Positions 1 to 64,000 of a stretch of DNA of 64,000 nucleotides are shown piece after piece. Each line of letters opens with the position of its first letter. The first letter of the stretch is position 1. The translations under genes and the position numbers were made by a program. The notes under the pieces were generated by a model. It did not search any database. It was given only the letters and a program-made list of their open reading frames with translations, and was not told the origin of the DNA. This DNA is from an uncultured Alphaproteobacteria bacterium (GTDB taxonomy: Bacteria; Pseudomonadota; Alphaproteobacteria; UBA2966). Location of the stretch: the NCBI GenBank assembly GCA_958295725.1, contig OY282368.1, positions 2,688,001 through 2,752,000 of the forward strand, read 5' to 3'.

Positions 1-594
1 TTCGCTCAGCGCCCGTGCCGACACGACGGGCCCGAGCAGCATACGCACGAGGTCGATCAGGTGCGAGCCGTTGTTCCTCAATCCGTTTCCGTAGACGGCG
101 AAGATCGCCTGCGGCTCGCCGACGAGGCGATTCAGTCCGCCGTCCGCGAGACTTCTAAATTCGGCGACGGCGCGCCGCCAGTAGTTGACCTGGACGAGAA
201 CCCCGCGCTCCCGGCAGGCCTCCACGAAGGCCCGCGCGGCAGAAAGGGATTCCCCGAGCGGCTTCTCGACGAGTACCGCGCGCAACGACGACGGCATTTG
301 CTCGAGCAGCGACAGGCGCGCCGCCGCCGGCGTCGCGATCACCGCGATTTCGGGTTCGTCCTCCAGGGTCGAGGCGTCCGCCACGACCTGCTCGATACCC
401 CATTTCTCACGCGCGCGGCGGCGCGCGGAATCGGACGTATCCACGACGGCGCGCCAATCGAAGGCGGGATGGGTCGACAGAATCCGCGCATGGCTTGCCG
501 CTCCGAACACCGACCGCATCCGGCGATCTTCGCCCAGGCCGTCGGCCACGTTGCCGAAGCCGCAGACGACCGTGCGATAGGGTGCGTTCATCAT
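1..594 (-). CDS. Gfo/Idh/MocA-family NAD(P)-dependent sugar oxidoreductase (3' end cut by window edge)
   Basis: The visible part is the first 198 residues; the gene runs off the left edge. It opens with a Rossmann fold (GFGNVA at residues 12-17), has the family EKP motif near residue 115 (VLVEKPLGES), and ends in the conserved GSHLIDLVRML segment, where the family places its catalytic or substrate-binding histidine. The family oxidises or reduces a sugar carbon with NAD(P). Here it most likely acts on a nucleotide sugar or nonulosonate precursor. The start is the first ATG of an ATGATG pair that overlaps the TGA of the upstream cytidylyltransferase gene, so the two are probably translationally coupled. 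A second member of the family lies at 14744-15790. The substrate cannot be read from sequence. Confidence 0.85.
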   Translation of the reverse strand, partial: MMNAPYRTVVCGFGNVADGLGEDRRMRSVFGAASHARILSTHPAFDWRAVVDTSDSARRRAREKWGIEQVVADASTLEDEPEIAVIATPAAARLSLLEQMPSSLRAVLVEKPLGESLSAARAFVEACRERGVLVQVNYWRRAVAEFRSLADGGLNRLVGEPQAIFAVYGNGLRNNGSHLIDLVRMLLGPVVSARALSE

Positions 595-1331
595 CGCGCC
601 GGCCGGTTCTCGCGATGACGATTGATCTCCGCGAGGTGGGGCTCCCGGCGCACCGTTTCGAGTATCTCCTCGACCCCGAACCGATCGTCGAACCAGGGCG
701 CGAGACGCGCGTACACCTCGTTGATGAAACGGAGATCTTCGGGATAGTCGAGCTGACAGCGCAACTCCGGCACCCGCCAGCGCGGCGGCGCCATGACGTG
801 GATCGCGCGGTACCGGGCCGGGGTCTCGTAGAAATGAAGCGACACGTGCTCCCGCACGGCCGGATCCGTCACCCGCGCCTCGACGTCCTCCAGCGCCTTC
901 AGGGGGAACACCTGGGCGTCGATGCCTTGCGGAAAGGACGGCGCCCATGTGGTGCTGACGATGTCGCATTCGTTGGCCGAGAACGTGTCGATCGCCATGT
1001 CGATGACACCGGGATCGATCAACGGGGTATCGCCGCAGACCTCGACCACCACGTCGCTGTTCATCAGACGATGCGCCTCGACGACGCGCCGGAGGACGTC
1101 GTCCTCGCTGCCGCGAAAGCACGCGAGGCCGACCGAGCCCGCCCACTCCGCGAGGACGTCGTCGGCCGGGTTCCCGGTGGTCGCGAGCACGATCCCGTCG
1201 AGGCGCTCGGACCGCCGCAGACGCGCGTGAAGCCGGGCCAGCGCCGGACGCCCATGGATATCGGCCATCACCTTCCCCGGCAGCCGCGAGGAACTCATCC
1301 GCGCCTCGATGCTGGCGACGACGCGGGGCAT
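591..1331 (-). CDS. SpsF-like cytidylyltransferase-family protein, copy 2
   Basis: A 246-residue protein of the SpsF/NeuA-like nucleotidyltransferase group, which activates sugars, typically as CMP derivatives. The nucleotide-binding signature EARMSSSRLPGKV is at residues 9-21. An acidic metal-binding region with GDTPLIDP is at residues 100-107, and REHVSLHFYE, typical of SpsF-type proteins, is at 160-169. It lies 3 bp downstream of a DegT aminotransferase and its stop overlaps the start of the next oxidoreductase. A paralogue of the same family lies at 2636-3382, so the operon carries two activating enzymes. They may serve two different sugars. The donor nucleotide (CTP) is inferred from the family, not seen. 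Confidence 0.82.
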   Translation of the reverse strand: MPRVVASIEARMSSSRLPGKVMADIHGRPALARLHARLRRSERLDGIVLATTGNPADDVLAEWAGSVGLACFRGSEDDVLRRVVEAHRLMNSDVVVEVCGDTPLIDPGVIDMAIDTFSANECDIVSTTWAPSFPQGIDAQVFPLKALEDVEARVTDPAVREHVSLHFYETPARYRAIHVMAPPRWRVPELRCQLDYPEDLRFINEVYARLAPWFDDRFGVEEILETVRREPHLAEINRHRENRPAR

Positions 1332-1334
1332 CCC

Positions 1335-2639
1335 TCAGGACCGGACAGCGCGCGGTCGCGCGCGTTCCTCGTCCCACGCCGCGAGCTCACTGGCCCGGGC
1401 GTGAACCTTGCGCACCGCCACGACGAGACGCTCCGCGTCGGCGTCGGAGACCTGCCAGGCGCATGGTTCGAACAGGATCGCCTCGCGTTCGTGCAGGCGT
1501 TCCGCGACGGGACAGAGACCCTTGTCGTAGCGTCGTTCCGTGAGGGTGAACGGGAATCCGTCCCGACCCAGGGCGATGCGCTCCTGGAAGATCGGCAACA
1601 GATAAAGCGGTTCCACGTAGGCGACGAAGTGCGGGAACCCTTCGGCATGGAGCGCGCGGCTGAAGGTCTCCCGGCTTACGCCGACCGCGTCCGCGTCGTA
1701 GCGCAGCGTCCAGCAATAATAGTTGTGGCGGCAGCCGGACCGCGGTCGCGGCGGCGTCAGTCCGTCCAGATCGGCGGCCCCGTCCGCAAGCGTCGTCGCG
1801 AGCCGCTCGCGGGTCGCGACATGTTCCTCCATGTTATGGAATTGGGCGAGGCCGATCGCCGCGCTCAATTCAGTCATCCGCAGATTGAACCCGATCATGT
1901 TGACGAGATCGCGAACCCCGAGCCATGCGACGGTGTTCTCGCCGTGGTTGCGGATGAGCTGGAGCCGGCGGGCGAGATCGTCGTCGCCGGTTACGCACAT
2001 GCCCCCCTCGCCCGTGTGTATGTGCTTGTGAAAGTTGAAGCTGAACACCCCGATGTGCCCCACGGTTCCGCACCGCCGCCCGTGTTCCTCGCCGAGCGGC
2101 GCCTGCGCGCTGTCCTCGACGAGCCAAATTCCGCGCCGGTCGGCGAGCTCGCGGAGTTCCGCCAATCGCGCGGGATGTCCGAACAGGTTGACGGCGATGA
2201 TCGCGCGCGTCCGCGGGGTCAGGGCCGCCTTCACGGCGCCGACGTCGAGACAGAAGGTATCGGGTTCGATATCGGCGAAGACCGGAATGCCCCCGTACGC
2301 GAGCGGCGCCATCGCGGTCGCCGACATCGTCCATGGCGGCACGACGACCTCGTCGCCCGGACTCACGCCGACCGCGCCCATGGCCGCGACGAGGCCCGAC
2401 GTAGCCGAGTTGACGCTGACCGCATGCTTCGTGCCGAAGCGCTCCGCCCACGCCGCCTCGAACGCCCGCACCTTGGGGCCGCCAAGGAACTCGGGGCCCG
2501 GGCTGCCGTAGAAAGCCGAAAGGCAACCGGATTCCATGACCTCGGCCACCGCTTCCATTTCCGGCTCGCCGATGGACCGGTACGGCGGGAGCGGTTCCGG
2601 CAGGACTGGCGCACCGCCGAGAAGGGCCAGCTCGCTCAT
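1335..2639 (-). CDS. DegT/DnrJ/EryC1/StrS-family PLP-dependent sugar aminotransferase, copy 2
   Basis: A 434-residue fold-type I aminotransferase. Members transfer an amino group from glutamate to a keto sugar, usually on a nucleotide sugar. The internal-aldimine lysine is K205 in FNFHKHIHTGEGG, and the PLP-ring aspartate is D176 in VEDSAQA. The start chosen is the ATG giving MSELALL, because it overlaps the TGA of the upstream gene; the reading frame continues 20 codons further but that extension is arginine-rich and looks non-coding. At 434 residues it is longer than most family members (about 370-400), with extra residues in the C-terminal half. It is one of two DegT proteins in the operon (the other is at 4493-5659). 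Confidence 0.9.
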   Translation of the reverse strand: MSELALLGGAPVLPEPLPPYRSIGEPEMEAVAEVMESGCLSAFYGSPGPEFLGGPKVRAFEAAWAERFGTKHAVSVNSATSGLVAAMGAVGVSPGDEVVVPPWTMSATAMAPLAYGGIPVFADIEPDTFCLDVGAVKAALTPRTRAIIAVNLFGHPARLAELRELADRRGIWLVEDSAQAPLGEEHGRRCGTVGHIGVFSFNFHKHIHTGEGGMCVTGDDDLARRLQLIRNHGENTVAWLGVRDLVNMIGFNLRMTELSAAIGLAQFHNMEEHVATRERLATTLADGAADLDGLTPPRPRSGCRHNYYCWTLRYDADAVGVSRETFSRALHAEGFPHFVAYVEPLYLLPIFQERIALGRDGFPFTLTERRYDKGLCPVAERLHEREAILFEPCAWQVSDADAERLVVAVRKVHARASELAAWDEERARPRAVRS

Positions 2640-3382
2640 TGGAGTTCGCCCCGCGCCGTGGCCGCTCCGGCGTCGGCCCGCTCCGCCTCCCGGCTCCATT
2701 GCCGAGCCAAAGAGGCCGCGCGATCCAGGGTCGCCTCGGCGCGCCGTTCGGCCAGCCGCGACATGATCCAGTCGGCGCGCGCGAGGTCCCGCGGCGTGTC
2801 CACGGTCAGTTCGACGCCGTCGTAGCGCCCGGCGGGCGCCGCGAGATTCTCGATATGGAAATCATCCGGATGACGATAGAAATATCTGGTGACGTGCTCG
2901 CGATCCGCCGGCTCCGCCGTGACGGCGAGAACCCGCCTCAGGACGTCCGTCTTCACGACCTCGACGCTGACGCCCGGCGGGAACGACCGCGGGAAGACGT
3001 TCGTCGCCACGTCGGAGTTCGTTCTCTCATGCATGGCGATGACTTCGCCGGCGAGAGCGCCGTCATGGAAGGGGCTGTCGCCGCACAGTCTCACGAATGC
3101 CTCGAAGCCGTGAGCCTCGGCGCAGGCGACCGCGCGGGCGGCCACGTCTTCCGCCGGGCCCCGGAATACCGCCACCCCTTCCCGTTCGCAGACACGGACG
3201 ATCGCATCGTCGACGGGACGCTCCGATGTGGCCACCGCCAGCGGAAGACCTCCCGGTATCCCGCGCGCCCGGTCGATGACGTGGTTGAGCAGCGGCTTGC
3301 CCGCGATCCGGCGCAGCATCTTCCCCGGCAGGCGCCGGGAGTCCATTCGCCCGAAGACGACGACTCCCACCGGAACGGTCAT
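2636..3382 (-). CDS. SpsF-like cytidylyltransferase-family protein, copy 1
   Basis: A 248-residue nucleotidyltransferase with GRMDSRRLPGKML at residues 11-23, the acidic CGDSPFHD segment at about 100-107, and a REHVTRYFYRHPDDF segment towards the C-terminus that matches the SpsF-type layout. The start at MTVPVG is preferred: the open frame extends 21 codons upstream but would then overlap the upstream epimerase gene. The expected role is activation of a nonulosonate or related sugar to a CMP sugar before transfer. It is followed by an overlapping aminotransferase gene. The two cytidylyltransferases of this operon are clearly related but divergent, which argues for different substrates rather than a recent duplication. 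Confidence 0.82.
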   Translation of the reverse strand: MTVPVGVVVFGRMDSRRLPGKMLRRIAGKPLLNHVIDRARGIPGGLPLAVATSERPVDDAIVRVCEREGVAVFRGPAEDVAARAVACAEAHGFEAFVRLCGDSPFHDGALAGEVIAMHERTNSDVATNVFPRSFPPGVSVEVVKTDVLRRVLAVTAEPADREHVTRYFYRHPDDFHIENLAAPAGRYDGVELTVDTPRDLARADWIMSRLAERRAEATLDRAASLARQWSREAERADAGAATARGELQ

Positions 3383-3398
3383 CGTGGACGTGAGGAGA

Positions 3399-4478
3399 TC
3401 AGTTGCTCTCGGCCACACGCCGCGCCCGTTCCCACTGGTCGGCATACCATTCGCAGTACCGCCTGTAGCCCCCGTCCAGCGTCCATTTCGCCTTGAATCC
3501 GAGCGCCTCTTCCGCCCGTTCGGTCGAGAGCGTGCCCCTGATCGGCTTGTCCCGGGCTCGCGGACGTTCCTCGAGCGCGGCGTCGGGAACGACGTTCTTC
3601 ACGACGCTCGCCAGTTCGGCGATCGTCCGAGCGCTGCCGAACGTGATATTGAAGGTCTCCGACGTTCCGGCGCCGCCGTGCATCGCCAATGCGCGGATCT
3701 GGCCGTCCACGAGGTCGTCGATGTACGTGAAATCGAGGCGCCCGTCGCCGCCCCCTTCGAGCAGAAGCGGTTTCCCCATCAGCGCGTTCTCGATGAATAT
3801 CTGGCTCACGCGGCGGCTGATGCAGCGCTCGCCGTAGAGCGCGCTGGGACGAACGATCGTGATCCCGAGTCCGTGCTGTTGGCAATAGGTCCGCAGCAGC
3901 CGCTCTCCCATGTACTTGGCGTTCGCGTAGATGCCCCGCGGGCGCGGGCGTACCGTCTCGTCGACGGAGTCGCCCTCGAAATCTCCGTAGACCGTGCTCA
4001 AGCTCATGAACATGACCTGGTCGACCCGATCGTGACCGAGACGGCAGAGCTCGACGACGTTCCGCAACGTGATCAGTTGAAGGTCGAAACACAGCCCGGG
4101 GTCCTTTCGCGCCTCGACCGCGCTGGCGATCGCCGACAGATGGACCGCCTTGGTGGGCTGGAACTCATCGAACGAACGCGCAAGGTCCGCCATGTTGCGA
4201 GCGTCCGCGTTGCGCAATTCGACGCCCGCGTCCCGCATCAGCGTGAAGCGGTCCAGCAGGAAATTCTGGTACAGCTGGCGCCGCGCGCCGTCCTGCCCGG
4301 CCACGAACACGTTGTCGATCAGGCTGTTGACCATGAGATTGTCGACCGCCATGGTCTCGACGCCGGCCTCCCGAAGCCGTAGCGCCAGGTTGTGGCCGAT
4401 GAAGCCGGCGCCTCCGATCAGCATGACGCGCTCGCCGGCCAGGCGATCGACGATGGTTTCGTATGGTATCTCGGTCAT
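3399..4478 (-). CDS. NAD-dependent epimerase/dehydratase (extended SDR)
   Basis: A 359-residue extended short-chain dehydrogenase. The NAD-binding GGAGFIGHN is at residues 22-30, the catalytic serine region is MSLSTVYGD (about S161), and the YxxxK pair is Y184/K188 in IYANAKYMGE. Such enzymes epimerise or dehydrate nucleotide sugars. The start at MTEIPYE is used because the upstream part of the frame is arginine-rich and overlaps the preceding aminotransferase gene. It lies 14 bp downstream of a DegT aminotransferase, and the pair is a common unit for making amino-deoxy sugars. The exact sugar cannot be assigned. Confidence 0.88.
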   Translation of the reverse strand: MTEIPYETIVDRLAGERVMLIGGAGFIGHNLALRLREAGVETMAVDNLMVNSLIDNVFVAGQDGARRQLYQNFLLDRFTLMRDAGVELRNADARNMADLARSFDEFQPTKAVHLSAIASAVEARKDPGLCFDLQLITLRNVVELCRLGHDRVDQVMFMSLSTVYGDFEGDSVDETVRPRPRGIYANAKYMGERLLRTYCQQHGLGITIVRPSALYGERCISRRVSQIFIENALMGKPLLLEGGGDGRLDFTYIDDLVDGQIRALAMHGGAGTSETFNITFGSARTIAELASVVKNVVPDAALEERPRARDKPIRGTLSTERAEEALGFKAKWTLDGGYRRYCEWYADQWERARRVAESN

Positions 4479-4492
4479 GGGCCTCGTTCTTC

Positions 4493-5659
4493 TCAGGTGG
4501 CGACGGCGGCCGAGCACCGGGCCTTCGGGATCGCCTCCTTCACCGCCGCGGCGATGCGCTCGGGATCGTCCGGTCCGAGGTGCGGGCCGACGGGCAGGGA
4601 AACGGTCTGTTCGGCCAGCCATTCCGCGACCGGAAACTCTCCTCGCCGATGGCCGTACCTCTCGCGATAATAGGCCGTCAGCGGCACGGGGCGCGGGTAA
4701 TGCACGCTGGTGCCGATACCAGCCCCCTTGAGCGCCGCCGCCACGGCGTCACGGTCGATCGATCCGTCGCGCGGCAAGACCACGTTGAGACAGTAATGCG
4801 ACGAGCGCGCCGGGCCTCGGACCGTATCGAACACCGTGACCTCGTCGACGTCCGCCAGACCGTCCTTCAACCGCTGATAGTTCTCCGCGCGGGCTTCCTG
4901 GAATGCATCGAGCCTGGCCAGCTGCGCGAGCCCCACGGCGGCCTGCGCCTCGTTCATACGATAGTTGTAGCCGAGACGGGTAACGTCGTAGATGCCCGGG
5001 CGCGCCCTCTCGCCGACGGCGCGGTCGTAGCCAAACGCCCGGCACCGCGCCAGCGCTTCGGCCATGTCCGCGTCGTCCGTCGTTATCATGCCTCCCTCCA
5101 GGGTGGTCATGTGCTTGACCGGGTAGAACGAGAAGCATCCAGTCAGCCCCAGGGTTCCCGCCTTGCGCCCGTCGTAAGTCGCGTCGACGGCGAGCGCGCA
5201 GTCTTCGACGACAAAGATCTCCGATCCGCCGGTGACACGCTCGATCGCTTCCATGTCGCAGGGCAGGCCGAGGTAGTGCACGGCGATGACCGCCCGCGTC
5301 GCGTCGCGCAGCACCGACGCCATCGTGTCCGCGTCGATATTGCCGCTCTCGGCCTGCACGTCGACGAACACCGGTCGCGCGCCGCAGTGCTCGACGGCGT
5401 GCGCCGTCGCGACGTGGGTCATGGCCGGCGCCACCACCTCGTCGCCCGGGCCGATACCGTTGACGAACAGCGAAAGGTGAAGGCCGGCCGTACAGGACGA
5501 TACGCTTACGGCATGAGCCGCGCCAGCGCGCTCGGCGAAGCGCTTCTCGAATTCGCGGGCCGCCGGACCGTGCACGAGCGTGCTGCCGGAAAGGACCTCG
5601 GCGACCGCCGCCCGCTCCTCCGCGCCCAGCATGGGCCGCCCGAAGGGGATTTCCTTCAT
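4493..5659 (-). CDS. DegT/DnrJ/EryC1/StrS-family PLP-dependent sugar aminotransferase, copy 1
   Basis: A 388-residue protein with the family layout. The N-terminus IPFGRPMLGAEE is followed by substrate-binding SSCTAGLHLSL, the PLP aspartate is D153 in VVEDCALA, and the Schiff-base lysine is K182 in SFYPVKHMTTLEGG. Its length is typical. The closest functional models are PseC-like and LegC-like aminotransferases of nonulosonate pathways, but substrate assignment from sequence alone is not safe. The start ATG overlaps the TGA of the upstream GNAT gene by 4 bp, so an aminotransferase and an N-acyltransferase are coupled. This fits amination of a keto sugar followed by N-acylation of the new amine. 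Confidence 0.9.
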   Translation of the reverse strand: MKEIPFGRPMLGAEERAAVAEVLSGSTLVHGPAAREFEKRFAERAGAAHAVSVSSCTAGLHLSLFVNGIGPGDEVVAPAMTHVATAHAVEHCGARPVFVDVQAESGNIDADTMASVLRDATRAVIAVHYLGLPCDMEAIERVTGGSEIFVVEDCALAVDATYDGRKAGTLGLTGCFSFYPVKHMTTLEGGMITTDDADMAEALARCRAFGYDRAVGERARPGIYDVTRLGYNYRMNEAQAAVGLAQLARLDAFQEARAENYQRLKDGLADVDEVTVFDTVRGPARSSHYCLNVVLPRDGSIDRDAVAAALKGAGIGTSVHYPRPVPLTAYYRERYGHRRGEFPVAEWLAEQTVSLPVGPHLGPDDPERIAAAVKEAIPKARCSAAVAT

Positions 5660-6300
5660 CGACCTTTCGATCTCGTGTGCGCGCGGGCGGACTTCATGGC
5701 CGCCCCGAAGAGCTCTTCCGGACCGCGGCGGAGAAGTCCGCCCTCCGTGCTGCCTTCGATCTCGAAATACTCGTCGGCGAGAACGCGAAACAAGACGATA
5801 TCCCAGTACCTGCCGTCCCGAAGGACGTGTTGCTCTTGCCGGCCTTCCACCCGGAATCCGAGCGCGCCGAGCATTCCGACCCAGACATCCAGACCACAGT
5901 GGGCTCCCCCATATATACGATTGAGGTTGAGCCTGCGAAAGCCGTGACCGACCAGCAAGGCCATGGCTTCCAATCCCGCTGTTTCCGAGCGTCCCTCGCC
6001 GAGCGTGATCGCGATCTCCGCTCGTCGGTTGATCGGGTCAATCTCTTGAAGCGAGATGTTTCCGAGCAACCTGTCGCCTTCTCTGGCGACGGTCGCCAGC
6101 ATCAGCCTGTTGGTATCCGCCAGACCCGCGCGAAGGTATTCGAGCTGCGCTTCGCGAGTATTCGGAAATATGCCATGGCTGGTGAACCGGGTGACATGAG
6201 CATCGTTGTACCAAGCGTGCCAGTTACCGTCGATGACGTCGTCCTCGACCGGAGAACGGAGATAGACGGTATGACCTTCCAGGAACGCAGGTTCCTTCAT
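5656..6300 (-). CDS. GNAT-family N-acyltransferase (RimJ/RimL-like), probable sugar N-acyltransferase
   Basis: A 214-residue GNAT protein. The N-terminal FLEGHTVYLRSPVEDDV is the usual RimL-type opening. The acyl-CoA-binding region falls around GEGRSETAGLEAMALLVGHG, and LNLNRIYGGAHCGLDVWVGM precedes the last strands. In flagellin-glycan loci such proteins (PseH, LegH and neighbours) acylate an amino sugar. Here the gene follows an AMP-forming ligase, an SDR and an acyl carrier protein, so its acyl donor may be a carrier-bound acyl group made by those genes rather than plain acetyl-CoA (inference). The C-terminal 35 or so residues are basic and extend past the usual domain end. Confidence 0.82.
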   Translation of the reverse strand: MKEPAFLEGHTVYLRSPVEDDVIDGNWHAWYNDAHVTRFTSHGIFPNTREAQLEYLRAGLADTNRLMLATVAREGDRLLGNISLQEIDPINRRAEIAITLGEGRSETAGLEAMALLVGHGFRRLNLNRIYGGAHCGLDVWVGMLGALGFRVEGRQEQHVLRDGRYWDIVLFRVLADEYFEIEGSTEGGLLRRGPEELFGAAMKSARAHTRSKGR

Positions 6301-6352
6301 CGCATCGGGATCCTAGCGCAGGTTTCTGAAAAGGTGATTGTTATTCAACGTT

Positions 6353-7648
6353 TCACAGGCGTTTATGGCGATGACCGATCACGACCTTTCCGATCACGAT
6401 CCCATGAGGCCGCATATGATCGGGAAGTCGTTCCCGGAAAAATTTTCTTAGATCCCGGCGATCGATCTCCACGCCATCTCTCGGCTGACAGCGTACTTCA
6501 ATATGCTGCCCAGTGAGTGGGTTCGGCCTTCCCGTTGCCTTCGCACACAGCACATCCGGATGTTGTAGTGCGCAACTTTCGATTTCTCCCGGCAAGACCT
6601 TCAGCCCACCGACATTGATGACTTCTTGTGATCGGCCCACGATTCGCAGATAGTCTTCGTCCTGCTCCACCAAGTCACCGGTATCGTACCAATCGTTTAC
6701 GAAGGGCGAATCGGCATTGAGGTACCCCAACATCCGGTCCCGGGCCCGAATCCACAGGGTTCCCTGTGCCACGCGAGTTTCAACTCCCTCGCCGCCGACT
6801 TTCATCCAGAGCGACCCTCGCGCCTTCGACGTCACGCGCAAGATACCGAGTTCGGACATACCGTACGTTTGACGAAAGTCCAAATCGGGTAGCTCTCGAC
6901 ACAGCGTCTCAAGAGTCGACCGATCCATCGCCTCCGTACCGTACGTGACGATGCGAAGCCGAGTCTCGCGCAAACGCTTCACCAATCCGTTCAACAATAG
7001 CATCCGCAGAAAGGTCGGAGTCGTGGGTAGTAGTTCCACACCGTACTCTTCAACATCCCTGGTGACGGCTTCGACCGTACGATCGCGAGGCACCACGACG
7101 CAACCGCGATTGAATAACGTGTGAAGCAGAGTGTTGAGACCTCCGATATGATCGAACAAGAGAAAGTTCAGGGTACGAAGCGCCATTCGAGGCGTCCTGT
7201 AGCGTTTAAGGAAAATCTCAAAATCATGCAGAATGGCCTTTGGAAACCCAGTCGTCCCCGATGTGAACAGCACCAGACCCGGTCTGTCATTTCTCCTCAA
7301 CTTTTGCAACAGGTCGTGGTCCCGCCTCTTCGTACGGAGACGCTTCACGTCATTACCCTCGATAACAACATCCACCCTCGCTGCCTCGAAAAATCGGTCA
7401 TGAAACTGTCGGGTGGCCTGAGTCAATGGCACCACGATTGCCCTACGCTCGATCAGCTCCAGTAGCAGCCGGATATTCCGCGCGTCGAAGTCTCCTACGA
7501 CCGCGACGACATCGCCCGATTTGACTTCGGCACCCTCGGAGAATACGACGGAACGGATATCGACAAACCGAAGAACCTGACGACCGGAAATCAAGAATTC
7601 CTGATCGCTATCTCGATGGATCTCGGTGAGTTCTTGAAGAATCCCCAT
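6353..7648 (-). CDS. AMP-forming acyl/amino-acid ligase (AMP-binding family)
   Basis: A 431-residue adenylate-forming enzyme. The ATP-loop motif LFTSGTTGFPKA lies at about residues 128-139, a YGMSELG adenine-binding motif near 265, and YDTGDLV near 330. These proteins activate a carboxylic acid as an acyl-adenylate and pass it to CoA or a carrier protein. It is shorter than classical acyl-CoA synthetases (about 500-550), and the C-terminal catalytic-lysine region is compressed to VVIGHRHKRL, so thioester formation may be altered. The ATG chosen overlaps the upstream SDR stop; a TTG one codon earlier is also open. The natural partner is the acyl carrier protein encoded two genes upstream. The region is visibly AT-richer than the flanks. 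Confidence 0.85.
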   Translation of the reverse strand: MGILQELTEIHRDSDQEFLISGRQVLRFVDIRSVVFSEGAEVKSGDVVAVVGDFDARNIRLLLELIERRAIVVPLTQATRQFHDRFFEAARVDVVIEGNDVKRLRTKRRDHDLLQKLRRNDRPGLVLFTSGTTGFPKAILHDFEIFLKRYRTPRMALRTLNFLLFDHIGGLNTLLHTLFNRGCVVVPRDRTVEAVTRDVEEYGVELLPTTPTFLRMLLLNGLVKRLRETRLRIVTYGTEAMDRSTLETLCRELPDLDFRQTYGMSELGILRVTSKARGSLWMKVGGEGVETRVAQGTLWIRARDRMLGYLNADSPFVNDWYDTGDLVEQDEDYLRIVGRSQEVINVGGLKVLPGEIESCALQHPDVLCAKATGRPNPLTGQHIEVRCQPRDGVEIDRRDLRKFFRERLPDHMRPHGIVIGKVVIGHRHKRL

Positions 7649-8343
7649 CAAACTCCACCGATACTGAGAATCTGGCCCGTGATCATGTTCGCATTATCGG
7701 AGAGGAGAATCTCGACTACATTCCAGACATCCTCTACGGTGCCCCGACGCCGAATCATCTGCCGATCCACGATCTCTTGAATCTTCTCGTCATCGATCTT
7801 GGCAATCAACCGGGTATCCACCGGACCTGGAGAGACAGCGTTGACAGTCACGCCATGATCAGCCATCTCTCTAGCGAGAACCCGCGTAAACGCTTCCACA
7901 CCGGCCTTCGAGGCGACATAGACAGCCTCTCCACTCAGAGCCAATGGGACGGCGATCGTGGAGAAATTGATGATTCGACCACCTCTTCGGCGCACCAGAA
8001 AGCGGCCCACGACCTGCGACACGTATATCGTACCCAAAAGATTCACCGATATCACGTGCGCGGCGGTTGCCGCGGGCGTCCCAAGCGCCAAGTTCATGGA
8101 TGCGATACCCGCCGCGTTGATTACTCCGATGAGTGAATCGTCCCGTTTGAGGTCGGCGAGCACGGCCGTGACGTCCTCCGGCGCCTGGACATTGCAAATT
8201 CGCGCTTCGTATCGGTCGGATTGGGGTTTCGTTCGTGAAAGGCCCACGACACGATATCCGGCATCGGTGGCGCGCTCGGCAACATGCGCACCGACTCCAC
8301 GCGAGGCACCGGTGACGATCAGAGTCTTCGAACCGCTGCCCAA
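7648..8343 (-). CDS. Short-chain dehydrogenase/reductase, 3-oxoacyl-ACP-reductase-like
   Basis: A 231-residue classical SDR. The nucleotide-binding TGASRGVG is at residues 11-18, the NAAG motif near 75-78, and the catalytic Ser128, Tyr141 and Lys145 lie in FSTIAV...VYVASKAG. Its FabG-like character and position between an acyl carrier protein and an adenylate-forming ligase suggest that it reduces a carrier-bound 3-oxoacyl group, for example to make a hydroxyacyl decoration for an amino sugar (inference). No ATG precedes the fold; the start used is TTG, with CTG a few codons upstream as an alternative. Either start places it close to the ACP stop, consistent with coupling. Confidence 0.85.
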   Translation of the reverse strand: MGSGSKTLIVTGASRGVGAHVAERATDAGYRVVGLSRTKPQSDRYEARICNVQAPEDVTAVLADLKRDDSLIGVINAAGIASMNLALGTPAATAAHVISVNLLGTIYVSQVVGRFLVRRRGGRIINFSTIAVPLALSGEAVYVASKAGVEAFTRVLAREMADHGVTVNAVSPGPVDTRLIAKIDDEKIQEIVDRQMIRRRGTVEDVWNVVEILLSDNANMITGQILSIGGV

Positions 8344-8348
8344 TCGAT

Positions 8349-8642
8349 TCAGTCCGACACCATGAGTCGGGCCATGTGACCCACCAGAGAATCGACATTA
8401 CGCAAGATACTGCTGTCACGTGACATCAAGGAGTCGGATGTCCAATCGAATTCCACTCCAAACTCCTCCTCCATGTAGTCCTCGATCGATATCAACAATT
8501 CAACAAGCTCTCTGGACTTCACGGAGCCGCCTTCGCCGATCAACGGCGTTTCACCGGTAAAGTCCGCAGTCGGCCTGCCGGTGATGCTACCGAGCTCGGT
8601 GGTCACGAACTCAAGGATCCTGCTGGTGCTTAGCGTATTCAT
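8349..8642 (-). CDS. Acyl carrier protein (stand-alone, operon-specific)
   Basis: A 97-residue acidic protein with the helical pattern of a carrier domain. The attachment serine is probably S40 in GEGGSVKSRELVELL, followed by the helix II pattern; a helix III region is SSILRNVDSLVGHMARL. The usual DSL triad reads GSV, so the aspartate before the phosphopantetheine serine is missing while the serine is kept. It is not the housekeeping ACP. Its neighbours are an SDR, an adenylate-forming ligase and a GNAT, so it probably carries the acyl group used to decorate a sugar. Its ATG overlaps the TGA of the truncated reading frame at 8639-8737. Confidence 0.8.
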   Translation of the reverse strand: MNTLSTSRILEFVTTELGSITGRPTADFTGETPLIGEGGSVKSRELVELLISIEDYMEEEFGVEFDWTSDSLMSRDSSILRNVDSLVGHMARLMVSD

Positions 8643-8737
8643 CGTTCCAGAATCAACCTCAAGTAGTCACCCACCCAGCCTCGCGCCGGGACGCGGTGGC
8701 GGAACTCCACGCCGACCCGTTCCCCGGGGCCGGTCAC
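8639..8737 (-). pseudogene. Orphan 3' coding end (32 codons) homologous to the end of the amidotransferase gene at 9257-10531
   Basis: An open frame of 32 codons starting at GTG and ending at a TGA that overlaps the ACP start. Its middle, VEFRHRVPARGWVGDY, is nearly the same as the end of the WbuX/PseA-like protein (MEFRHRVLARGWVDGYY). The rest of that gene is absent, so this is a detached tail. The frame is still open, and its overlap with the ACP start suggests it marks the original gene junction. It could still be translated as a leader peptide for the ACP gene, or be a passive relic. Confidence 0.7.
8672..8712. repeat. Direct repeat, left copy (pairs with 9272-9312)
   Basis: These 41 bp match 9272-9312 with only 3 differences, all transitions. 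The two copies are exactly 600 bp apart and are in the same reading frame with respect to the encoded tail. They bracket the coiled-coil gene at 8748-9179. Confidence 0.9.
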
Positions 8738-8747
8738 GCGCAATCCC

Positions 8748-9179
8748 TCACGAGAGCAGTTTCACGAGCGCGACGACGGCGGCAACGATGGCCCCGACGA
8801 TGGCTCCGGTCTGCATCCACAGGGCGCGGTAGAGATCGGCCTTGTCGGCCTTGGTCTCCAGCTTGTCTTCCAGGCGGGTGATGGCAGCTTTGGTGGCGGC
8901 TTCGAGGCTGGCGATGTCGGCCTCGAGGTTAGCGATGTCGGCTTTGGTAGCGGCCTTGAGGTTAGCGATGTCGGCTTTGGTGACGGTTTCCAAGCGGGCG
9001 ATGTCGGCTTTGGTAGCGGCCTCGAGGTTGGCGATGTCGGCTTTGGTGGCGAGCGCATCGCGATCGGCGGCGGCGGCTTGGCGCACGGTATCGGCGATGG
9101 CTTCCGCATGGGCGCGAACCACGCCGGCGGCCTCGAGATTACGCGTCGCGGCGAGGGTGTCGAAAGCGGTATCGGTCAT
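8748..9179 (-). CDS. DUF1640/CCDC90-like coiled-coil protein with C-terminal membrane anchor, copy 1
   Basis: A 143-residue protein. Residues 1-45 form the conserved head (TDTAFDTLAATRNLEAAGV, then a helix ending ALATKAD). Residues 45-110 are about six degenerate copies of ATKADIANLEA, a long coiled coil. Residues 123-142 (TGAIVGAIVAAVVALVKLL) form one transmembrane helix at the very C-terminus. The layout matches the DUF1640 family, whose bacterial members are small, often multicopy and of unknown function. The start is the ATG with a GGAGGAG ribosome site 4 nt upstream; the frame continues further but reads antisense junk through the previous gene. It has no evident role in sugar synthesis. 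It lies between direct repeats and has a shorter relative at 16813-17121. Confidence 0.8.
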   Translation of the reverse strand: MTDTAFDTLAATRNLEAAGVVRAHAEAIADTVRQAAAADRDALATKADIANLEAATKADIARLETVTKADIANLKAATKADIANLEADIASLEAATKAAITRLEDKLETKADKADLYRALWMQTGAIVGAIVAAVVALVKLLS

Positions 9180-9256
9180 TCGGCTCCTCCGGCATCGGGT
9201 TTCGGCAAGCACCGTTCCACGTCCCCGCCGACGCGAGACGGCCGCGACCGCCAGAT

Positions 9257-10531
9257 TCAGTAATAACCGTCCACCCAGCCCCGCGCCAGGACGCGGTGGC
9301 GGAACTCCATGCTGGCGGGATCCTTCGGCGGCGTCAATTCGAAGTCGCGGCGCGCCTCCGGTAGCGGTTCCAGGGCGGTGTCGTCCGTATCCTCGTCCGT
9401 GCGCAGGCAGACGCTGTCGCGCAGGTGCCAGCGACCGTCCTCGTCCCGCTCCCAAGTGGCCGGGTCGCGATACCGGTCGATCCGCTCGTAGAACGCCTTC
9501 GCCGACATTCCGATCCAGTCCAGAAACATCTTCTCGTCGGGCGGGCGGCGGTGCTGGTATCTCTCGACCTGCCGGATCGCCTGCTCGCGGCTCATGCGCC
9601 GCAGGCGGATCTCCCGGCTGGCGTGGTCGCTGACCTTGCCGTAGCCCCATTTCAGGAACTTCACGTAGTCGTGCAGGCCGGTGTAGTGCATGCAGTCGAC
9701 GTGCATGTAGCGATCGAAAGTCCGGTGCTGATCGAGCGTTTCATAGCCGTACTCCCGAATCATCCGCTCATGCTGGGTCTTGCTGTCCCAGCGCAGATAG
9801 CTGTCCAGATAGATGCCCCGGACGCCGACCTTCTCCAGCTCCTTGTCGTGAGGATAGACGAATTGCTGGATGTCGGCCTCGCTCAGATCATCCGACGCCG
9901 CCAGCACATCCTCCGCCTCGCACCCCATCAGATCGTGGTCCTTGCGATACTTGCGGGTCATCTCGACCTCGTCGAGGTGAGAGAACATGCCGACCTGCTC
10001 GACGCCTTGGTGAAAGCCCCAGACGATCAGCGGGATCTTCAGCCGCGCGGCCGTCTGCACCGGAAACACCGTCTGGCCGGCCAACACGTGCCAGTAGATG
10101 CTGCCCATCAACTCGATGGTGTTCCGTGTCAGGCGCTTCAGGCAGTCGGCCGCCGGGGCGACCTGCACGTGATCGCAGTCGAACAGGGTGCGCAGATAGG
10201 CGAGATTGCGGATGCCGAGGTGGGTGTTCCAGTGCTTGTTGTAGGTCACCAGCAGCGGGTTCATGCCGAACACGTTTTTCACCGTGTGTACGATGAAATA
10301 GCTGTCGCGCGCGCCCGATACCGGGACGATACAATCGTAGGTCTCGCCCGTATTCGACCGGTATGCGTCGAACAGCGCCCGTAGCGCCTCCAGCCGGGCT
10401 GGCCAGTCCAGTTCGTCCTTCTCCTCGTGGACGCGGCAACCGCTGCAAACGCCGTCTTCGTCGAAGACGATACCCAACGGATGGTTGGCCGGATAAACGC
10501 AGCGCCTGCAGTATTGCATGTTATCGCCCAT
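9257..10531 (-). CDS. N-acetyl sugar amidotransferase-like protein (WbuX/PseA/WbpG family), copy 2
   Basis: A 424-residue PP-loop ATPase-family protein. Two CxxC pairs (C8/C11 and C29/C32) make the usual N-terminal zinc-type knot. The PP-loop reads SGARDS at residues 72-77 instead of the usual SGGKDS, so one loop glycine is replaced by alanine and the lysine by arginine. The family uses ammonia supplied by HisH and HisF partners to convert an acetamido group to an acetamidino group. It directly follows the HisF-like gene (5 bp gap). The C-terminal 60 residues, including the EFRHRVLARGWV tail, extend past the sister protein at 12050-13252. Whether this copy is active, has a new substrate, or is regulatory is open. 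Confidence 0.82.
   Translation of the reverse strand: MGDNMQYCRRCVYPANHPLGIVFDEDGVCSGCRVHEEKDELDWPARLEALRALFDAYRSNTGETYDCIVPVSGARDSYFIVHTVKNVFGMNPLLVTYNKHWNTHLGIRNLAYLRTLFDCDHVQVAPAADCLKRLTRNTIELMGSIYWHVLAGQTVFPVQTAARLKIPLIVWGFHQGVEQVGMFSHLDEVEMTRKYRKDHDLMGCEAEDVLAASDDLSEADIQQFVYPHDKELEKVGVRGIYLDSYLRWDSKTQHERMIREYGYETLDQHRTFDRYMHVDCMHYTGLHDYVKFLKWGYGKVSDHASREIRLRRMSREQAIRQVERYQHRRPPDEKMFLDWIGMSAKAFYERIDRYRDPATWERDEDGRWHLRDSVCLRTDEDTDDTALEPLPEARRDFELTPPKDPASMEFRHRVLARGWVDGYY
9272..9312. repeat. Direct repeat, right copy (pairs with 8672-8712)
   Basis: This is the native 3' coding end of the amidotransferase gene. It matches 8672-8712 at 38 of 41 positions. Together the copies bracket the coiled-coil gene. 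Confidence 0.9.
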
Positions 10532-10536
10532 GCCGC

Positions 10537-11406
10537 TCAGATTTCCTCGGGCGGATGGTCTTCCCAGAACTGGGCCTGGAGATAGTCATCGGTCCGCCGG
10601 GCCAACCGCCCCCCGGCGCCGAACTCGTTGTCGTCGTAGCGGGCATGGCTGTCGAGGCGCACGTCGATGCCTTGCCGGCGCAGGAAAGCCTTCGCGATCG
10701 TGATGCTGTGTTCCGTGAAATTGAAGAAGTTGGCCGCCGCGGCGGCGGATACGTCCGCCGCGTCGAACAGCTCGACGAAATGCGCCGGCTCTCCCGCGCC
10801 GCCCAAGGCGATGACCGGAATGCTGACGGCCTCGACGGCCATGCGGTACAGGTCCAGCTCGAAGCCGTCCTTCCGCCCGTCGCGGTCTATCGCGTTCAGC
10901 AGGATCTCGCCGACGCCGGCGTCCTCCAGACCGCGGGCGTGGTCGACGACCGGTCGTCCGGTGTCGACGCGACCGCTGTCGGCAAAGACGGTGTAGCCGC
11001 CGCCGTCGCGCCGGACGTCGACCGAGGCGACCAGACACTGACTGCCGAAGCGATCCGCCGCCGCCGGGATCAGCGCCGGGTCGGCCAGGACCGCGGTGTT
11101 CAGAACGATCTTGTCGGCCCCGGCCTCCAGCGTGGCGCGGATGTCCTCGACGCTCCACAAGCCGCCGCCGACCGTAAGCGGCGCGAAACAGCGGTTCGCG
11201 GCCGCCGTGACGAGCTCGCCCGGGATCCGTCGGCCCTCGCGCGACGCCCGGATATCCAGCAGGACGATTTCGTCGGCGCCCCAGGCATTGAAGAATTCGA
11301 CCGAGATCGCCGGATCGGATACCGGCAGGTAGCGACGGAAGCCGATGCTCTGCACGGCATGTCCTCGGTGGACCAGCACCACGGCAATGATTCTGCGCTT
11401 CAGCAT
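10537..11406 (-). CDS. HisF-like (beta/alpha)8 protein, WbuZ-type glycosyl amidation-associated
   Basis: A 289-residue HisF homologue. The N-terminus MLKRRIIAVVLVHRG lacks the catalytic Asp11 of true HisF (which reads ...CLDV...), while phosphate-loop regions such as TVGGGLWSVEDI and IALGGAGEPAHF are kept. Loss of that aspartate is typical of the WbuZ/HisF2 group that channels ammonia to an amidotransferase in O-antigen and flagellin-glycan loci rather than making histidine. It is about 30 residues longer than HisF. The start is the ATG overlapping the hisH stop by 7 bp; the long upstream extension of the frame is antisense to hisH. It sits between hisH and the second WbuX/PseA-like gene. Confidence 0.88.
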   Translation of the reverse strand: MLKRRIIAVVLVHRGHAVQSIGFRRYLPVSDPAISVEFFNAWGADEIVLLDIRASREGRRIPGELVTAAANRCFAPLTVGGGLWSVEDIRATLEAGADKIVLNTAVLADPALIPAAADRFGSQCLVASVDVRRDGGGYTVFADSGRVDTGRPVVDHARGLEDAGVGEILLNAIDRDGRKDGFELDLYRMAVEAVSIPVIALGGAGEPAHFVELFDAADVSAAAAANFFNFTEHSITIAKAFLRRQGIDVRLDSHARYDDNEFGAGGRLARRTDDYLQAQFWEDHPPEEI

Positions 11407-12056
11407 CGGACAATCCGCTGGTTCGGCCGCGGTCTCGGCACGCCGACGGCGTCGAAGAACCTGCGGAGAAGCCGCAGGCCGGATGACTGGCTCTTCTCCG
11501 GATGGAACTGGGTCGCGAAGAGATTGTCCTTGCGGATCGCCGCGACCAGATCGCCTCCGTAGTCGCAGACAGCCGCCGTATAACGCGCGTCGCAGCGCAG
11601 CTCGAAGGAATGATCGAAATAGAAGCTGGTCGACGGCTGGACGTCTTCGGTCAAGGGCGACGGGGTCACGGGCCGGAGGGTGTTCCAGCCGACGTGCGGT
11701 ACCCGCAGCGGCGCCCCGCGGTCCGCCAAGCTCACGACGTCGCCGTCGATCCATCCGAAGCCGGCATGAGCACCACGCTCGCCCGACGACCGGGCCGCGA
11801 GCTGCATGCCCAGGCAGATCCCGAAGAACGGCTTCCCCTTCGATCGGACATGCTCGTCCAGCGCGTCGTACAGGCCGAGGCGGTGGATGTTTTCCATGGC
11901 CTGGCCGAAGGCGCCGACGCCCGGCAACACCACCACGTCCGCCGCGGCGACGGTATCCGCATCATCGCCGATGCGGACGTCATAGCCCAGGAACCGCACC
12001 GCGTTGTAGACCGAGCGCAGGTTACCCATGCCGTAATCGACGATGCGGATCAGCAT
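11400..12056 (-). CDS. HisH-like glutamine amidotransferase (WbuY-type)
   Basis: A 218-residue class I glutaminase. The nucleophile is C81 in GICLGMQL, and the other triad members are H185 and E187 in ATQFHPEKS. The N-terminus IRIVDYGMGNLRSV and the LPGVGAF turn are canonical. It releases ammonia from glutamine for delivery through the HisF-like barrel to the amidotransferase. The start at MLIRIVD overlaps the stop of the upstream WbuX/PseA-like gene by 7 bp, and its own stop overlaps hisF by 7 bp, which gives a tightly coupled amidation module. All catalytic residues are present, unlike the truncated relative at 17354-17710. Confidence 0.92.
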   Translation of the reverse strand: MLIRIVDYGMGNLRSVYNAVRFLGYDVRIGDDADTVAAADVVVLPGVGAFGQAMENIHRLGLYDALDEHVRSKGKPFFGICLGMQLAARSSGERGAHAGFGWIDGDVVSLADRGAPLRVPHVGWNTLRPVTPSPLTEDVQPSTSFYFDHSFELRCDARYTAAVCDYGGDLVAAIRKDNLFATQFHPEKSQSSGLRLLRRFFDAVGVPRPRPNQRIVRC

Positions 12057-13252
12057 GCGCCCGCCAGCGGCTGCGGATGGACAACGTCGGCCTCGTGATC
12101 CGGTGGGCGCCGGTGATCGGGCGTATCGTAATAGATCGCGAACTTGGGCACCCAGCGGCCCCGCCGGTCGCGCTCCCAAATCTCCGGATTGCGGTACGAT
12201 TCGGCCACACGCCAGAACTCATCCTCGCCGATCTCGATGTAGTCGCAGAAGCGGCGGATGAAGCGGGCCGAGCACTGGCCGTCGTAGAGGCGCACCAGTT
12301 CGATCCCGCGCTCGCGCGTCAGGAACCCGGAGCGGATCGCTCCGCTGACCTGCTGTGTGACCTTACCGAAGCCGAACTTCAGATGCTTCAGCAACTGGTT
12401 CACCATGACGAAATCGTCGTCCAAGGCGTCGAACGGCGCGATATGGCCGTTTTCTTCCGGCCGCGCGTCGATCCCGTGACGTTGCGTCAGCCCGTGTTCC
12501 AGGGCGACGCGGGCGTTCACGAAGTCATAGAAATCCGGGATGTAATATCCCAGAAATATCATACGCAGACCGGCGCGGTCGATATCCTCGTCGGACGGAT
12601 AGGTGTACAAATACAGGTCGCGGGGACGTATGCCTTCCTCGATCCACGGTGTCAGATCGCCGCCCTTCAGGGTATTATTGTATTTAAGATTGTTCGCGTC
12701 GCCGTCCAGTGAGCCGCCGGCGCTGCCCCAGCTCAATGTTGGATTTTCGCCGTAGACGACCAACGGGATACCGTAGGCGATCGCCACCTTCGGCGCGCTT
12801 GCGTAAAGCGGCAGTTCTGTCGACTTGGCCATGTTACCGAACTTGTAGAATCCGGTTCTCATCAGCCGCTTCCAGAGCTGTGGCGCCGGGCTCACGATAT
12901 AGGTATCGAAGCCGAGGCGGATCAGGTTCTCCAAGTTCGCCGCGCCGCGTTCGGTCTGATGTTCCGGAGGATAGGTCAGGCTGGCCAGAAGCGGACGGAG
13001 CCCGAGCTCGTCGCGCATGAACAGCGATTGACGTGTGCTGTCCTTGCCGCCGCTGACCGGAACGATGCAGTCATAACCAGACCGGCCACGCCCGCGGTGC
13101 CGATCCACGATCGCCTCGAGTTGACGACGCCGTTCGTCCCAGTCGACGCCGGGCAGAGTCTCGCGATAGCGGCAGGGGTAGCAGATGCCCTCGTCGTCGA
13201 AGATGCAGTCCGGCCGGGTGTCCGGCTCGACGCAGCGCTTACAGAACCGCAT
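12050..13252 (-). CDS. N-acetyl sugar amidotransferase (WbuX/PseA/WbpG family), copy 1
   Basis: A 400-residue protein. A two-CxxC knot (C4/C7, C24/C27) is followed by an intact PP-loop SGGKDS at residues 67-72. By family, it adenylates and amidates an N-acetyl group on a nonulosonate or bacillosamine-type sugar to an acetamidino group, using ammonia made by the adjacent HisH/HisF pair. The start at MRFCKRC is chosen because it places the zinc knot at the N-terminus; 8 more codons are open upstream. With hisH and hisF it forms the complete amidation unit. Its paralogue at 9257-10531 has a changed PP-loop. Confidence 0.9.
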   Translation of the reverse strand: MRFCKRCVEPDTRPDCIFDDEGICYPCRYRETLPGVDWDERRRQLEAIVDRHRGRGRSGYDCIVPVSGGKDSTRQSLFMRDELGLRPLLASLTYPPEHQTERGAANLENLIRLGFDTYIVSPAPQLWKRLMRTGFYKFGNMAKSTELPLYASAPKVAIAYGIPLVVYGENPTLSWGSAGGSLDGDANNLKYNNTLKGGDLTPWIEEGIRPRDLYLYTYPSDEDIDRAGLRMIFLGYYIPDFYDFVNARVALEHGLTQRHGIDARPEENGHIAPFDALDDDFVMVNQLLKHLKFGFGKVTQQVSGAIRSGFLTRERGIELVRLYDGQCSARFIRRFCDYIEIGEDEFWRVAESYRNPEIWERDRRGRWVPKFAIYYDTPDHRRPPDHEADVVHPQPLAGAC

Positions 13253-13306
13253 CGTCCGTCTCCGGCCGTCGTCCACTGGTGAAGATCGCGGCCACCGGTC
13301 TCGCCA

Positions 13307-13379
13307 TCAGATCGGGTAGCTCACCCTGACTAACCGCCCGGCGATGGCGGCTTCGTGGACGGTGAAACGCACGTCCATG
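13307..13379. repeat. Direct repeat, left copy (pairs with 14744-14816)
   Basis: 73 bp, matching 14744-14816 at 64 of 73 positions without gaps. All nine differences are transitions. The pair brackets the methyltransferase gene at 13400-14443. Confidence 0.9.
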
Positions 13380-13399
13380 TCGGTTTCGCCGTGGCGCAT
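13307..13399 (-). pseudogene. Orphan 3' coding end (30 codons) homologous to the end of the Gfo/Idh gene at 14744-15790
   Basis: An open frame of 30 codons from an ATG lying just after the methyltransferase stop (TGAATG) to TGA. It contains MDVRFTVHEAAIAGRLVRVS, against MDVCFAAREAAIAGRSVRVS at the end of the intact oxidoreductase. The remaining 300 or more codons of the oxidoreductase are missing here. The reading frame and stop position are preserved. It is a detached tail copy lying between the methyltransferase and the amidotransferase gene. Confidence 0.75.
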
Positions 13400-14443
13400 T
13401 CAGCGCTGGATGGTTGTGAGGAGGTGGACTTCCGACGAGAGCTTACGCTCGTCGAACACCAACTGAAGAGCGTCGATCAGAGGCAGCATCAAGTCGTTCC
13501 ACGTCACGACCGCACTATTGGTTTCCGGGCGCTCCCCAAGCAGAACGGAGATCGAGCGATGGAGATCGAAGACATTGGCGCCAAACCACCATTCGGCCGT
13601 ACGCCGCAAACCGAAGTTCTGACATATCCGCTCAAGCGACCGGTCGGAAAAGAGATGAGTGTGGCCGAGGCCGAGCACTCGCGGCATGACATGGGGGAAA
13701 AGCGCTTCGAGCACGATAGTCGGGCTCACGGTGGGTACCGAGATATAGAAATAGCGGCAGTACGGGTTCGAACGAAGTGCGCTCAAGAACGAGCGGAGTG
13801 CGCAAACATGCTCCAGCGAGAAAATCATCGAGATCAAGTCGGCCTCAACAGTCGCGGCGACATCGTTGAGCACATCGAGTTCGTTATGGCGCAATAGTTT
13901 CTCTCCGAACAAGACGTTTGTGTTGTCGACCAGTTCCTCCGATGTTTCGTAACCGATGGCGCGGGTCATCCCAGCTTTCCGGAGAGCCATGACAAAATGG
14001 CCAGCACCAGCACCGAGATCGACATAGCGAAGCGTTGCCGGGTCCTCTCCGAGATCGCGCAGCGCATCGCACATGAAAACCACCTTGGCGGAATAAATGG
14101 TGTCGACGCGCTCCATGAACGACGCACGCGTCCGATCCATGTAGACGGTCGCCGTTTCGTTCATACCGGCTTCGTAGATCTGCGCAGCGAACTCAAACGT
14201 ATCTTCGTGATGGCCGTTAAAATGACCACAATCGGCACAGAAGCTATACGGCGCACCATGGAAGATAAAAGTTGGCTCCTTGAACGCGGTGCCGCAGACG
14301 ACGCAACCTTCCCGCAGTGGCTGCCGACAATAGAGCGCACCAACCCGTCTCGCGAGATCAGACCAGAGCTGATTTGTGTCCCGGTCATAAAACAGAGACT
14401 TGTACTCCAAATACATCTCACTCGATTTGCCGTAGCGTATCAT
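13400..14443 (-). CDS. Class I SAM-dependent methyltransferase with N-terminal zinc-knot
   Basis: A 347-residue protein. A four-cysteine knot (C47/C50 and C69/C72; CVVC and CADCGH) is followed by the SAM-binding motif VDLGAGAGHF at residues 141-150 and then a Rossmann-type region. The layout resembles sugar C-methyltransferases and other methyltransferases of polysaccharide loci that carry a leading zinc site. The substrate is unknown. Codon use is less GC-rich than in its neighbours, and a 300-bp non-coding leader precedes it. It is bracketed by two copies of the 3' end of the neighbouring oxidoreductase gene, so it looks like a later insertion. Confidence 0.82.
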   Translation of the reverse strand: MIRYGKSSEMYLEYKSLFYDRDTNQLWSDLARRVGALYCRQPLREGCVVCGTAFKEPTFIFHGAPYSFCADCGHFNGHHEDTFEFAAQIYEAGMNETATVYMDRTRASFMERVDTIYSAKVVFMCDALRDLGEDPATLRYVDLGAGAGHFVMALRKAGMTRAIGYETSEELVDNTNVLFGEKLLRHNELDVLNDVAATVEADLISMIFSLEHVCALRSFLSALRSNPYCRYFYISVPTVSPTIVLEALFPHVMPRVLGLGHTHLFSDRSLERICQNFGLRRTAEWWFGANVFDLHRSISVLLGERPETNSAVVTWNDLMLPLIDALQLVFDERKLSSEVHLLTTIQR

Positions 14444-14743
14444 GTCATGGCCTGTACCGACCGCTATTTTCTCGTAGCGTACCGCCCCGTCGACAGTTGT
14501 TGTACCGACAGCGGCAACCGGACCCGAACCAGATCGTTCGATCCCCGCGCGACCGGGCGGAAACGAGATTCGACATCCTCATACTGCCTAGCGGAACAAA
14601 GCGAAAGACGCATCGGGATATTAGATGACGAGGCAACTTTCCTTGAGAGACTCAAAGCCGTTTCTGAAATCCGGGGGCCGCAACATAGTCGCCCGGAGAG
14701 GATTGTCCTGTCTTTCACGTCTTCGCTCTCTGAGGAGAGAAAG
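14444..14743. other. 300-bp intergenic stretch between oxidoreductase and methyltransferase genes
   Basis: No convincing gene is seen on either strand. Open frames of 60-84 codons on the minus strand have no recognisable domain and unnatural composition. The stretch is AT-richer than the surrounding genes and ends, near the oxidoreductase stop, with a short hairpin-capable CTCTC-TGAG-GAGAG sequence (about 14727-14740) that lacks a T-run. It probably arrived with the methyltransferase and may carry its promoter. Confidence 0.5.
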
Positions 14744-14816
14744 TCAAATCAGATAGCTCACCCTGACCGACCGCCCGGCGATGGCGGCTTCGCGGGCGGC
14801 GAAACACACGTCCATG
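14744..14816. repeat. Direct repeat, right copy (pairs with 13307-13379)
   Basis: This is the native 3' coding end of the Gfo/Idh gene. It is 88 percent identical to the copy at 13307-13379. Confidence 0.9.
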
Positions 14817-15790
14817 ACACGGAACACGTCGCGGGCGCCGACATCGGGCTCGCGTCCCTCGCGGATGGCGGCGATGAAATCCGGGATGAGATCTCCCTTT
14901 TCCATGCCCGGATAGCGCCAACGTTCATCCTCGTTGGACAGCATCTCCTCGTCGGCCGGTCGATCGCCGGAGAAGAGCTTCGCGTCGGGCATGTCGTTCA
15001 CGAAGGTCTTCTTCGTCCCGTACACGTTGAGGGAGTGGAACTTCGTCCTCCGCGGCCCGAACGTGGTGAGACACTTTCCCAAGGCGCCACCGGAGAACCG
15101 AAGCAAGGCGACGAACGTATCATCATACCGGTAACCGCTCCTGCGGGTCAACACGTTGGACCCCATGCACGATACCTCGTCGATCTCCTCGTTCATCACC
15201 CAGCGCATGAGGTCGATGAGATGGATGCCCCCACCGTATATGGTGCAATAGAACGGCATCTTGCCGCGCCACCCTTCGGTGATCTTCCACAGAATGTCGT
15301 GCAGGTAATCGCCCTCGATACAGAAGACGTCACCGAACTCCCCGGCATCCATCAGGCTCTTGACCGACCGGAATCTCGGGCTCTGCCGCAGAATGAGATT
15401 GGAGGTGATGAACCTGCCGCTGTCCTGCTGGGCGCGCAACAGCCGTTCGGCGTCGGGCCGGTTCAGCGCCGCCGGCTTCTCGATCATCACATGCTTGCCG
15501 TGCCGAAAGGCGGAAACCGCCTGCTCGACATGGGCGTCGTCGTATGAGCAGATGGAGACGACGTCGATGTCGGGATGTTCGGTAATGTGGTGGAAGTCCC
15601 CGTGCCGTTCGACGACCCCCAGCTGATCTGCGACGTCGGCGAGCCTGCCCGGATCGATGTCGCAGACTGCCTGCAAAGCGACGCCAGGAGTCCTCCGGTA
15701 GCTGGCGGCATGGCGTTCGCCGACACCAAGACCCACAATGCCGACTCGAATCGTGCTTCGGGAATCGGTCACGCTTGTATGCTTAACCAT
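14744..15790 (-). CDS. Gfo/Idh/MocA-family oxidoreductase, copy 1
   Basis: A 348-residue protein with the dinucleotide-binding GIVGLGVGERH at residues 17-27, the EKP motif at 104-106 (VMIEKPAAL), and GGGIHLIDLMRW near 190 in the catalytic region. The length is normal and the gene is complete. It probably carries out a redox step on a sugar intermediate. The start is ATG, 4 bp downstream of the formyltransferase stop. The last 24 codons exist a second time at 13307-13379, downstream of the methyltransferase gene. It is only distantly like the other Gfo/Idh protein at 1-594. Confidence 0.88.
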   Translation of the reverse strand: MVKHTSVTDSRSTIRVGIVGLGVGERHAASYRRTPGVALQAVCDIDPGRLADVADQLGVVERHGDFHHITEHPDIDVVSICSYDDAHVEQAVSAFRHGKHVMIEKPAALNRPDAERLLRAQQDSGRFITSNLILRQSPRFRSVKSLMDAGEFGDVFCIEGDYLHDILWKITEGWRGKMPFYCTIYGGGIHLIDLMRWVMNEEIDEVSCMGSNVLTRRSGYRYDDTFVALLRFSGGALGKCLTTFGPRRTKFHSLNVYGTKKTFVNDMPDAKLFSGDRPADEEMLSNEDERWRYPGMEKGDLIPDFIAAIREGREPDVGARDVFRVMDVCFAAREAAIAGRSVRVSYLI

Positions 15791-15793
15791 CGG

Positions 15794-16786
15794 TCAACAA
15801 AGGTGAATTCCACGGTCGAGACGCACCGGCGATCCAGCGTCGTCCGTAACTTCCTGGAGTAATACGGCACCGTCTGTACAGATAACATAGGGGCCCTGTC
15901 CTCGCATATAACAGACGCGCCCTGGTACGCCGCGCAATCCGAAGTCCGCCGAGCCGGTGCGCCAGACACGTATCCGACGGCCATCGTGCTCAAAGAAGGC
16001 ACCTGGATAGGGGCGAGTCACCGCACGCACGAGGTCGCGAACTTGGCGCGCCGTGCTCGTCGACCATCTGATTCGCCCATCTCCATCGTTGCGTTGGTGC
16101 CAATAACCAGCCCGAGACTCGTCCTGCACGCGCCGCGCCACGTCGCCAGCATCCAGCGCCGTCAGAACATCGAGAACGAGAGTCGGGAATAACTCGTTTG
16201 CCCGCCTATGGAGGTCGGTGATCGTATCGTCGGGAGCAATCGGAATACTGGTTTCCGCCAGGACATCCCCGGTGTCGATGCCTTCATCAGCCTGAATCAC
16301 ACAGATCCCCGCCTCTGGCTCTCCGTTAATGATCTGCCAATTCAATGGAGAACCGCCACGGTACTCCGGAAGCCGGCCAGCGTGCAAGTTGATAGCGCCC
16401 AATTTCGCCGCATCAAGCAAGGAGCGCCGAAAAACGGTCGAATACCCCGCGATGACGAGCAACCGGGGATTTATGGAGATAAGTTCGGAAACGAACTCCG
16501 GTGCATTCACGTTTCCCGTGGTCGCCATCCGCACGCCCAACCGCCGGCAGCACTCGGCGGTCCGATCCGTCCGAACCCTGCACCTCGGCACGTACACCTG
16601 TTGGACACCATGTCCCGCGCGGATGACTTCGCCAAGTACCGCGCGGCCACGGTCGCCATTGAAGAAGAAAACGAGACCGTCGATCGGTCCACTCAGATAT
16701 CGGCGAAGTACGTCAGTATCTTCCGGTCCCAACGCTCGAAGAAGTCGACGGCGTCCTGCCAGTCGTCGCCCCGCCATGGAATTCAT
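15794..16786 (-). CDS. Formyltransferase-family protein (methionyl-tRNA formyltransferase-like), with a chimeric N-terminus
   Basis: The formyltransferase fold begins at about residue 36 of this frame (DGLVFFFNGDRG). The catalytic triad of the family is present: N133 and H135 in INLHAGRLPEYRGG, and D171 in ADEGIDTGD. A C-terminal OB-like region follows. In sugar loci such enzymes use N10-formyl-tetrahydrofolate to formylate an amino sugar. The first 30 or so residues are the repeat at 16692-16784 read in the wrong frame, rich in arginine, so the ATG at 16786 creates a fusion start. No ATG, GTG or TTG lies between the repeat and the fold; only a CTG does. The original start may have been lost, or translation may begin at a rare codon. 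Confidence 0.78.
   Translation of the reverse strand: MNSMAGRRLAGRRRLLRALGPEDTDVLRRYLSGPIDGLVFFFNGDRGRAVLGEVIRAGHGVQQVYVPRCRVRTDRTAECCRRLGVRMATTGNVNAPEFVSELISINPRLLVIAGYSTVFRRSLLDAAKLGAINLHAGRLPEYRGGSPLNWQIINGEPEAGICVIQADEGIDTGDVLAETSIPIAPDDTITDLHRRANELFPTLVLDVLTALDAGDVARRVQDESRAGYWHQRNDGDGRIRWSTSTARQVRDLVRAVTRPYPGAFFEHDGRRIRVWRTGSADFGLRGVPGRVCYMRGQGPYVICTDGAVLLQEVTDDAGSPVRLDRGIHLC
16692..16784. repeat. Direct repeat, left copy (pairs with 17187-17279)
   Basis: 93 bp, about 82 percent identical to 17187-17279 (17 ungapped differences). On the minus strand it encodes the tail IPWRGDDWQDAVDFFERW..., ending in TGA. In this copy a TGA also lies immediately before the tail. The pair brackets the coiled-coil gene copy 2. 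Confidence 0.88.
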
Positions 16787-16812
16787 TTATGATGCCGGTC
16801 ATGGCGTTTTCA

Positions 16813-17121
16813 TCAAGGAAGCAGTTTGAGTAAACCGACGATGACAGCGGCTTGCCCGAGGATGGCGACATAGAGGCGGTTAATAAGCCGCACTTCAAGG
16901 GCGGAGATCTTCGCTTCGAGGCCGGCGATATCTGCCTTGGTCGCCAACTCTTCATGGCCAGCACCGACGGCCTTGCGCACGGCGTTGGCGATGGCCTCCG
17001 CCTGGACGCGTTCGACGCCCGCGGCTTCGAGGTCACGCGTCGTGGCAAGGGTATCGAAAGCGGCATCGGTTATGGCGTTTCGTTTCCTCCTTGGCTGGTT
17101 CCAGCAAGCGACAGACGACAC
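16813..17121 (-). CDS. DUF1640/CCDC90-like coiled-coil protein with C-terminal membrane anchor, copy 2 (start codon doubtful)
   Basis: Homologous to the protein at 8748-9179: the head TDAAFDTLATTRDLEAAGVE, one LATKADIAGLEAKI repeat instead of about six, and a C-terminal hydrophobic helix ending GLLKLLP. The position equivalent to the ATG of copy 1 (17071-17073) reads ATA here, although a strong AAGGAGG site stands upstream of it. The only in-frame canonical start is GTG at 17121, before that ribosome site. The copy may therefore be poorly translated or silent. Like copy 1 it lies between direct repeats of a gene end. Confidence 0.65.
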   Translation of the reverse strand: MSSVACWNQPRRKRNAITDAAFDTLATTRDLEAAGVERVQAEAIANAVRKAVGAGHEELATKADIAGLEAKISALEVRLINRLYVAILGQAAVIVGLLKLLP

Positions 17122-17186
17122 CTCCCGTGGGCACCGTCGTACGGGTAACTCGATACGACGTCGATTTCCAGGTCCTCCGAGACCCG

Positions 17187-17279
17187 CTCAGGTGTCGGCG
17201 AAGTACATCCGTGTATCGTGATCCCAGCACTCGAAGAAATGGACGACGTCCCGGCAGTCGTCGCCCCGCCATGGAATTC
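17187..17279. repeat. Direct repeat, right copy (pairs with 16692-16784)
   Basis: This copy is part of the longer gene-tail fragment at 17188-17365. Its differences from the left copy are spread out and the frame stays open, as expected for two diverged coding copies. Confidence 0.88.
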
Positions 17280-17365
17280 GTTCGTCTCGCGATGATTTGC
17301 GGCCGACCGCGCAGGGGATGTCGCTGTCGATGTATCGATTGACGAGTTCTTGTCGGAACCCGGAG
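17188..17365 (-). pseudogene. 3' fragment of an unidentified gene, joined out of frame to truncated hisH
   Basis: On the minus strand one frame reads about 58 codons to a TGA at 17188: GFRQELVNRYIDSDIP, then an IPWRGDDCRDVVHFFECW region, ending MYFADT. The composition is that of a real protein, and the end is matched by the repeat at 16692-16784, which supports it as genuine coding sequence. I do not recognise the family. Its 5' part is missing; at about 17354-17365 the sequence changes abruptly to hisH in another frame. This is a recombination or deletion joint. Confidence 0.6.
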
Positions 17366-17710
17366 GCCGGGATCGTCCGGCCTGATGCGCGTCACGGTCC
17401 CGTCGATCCAGCCCAGACCGTCATGCCACCCGAATTCCTCGCTCGACCGCGTCATCAACTGCGATCCCAGGCAGATGCCGAGAACCGGCGTTCCCTTCCC
17501 GACGACGAACGCGTTCAACGGCTCGATCAACCCTCTGTCGCGGAGGTTCCGCATCCCGTCCCCGAAGGCTCCGACGCCGGGCAGGATCAGCTTGTCGCAG
17601 GTTCCGAGAGAATCCGGGTCCGACGATACGCAGGGATCGAACCCGAGCCGTTCGATCGCCCCGGCGACCGACGCGAGATTCCCGAGACCGTAGTCGACGA
17701 TGCCGATCAT
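17354..17710 (-). pseudogene. Truncated HisH-like glutamine amidotransferase
   Basis: The first 119 codons are a good HisH: IGIVDYGLGNLASV at the start, LPGVGAFGDGM, and the nucleophile in GICLGSQL at about C80. After GLRVP, where a normal HisH continues HVGWN, the sequence turns into unrelated DNA. The C-terminal half with the catalytic His and Glu (HPEKS) is absent. The open frame runs on to 17033 by chance, through an arginine-rich stretch. Without the triad it cannot hydrolyse glutamine. An intact HisH is present at 11400-12056. It starts 15 bp after the asparagine synthase stop. Confidence 0.8.
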
Positions 17711-17724
17711 CGCGCCGGTCGCCG

Positions 17725-19602
17725 TCAGCCCGCCACCGCCGCGCGAGGCGGCGCGACGCCCGCGCCCGACGCGAGCGCGCTCTCGAGGAACAGCTTCGCG
17801 GAAACGAAGCCGAAGAGGAACTTGGAGAAACTGTTCTCCGTCATGTCGCCGTCGAGGAACCGCGCGAACGCGTCCCGCCTCACGATGTCGAATATCGGAC
17901 CGTCGGCGAGCAACCTGTCGACGACCTCGGGATCCCCGCGGTCCAGAACCGAATCGATCGAGGCGTTGAACCCCCGCTTGCGCTTGTCCAGCCGCACCTT
18001 GTCGGGAAGCACGTCCGCCACCGCGTCCCGGAGAAGGGACTTGGCGTAACCGTCGCGGATCAGATGCTCCCCGGGCACCGTGTAGAGGAACTCGGCCAAG
18101 GTCCGATCGAGATAGGGGGACCGGGTCTCGACCGACCGGCGCATCGAGTTGCAGTCGTCCTCGTGGAGGACCACGGGCACGACCTCGTGGAAGAGCTCGT
18201 TGAGCATACGGTTTCGAAGCGGATCGTCGACGAAATGCTCCTCGAAGAAATCCTCGTCGAGAGGCTCCACGAGAAGGGCGTTGAAGGTCCCGCGATCGAG
18301 GTAGATGTGGCTCCGCTCCCCGGGGTCGCGCAGGAACACGAGCGGATCCCGGAGGACCGGATTACGAACGAAGGATCCGTAGCCGCCTCGCCAGTCCTCG
18401 ATCAGGCGCTCGAACCCGGCTCCGGGCCCGACACGGCCGCTCATCTGCGCCAACCAGAGTCCGTAGTGGTCGTAATGGCCGGTGAACAGCTCGTCCGCGC
18501 CCGTTCCCGAGATCGCGGCCTTGTAGCCGGCGGCGGCGATCGCCTCGGACAAGAAGGCATGCACGTAGTACGAGATCGTCGCGACCGGGGCGTCGTGATA
18601 CGCGACGAGGTCCGACATCCGGTCGAGGAACCCTTGCGTGCTCGTGCGAATCACCTGGTGGCGGCATTTCAGGGCATCGACGGTCGCCAGAATGTTCTCG
18701 CTCTCGTCGTAGCGTTCATCGCCGTCGACGATGGAGAACGCGTGAATGTCGGCGTCGAACTTCCTGGCCGCCACCGCGACCAGGGCGGAGGAGTCGACGC
18801 CGCCCGAAAGACAGAAGGCCAGCGGCACGTCCGCACGCAACCGCAGGCGGACGGACTCCTCCAGTCGTTCCCGCGCGCCCACCACCGCCTCCTCCCGCGT
18901 CATCGGCCGGGGGGCGTACGACAGCCGCCAATAGCGTCGCGCGTCGACCGGGCTGGGCTCGCGGAGACATGCCGAGGCGCCCGCGGGAAACTCTCGGACG
19001 TTCTCGAAGAACGTCGCCGGTTGCTTGTATAGGGACTTGTACCCGTTGACGAGATAGCGCCGGAGTTGTTTCGCATCGACGGCCGGCGCCGCGCCACTCA
19101 GGGCAGCGAGCAGCTTGACCTCGGAGCCGAAATAGATCGTTCCCCCGCGATGCAGGTAATACAGGGGTTTCTCGCCGAAACGGTCGCGGCTGAGGACGAG
19201 CCGGCCTGCCCCGCGATCGACCAGGGCGAAGGCCCACATCCCCTCGAATCGCTCGGTGCAGGCGAGTCCCCACTCACACCAGGCGCGGTGCAGCACCTCG
19301 GTATCCGAGCGCGTGCGGAACACGTGGCCCCGCGCTTCCAGATCGGTTCTCAGTTCCACGTAGTTGTAGATCTCGCCGTTGTAGGCGAGCGCCTTGTCGC
19401 CATCGACGAACGGCTGGTTCGCGCGCGGGTCCAGATCGATGATCGAGAGCCGGCTGTGCAGCAGGGTCGCGTTGTTCCGTCCGACCGCGCCCGACCAGAC
19501 GCCCTCGGCGTCGGGCCCGCGATTGCGCATCAACGCGAGGGTCCGGCGAACCCGGTCCGGGTCCGGAACGTCGGGGCCGAAACTGCCAGCTATGCCGCAC
19601 AT
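17725..19602 (-). CDS. asnB: Asparagine synthase (glutamine-hydrolysing), operon-associated
   Basis: A 625-residue AsnB-type enzyme. The N-terminal Cys2 (MCGIAGSFG) is the glutaminase nucleophile after Met removal. RNRGPDAEG and the GEIYNY loop complete the Ntn domain. The synthase domain carries the PP-loop FCLSGGVDSSALVA and SGTGADELFTGHYDHY. Family members make asparagine from aspartate or, in polysaccharide and antibiotic loci, amidate other carboxylates. Its place next to neuB and hisH makes a role in amidating a surface sugar or its amino-acid substituent plausible, but ordinary asparagine synthesis cannot be excluded. Confidence 0.88.
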   Translation of the reverse strand: MCGIAGSFGPDVPDPDRVRRTLALMRNRGPDAEGVWSGAVGRNNATLLHSRLSIIDLDPRANQPFVDGDKALAYNGEIYNYVELRTDLEARGHVFRTRSDTEVLHRAWCEWGLACTERFEGMWAFALVDRGAGRLVLSRDRFGEKPLYYLHRGGTIYFGSEVKLLAALSGAAPAVDAKQLRRYLVNGYKSLYKQPATFFENVREFPAGASACLREPSPVDARRYWRLSYAPRPMTREEAVVGARERLEESVRLRLRADVPLAFCLSGGVDSSALVAVAARKFDADIHAFSIVDGDERYDESENILATVDALKCRHQVIRTSTQGFLDRMSDLVAYHDAPVATISYYVHAFLSEAIAAAGYKAAISGTGADELFTGHYDHYGLWLAQMSGRVGPGAGFERLIEDWRGGYGSFVRNPVLRDPLVFLRDPGERSHIYLDRGTFNALLVEPLDEDFFEEHFVDDPLRNRMLNELFHEVVPVVLHEDDCNSMRRSVETRSPYLDRTLAEFLYTVPGEHLIRDGYAKSLLRDAVADVLPDKVRLDKRKRGFNASIDSVLDRGDPEVVDRLLADGPIFDIVRRDAFARFLDGDMTENSFSKFLFGFVSAKLFLESALASGAGVAPPRAAVAG

Positions 19603-19634
19603 GAGGGTTCCATGGGGTTTCCGATCCGAAAATC

Positions 19635-20651
19635 CTAAACGGGAGCGAGATCTTCCGGTGCGATCGACTCACCGGCCCGGACATCCGCGCCGACCGCGCG
19701 CCCGATCAGGTCGTCGATGTCGGCCGCCGCTATCCCGGTCGCAGGACGCGCGAACATCAGGTCCTCCCGAACGAGGCGCGTCCCAGCGGACAGGTCACGT
19801 GCCGCGACCACGCCCTTGCGCGAGGCGGCGACGTTGCCTTCCTCGCACGGTTGGCGCGCCTTGCCATGGGTCCCGAGGCTGGCGCGGACCCGGGGCGCGG
19901 CCTCGACGAGCGCCGCGAGATCGTCGGGCTCGAACGAGAGCTCGTGATCGCGAAAACTCCGGCCCGACTTCCGGTCGGTGAAGTGCACCTCGAGGACGAC
20001 GGCGCCGAGCGCGACCGCGGCCAGACATGCCTCCGGGCCGACGACATGGTTCGAGTAGCCGGTCGGAAGTCCGTAGCGTTCGGTGAGGAATGGCACGCTG
20101 CGCACGCTCGCCTGCTCGATAGGGGTCGGATACGCGGACACGCAATGCATCATCACGACGCGCTCGGGCAACGAAGATTCCCCAATCTCGTCCCGCAGCC
20201 ATCCGACGGCCGTGTCGATCTCCTCGACCACGCCGAGGCCTGTGGAGAGGATGACGGGCTTGCCGGTCCGGGCCGCGGCGCGGACCGTCGGCTCGAACGT
20301 GAGATCGCCGCTGGCGATCTTGATGGCGGCACCCAGCCCGGCGAGGAACGGCACCCAGTCCTCGGTCACCGGCGTGGAGAAGAAGGCGACATCGAGCTCG
20401 CGGGCCCGCACGGCTAGGCGCCGATGGTCTTCCTCGCCGAGCGCGAAGCGCGACACGCGCTCCAGGCGTTCGGGATCGCTCGCCGATGCGTAGCGCGCCG
20501 GGGTGTAGCTCTGGAACTTGACGGCGTCGGCGCCAGCCTCGGCCGCCATGGCCAGCAGCCGCGAGGCGGCCTCGGGGTCCCCTTCGTGGTTCACCCCGAC
20601 CTCGGCGACGATGGCGACCTCCCGGGCGAGATCCTTTCCGAACAGCTTCAC
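19635..20651 (-). CDS. neuB: NeuB-family nonulosonate synthase (N-acetylneuraminate/legionaminate/pseudaminate synthase type)
   Basis: A 338-residue protein. The NeuB barrel starts IVAEVGVNHEGDPEAA and shows AVKFQSY, KIASGDLTF, ILSTGLG, HCVSAYPTP and GYSNHV, all typical of the phosphoenolpyruvate-condensing sialic acid synthase family. A C-terminal SAF (antifreeze-like) domain begins near residue 275 (SRKGVVAARDLSAGT) and closes the active site. It condenses PEP with an N-acyl-hexosamine to form a nine-carbon acid. Which sugar (Neu, Leg, Pse or a variant) cannot be fixed. The start is GTG. It is the signature gene that defines the island as nonulosonate biosynthesis. Confidence 0.92.
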   Translation of the reverse strand: MKLFGKDLAREVAIVAEVGVNHEGDPEAASRLLAMAAEAGADAVKFQSYTPARYASASDPERLERVSRFALGEEDHRRLAVRARELDVAFFSTPVTEDWVPFLAGLGAAIKIASGDLTFEPTVRAAARTGKPVILSTGLGVVEEIDTAVGWLRDEIGESSLPERVVMMHCVSAYPTPIEQASVRSVPFLTERYGLPTGYSNHVVGPEACLAAVALGAVVLEVHFTDRKSGRSFRDHELSFEPDDLAALVEAAPRVRASLGTHGKARQPCEEGNVAASRKGVVAARDLSAGTRLVREDLMFARPATGIAAADIDDLIGRAVGADVRAGESIAPEDLAPV

Positions 20652-20670
20652 GGTCGGGCGTTCCGGACCT

Positions 20671-21266
20671 TTAGTATCTCAGACTCGCCAAACAGAGACC
20701 GGGCACGGGACGGAGGCGCCGTTGCGCGACCACCGCGCCGGTATCGAAATTTTCCTCGACTTGATGAATCGTCACGACCATGTCGCCCATAGGTTGGTGT
20801 CGAGCCCCCTGTAGCCCGGCAGCAATCCCCCGTGCGCGTTCAATGAACCCAGGCGGGGCCGCTCGTATATCTCCGGCTTCACGAGTCTCGTGCCGTACAC
20901 CAGAACGAGCTCCGGGTTCTTGTATCCCAGCAGCGACCGGGTCTCCGAATCGTTCACCGAGTAGACGTCGTGTGTGGGAAACGATGTCGGAAGCGAGCTG
21001 TCACCGTCCGCGAAGAACGCCGCCCTCTCGAACGCGTCCTGTGCCCGCGCCTGCGATCCCCATTGGGTATACGGATTCAAGACCGTTCCCTTCCACAGAT
21101 TGGGAAAGGTTCTCCGGAAATGGCGCGAAGCCCGACGGCGCCAGGGATAGGGTTCGCGCTCGAACACGTTGAGCACGATGTCCGCGCCCCGCGGGAGTTC
21201 CCGGTGCAACCGTCGAATGAAGTAACGGTGATGCGCGGTGTTCGTGGTGAGGATTCCGATTCGCAT
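20671..21266 (-). pseudogene. Formyltransferase-family gene with frameshift/deletion
   Basis: The frame opens at ATG (MRIGILTTNTAHHRYFIRRL) and reaches the formyltransferase core SLNAHGGLLPGYRGLDTNLW (N143, H145), then stops at once (20772). In another frame the family sequence resumes with GDMVVTIHQVEENFDTGAVV, which holds the third catalytic residue (D in FDTG), and ends at TAA at 20671. Several codons that normally separate NLWA from the TIH strand are missing, so a small out-of-frame deletion near 20775-20785 has broken the gene. It is the first gene upstream of neuB and a relative of the formyltransferase at 15794-16786. Confidence 0.78.
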
Positions 21267-21401
21267 CGCAAGATAGTGTCAGCAGACTGGATCGGACGAT
21301 AGCCCACGCTACCGCACCGCGGGTGCCCATGCCCTGAGCCGCCGCGCCCGAAAATCCATTATCTACTCTATCGCACGCGATAGCCCAAGTCCATACGAGA
21401 G

Positions 21402-21455
21402 GCATGTGCTAGCGACAAAAACCAGAACGAATTTGCCGTGCATGTGCTAGCGACA
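21402..21455. repeat. 16-bp perfect direct repeat, period 38 bp
   Basis: The sequence gcatgtgctagcgaca occurs at 21402-21417 and again at 21440-21455. The second copy runs straight into the transposase fragment, so it may be the remains of an insertion-sequence end or of a target duplication. Confidence 0.75.
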
Positions 21456-21515
21456 CGACCGCACCGGGCCCTTGGCGGACAAACCCCCGCCCAGTACCTT
21501 GCCGAACACACAGCC
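21438..21515 (+). mobile_element. Remnant of a transposase (integrase-core C-terminus, IS3/IS481-like)
   Basis: A plus-strand frame reads TRPHRALGGQTPAQYLAEH. This matches the well-known closing motif of integrase-core transposases (RPHxALGxxTPxxYL). The catalytic DDE part is absent and the frame soon loses meaning, so only a scar remains. It marks the outer border of the sugar island. Confidence 0.6.
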
Positions 21516-21748
21516 GAAGAAACCCTCCCGTCTCATATTGTCCTGAACCAGGGCAATCGTTTGTCGCAAGCCGGACGGAGATGTAAGGTTCGTCGCGACG
21601 GACGGCGACATAGCCGGCGACGGCCCGGTCGCGGCTGGAGCGTCGGCGGGAAACCCCATGCTTCGCGGGGCGGCCTCCAGCGGAGGAACCGTCTATGCTC
21701 GCCCGAGAGAATCCCTAGGTTCAACCGCCGTTTTCGAGAGGAGCAACG

Positions 21749-23251
21749 ATGTCATCCGCGGACGTTCGTGCGAAACTGACCCATCCGGTGGTCGATGCCG
21801 ACGGCCACATGCTGGAATTCACCCCGATCTTTCTGGATCATCTCAAGGAGGTCGGCGGTCCCGATATGGTCGATCGGTTCATCGCCCGGTCCAAGCGGAA
21901 CAGGGAGGCGATGTGGTACGCGCTGTCGCCCGAGGAGCGGGCGGAATACCGGCTCGCGCGTCCGCCGTGGTGGGCGGTCGCGGCGCGCAATACCTTGGAC
22001 CGGGCGACGTCGATGCTGCCGAATCTGCTCAGGGCCCGGCTCGACGAGTTCGGGTTCGACTACTGCATCTCGTACCCGACGCTCGGATTCTTCCTGTTCG
22101 ACGAACCGGACGACGAACTGCGCCAAGCGACCTGCCGGGCCCAGAACAACATGGTGGCCGATATCTTCTCGGGCGTGAAGGATCGCATCACTCCGGCGGC
22201 GACGGTGCCCGCGTTCACCCCCGACGAGGCGATCTCCGAGCTCGGGCACGTGACACGCGAACTGGGTCTCAAGGCGGTCATGCTCTCCAACCTCGTGCGC
22301 CGCGTCATTCCCAAGGCGGCCGGCGAGGACGGGGAGGGCGAGCGGGCCGAGTGGCTCGATCCGCTGGCGCTCGACTCGCTCCACGACTACGACCCCGTTT
22401 GGGCCAAGTGCGTGGAACTCGGCGTCGCGCCCACCGCGCATTCCTTCATGCAGGGGCACGGGTGGCGGCGGTCGCACTCCTGCTATGCCTATAACCAGAC
22501 GGGTCATTTCGCCGACGCCGGCGAAGCGTTTTCCAAGGCTCTGTTCTTCGGCGGCGTCACCCGGCGGTTCCCGAACCTCAATTTCGGTGTGCTCGAGGGC
22601 GGCGTCGGCTACGGAATCACGGTCTTCTCGACGCTGATCGAGGTATGGCGCAAGCGTGGCGCCCCGGGGATCGCGGATCTCGATCCATCGTCCCTCGACT
22701 ACGGCCTGATGCGCGATCTCTTCTCGCGTCATGGCGGGGAGAGGTTCGCCAGCCGCCTCGGGGAGGACGAGCGGATCGGATACTCCATCCTGCGGTCGGA
22801 CCGCGTGGTCCGCGAGGCCGACAAGCGTCTCCTGGACGAGTTCGCGCCCGCCGGGGTCGCCCGTGAGGAGGACATTCGCGCCCGTTTCGTCGATCGCCTC
22901 TGGTTCGGGTGCGAGGCCGACGACGTCATGGCGCCGATGGCGTTGAGCGGGCGGGGCGTGCCCCTGGGCGCAAGGGTGAAGGCGACCTTCGGATCGGACA
23001 TCGGCCATTGGGACGTCACGGTGATGAACCACGTCCTTGAAGAGGCCTTCGAGATGGTCGAGGACGGCCTCGCGACCGAAGAGGAATTCCGCGATTTCAC
23101 GTTCACCAACCCCGTGACCCTGCACGCCGGCATGAACCCCGACTTCTTCAAGGGGACCGTCGTCGAGGACGACGTCGACAAGCTACTGGGGGAACTGGGG
23201 ATGCCGACATCGAGGAACGCGACCGCGGAGAGCGCCGCGGCAGCGGGGTGA
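21749..23251 (+). CDS. Amidohydrolase-2 family metal-dependent hydrolase/decarboxylase
   Basis: A 500-residue protein. It opens with the metal-binding motif VVDADGHMLEF (a D-x-D-x-H variant of the HxH motif), has a TIM-barrel pattern, and has further likely metal ligands in PTAHSFMQGHGW and SDIGHWD near the C-terminus, all typical of amidohydrolase-2 proteins. Members include aromatic-acid decarboxylases and hydrolases of unknown substrate. It is longer than average (usually 330-400), with an inserted segment around residues 290-380. GAGAGGAGC precedes the ATG. It stands alone between the sugar island and tRNA-Val; no pathway partner is nearby. Confidence 0.8.
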   Translation: MSSADVRAKLTHPVVDADGHMLEFTPIFLDHLKEVGGPDMVDRFIARSKRNREAMWYALSPEERAEYRLARPPWWAVAARNTLDRATSMLPNLLRARLDEFGFDYCISYPTLGFFLFDEPDDELRQATCRAQNNMVADIFSGVKDRITPAATVPAFTPDEAISELGHVTRELGLKAVMLSNLVRRVIPKAAGEDGEGERAEWLDPLALDSLHDYDPVWAKCVELGVAPTAHSFMQGHGWRRSHSCYAYNQTGHFADAGEAFSKALFFGGVTRRFPNLNFGVLEGGVGYGITVFSTLIEVWRKRGAPGIADLDPSSLDYGLMRDLFSRHGGERFASRLGEDERIGYSILRSDRVVREADKRLLDEFAPAGVAREEDIRARFVDRLWFGCEADDVMAPMALSGRGVPLGARVKATFGSDIGHWDVTVMNHVLEEAFEMVEDGLATEEEFRDFTFTNPVTLHAGMNPDFFKGTVVEDDVDKLLGELGMPTSRNATAESAAAAG

Positions 23252-23355
23252 CCTGTCCGGTCGCGGGAACGGCGGGAACGGTCCGTGCCGCGCTTCGATC
23301 CGGGGCACGCGGGGAGACGCCGGAGGGCACGCGGCGCCAACTCGGGCGTTGCCGG

Positions 23356-23430
23356 TGGTGGGCGCACCTGGGATTGAACCAGGGACCTTCCGCATGTGAA
23401 ACGGACGCTCTACCGCTGAGCTATGCGCCC
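23356..23430 (-). tRNA. tRNA-Val (anticodon CAC)
   Basis: Full cloverleaf on the minus strand. The acceptor GGGCGCA pairs with TGCGCCC, the D arm is AGCTC...GAGC, the anticodon stem TCCGT/GCGGA encloses loop TTCACAT (anticodon CAC), and the T arm contains GGTTCAATCCC. The 3' ACCA is encoded. It lies near the border of the sugar island. Confidence 0.95.
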
Positions 23431-23484
23431 TCCGAGACGACGGCGGAACCATACCCCACCATTATGCACGGCGCCGGGGGCCTG

Positions 23485-24156
23485 TCACGCGAGCCGGGCG
23501 AGCGTCCCGGGGAGATCGGACAGCGTGTGGACGACGGCATCCGCGCCGAGCTCCTCCGCCGGGATCATCGTATAGCCGTAGCTCACCGCCACGACCGCGA
23601 CGTCGGCCGCGCGGGCGGTGTCGATGTCGGCCTGGCTGTCCCCGATCATGACAGCCTCGCGCGGCCGCGCGTTCATTCGTTCCAGCGTCGTCAACAAGTG
23701 TCCCGCGTCGGGTTTCTTCACGGCCAAGCTGTCTCCGCCGAGGACCGCGGTGAAGTATCTGGCGAGATCGAGCCCCGACAGCAGTTTCTCGGAAAGGGCC
23801 ACCGGCTTGTTGGTGCAGACCCCTAGCGTAACGCCAGCCTCCGACAGGCGGTCCAGCATGTCGGTCGCCGCCGGAAACGGGACGCTCCGGTCGGTCAGAT
23901 GCGCGGCGTAGTATTCGAAGGCGCTCTCGAACATGGCTTCGATGTCCACGCCGTCGGGGATTCCGCCCGTCGCGGTCAAGGCGCGTTCGATCAGCTTCCG
24001 CAAGCCTTGTCCGACCATGGCGCGAACGTCGGCCACGCCGACCGGATCCCGGCCAGCGCGCGGCAGGACGTGATTCAGCGCCGCCGTCAGATCGGGCGCC
24101 GTGTCGACGAGCGTTCCGTCGAGATCGAACACCACGGCGCGGGGCAGCGAACTCAT
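23485..24156 (-). CDS. gph: Phosphoglycolate phosphatase (HAD superfamily)
   Basis: A 223-residue HAD hydrolase. Motif I is VFDLDGTLVDTAPDL at residues 9-23, motif II includes the threonine of GVCTNKP near 115, motif III is the lysine in AVKKPD near 148, and motif IV is MIGDSQADIDTA near 170-181. The helical cap lies between motifs I and II, as in Gph. It removes phosphate from 2-phosphoglycolate made during DNA repair or photorespiration. The ATG at MSSLPRAV is used; the frame continues upstream through glmU antisense. Divergent from glmU-glmS, an arrangement common in alphaproteobacteria. Confidence 0.9.
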   Translation of the reverse strand: MSSLPRAVVFDLDGTLVDTAPDLTAALNHVLPRAGRDPVGVADVRAMVGQGLRKLIERALTATGGIPDGVDIEAMFESAFEYYAAHLTDRSVPFPAATDMLDRLSEAGVTLGVCTNKPVALSEKLLSGLDLARYFTAVLGGDSLAVKKPDAGHLLTTLERMNARPREAVMIGDSQADIDTARAADVAVVAVSYGYTMIPAEELGADAVVHTLSDLPGTLARLA

Positions 24157-24298
24157 TGAAAAGACCGGTAGGAAATCGTGACTTGGGCCAGGAGGAGGCG
24201 TATGGCAAGGTCCGGTACCGAATACCGAAGACCCGATTGGACAGCGTTTTAGACGCCTTGCCGATGCGACCCAAGAAAAAACGTGATCCCAGGCGCGC

Positions 24299-25675
24299 AT
24301 GACTGATTCCAACGTGGCTGTCGTCGTCCTCGCGGCTGGCAGGGGCGCGCGTATGGAGTCCGACATCCCGAAGGCGCTCCATGCCGTCGCCGGGCAACCC
24401 ATGCTCTCGCACGTACTCCGGGCGGCGTCGGGCATCGAACCCCGACGGACGGTCGTGGTCGTGGGTCGTGGAATGGAGGCTGTGGCGCGACTGGCCGACG
24501 GCGCCGCGACCGTCATCCAAGAACGGCGGTTGGGCACCGCCCACGCCGTGCTACAGGCGCGGCCGGAACTCGGTGGGTTCGAGAGCGACGTGTTGGTGCT
24601 GTTCGCGGACGGCCCGCTGATCACGTCGGCCACGATGCGACGGCTTGTCGATACGCGGCGGAACGCCGCGGACCCCGCCGTTGTCGTTCTGGGGTTCCGG
24701 CCCGGGGACGCGGCGGCCTATGGCCGGCTCGTGATGAACAGGGCCGGTGCCTTGGAGGCCATCGTCGAGTTCCACGACGCCGACGACGCGCAGCGGAAGA
24801 TCGGTCTCTGCAACGGCGGTGCCATGGCGGTCGACGGCGCTGTTCTGTTCGAGTACCTGTCGGAGATCGGGAACGACAACGCGAAGGGGGAATACTACCT
24901 GACCGATCTGGTCGCGGTCGCACGCGCCCACGGCCGCGAATGCGCGGTCGTCGAGTGCCCCGAAGAAGAGACCCACGGCGTCAACTCGCGGGCCGACCTG
25001 GCGGCCGTCGAGGCCGTCCTCCAGCGGCGTTTGCGCGCGGCCGCGATGGCGGCCGGCGTCACGATGGTCGATCCCGGCACCGTGTATCTGAGCGTGGATA
25101 CGACGTTCGGTCGCGACATCGTCGTGGAGCCGCACGTATTCTTCGGTCCGGGCGTCACCGTCGGCGATAGGGTTCGAATCAGGGCGTTCAGCCATATCGA
25201 GGGCGCGGCGGTCGCGGCCGGCGCCAGTATCGGCCCCTATGCCCGGCTGCGGCCGGGCGCGGATATCGGGGAATCGGCCCGCATCGGCAACTTCGTCGAG
25301 GTCAAAGCCGCCACGGTGGAGACGGGAGCCAAGGTGAACCATCTGGCCTATGTCGGCGATGCCCGCGTGGGCGAAGGCGCGAACGTCGGCGCCGGCACGA
25401 TCACCTGCAATTATGACGGGGTCGCCAAGCACCGGACGGATATCGGCGCCGGAGCGTTCATCGGCTCCAACAGCGCGCTGGTCGCACCGGTGAAGATCGG
25501 CGACGGCGCCATCGTCGGCGCCGGAAGCGCGGTGAGTCGCGACGTTCCCGCCGGTGCTCTCGCTCTTGCCCGGGCCGAGCAATCGGAGAAACCCGGCTGG
25601 GCGGCGAGATTCTTCGACCGCGCCGAAGGGCGGGTGGCCGTGGTGAAAGCCGCGAAGCGATCGCGCGAGGCCTGA
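24299..25675 (+). CDS. glmU: Bifunctional UDP-N-acetylglucosamine pyrophosphorylase / glucosamine-1-phosphate N-acetyltransferase
   Basis: A 458-residue enzyme. The N-terminal uridylyltransferase carries LAAGRGARMESDIPKALH (residues 11-28). The C-terminal left-handed beta-helix acetyltransferase has hexapeptide repeats from about residue 265 (FGPGVTVGDRVRIRAFSHIEG) and the conserved KVNHLAYVGDA and GTITCNYDGVAKHRT region with the active-site histidine. It makes UDP-GlcNAc, precursor of peptidoglycan, lipopolysaccharide and probably of the sugars made by the island. glmS starts 3 bp downstream, so the two are co-translated. Confidence 0.97.
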   Translation: MTDSNVAVVVLAAGRGARMESDIPKALHAVAGQPMLSHVLRAASGIEPRRTVVVVGRGMEAVARLADGAATVIQERRLGTAHAVLQARPELGGFESDVLVLFADGPLITSATMRRLVDTRRNAADPAVVVLGFRPGDAAAYGRLVMNRAGALEAIVEFHDADDAQRKIGLCNGGAMAVDGAVLFEYLSEIGNDNAKGEYYLTDLVAVARAHGRECAVVECPEEETHGVNSRADLAAVEAVLQRRLRAAAMAAGVTMVDPGTVYLSVDTTFGRDIVVEPHVFFGPGVTVGDRVRIRAFSHIEGAAVAAGASIGPYARLRPGADIGESARIGNFVEVKAATVETGAKVNHLAYVGDARVGEGANVGAGTITCNYDGVAKHRTDIGAGAFIGSNSALVAPVKIGDGAIVGAGSAVSRDVPAGALALARAEQSEKPGWAARFFDRAEGRVAVVKAAKRSREA

Positions 25676-25678
25676 ACG

Positions 25679-27502
25679 ATGTGTGGGATAGTCGGCACCG
25701 TCGGCCGGAAACCGGTGGTTCCCGTTCTCATGGAAGGTCTGAAGCGGCTCGAATACCGGGGGTACGATTCGGCCGGCATGGCCACCCTGGTGAACGGCGG
25801 CATCGACCGGCGGCGGGCCGAGGGAAAACTCGTGAACCTCCAGGCGCTCCTCGATCGGGCGCCGCTTCCCGGGGACGTCGGCATCGGCCATACCCGCTGG
25901 GCGACCCACGGCGCGCCGAATGAGAGCAACGCCCACCCGCATGCCACAGAAAAGGTGGCCCTCGTCCATAACGGAATCATCGAAAACTACCGTGATCTCC
26001 GCGAGGAGCTGATCCCGCTCGGCTACGGATTCGAGACGGAGACCGATACGGAAGCCGCCGCCCAGCTCATCACCCGCTACATGGATGGCGGCGACGCTCC
26101 AGTCGAGGCGACGGCCAAGGCGCTGTCGCGTCTCGAGGGCGCCTTCGCTCTGGCAATCATCTTCGCCGGCGAACACGATCTCATGATCGGTGCCCGCCGG
26201 GGCAGCCCGCTCGTCGTCGGTTGGGGCGAAGATGCCATGTACCTCGGGTCGGACGCGCTGGCGCTGGCATCCATGACCGACAGGGTGAACTACCTCGACG
26301 ACGGGGACTGGGTGGTCCTGAATCATGACGGCGCCAGCATCCGCGACGCGGACGGGAATATGGTCGCGCCCGATATCAAATCGACCGCCCTGACGGGCGC
26401 GCTGGTGGGCAAGGGAAACCATCGGCATTTCATGCTCAAGGAGATCTACGAGCAACCGACGGTCATCGGGGACACGTTCAATACCTATTTCAATCCGGCG
26501 GACCGGGCCATTCAACTGCCGAAACTGCCCTTCGATCTCGCGGACATCGACAGAGTCACCATTGTCGCGTGCGGGACGTCCTACCTCGCCGGCATGGTGG
26601 CCAAGTATTGGTTCGAACGTCTGGCCAAGCTCAACGTCGAGATCGATATCGCCTCCGAGTTCCGCTACCGCGGCGCGACGATGTCGGAGAGCGGGCTCGC
26701 CGTGTTCATCTCCCAGTCGGGCGAGACCGCGGACACGCTCGCCGCCCAGCGCTATGCCCGCGAGCAGGGCAGCCGCACGCTGGCCGTCGTCAATGTCGCC
26801 GAGAGCACGATGGGGCGCGAGGCCGACGCGCTCCTGCCGACCCACGCGGGACCGGAGATCGGCGTTGCCGCCACCAAGACATTCACCTGCCAGCTCGTCA
26901 CCCTGGCGTGCCTCGCCATCGCCACCGCCCGGGTGCGCGGCGCGATCGACCGCGGGACCGAGGCGGATCTCTCCGCGGCGGTCGCGGAGGTGCCGGCGCG
27001 CGTCGCTGAAATCCTGAACCACGACGAGAGTCTGCGGGATCTCGCCCACGAACTCGCCGAGGCGCGGGATGTCCTCTACCTCGGCCGGGCCTCGGCGTTC
27101 CCCATCGCGCTCGAGGGAGCGCTCAAGCTCAAGGAAATCTCCTATATCCACGCCGAAGGGTTCGCGGCGGGCGAGCTCAAGCACGGTCCCATCGCCCTGA
27201 TCGACGAGAACGTGCCGGTCGTCGTCATCGCTCCCTCCGACGACGTGTTCGAAAAGACCGCTTCCAACATGGAAGAAGTCATCGCCCGCGGCGCCCGCGT
27301 CGTCTTTCTCGGAGACGAGGCGGGCATCAGCCGTCTCGGCGACATGGCGGCGGCGACCGTTCGGATGCCTTCCGTCGACCCCGTTGTCGCGCCGATCCTC
27401 TATGCCATTCCCATGCAGCTGCTGGCCTACCACGTAGCCGTGATCAAGGGGACCGACGTCGATCAGCCGCGGAACCTCGCCAAGGCGGTGACGGTGGAGT
27501 AG
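25679..27502 (+). CDS. glmS: Glutamine--fructose-6-phosphate aminotransferase (isomerising)
   Basis: A 607-residue enzyme of standard length. The glutaminase domain starts MCGIVGTVG (Cys2 nucleophile) and has GIGHTRWATHG and HNGIIENY. Two SIS domains follow, with CGTSYLAGMVAKYW, SQSGETADTL and ATKTFTCQ. The C-terminal tail ends DQPRNLAKAVTVE, the usual active-site lid. It makes glucosamine-6-phosphate, the first step to UDP-GlcNAc. In an operon with glmU. Confidence 0.97.
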   Translation: MCGIVGTVGRKPVVPVLMEGLKRLEYRGYDSAGMATLVNGGIDRRRAEGKLVNLQALLDRAPLPGDVGIGHTRWATHGAPNESNAHPHATEKVALVHNGIIENYRDLREELIPLGYGFETETDTEAAAQLITRYMDGGDAPVEATAKALSRLEGAFALAIIFAGEHDLMIGARRGSPLVVGWGEDAMYLGSDALALASMTDRVNYLDDGDWVVLNHDGASIRDADGNMVAPDIKSTALTGALVGKGNHRHFMLKEIYEQPTVIGDTFNTYFNPADRAIQLPKLPFDLADIDRVTIVACGTSYLAGMVAKYWFERLAKLNVEIDIASEFRYRGATMSESGLAVFISQSGETADTLAAQRYAREQGSRTLAVVNVAESTMGREADALLPTHAGPEIGVAATKTFTCQLVTLACLAIATARVRGAIDRGTEADLSAAVAEVPARVAEILNHDESLRDLAHELAEARDVLYLGRASAFPIALEGALKLKEISYIHAEGFAAGELKHGPIALIDENVPVVVIAPSDDVFEKTASNMEEVIARGARVVFLGDEAGISRLGDMAAATVRMPSVDPVVAPILYAIPMQLLAYHVAVIKGTDVDQPRNLAKAVTVE

Positions 27503-27611
27503 CCTCGCCCGTCCGCGTTCGACGGGAGGGCTCGGCGCGACCCGTGGAGGACGTCATGGCGGAGACTGGCATCTTGCGCGAAATCGAATAGCGTCGTCCG
27601 GACAACCCTTC

Positions 27612-28889
27612 ATGACATCCGAATCGGAGATGGCCGACATGTCCAAGCCGCGGCGGAGCCGGACGGTCGGCACGCCGGTCGTCGTTATCGCCTGCGCCGG
27701 TCTGGTCCTGTTCGTCTCGGTCGGAACCCGGCAGACCTTCGGGCTGTTCCTGCCGCCCATGGAAGCGGACCTCGGCTGGGGACGGGAGTCCTTCGGTTTC
27801 GCAATCGCCCTGCAGAACCTGGTGTGGGGAGTCTCCCAACCCTTCGTCGGCGCCGTCGCGGATCGCTTCGGTTCGGGCCGCGTCGTCATCGGTGGGGCCG
27901 CTCTCTACGCCTTGGGCCTCGTCGGAATGGCTTCCTCGGAGTCCGCCGCGGCGTTCGCCCTGAGCAGCGGGCTTCTCATCGGTCTCGCTCTCAGCGGCAC
28001 GGGATTCGCCGTCGTTCTCGGCGCCGTGGCGCGTGCCACGCGACCGGAACGACGCGGCTTCATGATGAGCGTGGCCGGGACCATCGGCGGGTTCGGTCAA
28101 CTCCTGATGATTCCCTATTCGCAGGGCTTCATCAGCGGGTACGACTGGGTCGCCGCGTTTCTGGTGCTGGCCGCCACTGCGGCGTTGATCGTTCCCCTTG
28201 CCGCGGGGCTTACGGGCCGCGTGTCGGCCGAGGACCCCGACCGCGGCGCCGAGCAGTCGTTCCGGGACGCGCTGACGGAAGCCCGCCGGAACGGCGGCTA
28301 CTGGTTTCTGAATCTGGGTTTCTTCGTCTGCGGATTTCAGATCACGTTCATCCTCACGCATCTGCCGGCCTACGTCGCGGACGCGGATCTCGCCGCCGAA
28401 ATGGGCGCCGTGGTTCTCGTCACGATCGGGCTGTTCAACATTCCCGGCGCTCTCGTTTTGGGGCGGCTCGCGGACATCTACCGCAAGCGCTCCGTCCTCA
28501 GCATCCTGTATCTCGCCCGCGCGGGTATTCTGGCCATGTTCGTCCTCGCGCCGATGACTCCCACGACCATCGTCCTGTTCGGCGCGGGTTTCGGTCTGAC
28601 GTGGCTGGCCACGATTCCCCTGACCAACGCCGTGGTGGCCCAACTGTTCGGTGTCCGTTACGTCGCCACCTTGTTCGGTATCGCCTGGTTCGTGCATCAG
28701 GTGGGATCGTTCTTCGGCGCCTGGATCGGTGGCCTGATCTTCGATCTCCTCGGCAGCTACGACATGATCTGGTGGTTCACGGCTTGGCTCGGAGTAACGG
28801 CCGCGTTGCTCCACTGGCCGATCGACGAGCCTCCGACCGCCAGGATGGCCACCGCCAAGCGAGCCGTCCGCCGTCGAGCGGGCGGTTAA
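27612..28889 (+). CDS. MFS transporter, monocarboxylate-type
   Basis: A 425-residue protein with 12 predicted membrane helices. The stretch RQTFGLFLPPMEADLGWGRE, followed by a helix and FVGAVADRFGSGRV (the loop 2-3 motif of the major facilitator family), is typical of the monocarboxylate/oxalate-formate branch. The N-terminus before the first helix (about 20 residues) is soluble, with two further ATG options (MADM and MSKP). The substrate is unknown; the next gene, an aldehyde dehydrogenase, has its own likely promoter, so a shared pathway is not implied. Confidence 0.85.
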   Translation: MTSESEMADMSKPRRSRTVGTPVVVIACAGLVLFVSVGTRQTFGLFLPPMEADLGWGRESFGFAIALQNLVWGVSQPFVGAVADRFGSGRVVIGGAALYALGLVGMASSESAAAFALSSGLLIGLALSGTGFAVVLGAVARATRPERRGFMMSVAGTIGGFGQLLMIPYSQGFISGYDWVAAFLVLAATAALIVPLAAGLTGRVSAEDPDRGAEQSFRDALTEARRNGGYWFLNLGFFVCGFQITFILTHLPAYVADADLAAEMGAVVLVTIGLFNIPGALVLGRLADIYRKRSVLSILYLARAGILAMFVLAPMTPTTIVLFGAGFGLTWLATIPLTNAVVAQLFGVRYVATLFGIAWFVHQVGSFFGAWIGGLIFDLLGSYDMIWWFTAWLGVTAALLHWPIDEPPTARMATAKRAVRRRAGG

Positions 28890-28914
28890 CGCCCGACGGC
28901 CCGATCTCTATAAT
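28886..28914 (+). promoter_or_regulatory. Probable sigma-70-type promoter for the aldehyde dehydrogenase gene
   Basis: ttaacg at 28886-28891 (4 of 6 to TTGACA), a 17-bp spacer, then a perfect TATAAT at 28909-28914. It lies 55 bp before the ATG, which has a CAGGAGAG ribosome site. Confidence 0.5.
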
Positions 28915-28969
28915 ACGACGCGGGGCGCGGGCAGGCGTCCGGCATAACTCCCACAGGAGAGTGCTCTCC

Positions 28970-30424
28970 ATGAACCTCAAGGACCCTTCGCTGTTTCGTC
29001 AGCAGTGTTACATCGACGGCACCTGGGCGGACGCCGACGACGGCGGCGCCATCGACGTCAACAACCCGGCGGACAACTCCATCATCGGCACCGTCCCCAG
29101 GATGGGTGCCAGGGAAACCCGGCGGGCCATCGAGGCCGCCAACGACGCCTATCCCGATTGGCGGACGCGCACGGGCAAGGAGCGCGCGGCCATCCTTCGC
29201 CGCTGGTACGAGCTGGTCATGGAGAACCAAGAGGATCTCGCCGTCCTGATGACCACCGAACAAGGCAAGCCCCTCGCCGAATCGATGGGCGAGATCGTCT
29301 ACGGCGCCTCGTTCATCGAATGGTTCGCGGAAGAGGCCAAGCGTATCTACGGCGACACGATTCCCCAGCACCAGCACGACAAGCGCATCGTCGTCATCAA
29401 GGAGCCGGTCGGGGTCGTGGCCTCCATCACGCCATGGAACTTCCCCAACGCCATGATTACGCGCAAGTGCGCGCCGGCACTGGCGGCCGGCTGCACGGTC
29501 GTGGCCAAGCCGGCGACGCAGACGCCTTACTCCGCCTTCGCGCTCGCCGAGCTCGCCGAACGGGCCGGCATCCCGAAAGGCGTGCTGAATATCGTCAGCG
29601 GCGTCAGTTCCGAAATCGGCGCCGAAATGACGTCGAATCCCATCGTCCGCAAGCTCAGCTTCACCGGCTCGACGGAAATCGGGAAACTCCTGATGGAGCG
29701 GTGTGCCGGCACCGTCAAGAAGATGTCCATGGAGCTGGGAGGCAACGCGCCGTTCATTGTCTTCGACGACGCGGATATCGATTCGGCCGTCGCCGGCGCC
29801 ATGCAGTCGAAGTACCGGAACGCGGGACAGACGTGTGTCTGCGCCAACCGCATCTTCGCCCAGGACGGCATCTACGACCGGTTCACCGACAAGCTGGCCG
29901 AGGCCGCGGCGGCGCTGGAGGTCGGCGACGGCATGGCAGAGGGCGTCAGCACCGGTCCCCTCATCGACATCAAGGCCGTCGAAAAGGTCGAAAGCCACAT
30001 CCAGGACGCCGTCGCCAAGGGCGCGCGGGTGGTGGTCGGCGGCGGACGGCACTCGAACGGCGGGAACTTCTTCGAACCGACCGTGCTTGCCGACGTCACG
30101 CCGGAGATGATCGTCAGCAGGGAGGAAACTTTCGGGCCGCTCGCCCCGGTCTATCGCTTCGAGACCGACGAGGACGCGGTGAAGAAGGCGAACGACACCG
30201 AATTCGGCCTGGCCGCCTATTTCTACACGCGCGACATCGGCCGCGTGTGGCGGGTCGCCGAACAGTTGGAGTACGGCATCGTCGGGATCAACTCCGGCAT
30301 CATCTCCACGGAGATCGCCCCCTTCGGCGGCATGAAGGAATCGGGTATCGGTCGCGAAGGCTCGAAGTACGGCATCGACGAGTTCGTCGAGGTCAAATAC
30401 CTGTGCATGGGCGATATCGCGTAA
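28970..30424 (+). CDS. gabD: NAD(P)-dependent aldehyde dehydrogenase, succinate-semialdehyde dehydrogenase type
   Basis: A 484-residue aldehyde dehydrogenase. N157 lies in SITPWNFPNAM, the general base E255 in MELGGNAP, and the nucleophile C289 in NAGQTCVCANR. NAGQTCVCANR and the 484-residue length fit the GabD subgroup, which oxidises succinate semialdehyde to succinate; glutarate semialdehyde is a possible alternative. A second cysteine two residues after the nucleophile (CVC) is present, as in redox-regulated GabD. The start is the ATG after CAGGAGAG; the open frame extends far upstream, but only as a shadow of the transporter gene. Confidence 0.9.
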   Translation: MNLKDPSLFRQQCYIDGTWADADDGGAIDVNNPADNSIIGTVPRMGARETRRAIEAANDAYPDWRTRTGKERAAILRRWYELVMENQEDLAVLMTTEQGKPLAESMGEIVYGASFIEWFAEEAKRIYGDTIPQHQHDKRIVVIKEPVGVVASITPWNFPNAMITRKCAPALAAGCTVVAKPATQTPYSAFALAELAERAGIPKGVLNIVSGVSSEIGAEMTSNPIVRKLSFTGSTEIGKLLMERCAGTVKKMSMELGGNAPFIVFDDADIDSAVAGAMQSKYRNAGQTCVCANRIFAQDGIYDRFTDKLAEAAAALEVGDGMAEGVSTGPLIDIKAVEKVESHIQDAVAKGARVVVGGGRHSNGGNFFEPTVLADVTPEMIVSREETFGPLAPVYRFETDEDAVKKANDTEFGLAAYFYTRDIGRVWRVAEQLEYGIVGINSGIISTEIAPFGGMKESGIGREGSKYGIDEFVEVKYLCMGDIA

Positions 30425-30523
30425 GGGCGATTCCATTCCGCTCGGCACCGGGCCGGTCGGGTTCCGGCGGGATTGTCTTGACACGACATCCAGTGCGGCA
30501 ACCGGGAAGGCGGTGGCGGTGAG

Positions 30524-31900
30524 ATGGCCAGATACGATTACGATCTATTCGTGATCGGAGCGGGCTCGGGGGGTGTCTCCGCGAGCCGCCGCGCGGCCGC
30601 GTTCGGCGCCAGGGCCGTCGTCTGTGAGGAGTATCGCGTCGGCGGCACCTGCGTCATTCGCGGCTGCGTCCCGAAGAAGCTGTTCACCTACGCCGCGCAT
30701 TTCGCCGAGGACTTCGAGGACGCCGCCGGGTTCGGTTGGGAGCACGCCCGCCCGAATTTCGACTGGCCGACCCTGATCGCCAACAAGGACGCGGAGATCG
30801 ACCGGCTCAACGGCATCTACATCCGAATGCTCGCCGCCGCTGGCGTCGATCTCGTCGAGGACCGCGGAGTCCTGGTCGATCCCCATACCGTCGAAATCGG
30901 GGGAAGGACCGTCACCGCTGAGACGATTCTGATCGCCACCGGCGCCAAGCCCTTCCGCCCCGATATCCCTGGGATCGAGCACACCATCACCTCGAACGAG
31001 GCGTTCCATCTGGACGAATTTCCGCGCCGCGCCGTGGTCGTGGGCGGCGGTTACATCGCCGTCGAGTTCTCCGGCATTTTCAATGGCTTGGGATCCCGGG
31101 TGACACAGATCTACCGGGGCGAACAAATCCTCCGGGGATTCGACAACGACGTGCGTGCGGCGCTGGCTCGAGAGATATCCAAGAAGGGCGTAGACCTGCG
31201 GGTCGAGAGCCAGGTCGCACGGATCGACATGGCGGGGCGGCATCTGGAGGTGATCCTGAAGGATGGGGGCGCTATCGCCGCCGACCTCGTGATGTACGCG
31301 ACGGGCCGCGAGCCCAACACCTCCGGCATGGGGCTGGCGGAGGCCGGCGTCGATCTCGACGACGCGGGAGCCGTCAAGGTCGATCGGCACTCCAGAACCA
31401 GCGTTCCCAACGTCTACGCCATCGGGGACGCGACCAACCGCATGAACCTGACCCCCGTGGCGATCAACGAAGGCCGGGCCTTCGCGGAGACCCTCTACGC
31501 CGGCCGGCCGCGCTTCCTCGATTACACGAACGTGCCGCACGCCGTGTTCTCAAATCCATCGGTGGGCGTCGCGGGCCTCGACGAAGCACGGGCCCGCGAG
31601 CGATACGAAGCGGTGGATATCTACAAGTCCACGTTCCGGCCGATGAAGCATACCCTGACGGGCCGGGACGAGCGGACCCTGATGAAGCTCGTGGTCGACG
31701 CCGCCACGGACAGGGTGGTCGGGGTGCACATGGTGGGTCCTGACGCCGCCGAAATCGTGCAGGGCATGGGAGTCGCCCTCACCTGCGGGGCGACCAAGGC
31801 CCAGTTCGACGCGACGGTGGGCATTCATCCCTCCGCAGCGGAGGAATTCGTGACGATGCGCGAGAAGTTCGTGGAACTCGAGGCCCAAGCGGCGGAATGA
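30524..31900 (+). CDS. gor: Glutathione-disulfide reductase
   Basis: A 458-residue flavoprotein. FAD binding is by VIGAGSGGVSASRRAA (residues 10-25), the redox disulfide is C43/C48 in GGTCVIRGCVPKK, the NADPH-binding region starts VVVGGGYIAVEF, and the C-terminal HPSAAEEFVTM supplies the His-Glu pair. The RGCVPKK form of the disulfide site is that of glutathione reductase rather than lipoamide dehydrogenase. It keeps glutathione reduced in the cytoplasm. Confidence 0.93.
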   Translation: MARYDYDLFVIGAGSGGVSASRRAAAFGARAVVCEEYRVGGTCVIRGCVPKKLFTYAAHFAEDFEDAAGFGWEHARPNFDWPTLIANKDAEIDRLNGIYIRMLAAAGVDLVEDRGVLVDPHTVEIGGRTVTAETILIATGAKPFRPDIPGIEHTITSNEAFHLDEFPRRAVVVGGGYIAVEFSGIFNGLGSRVTQIYRGEQILRGFDNDVRAALAREISKKGVDLRVESQVARIDMAGRHLEVILKDGGAIAADLVMYATGREPNTSGMGLAEAGVDLDDAGAVKVDRHSRTSVPNVYAIGDATNRMNLTPVAINEGRAFAETLYAGRPRFLDYTNVPHAVFSNPSVGVAGLDEARARERYEAVDIYKSTFRPMKHTLTGRDERTLMKLVVDAATDRVVGVHMVGPDAAEIVQGMGVALTCGATKAQFDATVGIHPSAAEEFVTMREKFVELEAQAAE

Positions 31901-31982
31901 CGGATCCGCCCGGCGGCACCGGTCTCGCCGGGGCGATAGGCGAAAGGACTCCATTCGGCGCTGGCCAAGTCGCTCGAAGGAG

Positions 31983-32012
31983 TTGGCAATCGGGGACGAA
32001 CCGGCGTATACG
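31983..32012 (+). promoter_or_regulatory. Possible promoter of the DAHP synthase gene
   Basis: TTGGCA at 31983-31988, an 18-bp spacer, and TATACG at 32007-32012, 30 bp before the ATG. A strong GGGAGGAG ribosome site follows. Confidence 0.35.
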
Positions 32013-32041
32013 CATACCCTTTTCGCGGGAGGAGTGGGCTC

Positions 32042-33427
32042 ATGCCCGAGACGTGGACGCTGGCCAGTTGGCGCGGCTTGCCGATCCAGCAGCAGCCGGA
32101 CTATCCGGACGCCGCCGCGCTGGAGGCGACCTTGGACCGGATACGGCGACTCCCGCCGCTCGTCTTCGCTGGCGAGGCGAGGCGGTTACGCGCCGCGTTG
32201 GCGGAGGTGGCGGAAGGGCGGGCTTTCCTGTTGCAGGGCGGCGATTGCGCCGAGAGCTTCGCCGAATTCAGCGCCGACAATATCCGCGACACGTTCCGGG
32301 TACTGATGCAGATGGCGGTCGTCATGACGTTCGCGGCCGCCTGCCCGATCGTCAAGGTCGGTCGTCTCGCCGGCCAGTTCGCCAAGCCGCGCAGTGCGTC
32401 GACGGAGACGCGGGGGGATTTGGAACTCCCGAGCTATCGCGGCGACACCGTGAACGGCATGGAGTTCAACGCCGAGGCTCGGACGGCGGATCCCGACAGG
32501 CTTCTCCGGGGTTACCATCAGTCGGCCGCAACCCTCAATCTGCTGCGGGCGTTCGCGCACGGGGGTTACGCCGATCTCCGCCGCGTTCACGGCTGGAATC
32601 AGGGATTCGTGTCTCGCACCGCTCAGGGCGAGCGTTACGCCGACTTCGCCGACCGCATTACCGAAGCACTGGACTTCATGGAGGCTTGCGGCGTCACGGG
32701 GGAGTTCGTCCCGCTCGTGCGCGAAGTCGATTTCTACACTTCACACGAAGCCTTGTTGCTCGGGTTCGAAGAGGCGATGACCCGTGTCGATTCGACCACG
32801 GGCGACTGGTACGACACCTCGGCGCATATGCTCTGGGTCGGGGACCGCACCCGTCAGGAAGGCGGCGCGCACGTCGAATTCATGCGGGGCATCCGTAACC
32901 CCATCGGTATCAAGGTAGGACCCACGACCGAGCCCGACGGCCTGAGGCGCCTGATCGACGTGCTCGATCCGAACGGGGATCCCGGCCGTCTCACGGTCAT
33001 CGTGCGCATGGGCGCCGACAAGATCGGCGAGCACCTGCCACCGCTTGTCCGGGCGGTCCGGCGGGATGGCCGGAAGGTCGTATGGTCGTGCGATCCGATG
33101 CATGGCAACACGGTGAAATCCGCGAACGGGTACAAGACCAGGGTTTTCGACCGGATCCTGTCGGAGGTTCGGCAGTTCTTCGATGTCCACATCGCCGAGG
33201 GAAGCTACGCTGGCGGCGTGCATTTCGAGATGACCGGACAAGACGTCACGGAGTGCCTGGGCGGCGCCCAAGACATTACGGAACGCGCGCTCGCGGATCG
33301 CTACCACACGCATTGCGACCCCCGGCTCAACGCGTCGCAAGCGCTGGAGTTGGCGTTTCTGATCGCTGACTCGTTGAAGAAGCAGCGCGCCAACGGCCAA
33401 CCTCGAATCGTCGCCGAGGCGTCCTGA
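32042..33427 (+). CDS. 3-deoxy-7-phosphoheptulonate synthase, class II
   Basis: A 461-residue enzyme of the plant/actinobacterial class II type, not the AroG/F/H class I. Typical segments are [11 protein letters not shown] (metal-ligand cysteine), [36 protein letters not shown] and [10 protein letters not shown]. It condenses PEP and erythrose-4-phosphate, the first step of aromatic amino acid synthesis. The ATG has GGGAGGAG upstream. pncB begins 13 bp downstream of the stop, so the two may be co-transcribed. Confidence 0.95.
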
Positions 33428-33439
33428 GAGTCATTCGCC

Positions 33440-34627
33440 GTGCGGAACGACCGACCGCCGCCAGCCCTGAACGACGCGGACATCAGCCGGCATACCGACC
33501 GGTATTTCCGCAAGTCGCGGCGCACCGTCGCGAAGTTCGGGGACGCGCGAGTTACCTATGCCATCTTCATGCGGCGCCCGGTCGTGTTTACGCCCAAGTT
33601 CATGGTCGAATGGCTGGAGAGCGTGGCGGTCGCGCGCGGCACGAAGTTCGATATCGATCTGCGCTTCGAGGAGGGAGAGCGCGTGGGTGCCGGCGAGCCG
33701 CTGGCCTATGTGTCCGGCTCGATGCACGATCTCGTGGATCTCGAGACGCTCTACCTGCAGAAGCTCGGGGCGCCGTGCGTGGCGGCCTACAACGCCTACG
33801 TCATGTGCCGCGATCTTCCCGAGGTCACCTTCATGGCTTTCGACGCCCGCCATTGCACGGGGACCGAAATGGCCGAGATGATGGCCTACGCGGCGAGCGT
33901 GGGTTCTCGCGCCGCCCAGCGGGATGTGGGCGCCGTCGGCTTCGTCGGCTGCGCCACGGATTCCACGGCGCACTATTTCGGCCGCGAGCGGGGTCTGGGC
34001 ACGATGCCGCACGCCTTGATCGGCTATGCGGGGTCGACATTGCGGGCGGCACAGATGTTTCACGAGACCTACCCCGACGAACCGCTCTATGCGCTGGTCG
34101 ACTATTTCGGCCGGGAAATCACGGACACGTTGGAGATCTGCGAACATTTCCCCGAGCTGGCGGCCAGAGGGAGGCTCGGCGTTCGCCTCGATACGCACGG
34201 GGGTCGTTTCGTGGAGGGACTGGACCCGCAGCGTTCCTACGAGGTCCTGCAACGCCACGATCCCAATGCCGTGAAGCGGTATCGGAACGAACGGGAACTG
34301 CGGTGGCTTCTCGGTACGGGAGTCTCGGCCGCCGCCATCTGCCATGTGCGGCAGACCCTGGACGGCGCGGGGTATGGGGGGGTGAAGATCATCGCGAGCT
34401 CGGGCTTCGGTCCGGCCAAGTGCCGGGTCATGGCGAGCGTCGGGGCGCCGGTCGACATGATCGGCACCGGCTCGTACCTGCCCGAGAACTGGCCGGAGAC
34501 CTACGCCACCGCGGACATCGTGGAGTACGACGGCGAGGCCAAGGTCAAAGTCGGTCGCGAGTTCCTCTTGAAGAACGCCAAGGGGGGTTCGGACGACGCC
34601 GGGGCTGACGGCGCGCCGAAGACGTAA
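33440..34627 (+). CDS. pncB: Nicotinate phosphoribosyltransferase family protein
   Basis: A 395-residue protein that reads as a nicotinate phosphoribosyltransferase. Recognisable parts are DRYFRKSRRTVAKFG, LETLYLQKLGAP, the FDARHCTGTEMA region, VGCATDSTAHYFG and HALIGYAG, then RLDTHGGRFVEGLD and IIASSGFGPAKC in the phosphoribosyl-binding barrel. It forms nicotinate mononucleotide from nicotinate and PRPP in NAD salvage. The start is GTG. nadE, the last NAD step, lies about 1.3 kb downstream. Confidence 0.85.
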   Translation: MRNDRPPPALNDADISRHTDRYFRKSRRTVAKFGDARVTYAIFMRRPVVFTPKFMVEWLESVAVARGTKFDIDLRFEEGERVGAGEPLAYVSGSMHDLVDLETLYLQKLGAPCVAAYNAYVMCRDLPEVTFMAFDARHCTGTEMAEMMAYAASVGSRAAQRDVGAVGFVGCATDSTAHYFGRERGLGTMPHALIGYAGSTLRAAQMFHETYPDEPLYALVDYFGREITDTLEICEHFPELAARGRLGVRLDTHGGRFVEGLDPQRSYEVLQRHDPNAVKRYRNERELRWLLGTGVSAAAICHVRQTLDGAGYGGVKIIASSGFGPAKCRVMASVGAPVDMIGTGSYLPENWPETYATADIVEYDGEAKVKVGREFLLKNAKGGSDDAGADGAPKT

Positions 34628-34829
34628 ACGTCTTCCCGCTTATTCATGAAAGTCCGCCATTGGAGGGCCGTGTTCTCCCGACGGTCTCCGCCGGGAGGTC
34701 ATGACGTCACCGGCCGATTCCACGCTCCCGGGCCGACGAAGCCTTCTCGCCGTGGATGACTCTTATGGATAAGCAGGAACGTTTTCCCGCTCGATTCGGC
34801 TTTCCGTCGGCACGCGGCGGAAGGTGGTA

Positions 34830-35846
34830 TCACTCACCCCGGCTCAATCGGATGAGCTTCTTACCGAAGTTGTGGCCTCGCATCAGCTCGATGAACTGCT
34901 CGGGCGCGTTCTCGATGCCGTCGGTGACATCTTCCCTGTATTTCAGCTTACCGTCCCGGACCCATTGGGCGAGCCGCGCGCGGCCCTCCTCGAACTTGGC
35001 CTGGAACGAGGTGACGATGAAACCTTCCATGCGCGCCTGGTTGATCAACAGGTGCCGCAGCGCGCTGGGGGCCATCGGCGGCTGTTCGAGGTTGTACTGC
35101 GAGATCTGCCCGCAGATCACCACGCGCGCCCTGAGCGCGAGTCTGGGAAGCACGGCATCGGTGATGGGGCCGCCGACATTGTCGAAATAGACGTCGATCC
35201 CGTCCGGGCAGGCGCCGTCAAGCGCCGCGCCCATGTCCTCCGTCACGCGGTGATTGACGCCTTCGTCGAAGCCGAGTTCGCCCCTGATGTACGCGATCTT
35301 TTCGTCCGACCCGGCGATGCCCACGACACGGCAGCCGGCGAGCTTGGCAATCTGCCCCACGACGGCCCCCACGGCCCCCGATGCGGCGGATACCACGACC
35401 GTGTCCCCGGAGACGGGTCTGCCGATCTCGAGAAAGCCGAAATACGCCGTCAGGCCGGGCATGCCCAGAATGCCGAGGGCCGTCGACTCGGGGATGTCGG
35501 GAAAGGGCACCTTTCGCGCCGCGTCGGGCCGCGCCAGTCCGTACTCCTGCCAGCCCAGCCGTCCCTCGACCACGTCCCCGACGGCGAAAGCGTCGGTATT
35601 GGTGCGGACCACCTCGCCCACGATACCTCCGACGATGACCTCGCCGATCGCCAGCGGAGGCACATAGGATCGCGCGTCGTTCATTCGTCCCCGCATGTAC
35701 GGGTCGAGTGACAGATAGCGCGCCCGCACCAGGGCCTCGCCGGGATCGGGATCCCCGATGGGTGACTCGACGAGATCGAAGTCGGACAGCTCGGGATATC
35801 CCTTGGGACGGCTCTTGAGCACGACCTGTCGATTGACATTCCGCAT
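34830..35846 (-). CDS. NADP-dependent medium-chain oxidoreductase (LTB4 12-hydroxydehydrogenase/CurA-like)
   Basis: A 338-residue zinc-free MDR protein. The N-terminus VNRQVVLKSRPKGYPELSDF, the LSLDPYMRGRM signature of the LTB4DH/CurA group, and the nucleotide-binding AASGAVGAVVGQIAKLAG are all present, followed by YFDNVGG. Members reduce the alkenal double bond of reactive carbonyls. The start is the ATG giving MRNVNRQ, with GGGAGAGGGAC upstream; 12 further codons are open but less likely. It converges with pncB. The 200 bp between them hold a CTCCCG...CGGGAG hairpin (34675-34700) without a T-run. Confidence 0.9.
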   Translation of the reverse strand: MRNVNRQVVLKSRPKGYPELSDFDLVESPIGDPDPGEALVRARYLSLDPYMRGRMNDARSYVPPLAIGEVIVGGIVGEVVRTNTDAFAVGDVVEGRLGWQEYGLARPDAARKVPFPDIPESTALGILGMPGLTAYFGFLEIGRPVSGDTVVVSAASGAVGAVVGQIAKLAGCRVVGIAGSDEKIAYIRGELGFDEGVNHRVTEDMGAALDGACPDGIDVYFDNVGGPITDAVLPRLALRARVVICGQISQYNLEQPPMAPSALRHLLINQARMEGFIVTSFQAKFEEGRARLAQWVRDGKLKYREDVTDGIENAPEQFIELMRGHNFGKKLIRLSRGE

Positions 35847-35964
35847 GTCGGTCCCTCTCCCTTCTCGCGCTTGGCGACGCACCCCTTTATGGCGGTTGCC
35901 GTGGCCCCGTTCAAGCGGTGGGCCGCGTGTTGTTCGCCGCGACCGACCGCGCTACACATCCGCC

Positions 35965-37629
35965 ATGACCGAGTGCCCGCGAATCGCCATCGCCCAGTTG
36001 AACCCCACCATGGGGGATCTCGCCGGAAACTTGGCACTGGTCAGAAAAGCGCACGCCGAGGCCGCCGCCCGACACGCCGATCTCGTCGTGGCGACGGAGC
36101 TGGTGATGACCGGATATCCACCGGAGGACCTGGTCCTCAAACGGGCGTTTCAGGACGACGTGGCCGAAGCGGTGAGGGACTTGGCGTCGGACACCGGGGA
36201 CGGAAGTCCCGCGATCATCGTCGGCGCTCCGTGGCGGATCGCCGGGAGGCTGCACAATACCGCGCTGCTTCTGGCGAACGGGAATATCGTGGCGGAAGCC
36301 AACAAGTTCGATTTGCCGAATTACGGGGTGTTCGACGAAAAACGCGTGTTCGCTCCCGGTTCCACCTCCGCTCCGATCGAATGGCGGGGACACAAGCTCG
36401 GCGTCATGGTCTGCGAGGACATGTGGACGCCGATCCCCGCGAAAGCCCTGGCGTCGGCGGGAGCCCGGCAACTCATCGTCATCAACGGGTCGCCGTACGA
36501 GCACGACAAGTCCGGCGAGCGGCTGGCCCTGGCGCGGGCGCGGGCGCGGGAGACCGGCCTGCCGCTGATATACGCCAACCAGGTCGGCGGTCAGGACGAG
36601 GTCGTCTTCGATGGCGCGTCGTTCGTCGTCAACGCGGATGGCGCCATCGCCACCCGCCTGTCGTCGTGGCGCGAGGAGGTCGCCGTCACCGAATGGGAAA
36701 TCGAGGCATCGGGCGGATGGACCTGTATCGCGGAAGACGTTCCCGACCCGGTCGACGGGCTCGAAGGCGTGTACCAGGCGATGGTCACGGGTCTCCGGGA
36801 TTACGTGCGGAAGAACCGGTTCCCCGGCGTGGTCCTGGGCCTTTCCGGCGGGATCGATTCGGCGCTGTCGGCGGCGGTGGCCGTCGATGCCCTGGGCGCG
36901 GAACAGGTGCGCTGCGTGATGATGCCGTCCGCCTACACCTCGCACGAGAGTCTCGATGACGCCGCCGCGTGCGCGTCGCTTCTCGGGACACGCCTCGACG
37001 AGGCGCCGATCGTTCCCGCCGTGGAGACGTACGATGGCATGCTCGCGGAGTTGTTCGAAGGGCGGGAGCTTGGCGTCACTATGGAGAATATCCAGGCGCG
37101 CCTCCGGGGCGTGCTGCTGATGGCGATCTCCAACGAGTTCGGGCACATGGTGCTGACGACGGGCAACAAGTCGGAAATGTCCGTGGGCTACGCCACGCTC
37201 TACGGCGACATGTGCGGCGGCTATTCGGTACTCAAGGACGTTTACAAGACCACCGTCTTCGCGCTCTCGCGGTGGCGGAACGGGCACGCGCCCGAGGGCA
37301 CGCTCGGGCCTTCGGGCCCCGTCATTCCGGAAAATATCATCGTCAAACCGCCGACGGCGGAGTTGCGCCCCGGCCAGAGAGACGACGATTCGCTTCCGCC
37401 CTACGACGTACTGGACGACATCCTGCGCTGCCTCGTAGAAGAGGAAATGACTTTCGACGAGATCATGGCCCGGGGCCACCCCGCCGGCGTCGTGACCCGC
37501 GTCGAGAACCTCCTCTACGCCGCGGAATACAAGCGCCGGCAGGCGCCGCCGGGCGTCAAGATCACGCGCAAGAACTTCGGACGCGATCGCCGCTATCCGG
37601 TCACGAACCGTTACCGGGACGCCCGATAA
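35965..37629 (+). CDS. nadE: Glutamine-dependent NAD+ synthetase
   Basis: A 554-residue two-domain enzyme. The N-terminal nitrilase-type glutaminase has the catalytic triad E45 (ATELVMTGYPPEDL), K114 (EANKFDLPNYGVF) and C150 (VMVCEDMW). The C-terminal ATP-pyrophosphatase domain has LGLSGGIDSALSAAVAVDAL and TGNKSEMSVGY. It amidates nicotinate adenine dinucleotide to NAD. The ATG giving MTECPRIAIAQ is chosen, since the upstream open frame is antisense to the oxidoreductase gene. Confidence 0.95.
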   Translation: MTECPRIAIAQLNPTMGDLAGNLALVRKAHAEAAARHADLVVATELVMTGYPPEDLVLKRAFQDDVAEAVRDLASDTGDGSPAIIVGAPWRIAGRLHNTALLLANGNIVAEANKFDLPNYGVFDEKRVFAPGSTSAPIEWRGHKLGVMVCEDMWTPIPAKALASAGARQLIVINGSPYEHDKSGERLALARARARETGLPLIYANQVGGQDEVVFDGASFVVNADGAIATRLSSWREEVAVTEWEIEASGGWTCIAEDVPDPVDGLEGVYQAMVTGLRDYVRKNRFPGVVLGLSGGIDSALSAAVAVDALGAEQVRCVMMPSAYTSHESLDDAAACASLLGTRLDEAPIVPAVETYDGMLAELFEGRELGVTMENIQARLRGVLLMAISNEFGHMVLTTGNKSEMSVGYATLYGDMCGGYSVLKDVYKTTVFALSRWRNGHAPEGTLGPSGPVIPENIIVKPPTAELRPGQRDDDSLPPYDVLDDILRCLVEEEMTFDEIMARGHPAGVVTRVENLLYAAEYKRRQAPPGVKITRKNFGRDRRYPVTNRYRDAR

Positions 37630-37702
37630 GAAGGAGCGGGGTCGTGGACCGTCAGGGGTTCGATCTGATACCCCTTGCCCCCGCGGGCTAGAGGGTTTCG
37701 GC

Positions 37703-39097
37703 TTGTACGACGGAACCGGCGGCCACTTCAACGGGTTGGGTTCGATCTTGGGATTCGCGCTGTACAACACGGCGACGCGACGCAAGGAGCCATTCCGCCC
37801 GCTGGATCCACGCCACGTGCGCATGTACGTGTGCGGGCCGACGGTCTACGACTACGCCCACATCGGCAATGCCCGGACGTTCGTCGCCTTCGATCTGCTC
37901 AATCGTGTGTTGCGGTGCCGGTTCGAACGGGTCACGTGCGCCCGCAACATCACCGACATCGAGGACAAGATCATTACCGCCGCGAACGAGACCGGGGAGA
38001 CCATCGAGCAGGTGACGGAGCGGACGGAGCGCGCCTTCCACGAGGATATGGAAACCCTGGGTCTGCTGCCCCCCGACATCGAGCCCCGGGCGACCGATCA
38101 CATCGCGGAGATGATCGCGATGATCGAGACGCTGATCGACAAGGACCATGCCTACGAGGCGGAAGGCCACGTCCTGTTCGCGGTGGCGTCTCACGAGGCC
38201 TACGGCTCCCTGTCGCGGCGTAACCGCAAGGACATGATCGCGGGGGCCCGCGTCGAGGTCGCGCCCTACAAGCGGGATCCGTGCGACTTCGTGCTGTGGA
38301 AGCCGTCGACGCCGGAACAACCGGGTTGGGACAGCCCTTGGGGGCGGGGGCGTCCGGGCTGGCATATCGAATGCTCGGCCATGAGCGAGAAGTACCTGGA
38401 CGTGCCCTTCGACATTCACGGCGGCGGTCTCGATCTGGCTTTCCCTCACCACGAGAACGAGCTCGCCCAGAGCACCTGCGCGCACGATGGCGGCGAGTTC
38501 GTGCAGACCTGGGTGCACAGCGGCTTCGTCACCGTCGGGGGCGAGAAGATGTCGAAGTCGCTGGGTAACTTCAGGACCGCGCGCGACCTGCTGGCGGACC
38601 ATCCCGGGGAAGCGGTCCGTCTCACCCTGCTGTCCACGCACTACCGCCAGCCGTTCGACTGGACCGACGACGGGGTGCGCCAGGCCAAGACGACGCTCGA
38701 CCGCTGGTATCGGGCGGTCGGCGACACGCCGCCCGCCGACGCCATACCGGCCGGAGTGATGGCGGGGCTCGACGACGATCTCAATACGGCGCTGGCGATT
38801 TCCGAGATGCACGAGCTGGCCGACCGGGCCCTGGCTGGAGACAAGAGCGCGGCCGCGGCTCTCCGCGCCGCGGCGAATCTCATGGGTCTACTCGAGGGCG
38901 ATGCCGAGTCCTGGTTCAAGGGAGAGACGAGAGAGGGCGACGCCGCCCAGGTCGGGGCCCGCATCGCCGAGCGGGCGGCGGCGCGCAAGCGGCGAGATTA
39001 CGCGGAGGCCGACCGGATCAGGGACGATCTCAAGGAGCAGGGCATCGAACTGGAGGATCGGCCCGACGGGACGACAGACTGGCGCAAGGCGGGCTGA
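37703..39097 (+). CDS. cysS: Cysteinyl-tRNA synthetase
   Basis: A class I synthetase of about 450-464 residues. The zinc-ligand region MYVCGPTVYDYAHIGNARTF includes the HIGH-type motif HIGN. WHIECSAMS is the second zinc site, HHENELAQS is present, and KMSKS is found in GGEKMSKSLGNF. The start is uncertain: no ATG precedes YNTATRRKEPF, so TTG at 37703 or TTG at 37748 must be used; the latter gives a more typical N-terminus. Confidence 0.95.
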   Translation: MYDGTGGHFNGLGSILGFALYNTATRRKEPFRPLDPRHVRMYVCGPTVYDYAHIGNARTFVAFDLLNRVLRCRFERVTCARNITDIEDKIITAANETGETIEQVTERTERAFHEDMETLGLLPPDIEPRATDHIAEMIAMIETLIDKDHAYEAEGHVLFAVASHEAYGSLSRRNRKDMIAGARVEVAPYKRDPCDFVLWKPSTPEQPGWDSPWGRGRPGWHIECSAMSEKYLDVPFDIHGGGLDLAFPHHENELAQSTCAHDGGEFVQTWVHSGFVTVGGEKMSKSLGNFRTARDLLADHPGEAVRLTLLSTHYRQPFDWTDDGVRQAKTTLDRWYRAVGDTPPADAIPAGVMAGLDDDLNTALAISEMHELADRALAGDKSAAAALRAAANLMGLLEGDAESWFKGETREGDAAQVGARIAERAAARKRRDYAEADRIRDDLKEQGIELEDRPDGTTDWRKAG

Positions 39098-39132
39098 CGC
39101 CCGTCGATCCGGCGTCCTTCCGGCACAACCCC

Positions 39133-39912
39133 GTGTCCGTCATGGCAGGAACCGACCGGACCAAGGAGGCCGTTCTGGGCGGTCCCGCCATCGTACTCGT
39201 CGAGCCCCAGATGGGCGAGAACATCGGCGCCGCCGCCCGCGCCATGCTGAATTTCGGGCTGACGGACATGCGTCTGGTGCGCCCCCGGGATCCCTGGCCC
39301 AACGAGAAGGCCCGGGCGCCGGCGTCCCGCGCCGATGTCGTTATCGACGGCGCGCGCGTCTACCGACGGACGGCGGAAGCGGTGGCCGACCTCCACCACG
39401 TCTACGCCACCACGGCCCGTCCCCGCGACATGCTGAAACCGGTGCTGACGCCGCGCGCCGCAATGGAAACCGCGCGTCGGCACGTCGCGATGGGGGAAAG
39501 CTGCGGGATCCTTTTCGGACGCGAGAAATCGGGCTTGCACAACGAGGATGTCGCCGTTTCCGAGGCCGTCGTCGCGGTTCCGGTGAATCCGGCCTTCGCC
39601 TCGCTCAATCTCGCCCAGGCCGTGCTGATCCTGGGTTACGAATGGTTTCTCGCCGGCGACGACACGCCGGACCACGATTTCCCTCGGGGCGCCACGCGCC
39701 GGGCGAACCACGGCGAGCTGATGGGCCTGTTCGATCACCTGGAACGGGAGCTCGACGCGGGCGGGTTCCTGTATCCACCGGAAAAGCGCCCGGCGATGGT
39801 GCGCAACATCCGCAACGTCTTCTCCCGCGCCGGCCTCATGGAGCAGGAGGTACGCACCCTGCGGGGCATTATCAGCGCGTTGACCAAGCCCCGGAACCGG
39901 GGGAACCCTTGA
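39133..39912 (+). CDS. trmJ: tRNA (cytidine/uridine-32 2'-O)-methyltransferase TrmJ-like, SPOUT family
   Basis: A 259-residue SpoU/TrmH-type RNA methyltransferase. Motif 1 is VLVEPQMGENIGAAARAMLNFG (conserved N and R), motif 2 is ILFGREKSGLHNEDV, and motif 3 is VPVNPAFASLNLAQAV. All three trefoil-knot motifs are intact. TrmJ 2'-O-methylates position 32 of tRNA. GTG (MSVMAG) or the ATG three codons later can serve as start. A C-terminal helical tail of about 75 residues follows the knot, as in TrmJ. Confidence 0.9.
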   Translation: MSVMAGTDRTKEAVLGGPAIVLVEPQMGENIGAAARAMLNFGLTDMRLVRPRDPWPNEKARAPASRADVVIDGARVYRRTAEAVADLHHVYATTARPRDMLKPVLTPRAAMETARRHVAMGESCGILFGREKSGLHNEDVAVSEAVVAVPVNPAFASLNLAQAVLILGYEWFLAGDDTPDHDFPRGATRRANHGELMGLFDHLERELDAGGFLYPPEKRPAMVRNIRNVFSRAGLMEQEVRTLRGIISALTKPRNRGNP

Positions 39913-40011
39913 GCCATAGCTACGGCTACGGCGTGGCCGACGGCCGGGTGTTGCTCGCGCACGGGGAGATACGGAATACTTCGGCGGAATCGAGCCACGA
40001 GGAGGGGATCG

Positions 40012-41550
40012 ATGGGCCGGAACATTCTGTTCATCACCACGGATCAGCAGCGGTACGACGCGCTCGGTTGCAATGGCGGGAAGGTCGCGAGAACGCCCGT
40101 CATCGACGCGCTGGCGAAGAAGGGCATCGTCTATCGGCGGGCCCACAACCAGAGCACGGTATGCATGCCGGCGAGGACCACGATGCTCACCGGCATGTAT
40201 CCCCGCACGCACGGCGTGATCACCAATGGCCGACGCTACTCGCATAACAATCCCACGGTCGCCAGCTACCTCAGGAAAAAGGCCAGCTACCGCACGGCGC
40301 TGCTCGGCAAGGCCCATTTCGATCCCATCCTGACCACCGAGTATTGGGAGAACACCGCGGCGACGAAGGGGACCACCGGCCCGCACCGGGGCTTCGAACG
40401 TATCGAGTGCCTGTTCCATTCCGGCCGCGCCGGACGGAACCTCATGCATTACCCCAAGTGGCTCCGGGACAACCACCCCAAGGAGGTCGACGGCTATTTC
40501 CTGTTCGGCAACTACGCGACGAAAAGGGTTACGGTATCGACCTACCGGGGCGGCGAGACCGGCGCCGTGCAAGTGAAGCGCAATCCCATACCGCGCGAGC
40601 TGTACCATACCGACTGGGTCGCCGACCGCGCGATCGACTACCTCGATACGGTCAAGAAACGGGAGAACTGGTTCGTCTGGATGAGTTTTCCCGACCCTCA
40701 CCACCCGTGGGATCCGCCGGACTCGGAACTCCACCGGTGCGACTGGCGCGACCTGGAACTGCCCGCCGCGCATGGCGGCAGTGTCGAGAAGAACCGCAAG
40801 ATACTGGCGCGCAAGCCGCGCCACTGGCTGGAGTGGTTCGAAGGGAAGAAGCAGTTCAATTTCGAGCTGCCCAAGACCTTCGTCCCGGCCGCCATGACCC
40901 GCGACCAGGTACGCGAGATCGACGCCATGTGCCATATCGAGAACGAGATCATCGACGAGGCCATGGGGCGGGTGCTCGACTACATCGAGGGGCGCGGCTG
41001 GAGCGCGAACACCGACGTCATCTTCACCACCGACCACGGCGAGCTCCAGGGCGATTACGGAATGTTGTTCAAGGGACCGGCCCACGTCGATTCGCTGATG
41101 CGCGTGCCCCTGGTCTGGCGGCCGGCGCCCAGCGCCAACATCCGGGCCAAGGAGCTGGAGACGCCGGTGGGCCACGTCAATCTGGCGCCGACCTTCTGCC
41201 GGGTCGCGGGCCTCCCGGTGCCCGAGTGGATGCAGGAGCAGCCCTTGCCGACCACTAGGTCCGACCGCCGCGAGCGCGTGATCACCGAGTGGGAGGACGA
41301 GTACAAGGGCAATCATCTCAGGTTCAACACGATCTACCGCGATGGATATATCTGCACGGCCTACGAGAAAACGAGCTACTATGAAGGGTCGGAAGGGGAG
41401 CTTTACGACGTCAACGAAGATCCCCGGCAGTGGCGGAACCTCTGGGACGTGAAGAAGTACAAGTCGTTGAAATCGGATCTCGTCGCCGACCTCTACGACA
41501 ACCTGCCGCCAGCGCGGAAGACGCCGCTTCCACGTCTGGAGATGGTGTAG
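40012..41550 (+). CDS. Sulfatase-family hydrolase (alkaline phosphatase superfamily)
   Basis: A 512-residue protein. ILFITTDQQRYDALGC supplies a metal-ligand aspartate, and C51 in TVCMPARTTMLTG is the CxPxR motif whose cysteine becomes formylglycine in sulfatases and phosphonate monoester hydrolases. DPHHPWDPP and FTTDHGELQGDYGMLFKG give further metal ligands. No signal peptide is seen, so a cytoplasmic enzyme is likely. A formylglycine-generating enzyme is not encoded in the window. Whether it hydrolyses sulfate or phosphonate/phosphodiester esters is open. GAGGAGGGG lies before the ATG. Confidence 0.9.
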   Translation: MGRNILFITTDQQRYDALGCNGGKVARTPVIDALAKKGIVYRRAHNQSTVCMPARTTMLTGMYPRTHGVITNGRRYSHNNPTVASYLRKKASYRTALLGKAHFDPILTTEYWENTAATKGTTGPHRGFERIECLFHSGRAGRNLMHYPKWLRDNHPKEVDGYFLFGNYATKRVTVSTYRGGETGAVQVKRNPIPRELYHTDWVADRAIDYLDTVKKRENWFVWMSFPDPHHPWDPPDSELHRCDWRDLELPAAHGGSVEKNRKILARKPRHWLEWFEGKKQFNFELPKTFVPAAMTRDQVREIDAMCHIENEIIDEAMGRVLDYIEGRGWSANTDVIFTTDHGELQGDYGMLFKGPAHVDSLMRVPLVWRPAPSANIRAKELETPVGHVNLAPTFCRVAGLPVPEWMQEQPLPTTRSDRRERVITEWEDEYKGNHLRFNTIYRDGYICTAYEKTSYYEGSEGELYDVNEDPRQWRNLWDVKKYKSLKSDLVADLYDNLPPARKTPLPRLEMV

Positions 41551-41785
41551 CGAGTTTTGTCCGGGATTACCTCGTTCAGACAGAAGTGAGACGCCGCGTG
41601 GGCCGCTGGGAACGGCGCGTCAAGCCGCTTCGCGGCTCCTTCGCTGCGTTCCGGCCCTTCGGATGACCCGTCGTTCCCGGTGGCTCCGAGGGCGGCCGCG
41701 GCCATAAGCGGACTTCCGGCCATGGCAGGACCGGATGCCCACTGGCCCGACGGACCGCGTCTCACACGTGTCTGGACCAGGACAC

Positions 41786-44700
41786 TCAGGCGGTCGCTCT
41801 CAGATCCTGTGCCCGGACGAGATCGACGGACACCAGTTGGCTCACGCCGCGCTCGGCCATGGTCACGCCGAACAGCCGGTCCATCCGCGCCATGCTGATG
41901 GGGTTATGCGTGACGACGAGGAAGCGCGTTTCGGTGCTGCCGGCGATCTCCCCGACAAGATCGAGAAAACGTTCGACGTTCGCGTCGTCGAGCGGCGCGT
42001 CGACCTCGTCGAGCACGCAGATCGGCGTCGGATTGGTCAGGAACACCGCGAACAACAGGGCAAGCGCCGTCAGGGCCTGCTCGCCGCCGGACAGCAGGGA
42101 CATCGCCTGAAGCCGCTTTCCGGGCGGGCTCGCCAGGATCTCCAGGCCGGCTTTCAGCGGATCGTCGGAATCGACGAGCGACAGGCGCGCGTTCCCGCCG
42201 CCGAACAACCGCTTGAAGAGCGCACCGAAATGGCCGTCCACGGCCTCGAACGCCGCCGACATGCGCTCCCGGCCTTCCCGGTCGAGGCTCGATATCCCTT
42301 GGCGCAGCCGGGCGATGGCGGCCTCGAGATCCTCGCGCTCGCCGCGCATCGTCGACAGGCGCTCCGACAGTTCCTCGGCCTCGGCGTCGGCCCTCAGATT
42401 CACCGGTCCCATGTTCTCGCGTTCGCGCTTCAGCCGTTCGAGACGGTGCTCCACCGCCTCCGGTTCGGGCGGATCCCGATCCCCAGGCAGCTCGGCGACC
42501 GACGCCGCCTCGGCCGGCGTGCATTCCAGCACCTCTCCCATGTTCCTGGAGATATCGGACATGAGCTGCTCGGTCCGGGACACCAGTCCCTCCATGCGCA
42601 CCCGTTCCTCGCGCGCCTCGGCGAGCCGGGTCTGGGTTTCCCTGGATGCCCGCGACAGTCCGGCGAGTTCCGTCTCGGCGCAGGCGAGGAGGTCGGCCGC
42701 CTCGCGGCGCTCCGACTCGGCGGTCTCCGCCGTTTCCAGGAGGCCGGCGCGCTGTTCGGCGAGCACCTGCGGGCGCGCCTCGGCATCCGCGAGGGTTTTC
42801 CGCGCCTCGACTTCGCGCGTCGCGAGTTGCTCCAGTTGGGACGTCGCCGAACGGAGTCGTTGCCGCCAGTAGACCCGCTCCTCGGCGATGGCGCGGAGAC
42901 GTCCGGTCCGGCCCGCGGCCTCGTCCTCGACGCGACGGCGCTCGGCAGCCGCGTCGCCTGCCTCCTGACGCAGGCCGGCGACGTCCCCGCGCAACGCGGC
43001 GAGCGCGCCACGCTCCGCTTCGGGATCGGCGAGGGCCGCGCTTTCCGCGGCGATATCCTCCAGCCGCTCCCGCATGGTCTCGCGGTCGGCGTCGAGCGCG
43101 GCGACCGTCTCCGAGATCGTCGCCAGTCGCGACTCGCGCGCCGCCCGGGCCTCGGTCGATGCCGCGCGACTCTCCTCGCACGCCCGGAGCTCCTCGAGGA
43201 TCTGCCGCAAGCGGGCGCGGGCCTCCCTGTCCGCGGCGGTGGCGGCGGCCTCCGCGGTTCGGGCGGCGGCGAACCCGCTCCGGGCCGCCTCCACGACCTT
43301 CGCGCGGGCGCCGATCTCGTCTTCGAGGGCTTTCAACCGGTTGCGTTGGCCGAGGCGGGTCGTCGCGGCCGTCGAAGCACCCGACCGCACCGTGAATCCG
43401 TCCCATCGCCACAGCGCGCCGTCCCGCGTCACCAGACGCTGACCCGGCCGCAGTTCTCCGCGCAGTCGATCGCCGGCGGCCTGATGCGCCACCACGCCGA
43501 TCTGCGACAACCGCCGCGCCAGCGCGTCCGGGGCCTTGACGTTCCGCGACAGCGGCACCACGCCGGAAGGCAGCGGCGGCGCGTTCTCGAGCGGCGGCAG
43601 GACGCGCCAGTGGGCGGGCGCGCTGTCGTCGCCGGACAACGCGAGATCGTCGCCGAGGGCGGCGCCCAGGGCCACCTCGTAACCCGACTCGACCGCGATC
43701 GAGTCGATCAGGGGCGGCCAGAGATCGTCCTCGTTGACCGAAAGCAGGTTCCGTAGCGCGTCCGCCTCGGCACGGGATCGGGCGAGTTCGGCTTCGGCCT
43801 TCTGCAGGACGTCTCGGGCGCGGGCCTGCTCGCCCTGGGCCGCCGAACGCGCCGCCTCGGCGTCGTCCGCCGCGACGCGCGCCTCGGGAACGGACGCGCG
43901 CAGGCGGTCGAGTTCGGCGTCGGAGTCGCCGTTCGGGCCGTCGCCGTCGCCCGCCGCCCGGAGATCCTCGCGCTCGTCCTCCAGCGCGTTCCGTCGAGCC
44001 TCCGATCGCTCCAGCCGTTGCTCCAGGTCGGTCCGTTCCGCGTCGAGGCGCTCACGACGCGCCGACTCCGTTGCCACACGCTCCGTCTCGAGTTCCAGTT
44101 CGTGCTCGCGCTTGACCAGGATCCGCCGGGCCATTTCGGCGCGTTCCTCCGCCAACGCCACCGTGTCTTCCCGCGCGTCCTGAAGGGTCTCGATCTCCTC
44201 ATGCTCCAGGGACAGGGATTCGAGCCGGCCCGTGGAATCCCGCACGTGCTCCTCTTCGCGCGCCGCGTCGTCCCCGATCTGCCGCAGACGAGTCCGAAGC
44301 TGTTCGGCGAGCGCCAGCGCCTGGCGTTCTTCCTCGTCCAGCCGCTCCCGCGCCGACGTCAGCCGATGGATGCGCGCCGCGCGCTCGGCTTCGTTCTGGC
44401 GGAGTGGCGGCAGCGTCTCTGCCTTCCCGGCCTCGGCGGCGGACGCGCGAGCCGCTTCCCGCGCGAGCTCGGCCACGCGCGTCTCGGCTTCGGCGAGGCG
44501 CCGTCGCGCTTTGGCCCGGTCGTCCTCGGCGGCCATCCAGCGCAGGTGCAGCAGCAGCGCCTGGGCCTTGCGGATGTGTCCGGAAAGGTTTCGGTACCGC
44601 GTCGCCTGTCGGGCCTGCCGCTTCAGACCCCGCAGCTGGAGGTCCATGTTCCCCATCACGTCGTCGAGGCGTTCGAGATTCGTCTCCGCGGCGCGCAGCC

Positions 44701-45247
44701 GCAGCTCGGCCTCGTGGCGCCGCGAGTGCAGGCCCGTGATGCCGGCCGCCTCTTCGAGCAGCGCGCGACGTTGCTCGGGCTTCGCGTTGACGACGCTCCC
44801 TATCTCTCCCTGTCCCACCAGGGCCGTGGCATGGGCTCCGGTGGCGAGGTCGGCGAACAGGCGCTGGACGTCGCGGGCGCGGGCGTCGGCGCCGTTGATT
44901 CGGTAATCCGACCCCGCCTCCCGCTCGATGCGCCGCGCGATCTCGATCTCGTCGTTGTCGTTGTACGGCGCGGGCGCGGCGCGGTCGGCGTTGTCCAGTT
45001 GCAGAACGACTTCCGCGATGTTCCGGGCGGGCCGAGCGCTGGCGCCGTTGAAGATGACGTCGTCCATGCCGCTTCCGCGCAACTTCTTGGCGGACGTCTC
45101 GCCCATCACCCAGCGCAGTCCCTCGACGAGGTTGGACTTGCCGCATCCGTTGGGGCCGACGATCCCGGTCAGGCCCGGCTCGATGATCAGTTCGACGGCG
45201 TCCACGAAGGACTTGAAGCCCGACAGCCGCAGACGGTTGAAGTGCAC
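41786..45247 (-). CDS. smc: Chromosome segregation protein SMC
   Basis: An 1153-residue SMC ATPase of normal length. The N-terminal Walker A is GPNGCGKSNLVEGLRWVMGE (residues 31-50). Two long coiled coils, rich in A, E and R, flank a hinge at about 510-640. At the C-terminus come the ABC signature LSGGEQALTALALLFA and the Walker B VLDEVDAPLDDANV. It compacts and segregates chromosomes with ScpA/ScpB. The dsbA-like gene stops 22 bp upstream, an alphaproteobacterial arrangement. The extreme GC and alanine content produces long false frames on the opposite strand. Confidence 0.96.
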   Translation of the reverse strand: MHFNRLRLSGFKSFVDAVELIIEPGLTGIVGPNGCGKSNLVEGLRWVMGETSAKKLRGSGMDDVIFNGASARPARNIAEVVLQLDNADRAAPAPYNDNDEIEIARRIEREAGSDYRINGADARARDVQRLFADLATGAHATALVGQGEIGSVVNAKPEQRRALLEEAAGITGLHSRRHEAELRLRAAETNLERLDDVMGNMDLQLRGLKRQARQATRYRNLSGHIRKAQALLLHLRWMAAEDDRAKARRRLAEAETRVAELAREAARASAAEAGKAETLPPLRQNEAERAARIHRLTSARERLDEEERQALALAEQLRTRLRQIGDDAAREEEHVRDSTGRLESLSLEHEEIETLQDAREDTVALAEERAEMARRILVKREHELELETERVATESARRERLDAERTDLEQRLERSEARRNALEDEREDLRAAGDGDGPNGDSDAELDRLRASVPEARVAADDAEAARSAAQGEQARARDVLQKAEAELARSRAEADALRNLLSVNEDDLWPPLIDSIAVESGYEVALGAALGDDLALSGDDSAPAHWRVLPPLENAPPLPSGVVPLSRNVKAPDALARRLSQIGVVAHQAAGDRLRGELRPGQRLVTRDGALWRWDGFTVRSGASTAATTRLGQRNRLKALEDEIGARAKVVEAARSGFAAARTAEAAATAADREARARLRQILEELRACEESRAASTEARAARESRLATISETVAALDADRETMRERLEDIAAESAALADPEAERGALAALRGDVAGLRQEAGDAAAERRRVEDEAAGRTGRLRAIAEERVYWRQRLRSATSQLEQLATREVEARKTLADAEARPQVLAEQRAGLLETAETAESERREAADLLACAETELAGLSRASRETQTRLAEAREERVRMEGLVSRTEQLMSDISRNMGEVLECTPAEAASVAELPGDRDPPEPEAVEHRLERLKRERENMGPVNLRADAEAEELSERLSTMRGEREDLEAAIARLRQGISSLDREGRERMSAAFEAVDGHFGALFKRLFGGGNARLSLVDSDDPLKAGLEILASPPGKRLQAMSLLSGGEQALTALALLFAVFLTNPTPICVLDEVDAPLDDANVERFLDLVGEIAGSTETRFLVVTHNPISMARMDRLFGVTMAERGVSQLVSVDLVRAQDLRATA

Positions 45248-45269
45248 GGGACGTTCGCCCTTTCTCGCC

Positions 45270-45917
45270 TTATGGAAGCAGCGGGGCGATGATCCGCTCG
45301 ATTTGCTCGAGCGTCAGAACGCCGCGATAGGTTCTCCCGTCGATGACGAAGCTGGGGGTCGAGTCGATCCCGTGGTCCCGCTCGCCGTCGAGGCGGGTCT
45401 GGAGAATGTAGTCGCCCAACGCCTTGTCCTCTCTGCACGCCTCGACATCCCTGGCGCTCAAGCCGCCGAGACGGGCGAGACGGGCCAGGGCCTCGAACGG
45501 GTCTTCCGCCGAATACCAGGCCTGTTGTTTCTTGAAGAACACGTCGATGAACGCGAAATACCGCTTCTCGCCGGCGCAGCGGGCGATGATCGAGGCCCAG
45601 AAGGCGGTTCGTTCGAGCGGAAACTCGCGAAACACCAGCCGCACCTTCCCCGTGTCGATGTACTTCTCCCGCAGAGCGGGCAGCGTTTCCTCGTGGAACG
45701 TGGCGCAATGCGAGCAGGACAGCGAGGCATACTCGACGATCGTGACGGGGGCATCGTCCCGCCCCAGCGCCATTTCCTCCAGCACCGGTCCACTCGGGAC
45801 CGTCTCCCCGGTAGCCAACGCCGGATGGACCGGTTTCGCGATGCCTGCGATCGCCGCCGCGACGAACAGGACAGCCGTCGGACGGAACACTCTCATTAGC
45901 GTCAATTTACTCTCCAT
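45270..45917 (-). CDS. DsbA-family periplasmic thiol:disulfide protein
   Basis: A 215-residue protein. A signal peptide (basic start, hydrophobic AVLFVAAAIAGIA, then a likely cleavage after HPALA) is followed by a thioredoxin fold with the redox motif CSHC (C68/C71 in SLSCSHCATFH) and a cis-proline loop DSTPSFVIDG. It probably oxidises or isomerises disulfides in the periplasm; the CSHC centre is typical of the alphaproteobacterial thioredoxin_4 subgroup. Start choice is between MESKLTL (used) and MRVFRP seven codons later; both keep the signal peptide. Confidence 0.9.
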   Translation of the reverse strand: MESKLTLMRVFRPTAVLFVAAAIAGIAKPVHPALATGETVPSGPVLEEMALGRDDAPVTIVEYASLSCSHCATFHEETLPALREKYIDTGKVRLVFREFPLERTAFWASIIARCAGEKRYFAFIDVFFKKQQAWYSAEDPFEALARLARLGGLSARDVEACREDKALGDYILQTRLDGERDHGIDSTPSFVIDGRTYRGVLTLEQIERIIAPLLP

Positions 45918-46146
45918 GCCACAATATCTGGTACGAGTATAGGAATTCGTCGAACCCCCCACAAGGATGATGACAGGCGCGATGGGGGACGCGCGCCGTG
46001 GCGTCCCGATGTCGCGACGGGCCGTGACGGTTGGGGAGGCCGGCGACGGCGCTCGATGCCGTGACGGCGATGCGGGCTTGACGGCCCGGAGGGGAGACCG
46101 GGGTCTCGCATCCTCCCGGCCGCGCCATTTCCCCGGAGCGCCGCGC

Positions 46147-47430
46147 TCAGGTCTTGCCGGAAACCGATACGCCGTGCGGCGGTGGCGGCGCGGCGGACAT
46201 CGCGGCGTCGCCCACCATGTCGGCGTCGTCCCTCGCGTCTCCGTTCAGCAGCAGGTGCGCGGTGTCCCCCAGCTTGTGAAGACCCGGCGCGCAGAGCTTG
46301 AGACCCGCGGACGTGAATATGTTGACCAGGAAGGTCACGAAGATCATCACCGAGAGGACCTTGGCGTCGAACGCGCCGACCTGGAACCCGAGGGCCGCGA
46401 TGACGTAGGCCATCTCCGCGCGTCCGCACATGCCCACGCCGACGGAGAACGATTCGAGCCAGCTGAAGTTCAACAGTCGCGCCATGCCGCTGGCGCTGAC
46501 GATCTGGCCGACCAGGAGCACGGTCGTCAGCACCAGCACGAACGCCAGGCTTTCGCCTCTCAGCGCGTCGAAGGTTATGTGGAAACCGAGGGAGATGAAG
46601 AAGATCGGACCCAGGAACGAATAGGCGATTCCCTCGAGACGATCGGTGACTTTCTGCACGAGTTCGGCGCTCGCGACCTTTTCTTCGAAGAACAGGCCCG
46701 CGAGGTAGGCGCCGAGGATGATGTGGAGGCCGATAGCCTCCGCGACCAGCCCGTAGGCGAGCCCCAGCACCAGCACGAAGGTGAACCCGTGCCCGTCCCG
46801 ATTGCGGAACGGATGCTTGAGCAGCGGGAAACCCCAGTAGCCGATGGCGAGGCCCCCGCCGAAGAACAGCATGACCTTGATCGTGATCCAGCCCAGCGCC
46901 GTGGCGTCGACGTCGCCGTGCTGGATGATGCCGAGCGCGAGACTGAAGGCGACCAGCGCCATGAGGTCGTCGATGACGCAGGAGGCGACGACGACCCGGG
47001 CCACGCGCGTGTTCTGCAGTCCGAGGTCGTAGAGGATCTTGAGGGTGATGACGACGGCCGTCGCGGTCATCGTGAGGCCGACGAACACGGCCGGCACGAC
47101 GTCGAGGCCGAACGCGAGCGCGACGCCGAAACTGACGCTGAAGGGAACGAGCGCTCCGACTATCGCGACTCCCATCGACTTCTTCAGGGCGGCGAAGAAC
47201 TCCCGCGGCGACGTTTCGACGCCCGTATGGAGAAGCAGGAAGAAAATCCCGAGATTGGCGAGGATCTCGATGATCTCGTTCGGTTCCACCCAGCCGAGAA
47301 CGGCGGGACCCAACAGGACTCCCATGATGAGCTCGCCCATGATGGTCGGCAGACCGACGCGCCGGAAGACGACGGCGACCGACCAGATCACCACCAGCAG
47401 AATCAGGAGATCCCGAAAGACATGGTCCAT
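46147..47430 (-). CDS. Cation:proton antiporter (Na+/H+ exchanger family, KefB-like membrane part)
   Basis: A 427-residue membrane protein with about 12-13 helices. VGLPTIMGELIMGVLLGPAV is the family's opening, and VASCVIDDLMALVAFS holds the ion-binding aspartate pair typical of CPA2 antiporters. No C-terminal TrkA-N regulatory domain follows; the protein ends in a short hydrophilic tail. It exchanges K+ or Na+ for H+ across the inner membrane. The start MDHVFRDLL is chosen; the frame is open for 142 more codons, but that part is antisense-like. It diverges from the MscS gene. Confidence 0.9.
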   Translation of the reverse strand: MDHVFRDLLILLVVIWSVAVVFRRVGLPTIMGELIMGVLLGPAVLGWVEPNEIIEILANLGIFFLLLHTGVETSPREFFAALKKSMGVAIVGALVPFSVSFGVALAFGLDVVPAVFVGLTMTATAVVITLKILYDLGLQNTRVARVVVASCVIDDLMALVAFSLALGIIQHGDVDATALGWITIKVMLFFGGGLAIGYWGFPLLKHPFRNRDGHGFTFVLVLGLAYGLVAEAIGLHIILGAYLAGLFFEEKVASAELVQKVTDRLEGIAYSFLGPIFFISLGFHITFDALRGESLAFVLVLTTVLLVGQIVSASGMARLLNFSWLESFSVGVGMCGRAEMAYVIAALGFQVGAFDAKVLSVMIFVTFLVNIFTSAGLKLCAPGLHKLGDTAHLLLNGDARDDADMVGDAAMSAAPPPPHGVSVSGKT

Positions 47431-47707
47431 GAGCAACCCGTAGCGGAGCACCGGGCGCCGGTCCGAAGGATCGGACGCCGGGCTAATTCGTTGACGAGTG
47501 TGACGAGATGACGGGGAACCTTCCGAAGGAAGGGGAAACCATAGCGCACCGAATCGCGAATGCGAACACCCTTGCGGCACGGTCGGCGATCCCGACCGCG
47601 GCCATGAATCGAGCCGAAAGACGCGCGGGAAGCGCGTGGGCCGGTGCCGGGCCGGGCGCTCTTCGTGTACCGTGGCCTCGCCGACGACAGACAGCCGAAC
47701 GAGACGC

Positions 47708-49963
47708 ATGAACGAGATGGACCGTCCGTCGCGACCGTTGCGGCGCATCGCCGTTCTGTTCGGAATCGCGTGGTTCTGCGCGTTCCAGCCGTGGACGTCG
47801 GCCCCCGCCGGCGCGCAGGCCGACGACGTGACGGCCGAGGAGCTTTCGGCCGTCATAGAGACGCTCGAGGACGATGCCGCGCGGTCGCGGTTCCTTGAGC
47901 GCCTGAAGACCCTGCGCGCCGTCCATCCGGACTTCGATCCCGAAGCCGCGCCGCCGTCGGTCGGGTCGGCGGCGAGTCCTTTGCTGTCCGCCGTCGCCGG
48001 GAAAGTCGCCGTCCTCGGCGCCCAGTTCGGGGCGCTCGCCGGACTCGTCGGCGACCCGCGTCGGGCGGGCGGATGGATCGTGAATCAGGCCCGAGACCCC
48101 GAGCGTCGTCGGATCTGGACCGACCTCCTGCTCCACCTGGGTATCGCCGTGCTGGCGGGCGCGTCGGGCGCATGGCTCGCGCACCGGGCGCTGGCGCGGT
48201 CCCGCGCGGCGGTCGAACGGCGCGAGGCGTCCCCGCTGGGCGTCAGGGCGGCGTCGCTGACGGTCCGAACCGTCCTGGATTTCCTGACCGTGGCCGCTTT
48301 CGGCGTAACCGCCTGCCTGACGGTCGTCGTGACCGGCCCCGACCCGGTGACCCAGGTCGCGGTCATCGCCCTCCTGAACGCGGTCGTCGTCTCGCGCGGG
48401 ATCGTCGTCGTCCTGCGGATGTTGTTCGCGCCGCTGGCTCCATCGCTTCGGCTCATCGACATCGGCGACGAGACGGCGGTGTACGCGTACGTGTGGTTGA
48501 AGCGCCTGGTGAACGTGCCCGTCGGCGGGTTCTTCCTGCTTCAGGCCGCGGTCGCGCTGGGCCTGCCCGCGGCGGTCTACGCGGGCACGTTGAAACTGGT
48601 CGGCCTGTTGGAAGCGGTCCTGCTCGTCGTGCTGGTGCTGCAGATGCGCGAGGCGGTCGCCAACGCGCTGGGTCCGGACGGGGCGTCCCGGTCGCCCACG
48701 GCGCGCGCCTGGGACGGGTTGCGGAGCCGCGTCGCCGAGGTCTGGCATGTCCCATGCGCCCTCTACATCGCGGGCGTGTACCTGATCTGGGCGCTCGAAG
48801 TTCCGGGGGGGTTCGTTTTCGTCGCCAGGGCGACGGCCGTGACCGTGGCGATCCTGATACTCGCGCGGCTGGCGAACGGCGTCGCCCATCGAGGCGTGCG
48901 CCGGTTGTTCCGGGTGTCCGGAGACATACGCCGACGGCATCCCCAGGTCGAGCGGCGCGCCAACCGTTATGTCCTGTTGGTCCGCCGGTTCTGCGCCATC
49001 GCCATCCACGCGGTCGCGGCGCTCCTGATCCTGCAAGGTTGGAATCTCGATATCCTGGCCTGGCTTCTGGGCGAGTCGGGGCGGTTCATCGTCACGCGAG
49101 CCTTCGGCATCGCGCTGGTTCTTCTGGTGGGATTGGCCGTCTGGGAACTGGCCAACCTGCTCATCTCGATCTACCTGGAACGGGCCGACGACGAGGACTC
49201 GCAGGTCACGGCCGGCGCGCGCGTCAGGACGCTGCTGCCGCTGGCGAGAAACGCCTTGCTGATCGCCGTGCTTTCGGTGACGACGCTGACCGTGCTATCG
49301 GAACTGGGTGTCGATATCGGCCCGCTTCTCGCCGGCGCCGGCGTCGTGGGACTCGCCATCGGCTTCGGCGCCCAGACCTTGGTCAAGGATATCATCACGG
49401 GCGCCTTCATCCTGTTCGAGGACCAGATCGCGGTGGGCGACGTCGTGAGTGTCGGCGGTTACACCGGCGCCGTCGAGGGGCTCACGGTCCGCACGATACG
49501 CCTCCGGGATCTACAGGGCCGCGTTTATGTCGTGCCCTTCAGCGCGGTCACCGACGTCACCAACTTCACGAAGGAGTTCTCGTATGCCCTCATCGACGCC
49601 GGCGTCGCCTACCGGGAGGATACGGACGAGGTCACGCGGCTTCTCGAGGAGATCGGCGCGGAGCTCCGGGAAGATCCGGAATTCGCCGCCGATCTGCCCG
49701 AGCCTCTCGAGGTCATGGGCGTGCAGGCGCTCGCGGACTCCGCGGTCGTCGTTCGCGTGCGCCTCAAGACGAGCCCGGGACGGCAATGGGCGATCTCGCG
49801 AGAGTTCAATCGGCGGATGAAACGCAAGTTCGACGACCACGGAATAGAGATCCCCTTCCCGCACCAGACCGTCTATTTCGGAGAAGACAAGGAGGGACAG
49901 GCACCGCCGCTGCGCCTCGGTCGGCATCGGCAGGCCCATCGGCCGGACGACGCGGACCCGTGA
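47708..49963 (+). CDS. Mechanosensitive ion channel, MscS family (large, multi-helix)
   Basis: A 751-residue protein. A signal peptide (IAVLFGIAWFCAFQPWTSAPAGA) and a periplasmic helical region are followed by about 8-10 transmembrane helices. The MscS core starts near residue 555: LLAGAGVVGLAIGFGAQTLVKDIITG is the pore helix and ILFEDQIAVGDVV the beta-domain start, followed by a cytosolic domain with VYVVPFSAVTDVTNFTKEFSYA. It resembles YbiO/YnaI-type large MscS proteins. It releases solutes at high membrane tension. ATG at 47708 (MNEM) or 47717 (MDRP). Confidence 0.92.
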   Translation: MNEMDRPSRPLRRIAVLFGIAWFCAFQPWTSAPAGAQADDVTAEELSAVIETLEDDAARSRFLERLKTLRAVHPDFDPEAAPPSVGSAASPLLSAVAGKVAVLGAQFGALAGLVGDPRRAGGWIVNQARDPERRRIWTDLLLHLGIAVLAGASGAWLAHRALARSRAAVERREASPLGVRAASLTVRTVLDFLTVAAFGVTACLTVVVTGPDPVTQVAVIALLNAVVVSRGIVVVLRMLFAPLAPSLRLIDIGDETAVYAYVWLKRLVNVPVGGFFLLQAAVALGLPAAVYAGTLKLVGLLEAVLLVVLVLQMREAVANALGPDGASRSPTARAWDGLRSRVAEVWHVPCALYIAGVYLIWALEVPGGFVFVARATAVTVAILILARLANGVAHRGVRRLFRVSGDIRRRHPQVERRANRYVLLVRRFCAIAIHAVAALLILQGWNLDILAWLLGESGRFIVTRAFGIALVLLVGLAVWELANLLISIYLERADDEDSQVTAGARVRTLLPLARNALLIAVLSVTTLTVLSELGVDIGPLLAGAGVVGLAIGFGAQTLVKDIITGAFILFEDQIAVGDVVSVGGYTGAVEGLTVRTIRLRDLQGRVYVVPFSAVTDVTNFTKEFSYALIDAGVAYREDTDEVTRLLEEIGAELREDPEFAADLPEPLEVMGVQALADSAVVVRVRLKTSPGRQWAISREFNRRMKRKFDDHGIEIPFPHQTVYFGEDKEGQAPPLRLGRHRQAHRPDDADP

Positions 49964-50007
49964 GGTCGCGTTCCTCGCATGGGTTCCCGGTAAGGCGTCC
50001 ATGTAAG

Positions 50008-50232
50008 ATGGCGCCGATGCGCGAGTTCGACGATTCGGCCTTCAAGCGCCGGTTCGACCCCAAGCGGACGGTGGAGGACCTGCTGCGCGGTTTCGCGGAG
50101 CGCGGCGAGCGTGACGCGCCCACGCGGGGCGCTTCCGCGTTGACACCACGGGGTGCGTCGCCATACTCCGCGCCTTTCTCCGCCCGGCGTCCGAACGTGT
50201 TCGCGCGCCCGACGCGCAGGCCAGGACCATGA
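50008..50232 (+). pseudogene. N-terminal fragment resembling Rpn-family (PD-(D/E)XK) recombination-promoting nuclease
   Basis: A frame of 74 codons begins MAPMREFDDSAFKRRF and continues TVEDLLRGFAERGE. This is like the start of Rpn/transposase_31 proteins (…FKxxFxxPxxxxDLLRGF…). After about 35 codons the sequence becomes low-complexity and ends in a TGA that overlaps the argD ATG. The nuclease core is absent. It is probably a gene remnant on which the argD promoter now lies; a small functional protein cannot be ruled out. Confidence 0.45.
50140..50167 (+). promoter_or_regulatory. Probable sigma-70-type promoter of argD
   Basis: A perfect TTGACA at 50140-50145, a 16-bp spacer, and CATACT at 50162-50167, about 60 bp before the argD ATG. 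Confidence 0.5.
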
Positions 50233-51401
50233 ACGCACCGCTTTACCCGACCTACGCCCGCTACGACATCGCTTTCGAGCGGGGCGAGGGAGCTTATCTG
50301 TTCGACACCGACGGGCGGCGGTATCTCGATTTCGCCACGGGGATCGCCGTCAACGCTCTCGGCCATTGCCACCCGAAAATGGTGGAGGCCGTGAAACGCC
50401 AGGCCGGGAGGCTCTGGCACGTGTCCAACCTCTACCGTATTCCGGAACAGGAGCGCGTGGCCGCGCAGCTGACGGAGAACTCTTTCGCGGACGCCGTGTT
50501 CTTCTGCAATTCCGGCGCCGAGGCCGTGGAGACGGGCCTCAAGACCGTTCGCCGGTTCCATCACGGGGAAGGCGATCCGCGGCGTTGGCGGGTCGTCACG
50601 GTGGAGGGCGCGTTTCACGGACGCACGCTGGCGGAGCTCGCCGCCGGTCGCCAGGAGAAGCATCTCGCCGGATTCGGCCCGTCGGTCGACGGCTTCGACC
50701 AGGTTCCGTTCGGGGATCCGGAAGCGATGAAACGGGCCGTTACGGACGAGACGGCGGCGATACTCGTCGAACCCGTGCAAGGCGAGGGCGGCGTTCGTCC
50801 AATGCCTCCGGGTTACCTCCGGGCGCTTCGTGGAATCGCGGATGCCGCGGGAGTCCTCCTGTTCTACGACGAGGTCCAGACGGGAATGGGGCGCACGGGC
50901 AAGCTCTTCGCGCACCAATGGGACGATGTCGCCCCCGACGTCATGGCCATCGCGAAGGGCTTGGCGGGCGGGTTCCCGGTCGGCGCCTGTCTCGCCTCCG
51001 CGAAGGTGGCCGGCGCCATGACGGCGGGCAGTCACGGATCGACCTTCGGGGGCAATCCGCTCGCCATGGCGGCGGCGGGCGCGGTGCTGGACGTCGTGCT
51101 GGGGGACGGTTTCCTCGACAACGCGCGGCGTATCGCCGACCTCCTGAACCGGAAGCTGGGTTCCGTCGCGGCGGCCCATCCCGGGATCGTGGAGGAGGTG
51201 CGCGGCCTGGGCTTGCTGATCGGGCTGAAATGCGCCGTCCCGGCCGGCGGGGTGGTCGATGCGCTGCGGGACGACGGTCTGTTGACCGTGCCGGCCGCCG
51301 ACAACGTGGTTCGCTTCCTGCCTCCTCTTATCGCCGACGAGGGTCATGCCGACGACGCGGCGCGGATACTCGACGGTGTGTGCCGGCGCCTCGGAGGGTG
51401 A
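50229..51401 (+). CDS. argD: Acetylornithine/succinylornithine aminotransferase
   Basis: A 390-residue class III PLP aminotransferase. FCNSGAEAVETGLKTVRRF binds the cofactor phosphate. VEGAFHGRT, LVEPVQGEGG, LFYDEVQTGMGRTG (the aspartate that contacts PLP) and the lysine in MAIAKGLAGGFPVGA are all present, followed by GSHGSTFGGNPLA. It converts N-acetylglutamate semialdehyde to N-acetylornithine in arginine synthesis. argF follows 18 bp downstream, the standard argD-argF unit. Confidence 0.95.
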   Translation: MNAPLYPTYARYDIAFERGEGAYLFDTDGRRYLDFATGIAVNALGHCHPKMVEAVKRQAGRLWHVSNLYRIPEQERVAAQLTENSFADAVFFCNSGAEAVETGLKTVRRFHHGEGDPRRWRVVTVEGAFHGRTLAELAAGRQEKHLAGFGPSVDGFDQVPFGDPEAMKRAVTDETAAILVEPVQGEGGVRPMPPGYLRALRGIADAAGVLLFYDEVQTGMGRTGKLFAHQWDDVAPDVMAIAKGLAGGFPVGACLASAKVAGAMTAGSHGSTFGGNPLAMAAAGAVLDVVLGDGFLDNARRIADLLNRKLGSVAAAHPGIVEEVRGLGLLIGLKCAVPAGGVVDALRDDGLLTVPAADNVVRFLPPLIADEGHADDAARILDGVCRRLGG

Positions 51402-51419
51402 CGAACCCCGGCGCGCGCC

Positions 51420-52373
51420 ATGGATACGCCACGGCACTTCCTCGATATCGACGTCGTCGACGCGTCGGACCTGAGAGCGATCCTCGACGATTCGCTGCGC
51501 ATGAAGGCCGCGCGGCGGGGAGTCGGCCGGGCCGGGCCGGACGACCGTGCGCCCTGCGCCGGCCGCCTGCTCGCCATGATCTTCGAGAAGGCCTCGACGC
51601 GAACGCGCGTCTCGTTCGACGTGGCGATGCGGCAACTCGGAGGCGAGAGCCTTCTCCTGCGCGGCGAGGAAATGCAGCTGGGCCGCGGCGAGACGATCGG
51701 CGACACCGCCCGCGTGCTGTCGAAATACGTCGACGCCATCATGATCCGCACATCGGCGCACGAGAATCTGCTCGAGATGGCGGCCCACGCGACGGTGCCC
51801 GTCATCAACGGACTCACCGACCGCACCCATCCCTGCCAGGTGATGGCCGACGTCATGACGTTCGAGGAACATCGCGGACCGCTGGCCGGAAAGGCCGTGG
51901 CCTGGTGCGGGGACGGAAACAACATGGCGACCACATGGATGCACGCCTCGGCGAGCTTCGACTTCGAGCTGAGGCTGGCATGTCCCCCGGAGCTGGCGCC
52001 ATCGCCGTCCGAACTCGAATCGGCGACGGGGAGGGGCGGGCGCATACGGGTCGCGCGGGACCCCGAGGAGGCCGTGGAGGGCGCGGACTGCGTCGTCACC
52101 GACGCCTGGGTGTCGATGGGCGACGACGAACCGGAGCGCCGACGCGAGCTGCTCGCGCCCTATCGCGTGGACGAGCGGTTGATGAGCCGCGCCCGCGCGG
52201 ACGCGGTGTTCATGCACTGCCTGCCCGCGCATCGCGGCGAGGAGGTGACGGACGCGGTCATCGACGGCCCGCGGTCGGTCGTCTGGGACGAGGCCGAAAA
52301 CCGCCTGCATGTCCAGAAGGGCATCCTCGCCTGGTGCCTGTCCCGGCCCCGGCGCCCGGAACCGACACGATAA
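51420..52373 (+). CDS. argF: Ornithine carbamoyltransferase
   Basis: A 317-residue enzyme. The carbamoyl-phosphate site [22 protein letters not shown], the HPCQ motif in [15 protein letters not shown], and the ornithine site [11 protein letters not shown] are all present. DAWVSMGDD precedes the last. It transfers the carbamoyl group to ornithine to make citrulline. It is in an operon with argD and faces argE, which reads convergently 21 bp away. Confidence 0.96.
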
Positions 52374-52394
52374 GCGTCCGGCGCCCGCGTCCCG

Positions 52395-53561
52395 TCATTC
52401 CCCGGCGACGTGATCGAGGACCCGGCGCAGGAAATCGACGCAGGCCTCGATCTGCTCGACGGCGATGAATTCGTTCGGCCGATGCGCCTGCATGATGTCG
52501 CCGGGGCCGCAAACGACGGCGGGGATGCCCGCCTCGCGAAACACGCCGGCCTCGGTCGCGTAGGAAACGGCGAAGGTCCGGTTCGCGCCGGCGAGAGCCA
52601 TCATCAGCGTCTCGACGGACGAGTCGTTCTCCGGAACCAGCGGCGGGACCCGCGCCAGCGCGGCGGTCTCGATCGACGTCTCGTCGTGGATCCGGCGCAG
52701 GCGGGGCAGGACGTCGGCCTCCGCGTATTCGGTGAAGCGGTCGATGATCTCGTTTCCGTCGGCGTCGGGGAGGGGCCGGTATTCCCATGTGAAACTACAG
52801 TGCCGGGGAATGATGTTGAGGGCCGTCCCTCCCGAGATCGGCCCCACGCTGACGCTCGTGAAGGGCGGGTCGAAGCGGGAGTCCGGGTCGGCGGCGGCCT
52901 TCTCGTCCTCGGCCAGCCGCGACAGGAAGGCGATCAGGTCGGCGGCGGCCATCACGGCGTTGACGCCCTTGTGCGTGGCGCTCGAATGCGCCTCCAGTCC
53001 GGTCACGGTCGTGCGGAAGGCGCGGATGCCCTTGTGCGCGTTGACGACCCGCATACCGGTCGGTTCGCCGACGATGACGGCCCTGGGAGTCAGGCCGGGC
53101 ACGGCGATACGGGGAATCATCCCGTGGATCCCGATGCAGCCCACTTCCTCGTCATGGGAGAACGCGATGTGAAGCGGCGCCGCGAGCGTCCGCGACAGGA
53201 ACTCGGGAACCATCGCCAACACGGTGGCGCAAAAGCCCTTCATGTCGGCGGTGCCGCGACCGAAGAGCTTGCCGTCCGATCGCGCGAGGGCGAAGGGGTC
53301 CGTGCGCCAGTCCTGGCCGTCCACCGGCACGACATCGGTATGGCCCGACAGCACGATGCCGCCGTCCCGCTCGGGGCCGATCGTCGCCAGGAGGTTCGCC
53401 TTCGTTCCCGTGTCGTCGTGGATCACCGCCGCGTCGACGCCGTGTCCGGCGAGATGGTCGGCGACGAACCGGATCAGCTCCAGGTTCGAGTTGCGGCTCG
53501 TCGTGTCGAACGCGACGAGCTTCCCGAGGAGATCCACCGCCGAAGGTACGGGGTCCGACAT
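52395..53561 (-). CDS. argE: Acetylornithine deacetylase (M20 peptidase family)
   Basis: A 388-residue metallohydrolase. SGHTDVVPVDGQDW carries the first zinc ligand and the catalytic aspartate, GRGTADMKGF the bridging aspartate, and SHDEEVGCIG the general-base glutamate and next ligand. A dimerisation domain follows (NAHKGIRAFRTTVTG). It removes the acetyl group from N-acetylornithine; with argD and argF next to it this is the linear arginine route. The ATG at MSDPVPS follows a strong GGAGGAG site. Confidence 0.92.
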   Translation of the reverse strand: MSDPVPSAVDLLGKLVAFDTTSRNSNLELIRFVADHLAGHGVDAAVIHDDTGTKANLLATIGPERDGGIVLSGHTDVVPVDGQDWRTDPFALARSDGKLFGRGTADMKGFCATVLAMVPEFLSRTLAAPLHIAFSHDEEVGCIGIHGMIPRIAVPGLTPRAVIVGEPTGMRVVNAHKGIRAFRTTVTGLEAHSSATHKGVNAVMAAADLIAFLSRLAEDEKAAADPDSRFDPPFTSVSVGPISGGTALNIIPRHCSFTWEYRPLPDADGNEIIDRFTEYAEADVLPRLRRIHDETSIETAALARVPPLVPENDSSVETLMMALAGANRTFAVSYATEAGVFREAGIPAVVCGPGDIMQAHRPNEFIAVEQIEACVDFLRRVLDHVAGE

Positions 53562-53694
53562 GCGACTCCTCCAAAGCACGGACGGGGCCGCGCCCGCCGA
53601 TTCGCGCGGGGCGGCCGGAAGACGCACGATAGCGCCGTTTTCGCCGGGGCGTCCACCGGCGCGGGATCGGCGCGGCGGGCCGGTCGAGGCGGCG

Positions 53695-55140
53695 TCAGGC
53701 CCGCCAGAAGCCCGGCGTGAACAACACCAGGACGGTGAGCAGCTCGAGCCGCCCGAGGAGCATCCCGGCACTCAACGCCCACTTGGCCGAGTCGGGCAGC
53801 GTCGCGAAGGTGCCGGCCGGCCCGATGACGTCGCCGAGCGCGGGTCCGACGTTCGCGATGGCGGTCGCCGCCCCCGAGACGCTGGTCACGAAATCGAGGC
53901 CGATGGCGGCGAGGATCAGCGCCAGCGCGGCGAACGTCGAGACGAACAGGAAGAAGAACACCATCACCGCCCCGATGACCGAATCGTCGAGAGGCTTGCG
54001 GTTGTAACTGGGGATGAACACCCCGTGCGGCTGCCACAACCGGAGCAACTGGGCGCGCAGGACCGCGAACAGGATCTGGAATCGAAAGACCTTGATGCTG
54101 CACGAGGTGGAACCGGCGCATCCCCCGACGAACATGAACAGGAAAAACGCCGAGACGGCGAACGTTCCCCACGTCGTGTAGTCGGCGGTCGAGTATCCGG
54201 TCCCGGTGACGATCGACGTCACGTTGAAGGCGCATTCCCGGAGCGTGTCGTGGAACGGTCCGGCGCCCTCCCGCCAGCGCCAGCAGAACATGGCGACGAA
54301 GCCGAGGACCGCGATGCCGCAGAACCAGCGCACCTGGGTGTCGCGCCAGAGGGCGGCCACCCGTCCGCGCACGGCCTCGAAGTACAGCAGGAACGGCAGG
54401 CTCCCCAGGATCATGAAGCACACGGCGATCCAGTGGATCGCCGGGGCGGGGAAACGGCCGAGCGAGGCGTCGGAAGTGGAGAAGCCGCCCGTCGCGATGG
54501 TCGTCATCGAATGCGCGACCGCGTCGAACGGCGGCATTCCCGCCACCCAATACGCGGCGAAGCACACGGCGGTCAGCAGGAAGTATATGGCGGCGATGGT
54601 CGTGGATATCTGGGCCGCCCGCGGCATCGTCTTGCCGGACCGGTCGGACGATTCCATGTGGAACAGCTGCATCCCACCGACGCGCAGCATGGGAAGCACG
54701 GCGATCGCCATCACGACGATCCCGATCCCGCCCAGCCATTGCAGGAGCGCGCGCCACAACAGGATCCCCGGCGTCGCCGAATCCAGCCCCGTCACCACGG
54801 TCGACCCCGTGGTCGTGATGCCCGACATCGCCTCGAAGAACGCGTCGGTATAGGTGAGGTCGAGGTCGGAGAACACGAACGGCAGGGCGCCGAACGCCGC
54901 GATGACGATCCAGCTCATGGTCGTCAGGACGAACGCCTGCCGGACGCCGAGGAACCGGAACCGCGAACGGTTCATGAGCACGAACGCGCCGCCCACAAAC
55001 AACGTCGGGAACGCCGACGCCAGGAATACGAGCCAGTCGGGGCCGCGGGCGGCCGCGTCCACGACGGCCGGTATCAGCATCGCGACGCCGAGCATGGCCA
55101 GCAATATGCCGACGATGAAGAAAATGGGCCGATAGTCCAT
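53695..55140 (-). CDS. trkH: Trk-type potassium uptake membrane subunit (TrkH/KtrB family)
   Basis: A 481-residue polytopic protein with the repeated membrane-pore-membrane design. The first selectivity loop is AMSGITTTGSTVV, another is TTIATGGFSTSD, and a third follows FMFVGGCAGSTSCSIKVFRF. The early hydrophobic helices and the motif LLQWLGGIGIVVMAIAVLP fit TrkH. It imports K+ with a cytosolic TrkA NAD-binding subunit, which is not encoded here. Confidence 0.93.
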   Translation of the reverse strand: MDYRPIFFIVGILLAMLGVAMLIPAVVDAAARGPDWLVFLASAFPTLFVGGAFVLMNRSRFRFLGVRQAFVLTTMSWIVIAAFGALPFVFSDLDLTYTDAFFEAMSGITTTGSTVVTGLDSATPGILLWRALLQWLGGIGIVVMAIAVLPMLRVGGMQLFHMESSDRSGKTMPRAAQISTTIAAIYFLLTAVCFAAYWVAGMPPFDAVAHSMTTIATGGFSTSDASLGRFPAPAIHWIAVCFMILGSLPFLLYFEAVRGRVAALWRDTQVRWFCGIAVLGFVAMFCWRWREGAGPFHDTLRECAFNVTSIVTGTGYSTADYTTWGTFAVSAFFLFMFVGGCAGSTSCSIKVFRFQILFAVLRAQLLRLWQPHGVFIPSYNRKPLDDSVIGAVMVFFFLFVSTFAALALILAAIGLDFVTSVSGAATAIANVGPALGDVIGPAGTFATLPDSAKWALSAGMLLGRLELLTVLVLFTPGFWRA

Positions 55141-55200
55141 CCACGCCTCGCCCGTCGGCGGCCGTCGCGCTCCGTCCGGGGCGGACTCCGGAGACCCCGG

Positions 55201-55824
55201 TCAGAGGTTCGTCGAACCGCCCTGGTGGTTGATCAGGGACATGAATTCCCGCCGGGTCCTGGAGTCGCTCCTGAACCTGCCGAGCATCTGGCTGGTCACC
55301 ATGGTGACGCCGGGCTTGTGGACGCCCCGCATCGTCATGCACTGGTGCGCGGCCTCGATCACGACGCCGACCCCCTGGGGCCGCAGCACCTCGTTCACGG
55401 TGTTCGCGATCTGCGCGGTGAGCTTTTCCTGTATCTGCAATCGCCTGGCGTAGGCCTCGACGACCCGCGCCAGCTTGCTGATCCCGACGACCCGGCTCGT
55501 GGGCAGATAGGCGACGTGCGCGCGTCCGATGATCGGCAGCATGTGGTGTTCGCAGTGCGATTCGAAGCGGATGTCCCGCAGGACGACCATCTCGTCGTAC
55601 CCGTCCACCTCCTCGAACGTCCGCGTCAGGTATCCGACCGGGTCGTCCTCGTAGCCGGCGAAGAATTCCTCGTAGGCGCGTATGACCCGTTTGGGCGTGC
55701 CCTTCAGGCCCTCGCGCTCGGGATCGTCGCCGATCCACGCGATAAGGGTCCGGATCGCGTCCTCCGCCCGCGCCCGGGTGGGCCGTTCGCGCGCGGCCGC
55801 GTTGGCGTCGTCGTTTCCGTCCAC
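55201..55824 (-). CDS. folE: GTP cyclohydrolase I
   Basis: A 207-residue enzyme. The zinc ligands are in [19 protein letters not shown] (Cys and His) and in [15 protein letters not shown] (second Cys). [17 protein letters not shown] and the C-terminal basic [14 protein letters not shown] complete the family pattern. It makes 7,8-dihydroneopterin triphosphate, the first step of folate and queuosine-type pathways. The start is probably GTG (VDGNDDAN); the longer frame upstream reads apaG antisense. It lies 14 bp after apaG. Confidence 0.94.
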
Positions 55825-55838
55825 GCGCGCCCGGCGCC

Positions 55839-56231
55839 TTAGTTGATCGACTTCCGCTGATACGGGCTGTCCAGCGAGAACGCCGGGATGTCGATCTCGA
55901 ACCGCTCGCCGCGATCCGATTCCATTTCGTAACGGCCGAGCATGATGCCGGACGGCGTGGGCAGCGGGGTTCCGCTCGTGTACTCGAAGGACTGGCCCGG
56001 TTGCAGGACCGGTTGCTCGCCGACCACCCCTGCGCCGCGGACTTCCTGGATGCGGCCCGTCGCGTCCGTGATGTGCCAGTACCGCGACCGCAACCGCACG
56101 GTCTCCGATCCCTGGTTGTCGATGCGGACCCGATAGGCCCACACGTAGTGATCGTCCGGCGGCGAGGACTGGTCGTCCAGGTACATGGGTTTGACCGTGA
56201 CCTCGATCGAGCGTGTCTTCCGGCTGTACAT
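55839..56231 (-). CDS. apaG: ApaG/polymerase-delta-interacting-domain protein
   Basis: A 130-residue beta-sandwich protein of standard length. [20 protein letters not shown] opens the fold. [48 protein letters not shown] and [13 protein letters not shown] are the conserved blocks. Its cellular role is not settled (linked to Co2+ resistance and nucleotide binding). The ATG giving MYSRKT is the likely start; 34 more codons are open. folE follows. Confidence 0.93.
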
Positions 56232-56465
56232 CGTCTGCTCCGAAGCGATACCCAGTCGCCATTCATACTCCCGCCGGACTATCGGTCCAAGGCCCCGCGA
56301 TGTCCAGCGTTCGGCGGGGCGATCGCTCTTCATACTCCTCCCCCCTCATGGGGGAGGAGATCGGCTCGCGTGGACGGGCGAGACGCGCCGGACCCGGACG
56401 AACGACGCTACAGGCGCGCGCCGCGATATGGTAGATACGCGGATGCCGGCCGGTCGCGCCGGTGG

Positions 56466-56539
56466 GCGGGCGTAGCTCAATGGCAGAGCAGAAGCTTCCC
56501 AAGCTTACGACGGGGGTTCGATTCCCCTCGCCCGCTCCA
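56466..56539 (+). tRNA. tRNA-Gly (anticodon CCC)
   Basis: Acceptor GCGGGCG pairs with CGCCCGC, the D arm is GCTC...GAGC, the anticodon loop is TTCCCAA (anticodon CCC), the T arm is GGGGTTCGATTCCCC, and the 3' CCA is encoded. The 3' half overlaps, on the opposite strand, the end of the restriction gene. Confidence 0.95.
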
Positions 56540-59183
56540 ACCGCCCCGCCTTCTCCGCCAGTTGCTCGCGCGCGTCCTTGCCGCCGGCGTCCTTCTCGAC
56601 GACGAGGAACAGGCTCCGACCCCCGGACGCGCGCTCCCACAGTTCGCCGACGGCCCGCTTCTCGGCCGTGTCGGCGCCCTCGGCGATGTGCGCGCCCTTG
56701 TATTCGACGACGAGCAGCCGCCCGTCGTCGAGTTCGGCCACGAAGTCGGGGTAGAACCGGCCCGAGGCCGTCGGCAGCCGGAACGACTCCGGGTGGCGGG
56801 CGACGTTGCGGATCCAGTGCTTCACGCCGGGAAGGTCGTCGAGCGCCTGGGCGCACTGGACTTCCTCGCCGTCGTCGGCGCCGTCGAAGGCGGGCACCGC
56901 GTCCGCGCCGAGGAAGTGCCGGTTCGGCCGCCAGCGCCCGCGGTAGCGCCGCTCGTCCGCGTACATGCCGTCCCGGAACGCGAAGGCGTGGTCGAAGGAG
57001 ACCCGCGGCCGGGCCTCCGGCGCGAACAGGTGGCGCTGGTAGACCGCCTCGCGCTCCTGGCGGCGGATGGCGGCGATCCGGTCGCGGACCCTGCGGGCGA
57101 GCTCGAACTTGGCGCGCGTGAGCGCGGCGATGGAGAGGCCGCGCGTGACGGTCAGGTGGTTCACGAGATCGGAGAGCCAGGCGATCAGATCGCCCTGGTC
57201 GATGTCGATGGCGCGGACCTCGCGATCGAGCCACAGCGCCAGGTTCCGCGGCGTCCAGCCCTCCACGACCGTGTCGAGCGCGAGTTGCGCCTCGGCGGCG
57301 GTCCCCGTGTAGAACACCTTGTCGCCGTCGATGTCGATCTCGAACCCGCGTGCCGTCCGGCGGATCGTGAACTCGCTCGCGTCCGGTCGATACGGATGGC
57401 TGGCGAGCGACCAGTCGTGACTCTCCATGAACAGGTCGGTGTCGGCGAGCTCCAGCTCGCCCTGGACGACGGCGGCGAGAGCCGGAACCTCGAACGTCGT
57501 TCCGCGCGCCGACGGCGGGAACCGGCGCCCTTCCTCGCGGCGGAACCGCGCGGCCGCTTCCGTGAAGCCCGCCCGCGCGTCCGGGGGCAGGGCGTCGCGG
57601 ATCGCCTTCTCCCGCGCGTCGCTCACCCAGCCGTCGACCGCGATCTCGACCGCGCCGTCGTCCGTCGCGCGCGCCGCCGCGCCTTCCGGCAACGCGCCTT
57701 CGAGCGTTGGCGCGGCTTCGGGCGGCAAGGCGACCGCGTGGCGGAACACGGGCCGCGGCCGTCCGGACGCGGCGAACAGGCCGCCGTCCACGTCCAGCGA
57801 CGATTGCGCCGGCTCGATGGCATCCTTCGCCTCGTCCTCCTCGAACCCCATCGCCACCAGCTTGTCCGTCAGCGCCTGCGCCGCGGCGGCGAACGTGGGT
57901 TCGTGGACGAAGGCGTAGGCCTTGTTCAGATCGGCGTCCGCGCGCCGCTCGGCGTAGGGCATCCGCAGAACCCGGCCGAGAAGCTGCTCCACGTCGGTGG
58001 CGCTCCCGATCCGCGACACCGAGCAGAAGACGTAGGCGAAGGAGCAGTCCCAGCCTTCTTTCAGCGCCTGGACGGTGACGACGTGCTCGACCGGGCAGGC
58101 GGGGTCGAACAGGTCGACGCCGTCGAGCTCGCGCTGGTCGCCGGTGGCGACGGCGATGCGCTCCTCCGGCACGCGCTCGACCTCGATCAGGTGCCGCTTC
58201 AGCGCCTCGGCCGTCACCTCCCGGTTCTTCGGTTGCGCCTGGAACAGGGCCACCGGGCGGATATGCCCGCGGTCGGCCTTCGCCGACTCGGCCAGCGCCG
58301 CGCGCGCGGCGACGGCGGCGTTCACCGCGCCCTGCCAGGTGTCGTGCTCGGCGAGCGCCACCGGCAGCTTGATCATCGCCTCGCGCTTCAGTTCCGACGC
58401 CTGGGCGTTGAACAGGACGTTCGAGCCCTTGCGCGGCGTGGCCGTGAACTCGATCACCGCGCACGGGTTCACCCGCGCCTGCATCTCGCGCGTGAGCCCG
58501 GTGACGGCGTTGTGCGCCTCGTCGACGATCATCAGCGGACGATGGAGATGCAGCAGGTTGGCGAAGGAGAACCTGACCCCGCCGTCGGGGAGTCGCTCCA
58601 GCCCCGGCGCGGCGGTCGCGGCGGCGGGCAGGGCGGCGAAGTGCGCCTCCATGTCCTCGTGGTGGGCGTAGACCTTGCGGCCGTGGGTGCTCTTGACCCG
58701 CAGCGTCTGGATGGTGCCGACGACGACGCAGCACTTGTCGCGGAGGTCGTGGGGGCGGAGTTGGGCGAAGTCGGCGATGTCGAAGACGCGCGTCCGGCCC
58801 GCGAATGCCGCGTCGAGCGCCCGGCGGCACGGGTGGCGCGGATTCTTCAGCGCCTCCGCCGTCTGGCGGCGGATGGTCTCGGTCGGCGCGAGCCAGAGGA
58901 CGAGGGGATGGTCCCGCTCGATCCAGGCGCGGCGGGCGACGGCGACGGCGTGGGCGGCGAGGAGCGTCTTGCCGCCGCCGGTCGGCAGGCGCAGGCAGAC
59001 GTGCGGCGTGCCGGGCAGGCCCTCGAGCGGCGCGTAGGTCCCGGCGTAACGCCCGAGCCGCGCCGCCAGCTCCGGTTCGCGGACGATCCGTTCGTAGGCG
59101 TCCGCCGGCCCGGCGGTCCGCGCTCCCTCCAGGAAGCGGCGGAGCGCGTCGAGCGCCTCCGCCTGATAGGGCTTGAGCTCCAC
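56505..59183 (-). CDS. res: Type III restriction endonuclease subunit (Res), superfamily 2 helicase-nuclease
   Basis: An 892-residue protein. The N-terminus MELKPYQAEALDALRRFLEG is typical of Res subunits. Walker A is LPTGGGKTLLAA (about residues 66-77), the DEAH box MIVDEAHNAV, motif III-like IEFTATPRK, and motif VI EQLLGRVLRMPY. A PD-(D/E)XK nuclease near the C-terminus reads FYPDFVAEL...LLVVEYKG. With Mod it cleaves DNA after ATP-dependent translocation between two unmethylated sites. The last 12 or so codons (ERARGIEPPS) are the antisense of tRNA-Gly, so the gene's 3' end has run into the tRNA. It lies 3 bp after mod. Confidence 0.92.
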   Translation of the reverse strand: MELKPYQAEALDALRRFLEGARTAGPADAYERIVREPELAARLGRYAGTYAPLEGLPGTPHVCLRLPTGGGKTLLAAHAVAVARRAWIERDHPLVLWLAPTETIRRQTAEALKNPRHPCRRALDAAFAGRTRVFDIADFAQLRPHDLRDKCCVVVGTIQTLRVKSTHGRKVYAHHEDMEAHFAALPAAATAAPGLERLPDGGVRFSFANLLHLHRPLMIVDEAHNAVTGLTREMQARVNPCAVIEFTATPRKGSNVLFNAQASELKREAMIKLPVALAEHDTWQGAVNAAVAARAALAESAKADRGHIRPVALFQAQPKNREVTAEALKRHLIEVERVPEERIAVATGDQRELDGVDLFDPACPVEHVVTVQALKEGWDCSFAYVFCSVSRIGSATDVEQLLGRVLRMPYAERRADADLNKAYAFVHEPTFAAAAQALTDKLVAMGFEEDEAKDAIEPAQSSLDVDGGLFAASGRPRPVFRHAVALPPEAAPTLEGALPEGAAARATDDGAVEIAVDGWVSDAREKAIRDALPPDARAGFTEAAARFRREEGRRFPPSARGTTFEVPALAAVVQGELELADTDLFMESHDWSLASHPYRPDASEFTIRRTARGFEIDIDGDKVFYTGTAAEAQLALDTVVEGWTPRNLALWLDREVRAIDIDQGDLIAWLSDLVNHLTVTRGLSIAALTRAKFELARRVRDRIAAIRRQEREAVYQRHLFAPEARPRVSFDHAFAFRDGMYADERRYRGRWRPNRHFLGADAVPAFDGADDGEEVQCAQALDDLPGVKHWIRNVARHPESFRLPTASGRFYPDFVAELDDGRLLVVEYKGAHIAEGADTAEKRAVGELWERASGGRSLFLVVEKDAGGKDAREQLAEKAGRLERARGIEPPS

Positions 59184-59186
59184 CGG

Positions 59187-60716
59187 TCAGGCCCGCGCCG
59201 TCACGTCGTAGGGCGTCTGCCTGAAGGTCAGCCCTTCGGCCTTCAGCGTCGCGTCCCGGAACGCCGACCGCGCGGCGTAGACGACCATCGGCCCGTCGAA
59301 GCCGCGCGCGGCGGCGCGGACGGCCGCCAGCGTGCGGCGCGTGAGCACGTTGCCGCCGCCGGCGGAGCGGTCGCGCAACACGCCGTTGTAGAGCAGCGCG
59401 TAGCCCCGCCCCTCGTGCGCGCCGAGGAAGGGGGTGGGCTCGGCCGGTGCGGTCCACGGCCGGCCGGTCTCGGCGAACCAGACGTGGGCGGCGAGCACGG
59501 GAAAGGCCACGTCCGGCCGGATGCGCCCTTCGGCGTCGAACGCGGGCGGCCCCAGGCGATGGAAGCGGAAGCCGCCGCCGCCCTTCCAGCCGACGGCCCC
59601 GGAGATGCCGCCCTGTTCGCCCTCGATGACCTTGGCGAGCCGCGGCGCGCAATGGGTGACGGCGTGCTCGCCCATCTCGATGCCGATCCAGCGCCGGCCC
59701 ATCTTGTGGGCGACGGCGGCCGTGGTGCCGGAGCCGAGGAAGGAGTCGAGCACGAGATCGCCCGGGTCGGTGGCGATCTCAAGAATACGTCCCAAGAGCT
59801 TCTCGGGCTTTGGGGTATCGAAATAGGCGTTTGGCAACACAGCCCGGTTCTCGTTCTTGGCGTCGTGATTGCTACCGAACTCGTCGTGCAGCCATACCGT
59901 AACTGGAACCACTGTCTGCTTCACTTGCGACAGATACGACTTGCGCGAAGGAGTCGCATCCCCCTTCGTCCCAAACCACAATTGTCCCGTGCGGTCAAGC
60001 TCATAGAGCGTTTCTCTGCTGAACCGGTGGTAGGTGCCGACAGGAGGAATCCATGTGAATCCGTTAGAAAACGTATAGGGATATCTATTCTTTTCCGTCC
60101 CGCTTTTCGCGTGCAATGGTGTCGATTTCCACGGTCCACGAAAATCGTTATCGGGGTTCCTGTATGCTTTGTTTTGCTTCTCGTCTCTCTGTATTCCCCG
60201 AAACGACGCCCGCTCACGGTCTTTCGCGAAGCAGATTATGTGATCGTGATTGTCGCTCACGAACGTCGCGTCGTTCGCGCGCGTATATTTCTTCTGCCAG
60301 ACGAAATTCGCGATGAAATTGTCACGTCCGAACACTTCGTCCATGACGACCTTGAGATAATGTGACTCATTGTCGTCGATGGAGACCCAGATCGATCCGT
60401 CGTCCGCCAGCAGGTCGCGCAGGAGCTCCAGCCGCGGCCACATCATGGCGAGCCACTTGGCGTGCTCCAGGTTGTCGTCGTAATGCGCGAAAGCCGAGCG
60501 CGTGTTGTACGGCGGGTCGATGTAGACGCACTTCACCCGCCCGGCATAGAACGGCAGCAGCGCCTTCAACGCCTCCAGGTTGTCGCCCTGGATCAGCATG
60601 TTGTCCGCCGCCGCCTCCCCGGCGGAGAGCTCCGGCGCCTCCTCCAGCAGCCGGTACGGCGCGCGCGACGCCGTGCCGATGTCCTCGTCCCGCGTCAGCC
60701 AGTGGAGAGTCGGCAT
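59187..60716 (-). CDS. mod: Type III DNA adenine methyltransferase subunit (Mod)
   Basis: A 509-residue beta-class DNA methyltransferase. The catalytic DPPY is at residues 67-70 (CVYIDPPYNTRSAF) and precedes the SAM-binding FLGSGTT motif (about residue 320, DSFLGSGTTAAVAHKMG), the order expected for type III Mod proteins. The region between the two (about 170-300) is the target-recognition domain. It is clearly less GC-rich than the rest of the gene, as is usual for exchanged specificity domains. It methylates an adenine in an asymmetric site; the site cannot be read from sequence. Coupled to res. Confidence 0.92.
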   Translation of the reverse strand: MPTLHWLTRDEDIGTASRAPYRLLEEAPELSAGEAAADNMLIQGDNLEALKALLPFYAGRVKCVYIDPPYNTRSAFAHYDDNLEHAKWLAMMWPRLELLRDLLADDGSIWVSIDDNESHYLKVVMDEVFGRDNFIANFVWQKKYTRANDATFVSDNHDHIICFAKDRERASFRGIQRDEKQNKAYRNPDNDFRGPWKSTPLHAKSGTEKNRYPYTFSNGFTWIPPVGTYHRFSRETLYELDRTGQLWFGTKGDATPSRKSYLSQVKQTVVPVTVWLHDEFGSNHDAKNENRAVLPNAYFDTPKPEKLLGRILEIATDPGDLVLDSFLGSGTTAAVAHKMGRRWIGIEMGEHAVTHCAPRLAKVIEGEQGGISGAVGWKGGGGFRFHRLGPPAFDAEGRIRPDVAFPVLAAHVWFAETGRPWTAPAEPTPFLGAHEGRGYALLYNGVLRDRSAGGGNVLTRRTLAAVRAAARGFDGPMVVYAARSAFRDATLKAEGLTFRQTPYDVTARA

Positions 60717-60719
60717 CGG

Positions 60720-62174
60720 CTATCCATCCGCCTCCGGGCCCTCGCCCGTCGCTTCCCGATATTCGGCGATCCATCGCTCGGCCTCTTCCGCCGTATAGGC
60801 CCCGACGATGGCGCCACTGTCTTTCGGTAAATTGTTGCTCTCTGGCTGGGCGACACGCGGTTCCAGTCTCTGCCGCAATTCTTCTGCCGCTTCATCGGCC
60901 AAACCTCCGACGAGAGAGTCCATGTCTTCCCTGCTCAACCCACCCGCGAACATCGCGCCCGATAGATCGCTCTCCCGACCGATTCCTGCACGGATATGCT
61001 CCTCGAACGACAGACTGCCGGCAAGTTCGCTGGTAGCCCCTTGCAGCTGCGCCCCGTCAAGGTCCGCCCCTTGCAGCTGCGACTCGCGAAGGTTCGCTCC
61101 TTGCAGCTGCGCCCCGGAAAGGTCCGCCCCTTGCAGCTGCGCCCCGGAAAGGTCCGCCCCTTGCAGCTGCTCCCCAGAAAGGTCCGCCCCTTGCAGCTGC
61201 GCCCCGAGAAGGTCCGCCCCTTGCAGTTGCGCCACGCAAAGGCTCGCCCCTTGCAGTTGTGCCCAGGAAAGGTTCGCCCCTTGCAGTTGCGCCCCGGAAA
61301 GGTCCGCCCCTTGCAGTTGCGCCCCGGGAAGTTTCGCTCCTTGCAGTTGCGCCCCGGAAAGGCTCGCCCCTTGCAGTTGCGCCATGAAAAAGTTCGCCCC
61401 TTGCAGCTGCGCCTCGCGAAGGTCCGCTCCTTGCAGCTGCGCCCCGAGAAGGTTTGCCTCTTGCAGGTGCGCCCCGAGAAGGTTTGCCTCTTGCAGGTGC
61501 GCCCGGTTGAGTATGGTCCCGTTCAGCCAGCTTCCCCGCAAATGGATGCCGCAATCCTTAAAGACTTCGTGTTCCTCCACAAACAACAGGGTCAACAGGC
61601 TCTGGACCTCTTCCGACGGTTTCGCCTTGTACTTTTCCCGATACCCGTCCTCCCCCGTCGTCCGGCGGATGTGGGCGCAGAGGATGTCCATCGCCGTCTG
61701 ACGCAAGTCCCCGGTGTCCCGCGCCAGATGGAAGAGCTCGTAGGCTCCGCCCAGGCGCACCGAATCCGACTCGTGGCCCAGATGCTCGATGGCGTTCTTC
61801 AGCCGCTCCTGCCGCCGCCCCTCCTCCGCGCCCCGGTTGGCCGCCGCCTGTTGCGCCGCCGCTTCGGCCTGCGCCTCCGCGGCTTTCGTCTGCGCCTTCG
61901 CGGCATCTTCCATCGCCACGGCGCGGCGGTTGGCGATCGCGGCTCCGATGGCCAGCAGCACGCCGCCCATGCCGACGCCGACGAATTCCAGGATCCGGAA
62001 CTTCTCCGTTCCCTCTTGCACGCCGAAGAAAGCATGGACCCATGCCGGGTCGAAAACTCCGACGGCCACGAAAACCACGAGCAAACCGGCCAGCAGCAAG
62101 ACGAGAGTCGCGAGTACGGGCCGCGCCCCGAGTGCGGCCCACGCCCCTGTTGCCCGCGAACGCAATGCGTTCAC
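60720..62174 (-). CDS. Membrane-anchored pentapeptide-repeat protein
   Basis: About 484 residues. Two transmembrane helices lie near the N-terminus (VLATLVLLLAGLLVVFVAVG, and one including GGVLLAIGAAIA), then a charged, alanine-rich coiled coil (KAQTKAAEAQAEAAAQQ), then a helical domain that reads KNAIEHLGHES...YELFHLARDT. Sixteen 10-residue units of the type AQLQGADLSG follow, i.e. pentapeptide repeats A(D/N)LxG. The last 90 residues are acidic. The right-handed quadrilateral helix it forms is a binding scaffold; function is unknown. The frame is open to TTG at 62261, but the first 29 codons look like arginine-rich noise, so GTG at 62174 is preferred. It starts just after the restriction-modification genes and may belong to them. 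Confidence 0.82.
   Translation of the reverse strand: MNALRSRATGAWAALGARPVLATLVLLLAGLLVVFVAVGVFDPAWVHAFFGVQEGTEKFRILEFVGVGMGGVLLAIGAAIANRRAVAMEDAAKAQTKAAEAQAEAAAQQAAANRGAEEGRRQERLKNAIEHLGHESDSVRLGGAYELFHLARDTGDLRQTAMDILCAHIRRTTGEDGYREKYKAKPSEEVQSLLTLLFVEEHEVFKDCGIHLRGSWLNGTILNRAHLQEANLLGAHLQEANLLGAQLQGADLREAQLQGANFFMAQLQGASLSGAQLQGAKLPGAQLQGADLSGAQLQGANLSWAQLQGASLCVAQLQGADLLGAQLQGADLSGEQLQGADLSGAQLQGADLSGAQLQGANLRESQLQGADLDGAQLQGATSELAGSLSFEEHIRAGIGRESDLSGAMFAGGLSREDMDSLVGGLADEAAEELRQRLEPRVAQPESNNLPKDSGAIVGAYTAEEAERWIAEYREATGEGPEADG
61030..61510. repeat. Tandem 30-bp coding repeat, 16 units
   Basis: The DNA shows sixteen consecutive 30-bp units with a constant core (ccccttgcagctgcgcc, with the variant ttgcagttgcgcc in the middle). 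It encodes the pentapeptide array of the gene at 60720-62174. Conservation at the DNA level suggests recent unit expansion. Confidence 0.92.
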
Positions 62175-62325
62175 GAACGCGGCCCCACGCGGCGCGCGGC
62201 GCCGACCTCGCGCCCGATCGTCATGGTCGCTCTCCCTTCCCCGGCGATGCCGCCGCGCCAAGGGAAGCGGCTCGCGATACGCCGGTCAAGCCGGGAGGGG
62301 GGCGGAAAGAAGCGCCGGCGGCCCG

Positions 62326-63000
62326 CTACGGCGCCTCGCCGTCCTTGACGCAGCTCGCGACCAGGACCTCGCTGCACAGGCCGCCGGGGCAGACGACGCG
62401 GCGGTAGCGGGCCTCCCAATGCTCCGCGTAGATGTGCCGCCACAGCCTGATCGGCCGGCAGCCGCCCACGAGGGCCGGGGCGATCAGGTAGGCGAGTCGC
62501 CACAGCCCCGTCGCCAGCTTGGCGCCGAACCCGTGGCCCGCGGTCAACGACGCGAGGCACAGCAGCCCGCCGGGCCGCAGCACGCGGCGCGCCTCCCCGA
62601 GCAGCTTGTGGATGTCGTCGACGCTCAGGAGATCGAACACGTAGGCGCAGACGAACCGGTCATGGCTGGACCCGGCGGCGTCGAGGTCCATGTCCCCGGC
62701 GGTCAGGCGAACCTCGGCCCGCGGGCCCCACGGCGCCAGCCGCTCGCGCGTCAGCTCGAACATGGTGTCGCTGATGTCCACGGCCGTGTAGGTCGCCCGC
62801 TCCGGCAAGTGACGGGACAGCAGGCGTTCGGCCAGGCGGCCGGTGCCGCACCCGAACTCGAACACGGCGGTCGCCTCGTCGAGTTCGGCGTTCTCGATCA
62901 GCAGCTCGATAGGGCGCCGCTCGTAGAGCGCGCCGCGGTCCTGCCGGGCCCCGAAGCGGTCGTAGAACCTCTTGGCCCGAGCGTGCGAGAACGTGCGCAC
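62326..63000 (-). CDS. Class I SAM-dependent methyltransferase
   Basis: A 224-residue protein. Motif I is AVFEFGCGTGRLAERLL (residues 45-61), the post-I acidic residue lies in YTAVDISDTM, motif II is around RFVCAYVFDLLS, and motif III is RVLRPGGLLCLASL. The N-terminal HARAKRFYDRFGARQDRGALYE is typical of the UbiE/ubiquinone-like methyltransferase group. The substrate is unknown. The start is GTG (MRTFSHAR). It follows the sixA-like gene by 9 bp and is probably co-transcribed with it. Confidence 0.85.
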   Translation of the reverse strand: MRTFSHARAKRFYDRFGARQDRGALYERRPIELLIENAELDEATAVFEFGCGTGRLAERLLSRHLPERATYTAVDISDTMFELTRERLAPWGPRAEVRLTAGDMDLDAAGSSHDRFVCAYVFDLLSVDDIHKLLGEARRVLRPGGLLCLASLTAGHGFGAKLATGLWRLAYLIAPALVGGCRPIRLWRHIYAEHWEARYRRVVCPGGLCSEVLVASCVKDGEAP

Positions 63001-63009
63001 GGCGACCGG

Positions 63010-63540
63010 CTATCGCGCGTGCCGGGGGACGACGAAATCCACCAGCCGCGCCCGCCCGCGCGCGACCTCGGACCACGAACGCGCATCGACGGACAGGACG
63101 GCGAGCGCGGCCGTCGGAAACTTCGCGCGCATCTCGTCGGACGGCCCGCCCGCCCGCCCGTCGTCCGCGTCCGCGTCGAGCCGGATCGCCAACTCCTGTA
63201 TTCCCGGGTTGTGGGCGATGACGAGGAGGCGCCCGACCCCGTCGGGGACGCGGCGAACCGCCCGCAGGAGCCGGTCGGAGGACGCCAGATACAGGCCCCG
63301 CGTCGCGCTCGACCGGATCTCCCCGTCGATCGACTCGCGCGCCAGTTTCCACGTCTCGCGCACGCGGCGCGCGGCGGAACACATCACGAGGTCCGGGACC
63401 AAGCCGTTGCGTTCGATGTAGCCGCCCATGCGCCGCGCCGCCTTCCGCCCCCGCGCGCCGAGCGGCCGGTCGAAGTCGTCGAGGACGGGATCGTCCCAGC
63501 TCGATTTGGCGTGGCGCATGAGAAGCAGGGTTTTGGACAT
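63010..63540 (-). CDS. sixA: Phosphohistidine phosphatase SixA-type histidine phosphatase
   Basis: A 176-residue branch-1 histidine phosphatase. The catalytic LLMRHAKSSWDD is at residues 6-17 (RHAKS is the SixA form of RHG), and the second histidine is in VIAHNPGIQEL. SixA removes phosphate from phosphohistidines in regulatory proteins. The start at MSKTLLLMRHAK is the natural one; the open frame upstream has no coding character. Confidence 0.92.
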   Translation of the reverse strand: MSKTLLLMRHAKSSWDDPVLDDFDRPLGARGRKAARRMGGYIERNGLVPDLVMCSAARRVRETWKLARESIDGEIRSSATRGLYLASSDRLLRAVRRVPDGVGRLLVIAHNPGIQELAIRLDADADDGRAGGPSDEMRAKFPTAALAVLSVDARSWSEVARGRARLVDFVVPRHAR

Positions 63541-63637
63541 TCGACCGGAACCGTTCGCGCCGCCCGCCGGGGGCTCTGACGCCCGGGCGCCAGCCGTGAC
63601 AATATACCGGGATCGGGCGGGCGGGGAGGAGACCGGA

Positions 63638-63697
63638 ATGGCGGACACGACCTTTTCGACAAACATCGGCGGCGACATCGAGCCGGCAGCGGGGTAG
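63638..63697 (+). CDS. Possible 19-residue leader or small protein
   Basis: ATG behind a strong GGGGAGGAGACCGG ribosome site opens 19 codons (MADTTFSTNIGGDIEPAAG) ending in TAG, 75 bp before the MFS gene. It has no known motif. The ribosome site is better than any other in this region, so translation is plausible, but it may also be a chance frame. Confidence 0.3.
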   Translation: MADTTFSTNIGGDIEPAAG

Positions 63698-63772
63698 CGG
63701 TCGCGCGCGGACGGGCCGCGCCGGCGCGCGGAAGCCCCCCTCCACCGTTCGACCGGACGCCGGACGCATCGC

Positions 63773-64000
63773 ATGTACGTGTCGGGATTCACCATCCGTT
63801 CGCGGGACGGGTTCCGTCCGGGTCCCGGCGCCCGCCTGTCGCTGTTCTACTGGTGCCTGTTCCTGGTCATCGGGATCCACGCGCCCTTCTGGCCGGTGTG
63901 GCTGCAAGGCCGGGGAATGACGGCCGCCGAGATCGGCGTTCTGCTCGCGGCCGGCATATGGGTGAAGGTGTTCGCCAATCCGCTCATCGGGCACGTGGTG
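63773..64000 (+). CDS. MFS transporter, LacY/nucleoside-permease-like (MFS_1_like), 3' end cut by window edge
   Basis: The first 76 codons are visible. After a basic N-terminus, LSLFYWCLFLVIGIHAPFWP and VWLQGRGMTAAEIGVLLAAG are typical of the MFS_1_like/HcaT group, with helix 1 followed by the loop and helix 2 (WVKVFANPLIGHVV). The substrate cannot be judged. It is divergent from sixA; the 230-bp gap holds the small frame at 63638 and a possible AATATA element. Confidence 0.8.
   Translation, partial: MYVSGFTIRSRDGFRPGPGARLSLFYWCLFLVIGIHAPFWPVWLQGRGMTAAEIGVLLAAGIWVKVFANPLIGHVV

Follow-up and report, generated by a model that had tools for sequence, protein, structure and literature searches.

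Three single genes in a glycan biosynthesis cluster, each enclosed by a pair of direct repeats, probably represent three aged insertions with long target duplication, produced by the same genome-wide process that gave rise to a series of sibling sites. That process has operated throughout the genome, and its cargo consists mostly of defense, toxin-antitoxin, and surface-glycan genes.

Three repeat pairs in a glycan biosynthesis cluster

The window (the whole stretch of DNA that was analysed, 64 kb) was compared with itself, and three pairs of direct repeats were detected: 8671-8712/9271-9312 (pair 1; 42 bp, 92.9% identity, or 85% over 53 bp; E=6e-10), 13307-13379/14744-14816 (pair 2; 73 bp, 87.7% identity; E=1e-18), and 16689-16787/17184-17282 (pair 3; 99 bp, 80.8% identity; E=3e-19). 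One minus-strand gene lies inside each pair (8748-9182, 13400-14443, and approximately 16813-17073, respectively). Beyond the trio, the window contains no significant dispersed direct repeats other than the paralogous coiled-coil genes, a tandem array (61036-61504), and a weak match of 49 bp (E=0.02), which excludes chance as the origin of the three pairs. No Rfam match was found in 8000-18000.

The trio lies in a region (4493-20651, minus strand) that encodes a glycan (nonulosonate-type) biosynthesis cluster, including NeuB, an asparagine-synthase-like protein, HisH/HisF and WbuX/WbpG amidotransferases, a formyltransferase, a Gfo/Idh oxidoreductase, and an aminotransferase. The cluster around the trio is much remodelled.

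An earlier note on this DNA had described single genes, three times over, between two copies of the end of the upstream gene, and the repeats themselves are confirmed here (E values from 6e-10 to 3e-19). Its identification of the duplicated sequence as the 3′ end of the upstream gene holds for cases 1 and 2, while in case 3 the upstream gene is a methyltransferase stump (gene Z, see below) and not HisH. The proposal that the repeat always ends at the stop codon is correct as to proximity but not as to exactness, the ends falling at -14 (case 1), 0 (case 2), and +3 bp (case 3). As had also been noted, there is no integrase or transposase among the open reading frames of the three inserts, as judged from the ORF list and Pfam.

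Structure of the three probable insertions

The features of case 1 are as follows:

9257..10531, minus strand: host gene 1, N-acetyl sugar amidotransferase of the WbuX/WbpG type (TIGR03573, E 1e-99)
9271..9312, minus strand: proximal copy of duplication 1, within the 3′ end of the host gene, 14 bp before the stop codon (92.9% identical to 8671-8712)
8748..9182, minus strand: insert gene 1, CCDC90-like coiled-coil protein (PF07798, E 4e-7, below the cut-off)
8671..8712, minus strand: detached copy of duplication 1 (self-comparison)
8349..8642, minus strand: gene following insertion 1 on the downstream side, acyl-carrier-protein-like by context

The reading frame that passes through the detached copy stops at 8639 and overlaps the start of this next gene (ATG at 8642), whose 97-aa product has no Pfam match.

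In case 2, the insert lies downstream of an oxidoreductase gene, which in most relatives is directly followed by the aminotransferase gene:

14744..15790, minus strand: host gene 2, Gfo/Idh/MocA oxidoreductase (PF01408, PF22725, PF02894)
14744..14816, minus strand: proximal copy of duplication 2, whose end is exactly the stop codon (self-comparison)
13400..14443, minus strand: insert gene 2, class I SAM methyltransferase (PF13489, E 6e-14)
13307..13379, minus strand: detached, decaying copy of duplication 2 (self-comparison and alignment of relatives)

The GC content of this insert is 55.8%, compared with 63.3% in its flanks. Over their 72-bp coding stretches the two copies are 87.5% identical to each other, and either of them is at most 68% identical to any of 16 relatives. 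The copies differ at nine positions, all of them transitions and six of them nonsynonymous, and residues conserved in 15-16 of the 16 relatives are broken in the detached copy.

Case 3 is more complex, and its features are:

17366..17710, minus strand: HisH-type amidotransferase, truncated and continuing out of frame into the Z stump (sequence comparison with relatives)
17191..17352, minus strand: last 54 codons of methyltransferase Z (body deleted), bearing proximal copy 3 (homologous to Z in L056 and L055)
17184..17282, minus strand: proximal copy of duplication 3 (80.8% identical to 16689-16787)
16813..17073, minus strand: insert gene 3, CCDC90-like (PF07798, E 6e-7, below the cut-off)
16689..16787, minus strand: distal copy of duplication 3, at the native Z/formyltransferase junction (gene order in relatives)
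15794..16786, minus strand: formyltransferase, with its annotated start within distal repeat 3 (PF00551, PF02911)

HisH was considered as the upstream gene and rejected, the repeat-bearing part being the C-terminal stump of methyltransferase Z. A break near 17352-17366 interrupts the HisH-like gene, and its out-of-frame continuation, QELVNRYIDSD...FADT and a stop codon, corresponds to the C-terminal end of a class I methyltransferase (the sugar-cluster gene Z) in related clusters. Full-length Z directly precedes the formyltransferase gene in three of these (L056, L075, and L089), which indicates that both 99-bp copies are ends of Z; in L055 it lies near a Gfo/Idh gene. Since Z abuts or overlaps the formyltransferase start in L075 and L089, the distal copy corresponds to the native junction. 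This junction occurs once in the relatives (L056/L075 and L089), with no CCDC90 gene between its two sides. The true start of the formyltransferase is probably close to the end of the distal repeat, and the start codon of insert gene 3 (the second coiled-coil copy) appears to have been lost by a change from ATG to ATA.

Divergence between the copies

When 14 coding repeats of this genome were pooled, the differences between copies amounted to 46 nonsynonymous and 24 synonymous changes, compared with 277 and 342, respectively, when four orthologs were aligned with their counterparts in the sister species G002 (Fisher p=0.001). This excess of nonsynonymous changes over that of orthologs indicates that the copies were near-identical when made and that one of them then decayed. 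Judged from these sequence comparisons, each pair is best read as a gene and a relic decaying after duplication, not as two functional homologs that were brought together.

Related events elsewhere in the genome

The survey covered 1.71 Mb of the 3.67-Mb genome (approximately 47%), taken as stretches, and was restricted to unique pairs of 35-400 bp with at least 80% identity and a spacing of at most 9 kb. Multi-copy repeats were filtered out, and dispersed repeat families are thereby rejected as a source of the pairs. In total, 28 unique pairs (1.64 per 100 kb) were found, compared with 0.40 per 100 kb (three unique pairs) in 758 kb of related alphaproteobacterial loci, a comparison set that is small and biased to one gene cluster. 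Genomes of the same family have 1.38 pairs per 100 kb (506 kb), at lower identity. An identity of at least 88% is reached by 20 of the 28 pairs here, and all three unique pairs from the other alphaproteobacterial loci fall below that value. Thus, the self-comparison that the earlier note had suggested, here over the 1.71-Mb sample, does reveal other genes flanked in this way.

Some of the 28 pairs were set aside, such as a template/variable pair of a diversity-generating retroelement, tandem paralogs (1.192 Mb), and internal repeats of a giant protein (541 kb). The remaining pairs enclose modules typical of horizontal acquisition, many of them low in GC (below the flanks in 16 of 20 candidate inserts). 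The cargo identified at these sites is listed below:

42 kb, 1.093 Mb, and 2.010 Mb: type II restriction-modification
1.224 Mb: Septu PtuAB
1.569 Mb: GmrSD-family gene
503 kb: TcmP beside DUF5131
74 kb: PIN-domain toxin and antitoxin-like gene
1.558 Mb: SocA-like antitoxin
2.198 Mb: DUF1828
1.032 Mb (pyrB/TauD-type dioxygenase site): glycosyltransferase

Identity between copies ranges from 100% to approximately 80% across the events of the genome. The length of the duplication is bounded at approximately 40-400 bp (41-400 bp at the sibling sites), and in the range from 400 bp to a few kb the sample yielded no simple flanking pairs apart from paralog arrays. The duplicated sequence differs from event to event, as is evident from the uniqueness filter and from pairwise comparison, and no shared motif was seen at the ends of the candidate inserts. 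A tRNA origin of the repeats was also rejected, the copies containing no tRNA, as was a mobile element specific to CCDC90/DUF1640, since the other copies of this gene lack flanking repeats, save one non-unique pair near FGE-sulfatase (DGR-type) genes. The remnant at 1.558 Mb continues into a transposase-like fragment. In the detached copy at 2.010 Mb, an internal deletion has brought together two parts of the host gene (10198-10359 and 10770-10810), which indicates that relics shrink by deletion.

Empty sites in relatives

At the 1.032-Mb pyrB/TauD-type dioxygenase site (L204; also G001, L205), colinearity with this genome extends to both flanks in G002 as well as in G001, and neither of them has the 2.9-kb insert or more than one of the two 57-bp copies. 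At the 1.569-Mb and 1.595-Mb sites (L257 and L260), which look the youngest by copy identity (99.2% and 100%, respectively), the same-genus G002 has a single copy of the 132-/134-bp repeats and no insert. The comparison of empty sites that had been proposed earlier therefore gives one tail copy at three sibling sites in G002. In addition, the insert of the 1.224-Mb site is absent from G002. Clean empty sites were not found at the hemW (42 kb), SMP-30-like (74 kb), and BMP-lipoprotein-like (1.558 Mb) sites, where the flanking synteny differs.

Within the trio, the empty-site comparison covered the junction of case 3; cases 1 and 2 are assigned to insertion with target duplication by analogy with the tested sibling sites. 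We infer that the trio as a whole arose by the process seen at those sites. Taken together with the 28 unique pairs and the empty sites at siblings, the earlier suggestion that three such insertions reflect a recurrent process and not an accident is supported.

Position of the duplicated stretch

Relative to the stop codon, the repeats of those events that have an assigned host gene end at -14, -14, 0, +1, +3 (case 3), +19, +35, +39, and +62 bp. In other events the repeat lies over a gene start (n=3) or in a gene interior (n=2), and intergenic DNA is also involved. The trio, with ends at most 14 bp from the stop codon, is tighter than most of its siblings. Gene ends are over-represented among the events, yet they are not obligatory. 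The idea that the process targets or regenerates gene ends is therefore not upheld, because repeats also occur at starts, in interiors, and in intergenic DNA, and their ends scatter around the stops. The preference is best explained by survival: a repeat over a gene end leaves one full copy of the gene, so that the insertion is tolerated, and no preference of the process itself is needed.

Mechanism and alternative explanations

In the proposed mechanism, a DNA fragment would be captured at a staggered chromosome break, and the filling-in or copying of the staggered break would duplicate the target stretch on either side of the insert. Where the duplicated stretch covers a gene end, the proximal copy would keep the host gene whole and the other copy would become a relic; in case 3, the distal copy would keep the start of the formyltransferase whole. 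The relic copy would then decay. No match to Ku (PF02735) was found in this genome or in six same-genus/same-family genomes (G000-G006), which argues against classical bacterial end joining. Counting against this explanation are the cargo of the trio (CCDC90-like proteins and a sugar methyltransferase), which is not typical defense cargo, the tightness of its repeat ends around stop codons, the small and biased set of comparison loci, and the similar pair density of same-family genomes.

Of the other routes considered, Campbell-type integration is the one to be taken most seriously, although we regard it as unlikely. Here, a linear donor consisting of the end of a gene and the inserted gene would form a circle and enter the chromosome through a single RecA crossover in the gene end common to both. 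This predicts the identical final structure and the same empty sites, and the end of the repeat would fall close to the stop codon without any targeting, as the likeness between donor and recipient stops there. It was also reported that E. coli mostly circularizes incoming homologous linear DNA, which then enters by a single crossover and leaves partial gene duplications (PMC3240628). However, the differences between copies look like neutral decay and not like donor-recipient divergence, so that a near-identical (conspecific) donor would be required. Moreover, several repeats (41-62 bp) are short for a RecA crossover, and several extend tens of bp beyond the stop codon. Longer flanking repeats (400 bp to a few kb) are also lacking except in paralog arrays, though they would be unstable as well; the bounded length of the repeats slightly favors filling-in at a staggered break over crossover of a small circle. 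Much less probable is homology-facilitated illegitimate recombination, in which incoming DNA carrying an allele of the host gene followed by the inserted gene would recombine in the host gene and be joined illegitimately inside the resident copy, the tail being its remnant. This route is known in bacteria and leaves a gene-end remnant on the next gene (PMC3240628), but it leads one to expect alleles under purifying selection, whereas the differences are rich in nonsynonymous changes and break conserved residues; at the sibling sites, moreover, the resident gene is syntenic with that of G002 and DNA was simply gained.

A tandem duplication that placed the inserted gene between two host-gene copies, one of which was later deleted except for its tail, was the outcome that the earlier note regarded as refuting insertion. 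Detached copies do shrink by internal deletion, as the two-piece remnant at 2.010 Mb illustrates, but tandem paralogs around the inserted genes were not seen in relatives, in which the Gfo/Idh gene and Z are single-copy at these places, and the empty sibling sites have one copy and no inserted gene; we consider this origin very improbable. Least probable is a site-specific mobile element or cassette system that recognizes and restores gene 3′ ends. The anatomy resembles that of islands integrating at such ends, and both CCDC90 inserts end a similar short distance past their stop codon. On the other hand, the duplicated sequences differ each time, the trio contains no recombinase, no shared motif was seen at the insert ends, and other CCDC90 copies in the genome occur without such repeats.

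Relation to known systems

Some integrases use gene 3′ ends as attachment sites. As in those systems, the 3′ end of the host gene is intact here and a displaced second copy exists, but there is no integrase and no conserved core sequence, and the target is new each time.

The earlier note knew of no described element of such form. Such a form is already on record for the restriction-modification genes of Helicobacter pylori, where it was named insertion with long target duplication (Nobusato, Uchiyama, Ohashi, and Kobayashi 2000, Gene 259:99-108), and was later extended to all restriction types (Furuta, Abe, and Kobayashi 2010), according to PMC1643837, PMC3031569, and PMC4978471. The features in common are the lack of an evident recombinase, long and variable direct target repeats flanking the insert, an empty allele with one copy, and restriction-modification cargo, which occurs at three sites here. 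The differences are that the host is an alphaproteobacterium and not Helicobacter, that the cargo adds Septu, GmrSD, TcmP/DUF5131, toxin-antitoxin, glycosyltransferase, sugar methyltransferase, and CCDC90-like genes, and that many events of graded age occur in one genome, the trio being represented by decayed gene-end repeats. Circularization with a single crossover and homology-facilitated illegitimate recombination (PMC3240628) likewise leave foreign DNA next to a partial duplication, in the case of single crossover, or next to a remnant of a resident gene, but they need donor homology, whereas the copies here look self-derived. Thus, events of this kind are known; the novelty lies in how many occur in one genome, in how broad their cargo is, and in the absence of Ku.

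These observations bear on the question of how single defense or glycan genes without a mobility gene enter bacterial chromosomes. With approximately 20 candidate events of graded age in one genome, several of them with empty sites in a sister species, the proposed mechanisms become directly testable, and gene-end relics next to an accessory gene can be interpreted as traces of such an insertion. As a tentative extension, this lineage may possess an active, recombinase-free and Ku-independent form of gene capture that builds defense and surface-glycan islands gene by gene, copying a 40-400 bp target each time, with dozens of graded-age events per genome and cargo beyond restriction-modification. 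With regard to the latter, restriction-modification cargo is absent from the trio and present at the 42-kb, 1.093-Mb, and 2.010-Mb siblings, and it is an association and not part of the mechanism.

CCDC90-like genes and their small partner gene

Multiple CCDC90/DUF1640-like genes occur in the genome (at 1.038, 1.272, 1.278, 2.154, and 2.160 Mb, in the sampled stretches L065, L066, and L143), and the number of internal repeats differs strongly among them. At three positions (1.046, 2.155, and 2.602 Mb), a small partner gene whose start is ATGACCG comes after the CCDC90-like gene.

L065 16499-16795, and corresponding places elsewhere: small partner gene after CCDC90-like gene

In both CCDC90-like inserts of the window (8748-9182 and 16813-17073, minus strand), only a ATGACCGGC-like start (at about 8726 and 16800, respectively) is left ahead of the detached tail, the second copy of the host gene's 3′ end; it is as if the partner gene had been truncated at a similar point in each.

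Diversity-generating retroelement

Several of the CCDC90/DUF1640-like genes adjoin genes of the retroelement or of FGE-sulfatase proteins, and a possible association between them may deserve a look.

L066 10126-14010 (about 1.274-1.278 Mb in the genome): FGE-sulfatase-domain target protein, bAvd-like gene, and reverse transcriptase, which together make up a diversity-generating retroelement
L143 15431-16408: additional FGE-sulfatase-domain protein
L143 18377-19807: additional FGE-sulfatase-domain protein, probable

A repeat pair within the retroelement (L066 12026-12150 and 13692-13816) carries numerous changes at A positions and looks like its variable and template repeats.

Deletion scar and other repeats

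Window 17191-17710: truncated HisH joined out of frame to the C-terminus of methyltransferase Z
Window 61036-61504: tandem array with units of about 30 bp, within a coding region

The HisH/Z fusion is a deletion scar, from which HisF, WbpG, and most of Z have been removed; a second set, at window 9257-13276, seems to provide what these genes did. In the genome (G000:C1), the regions at about 1.535-1.548 and 2.110-2.123 Mb share a matching internal repeat structure with equal identities and a constant offset, which suggests that a block exceeding 10 kb was duplicated, either in the genome itself or by the assembly.
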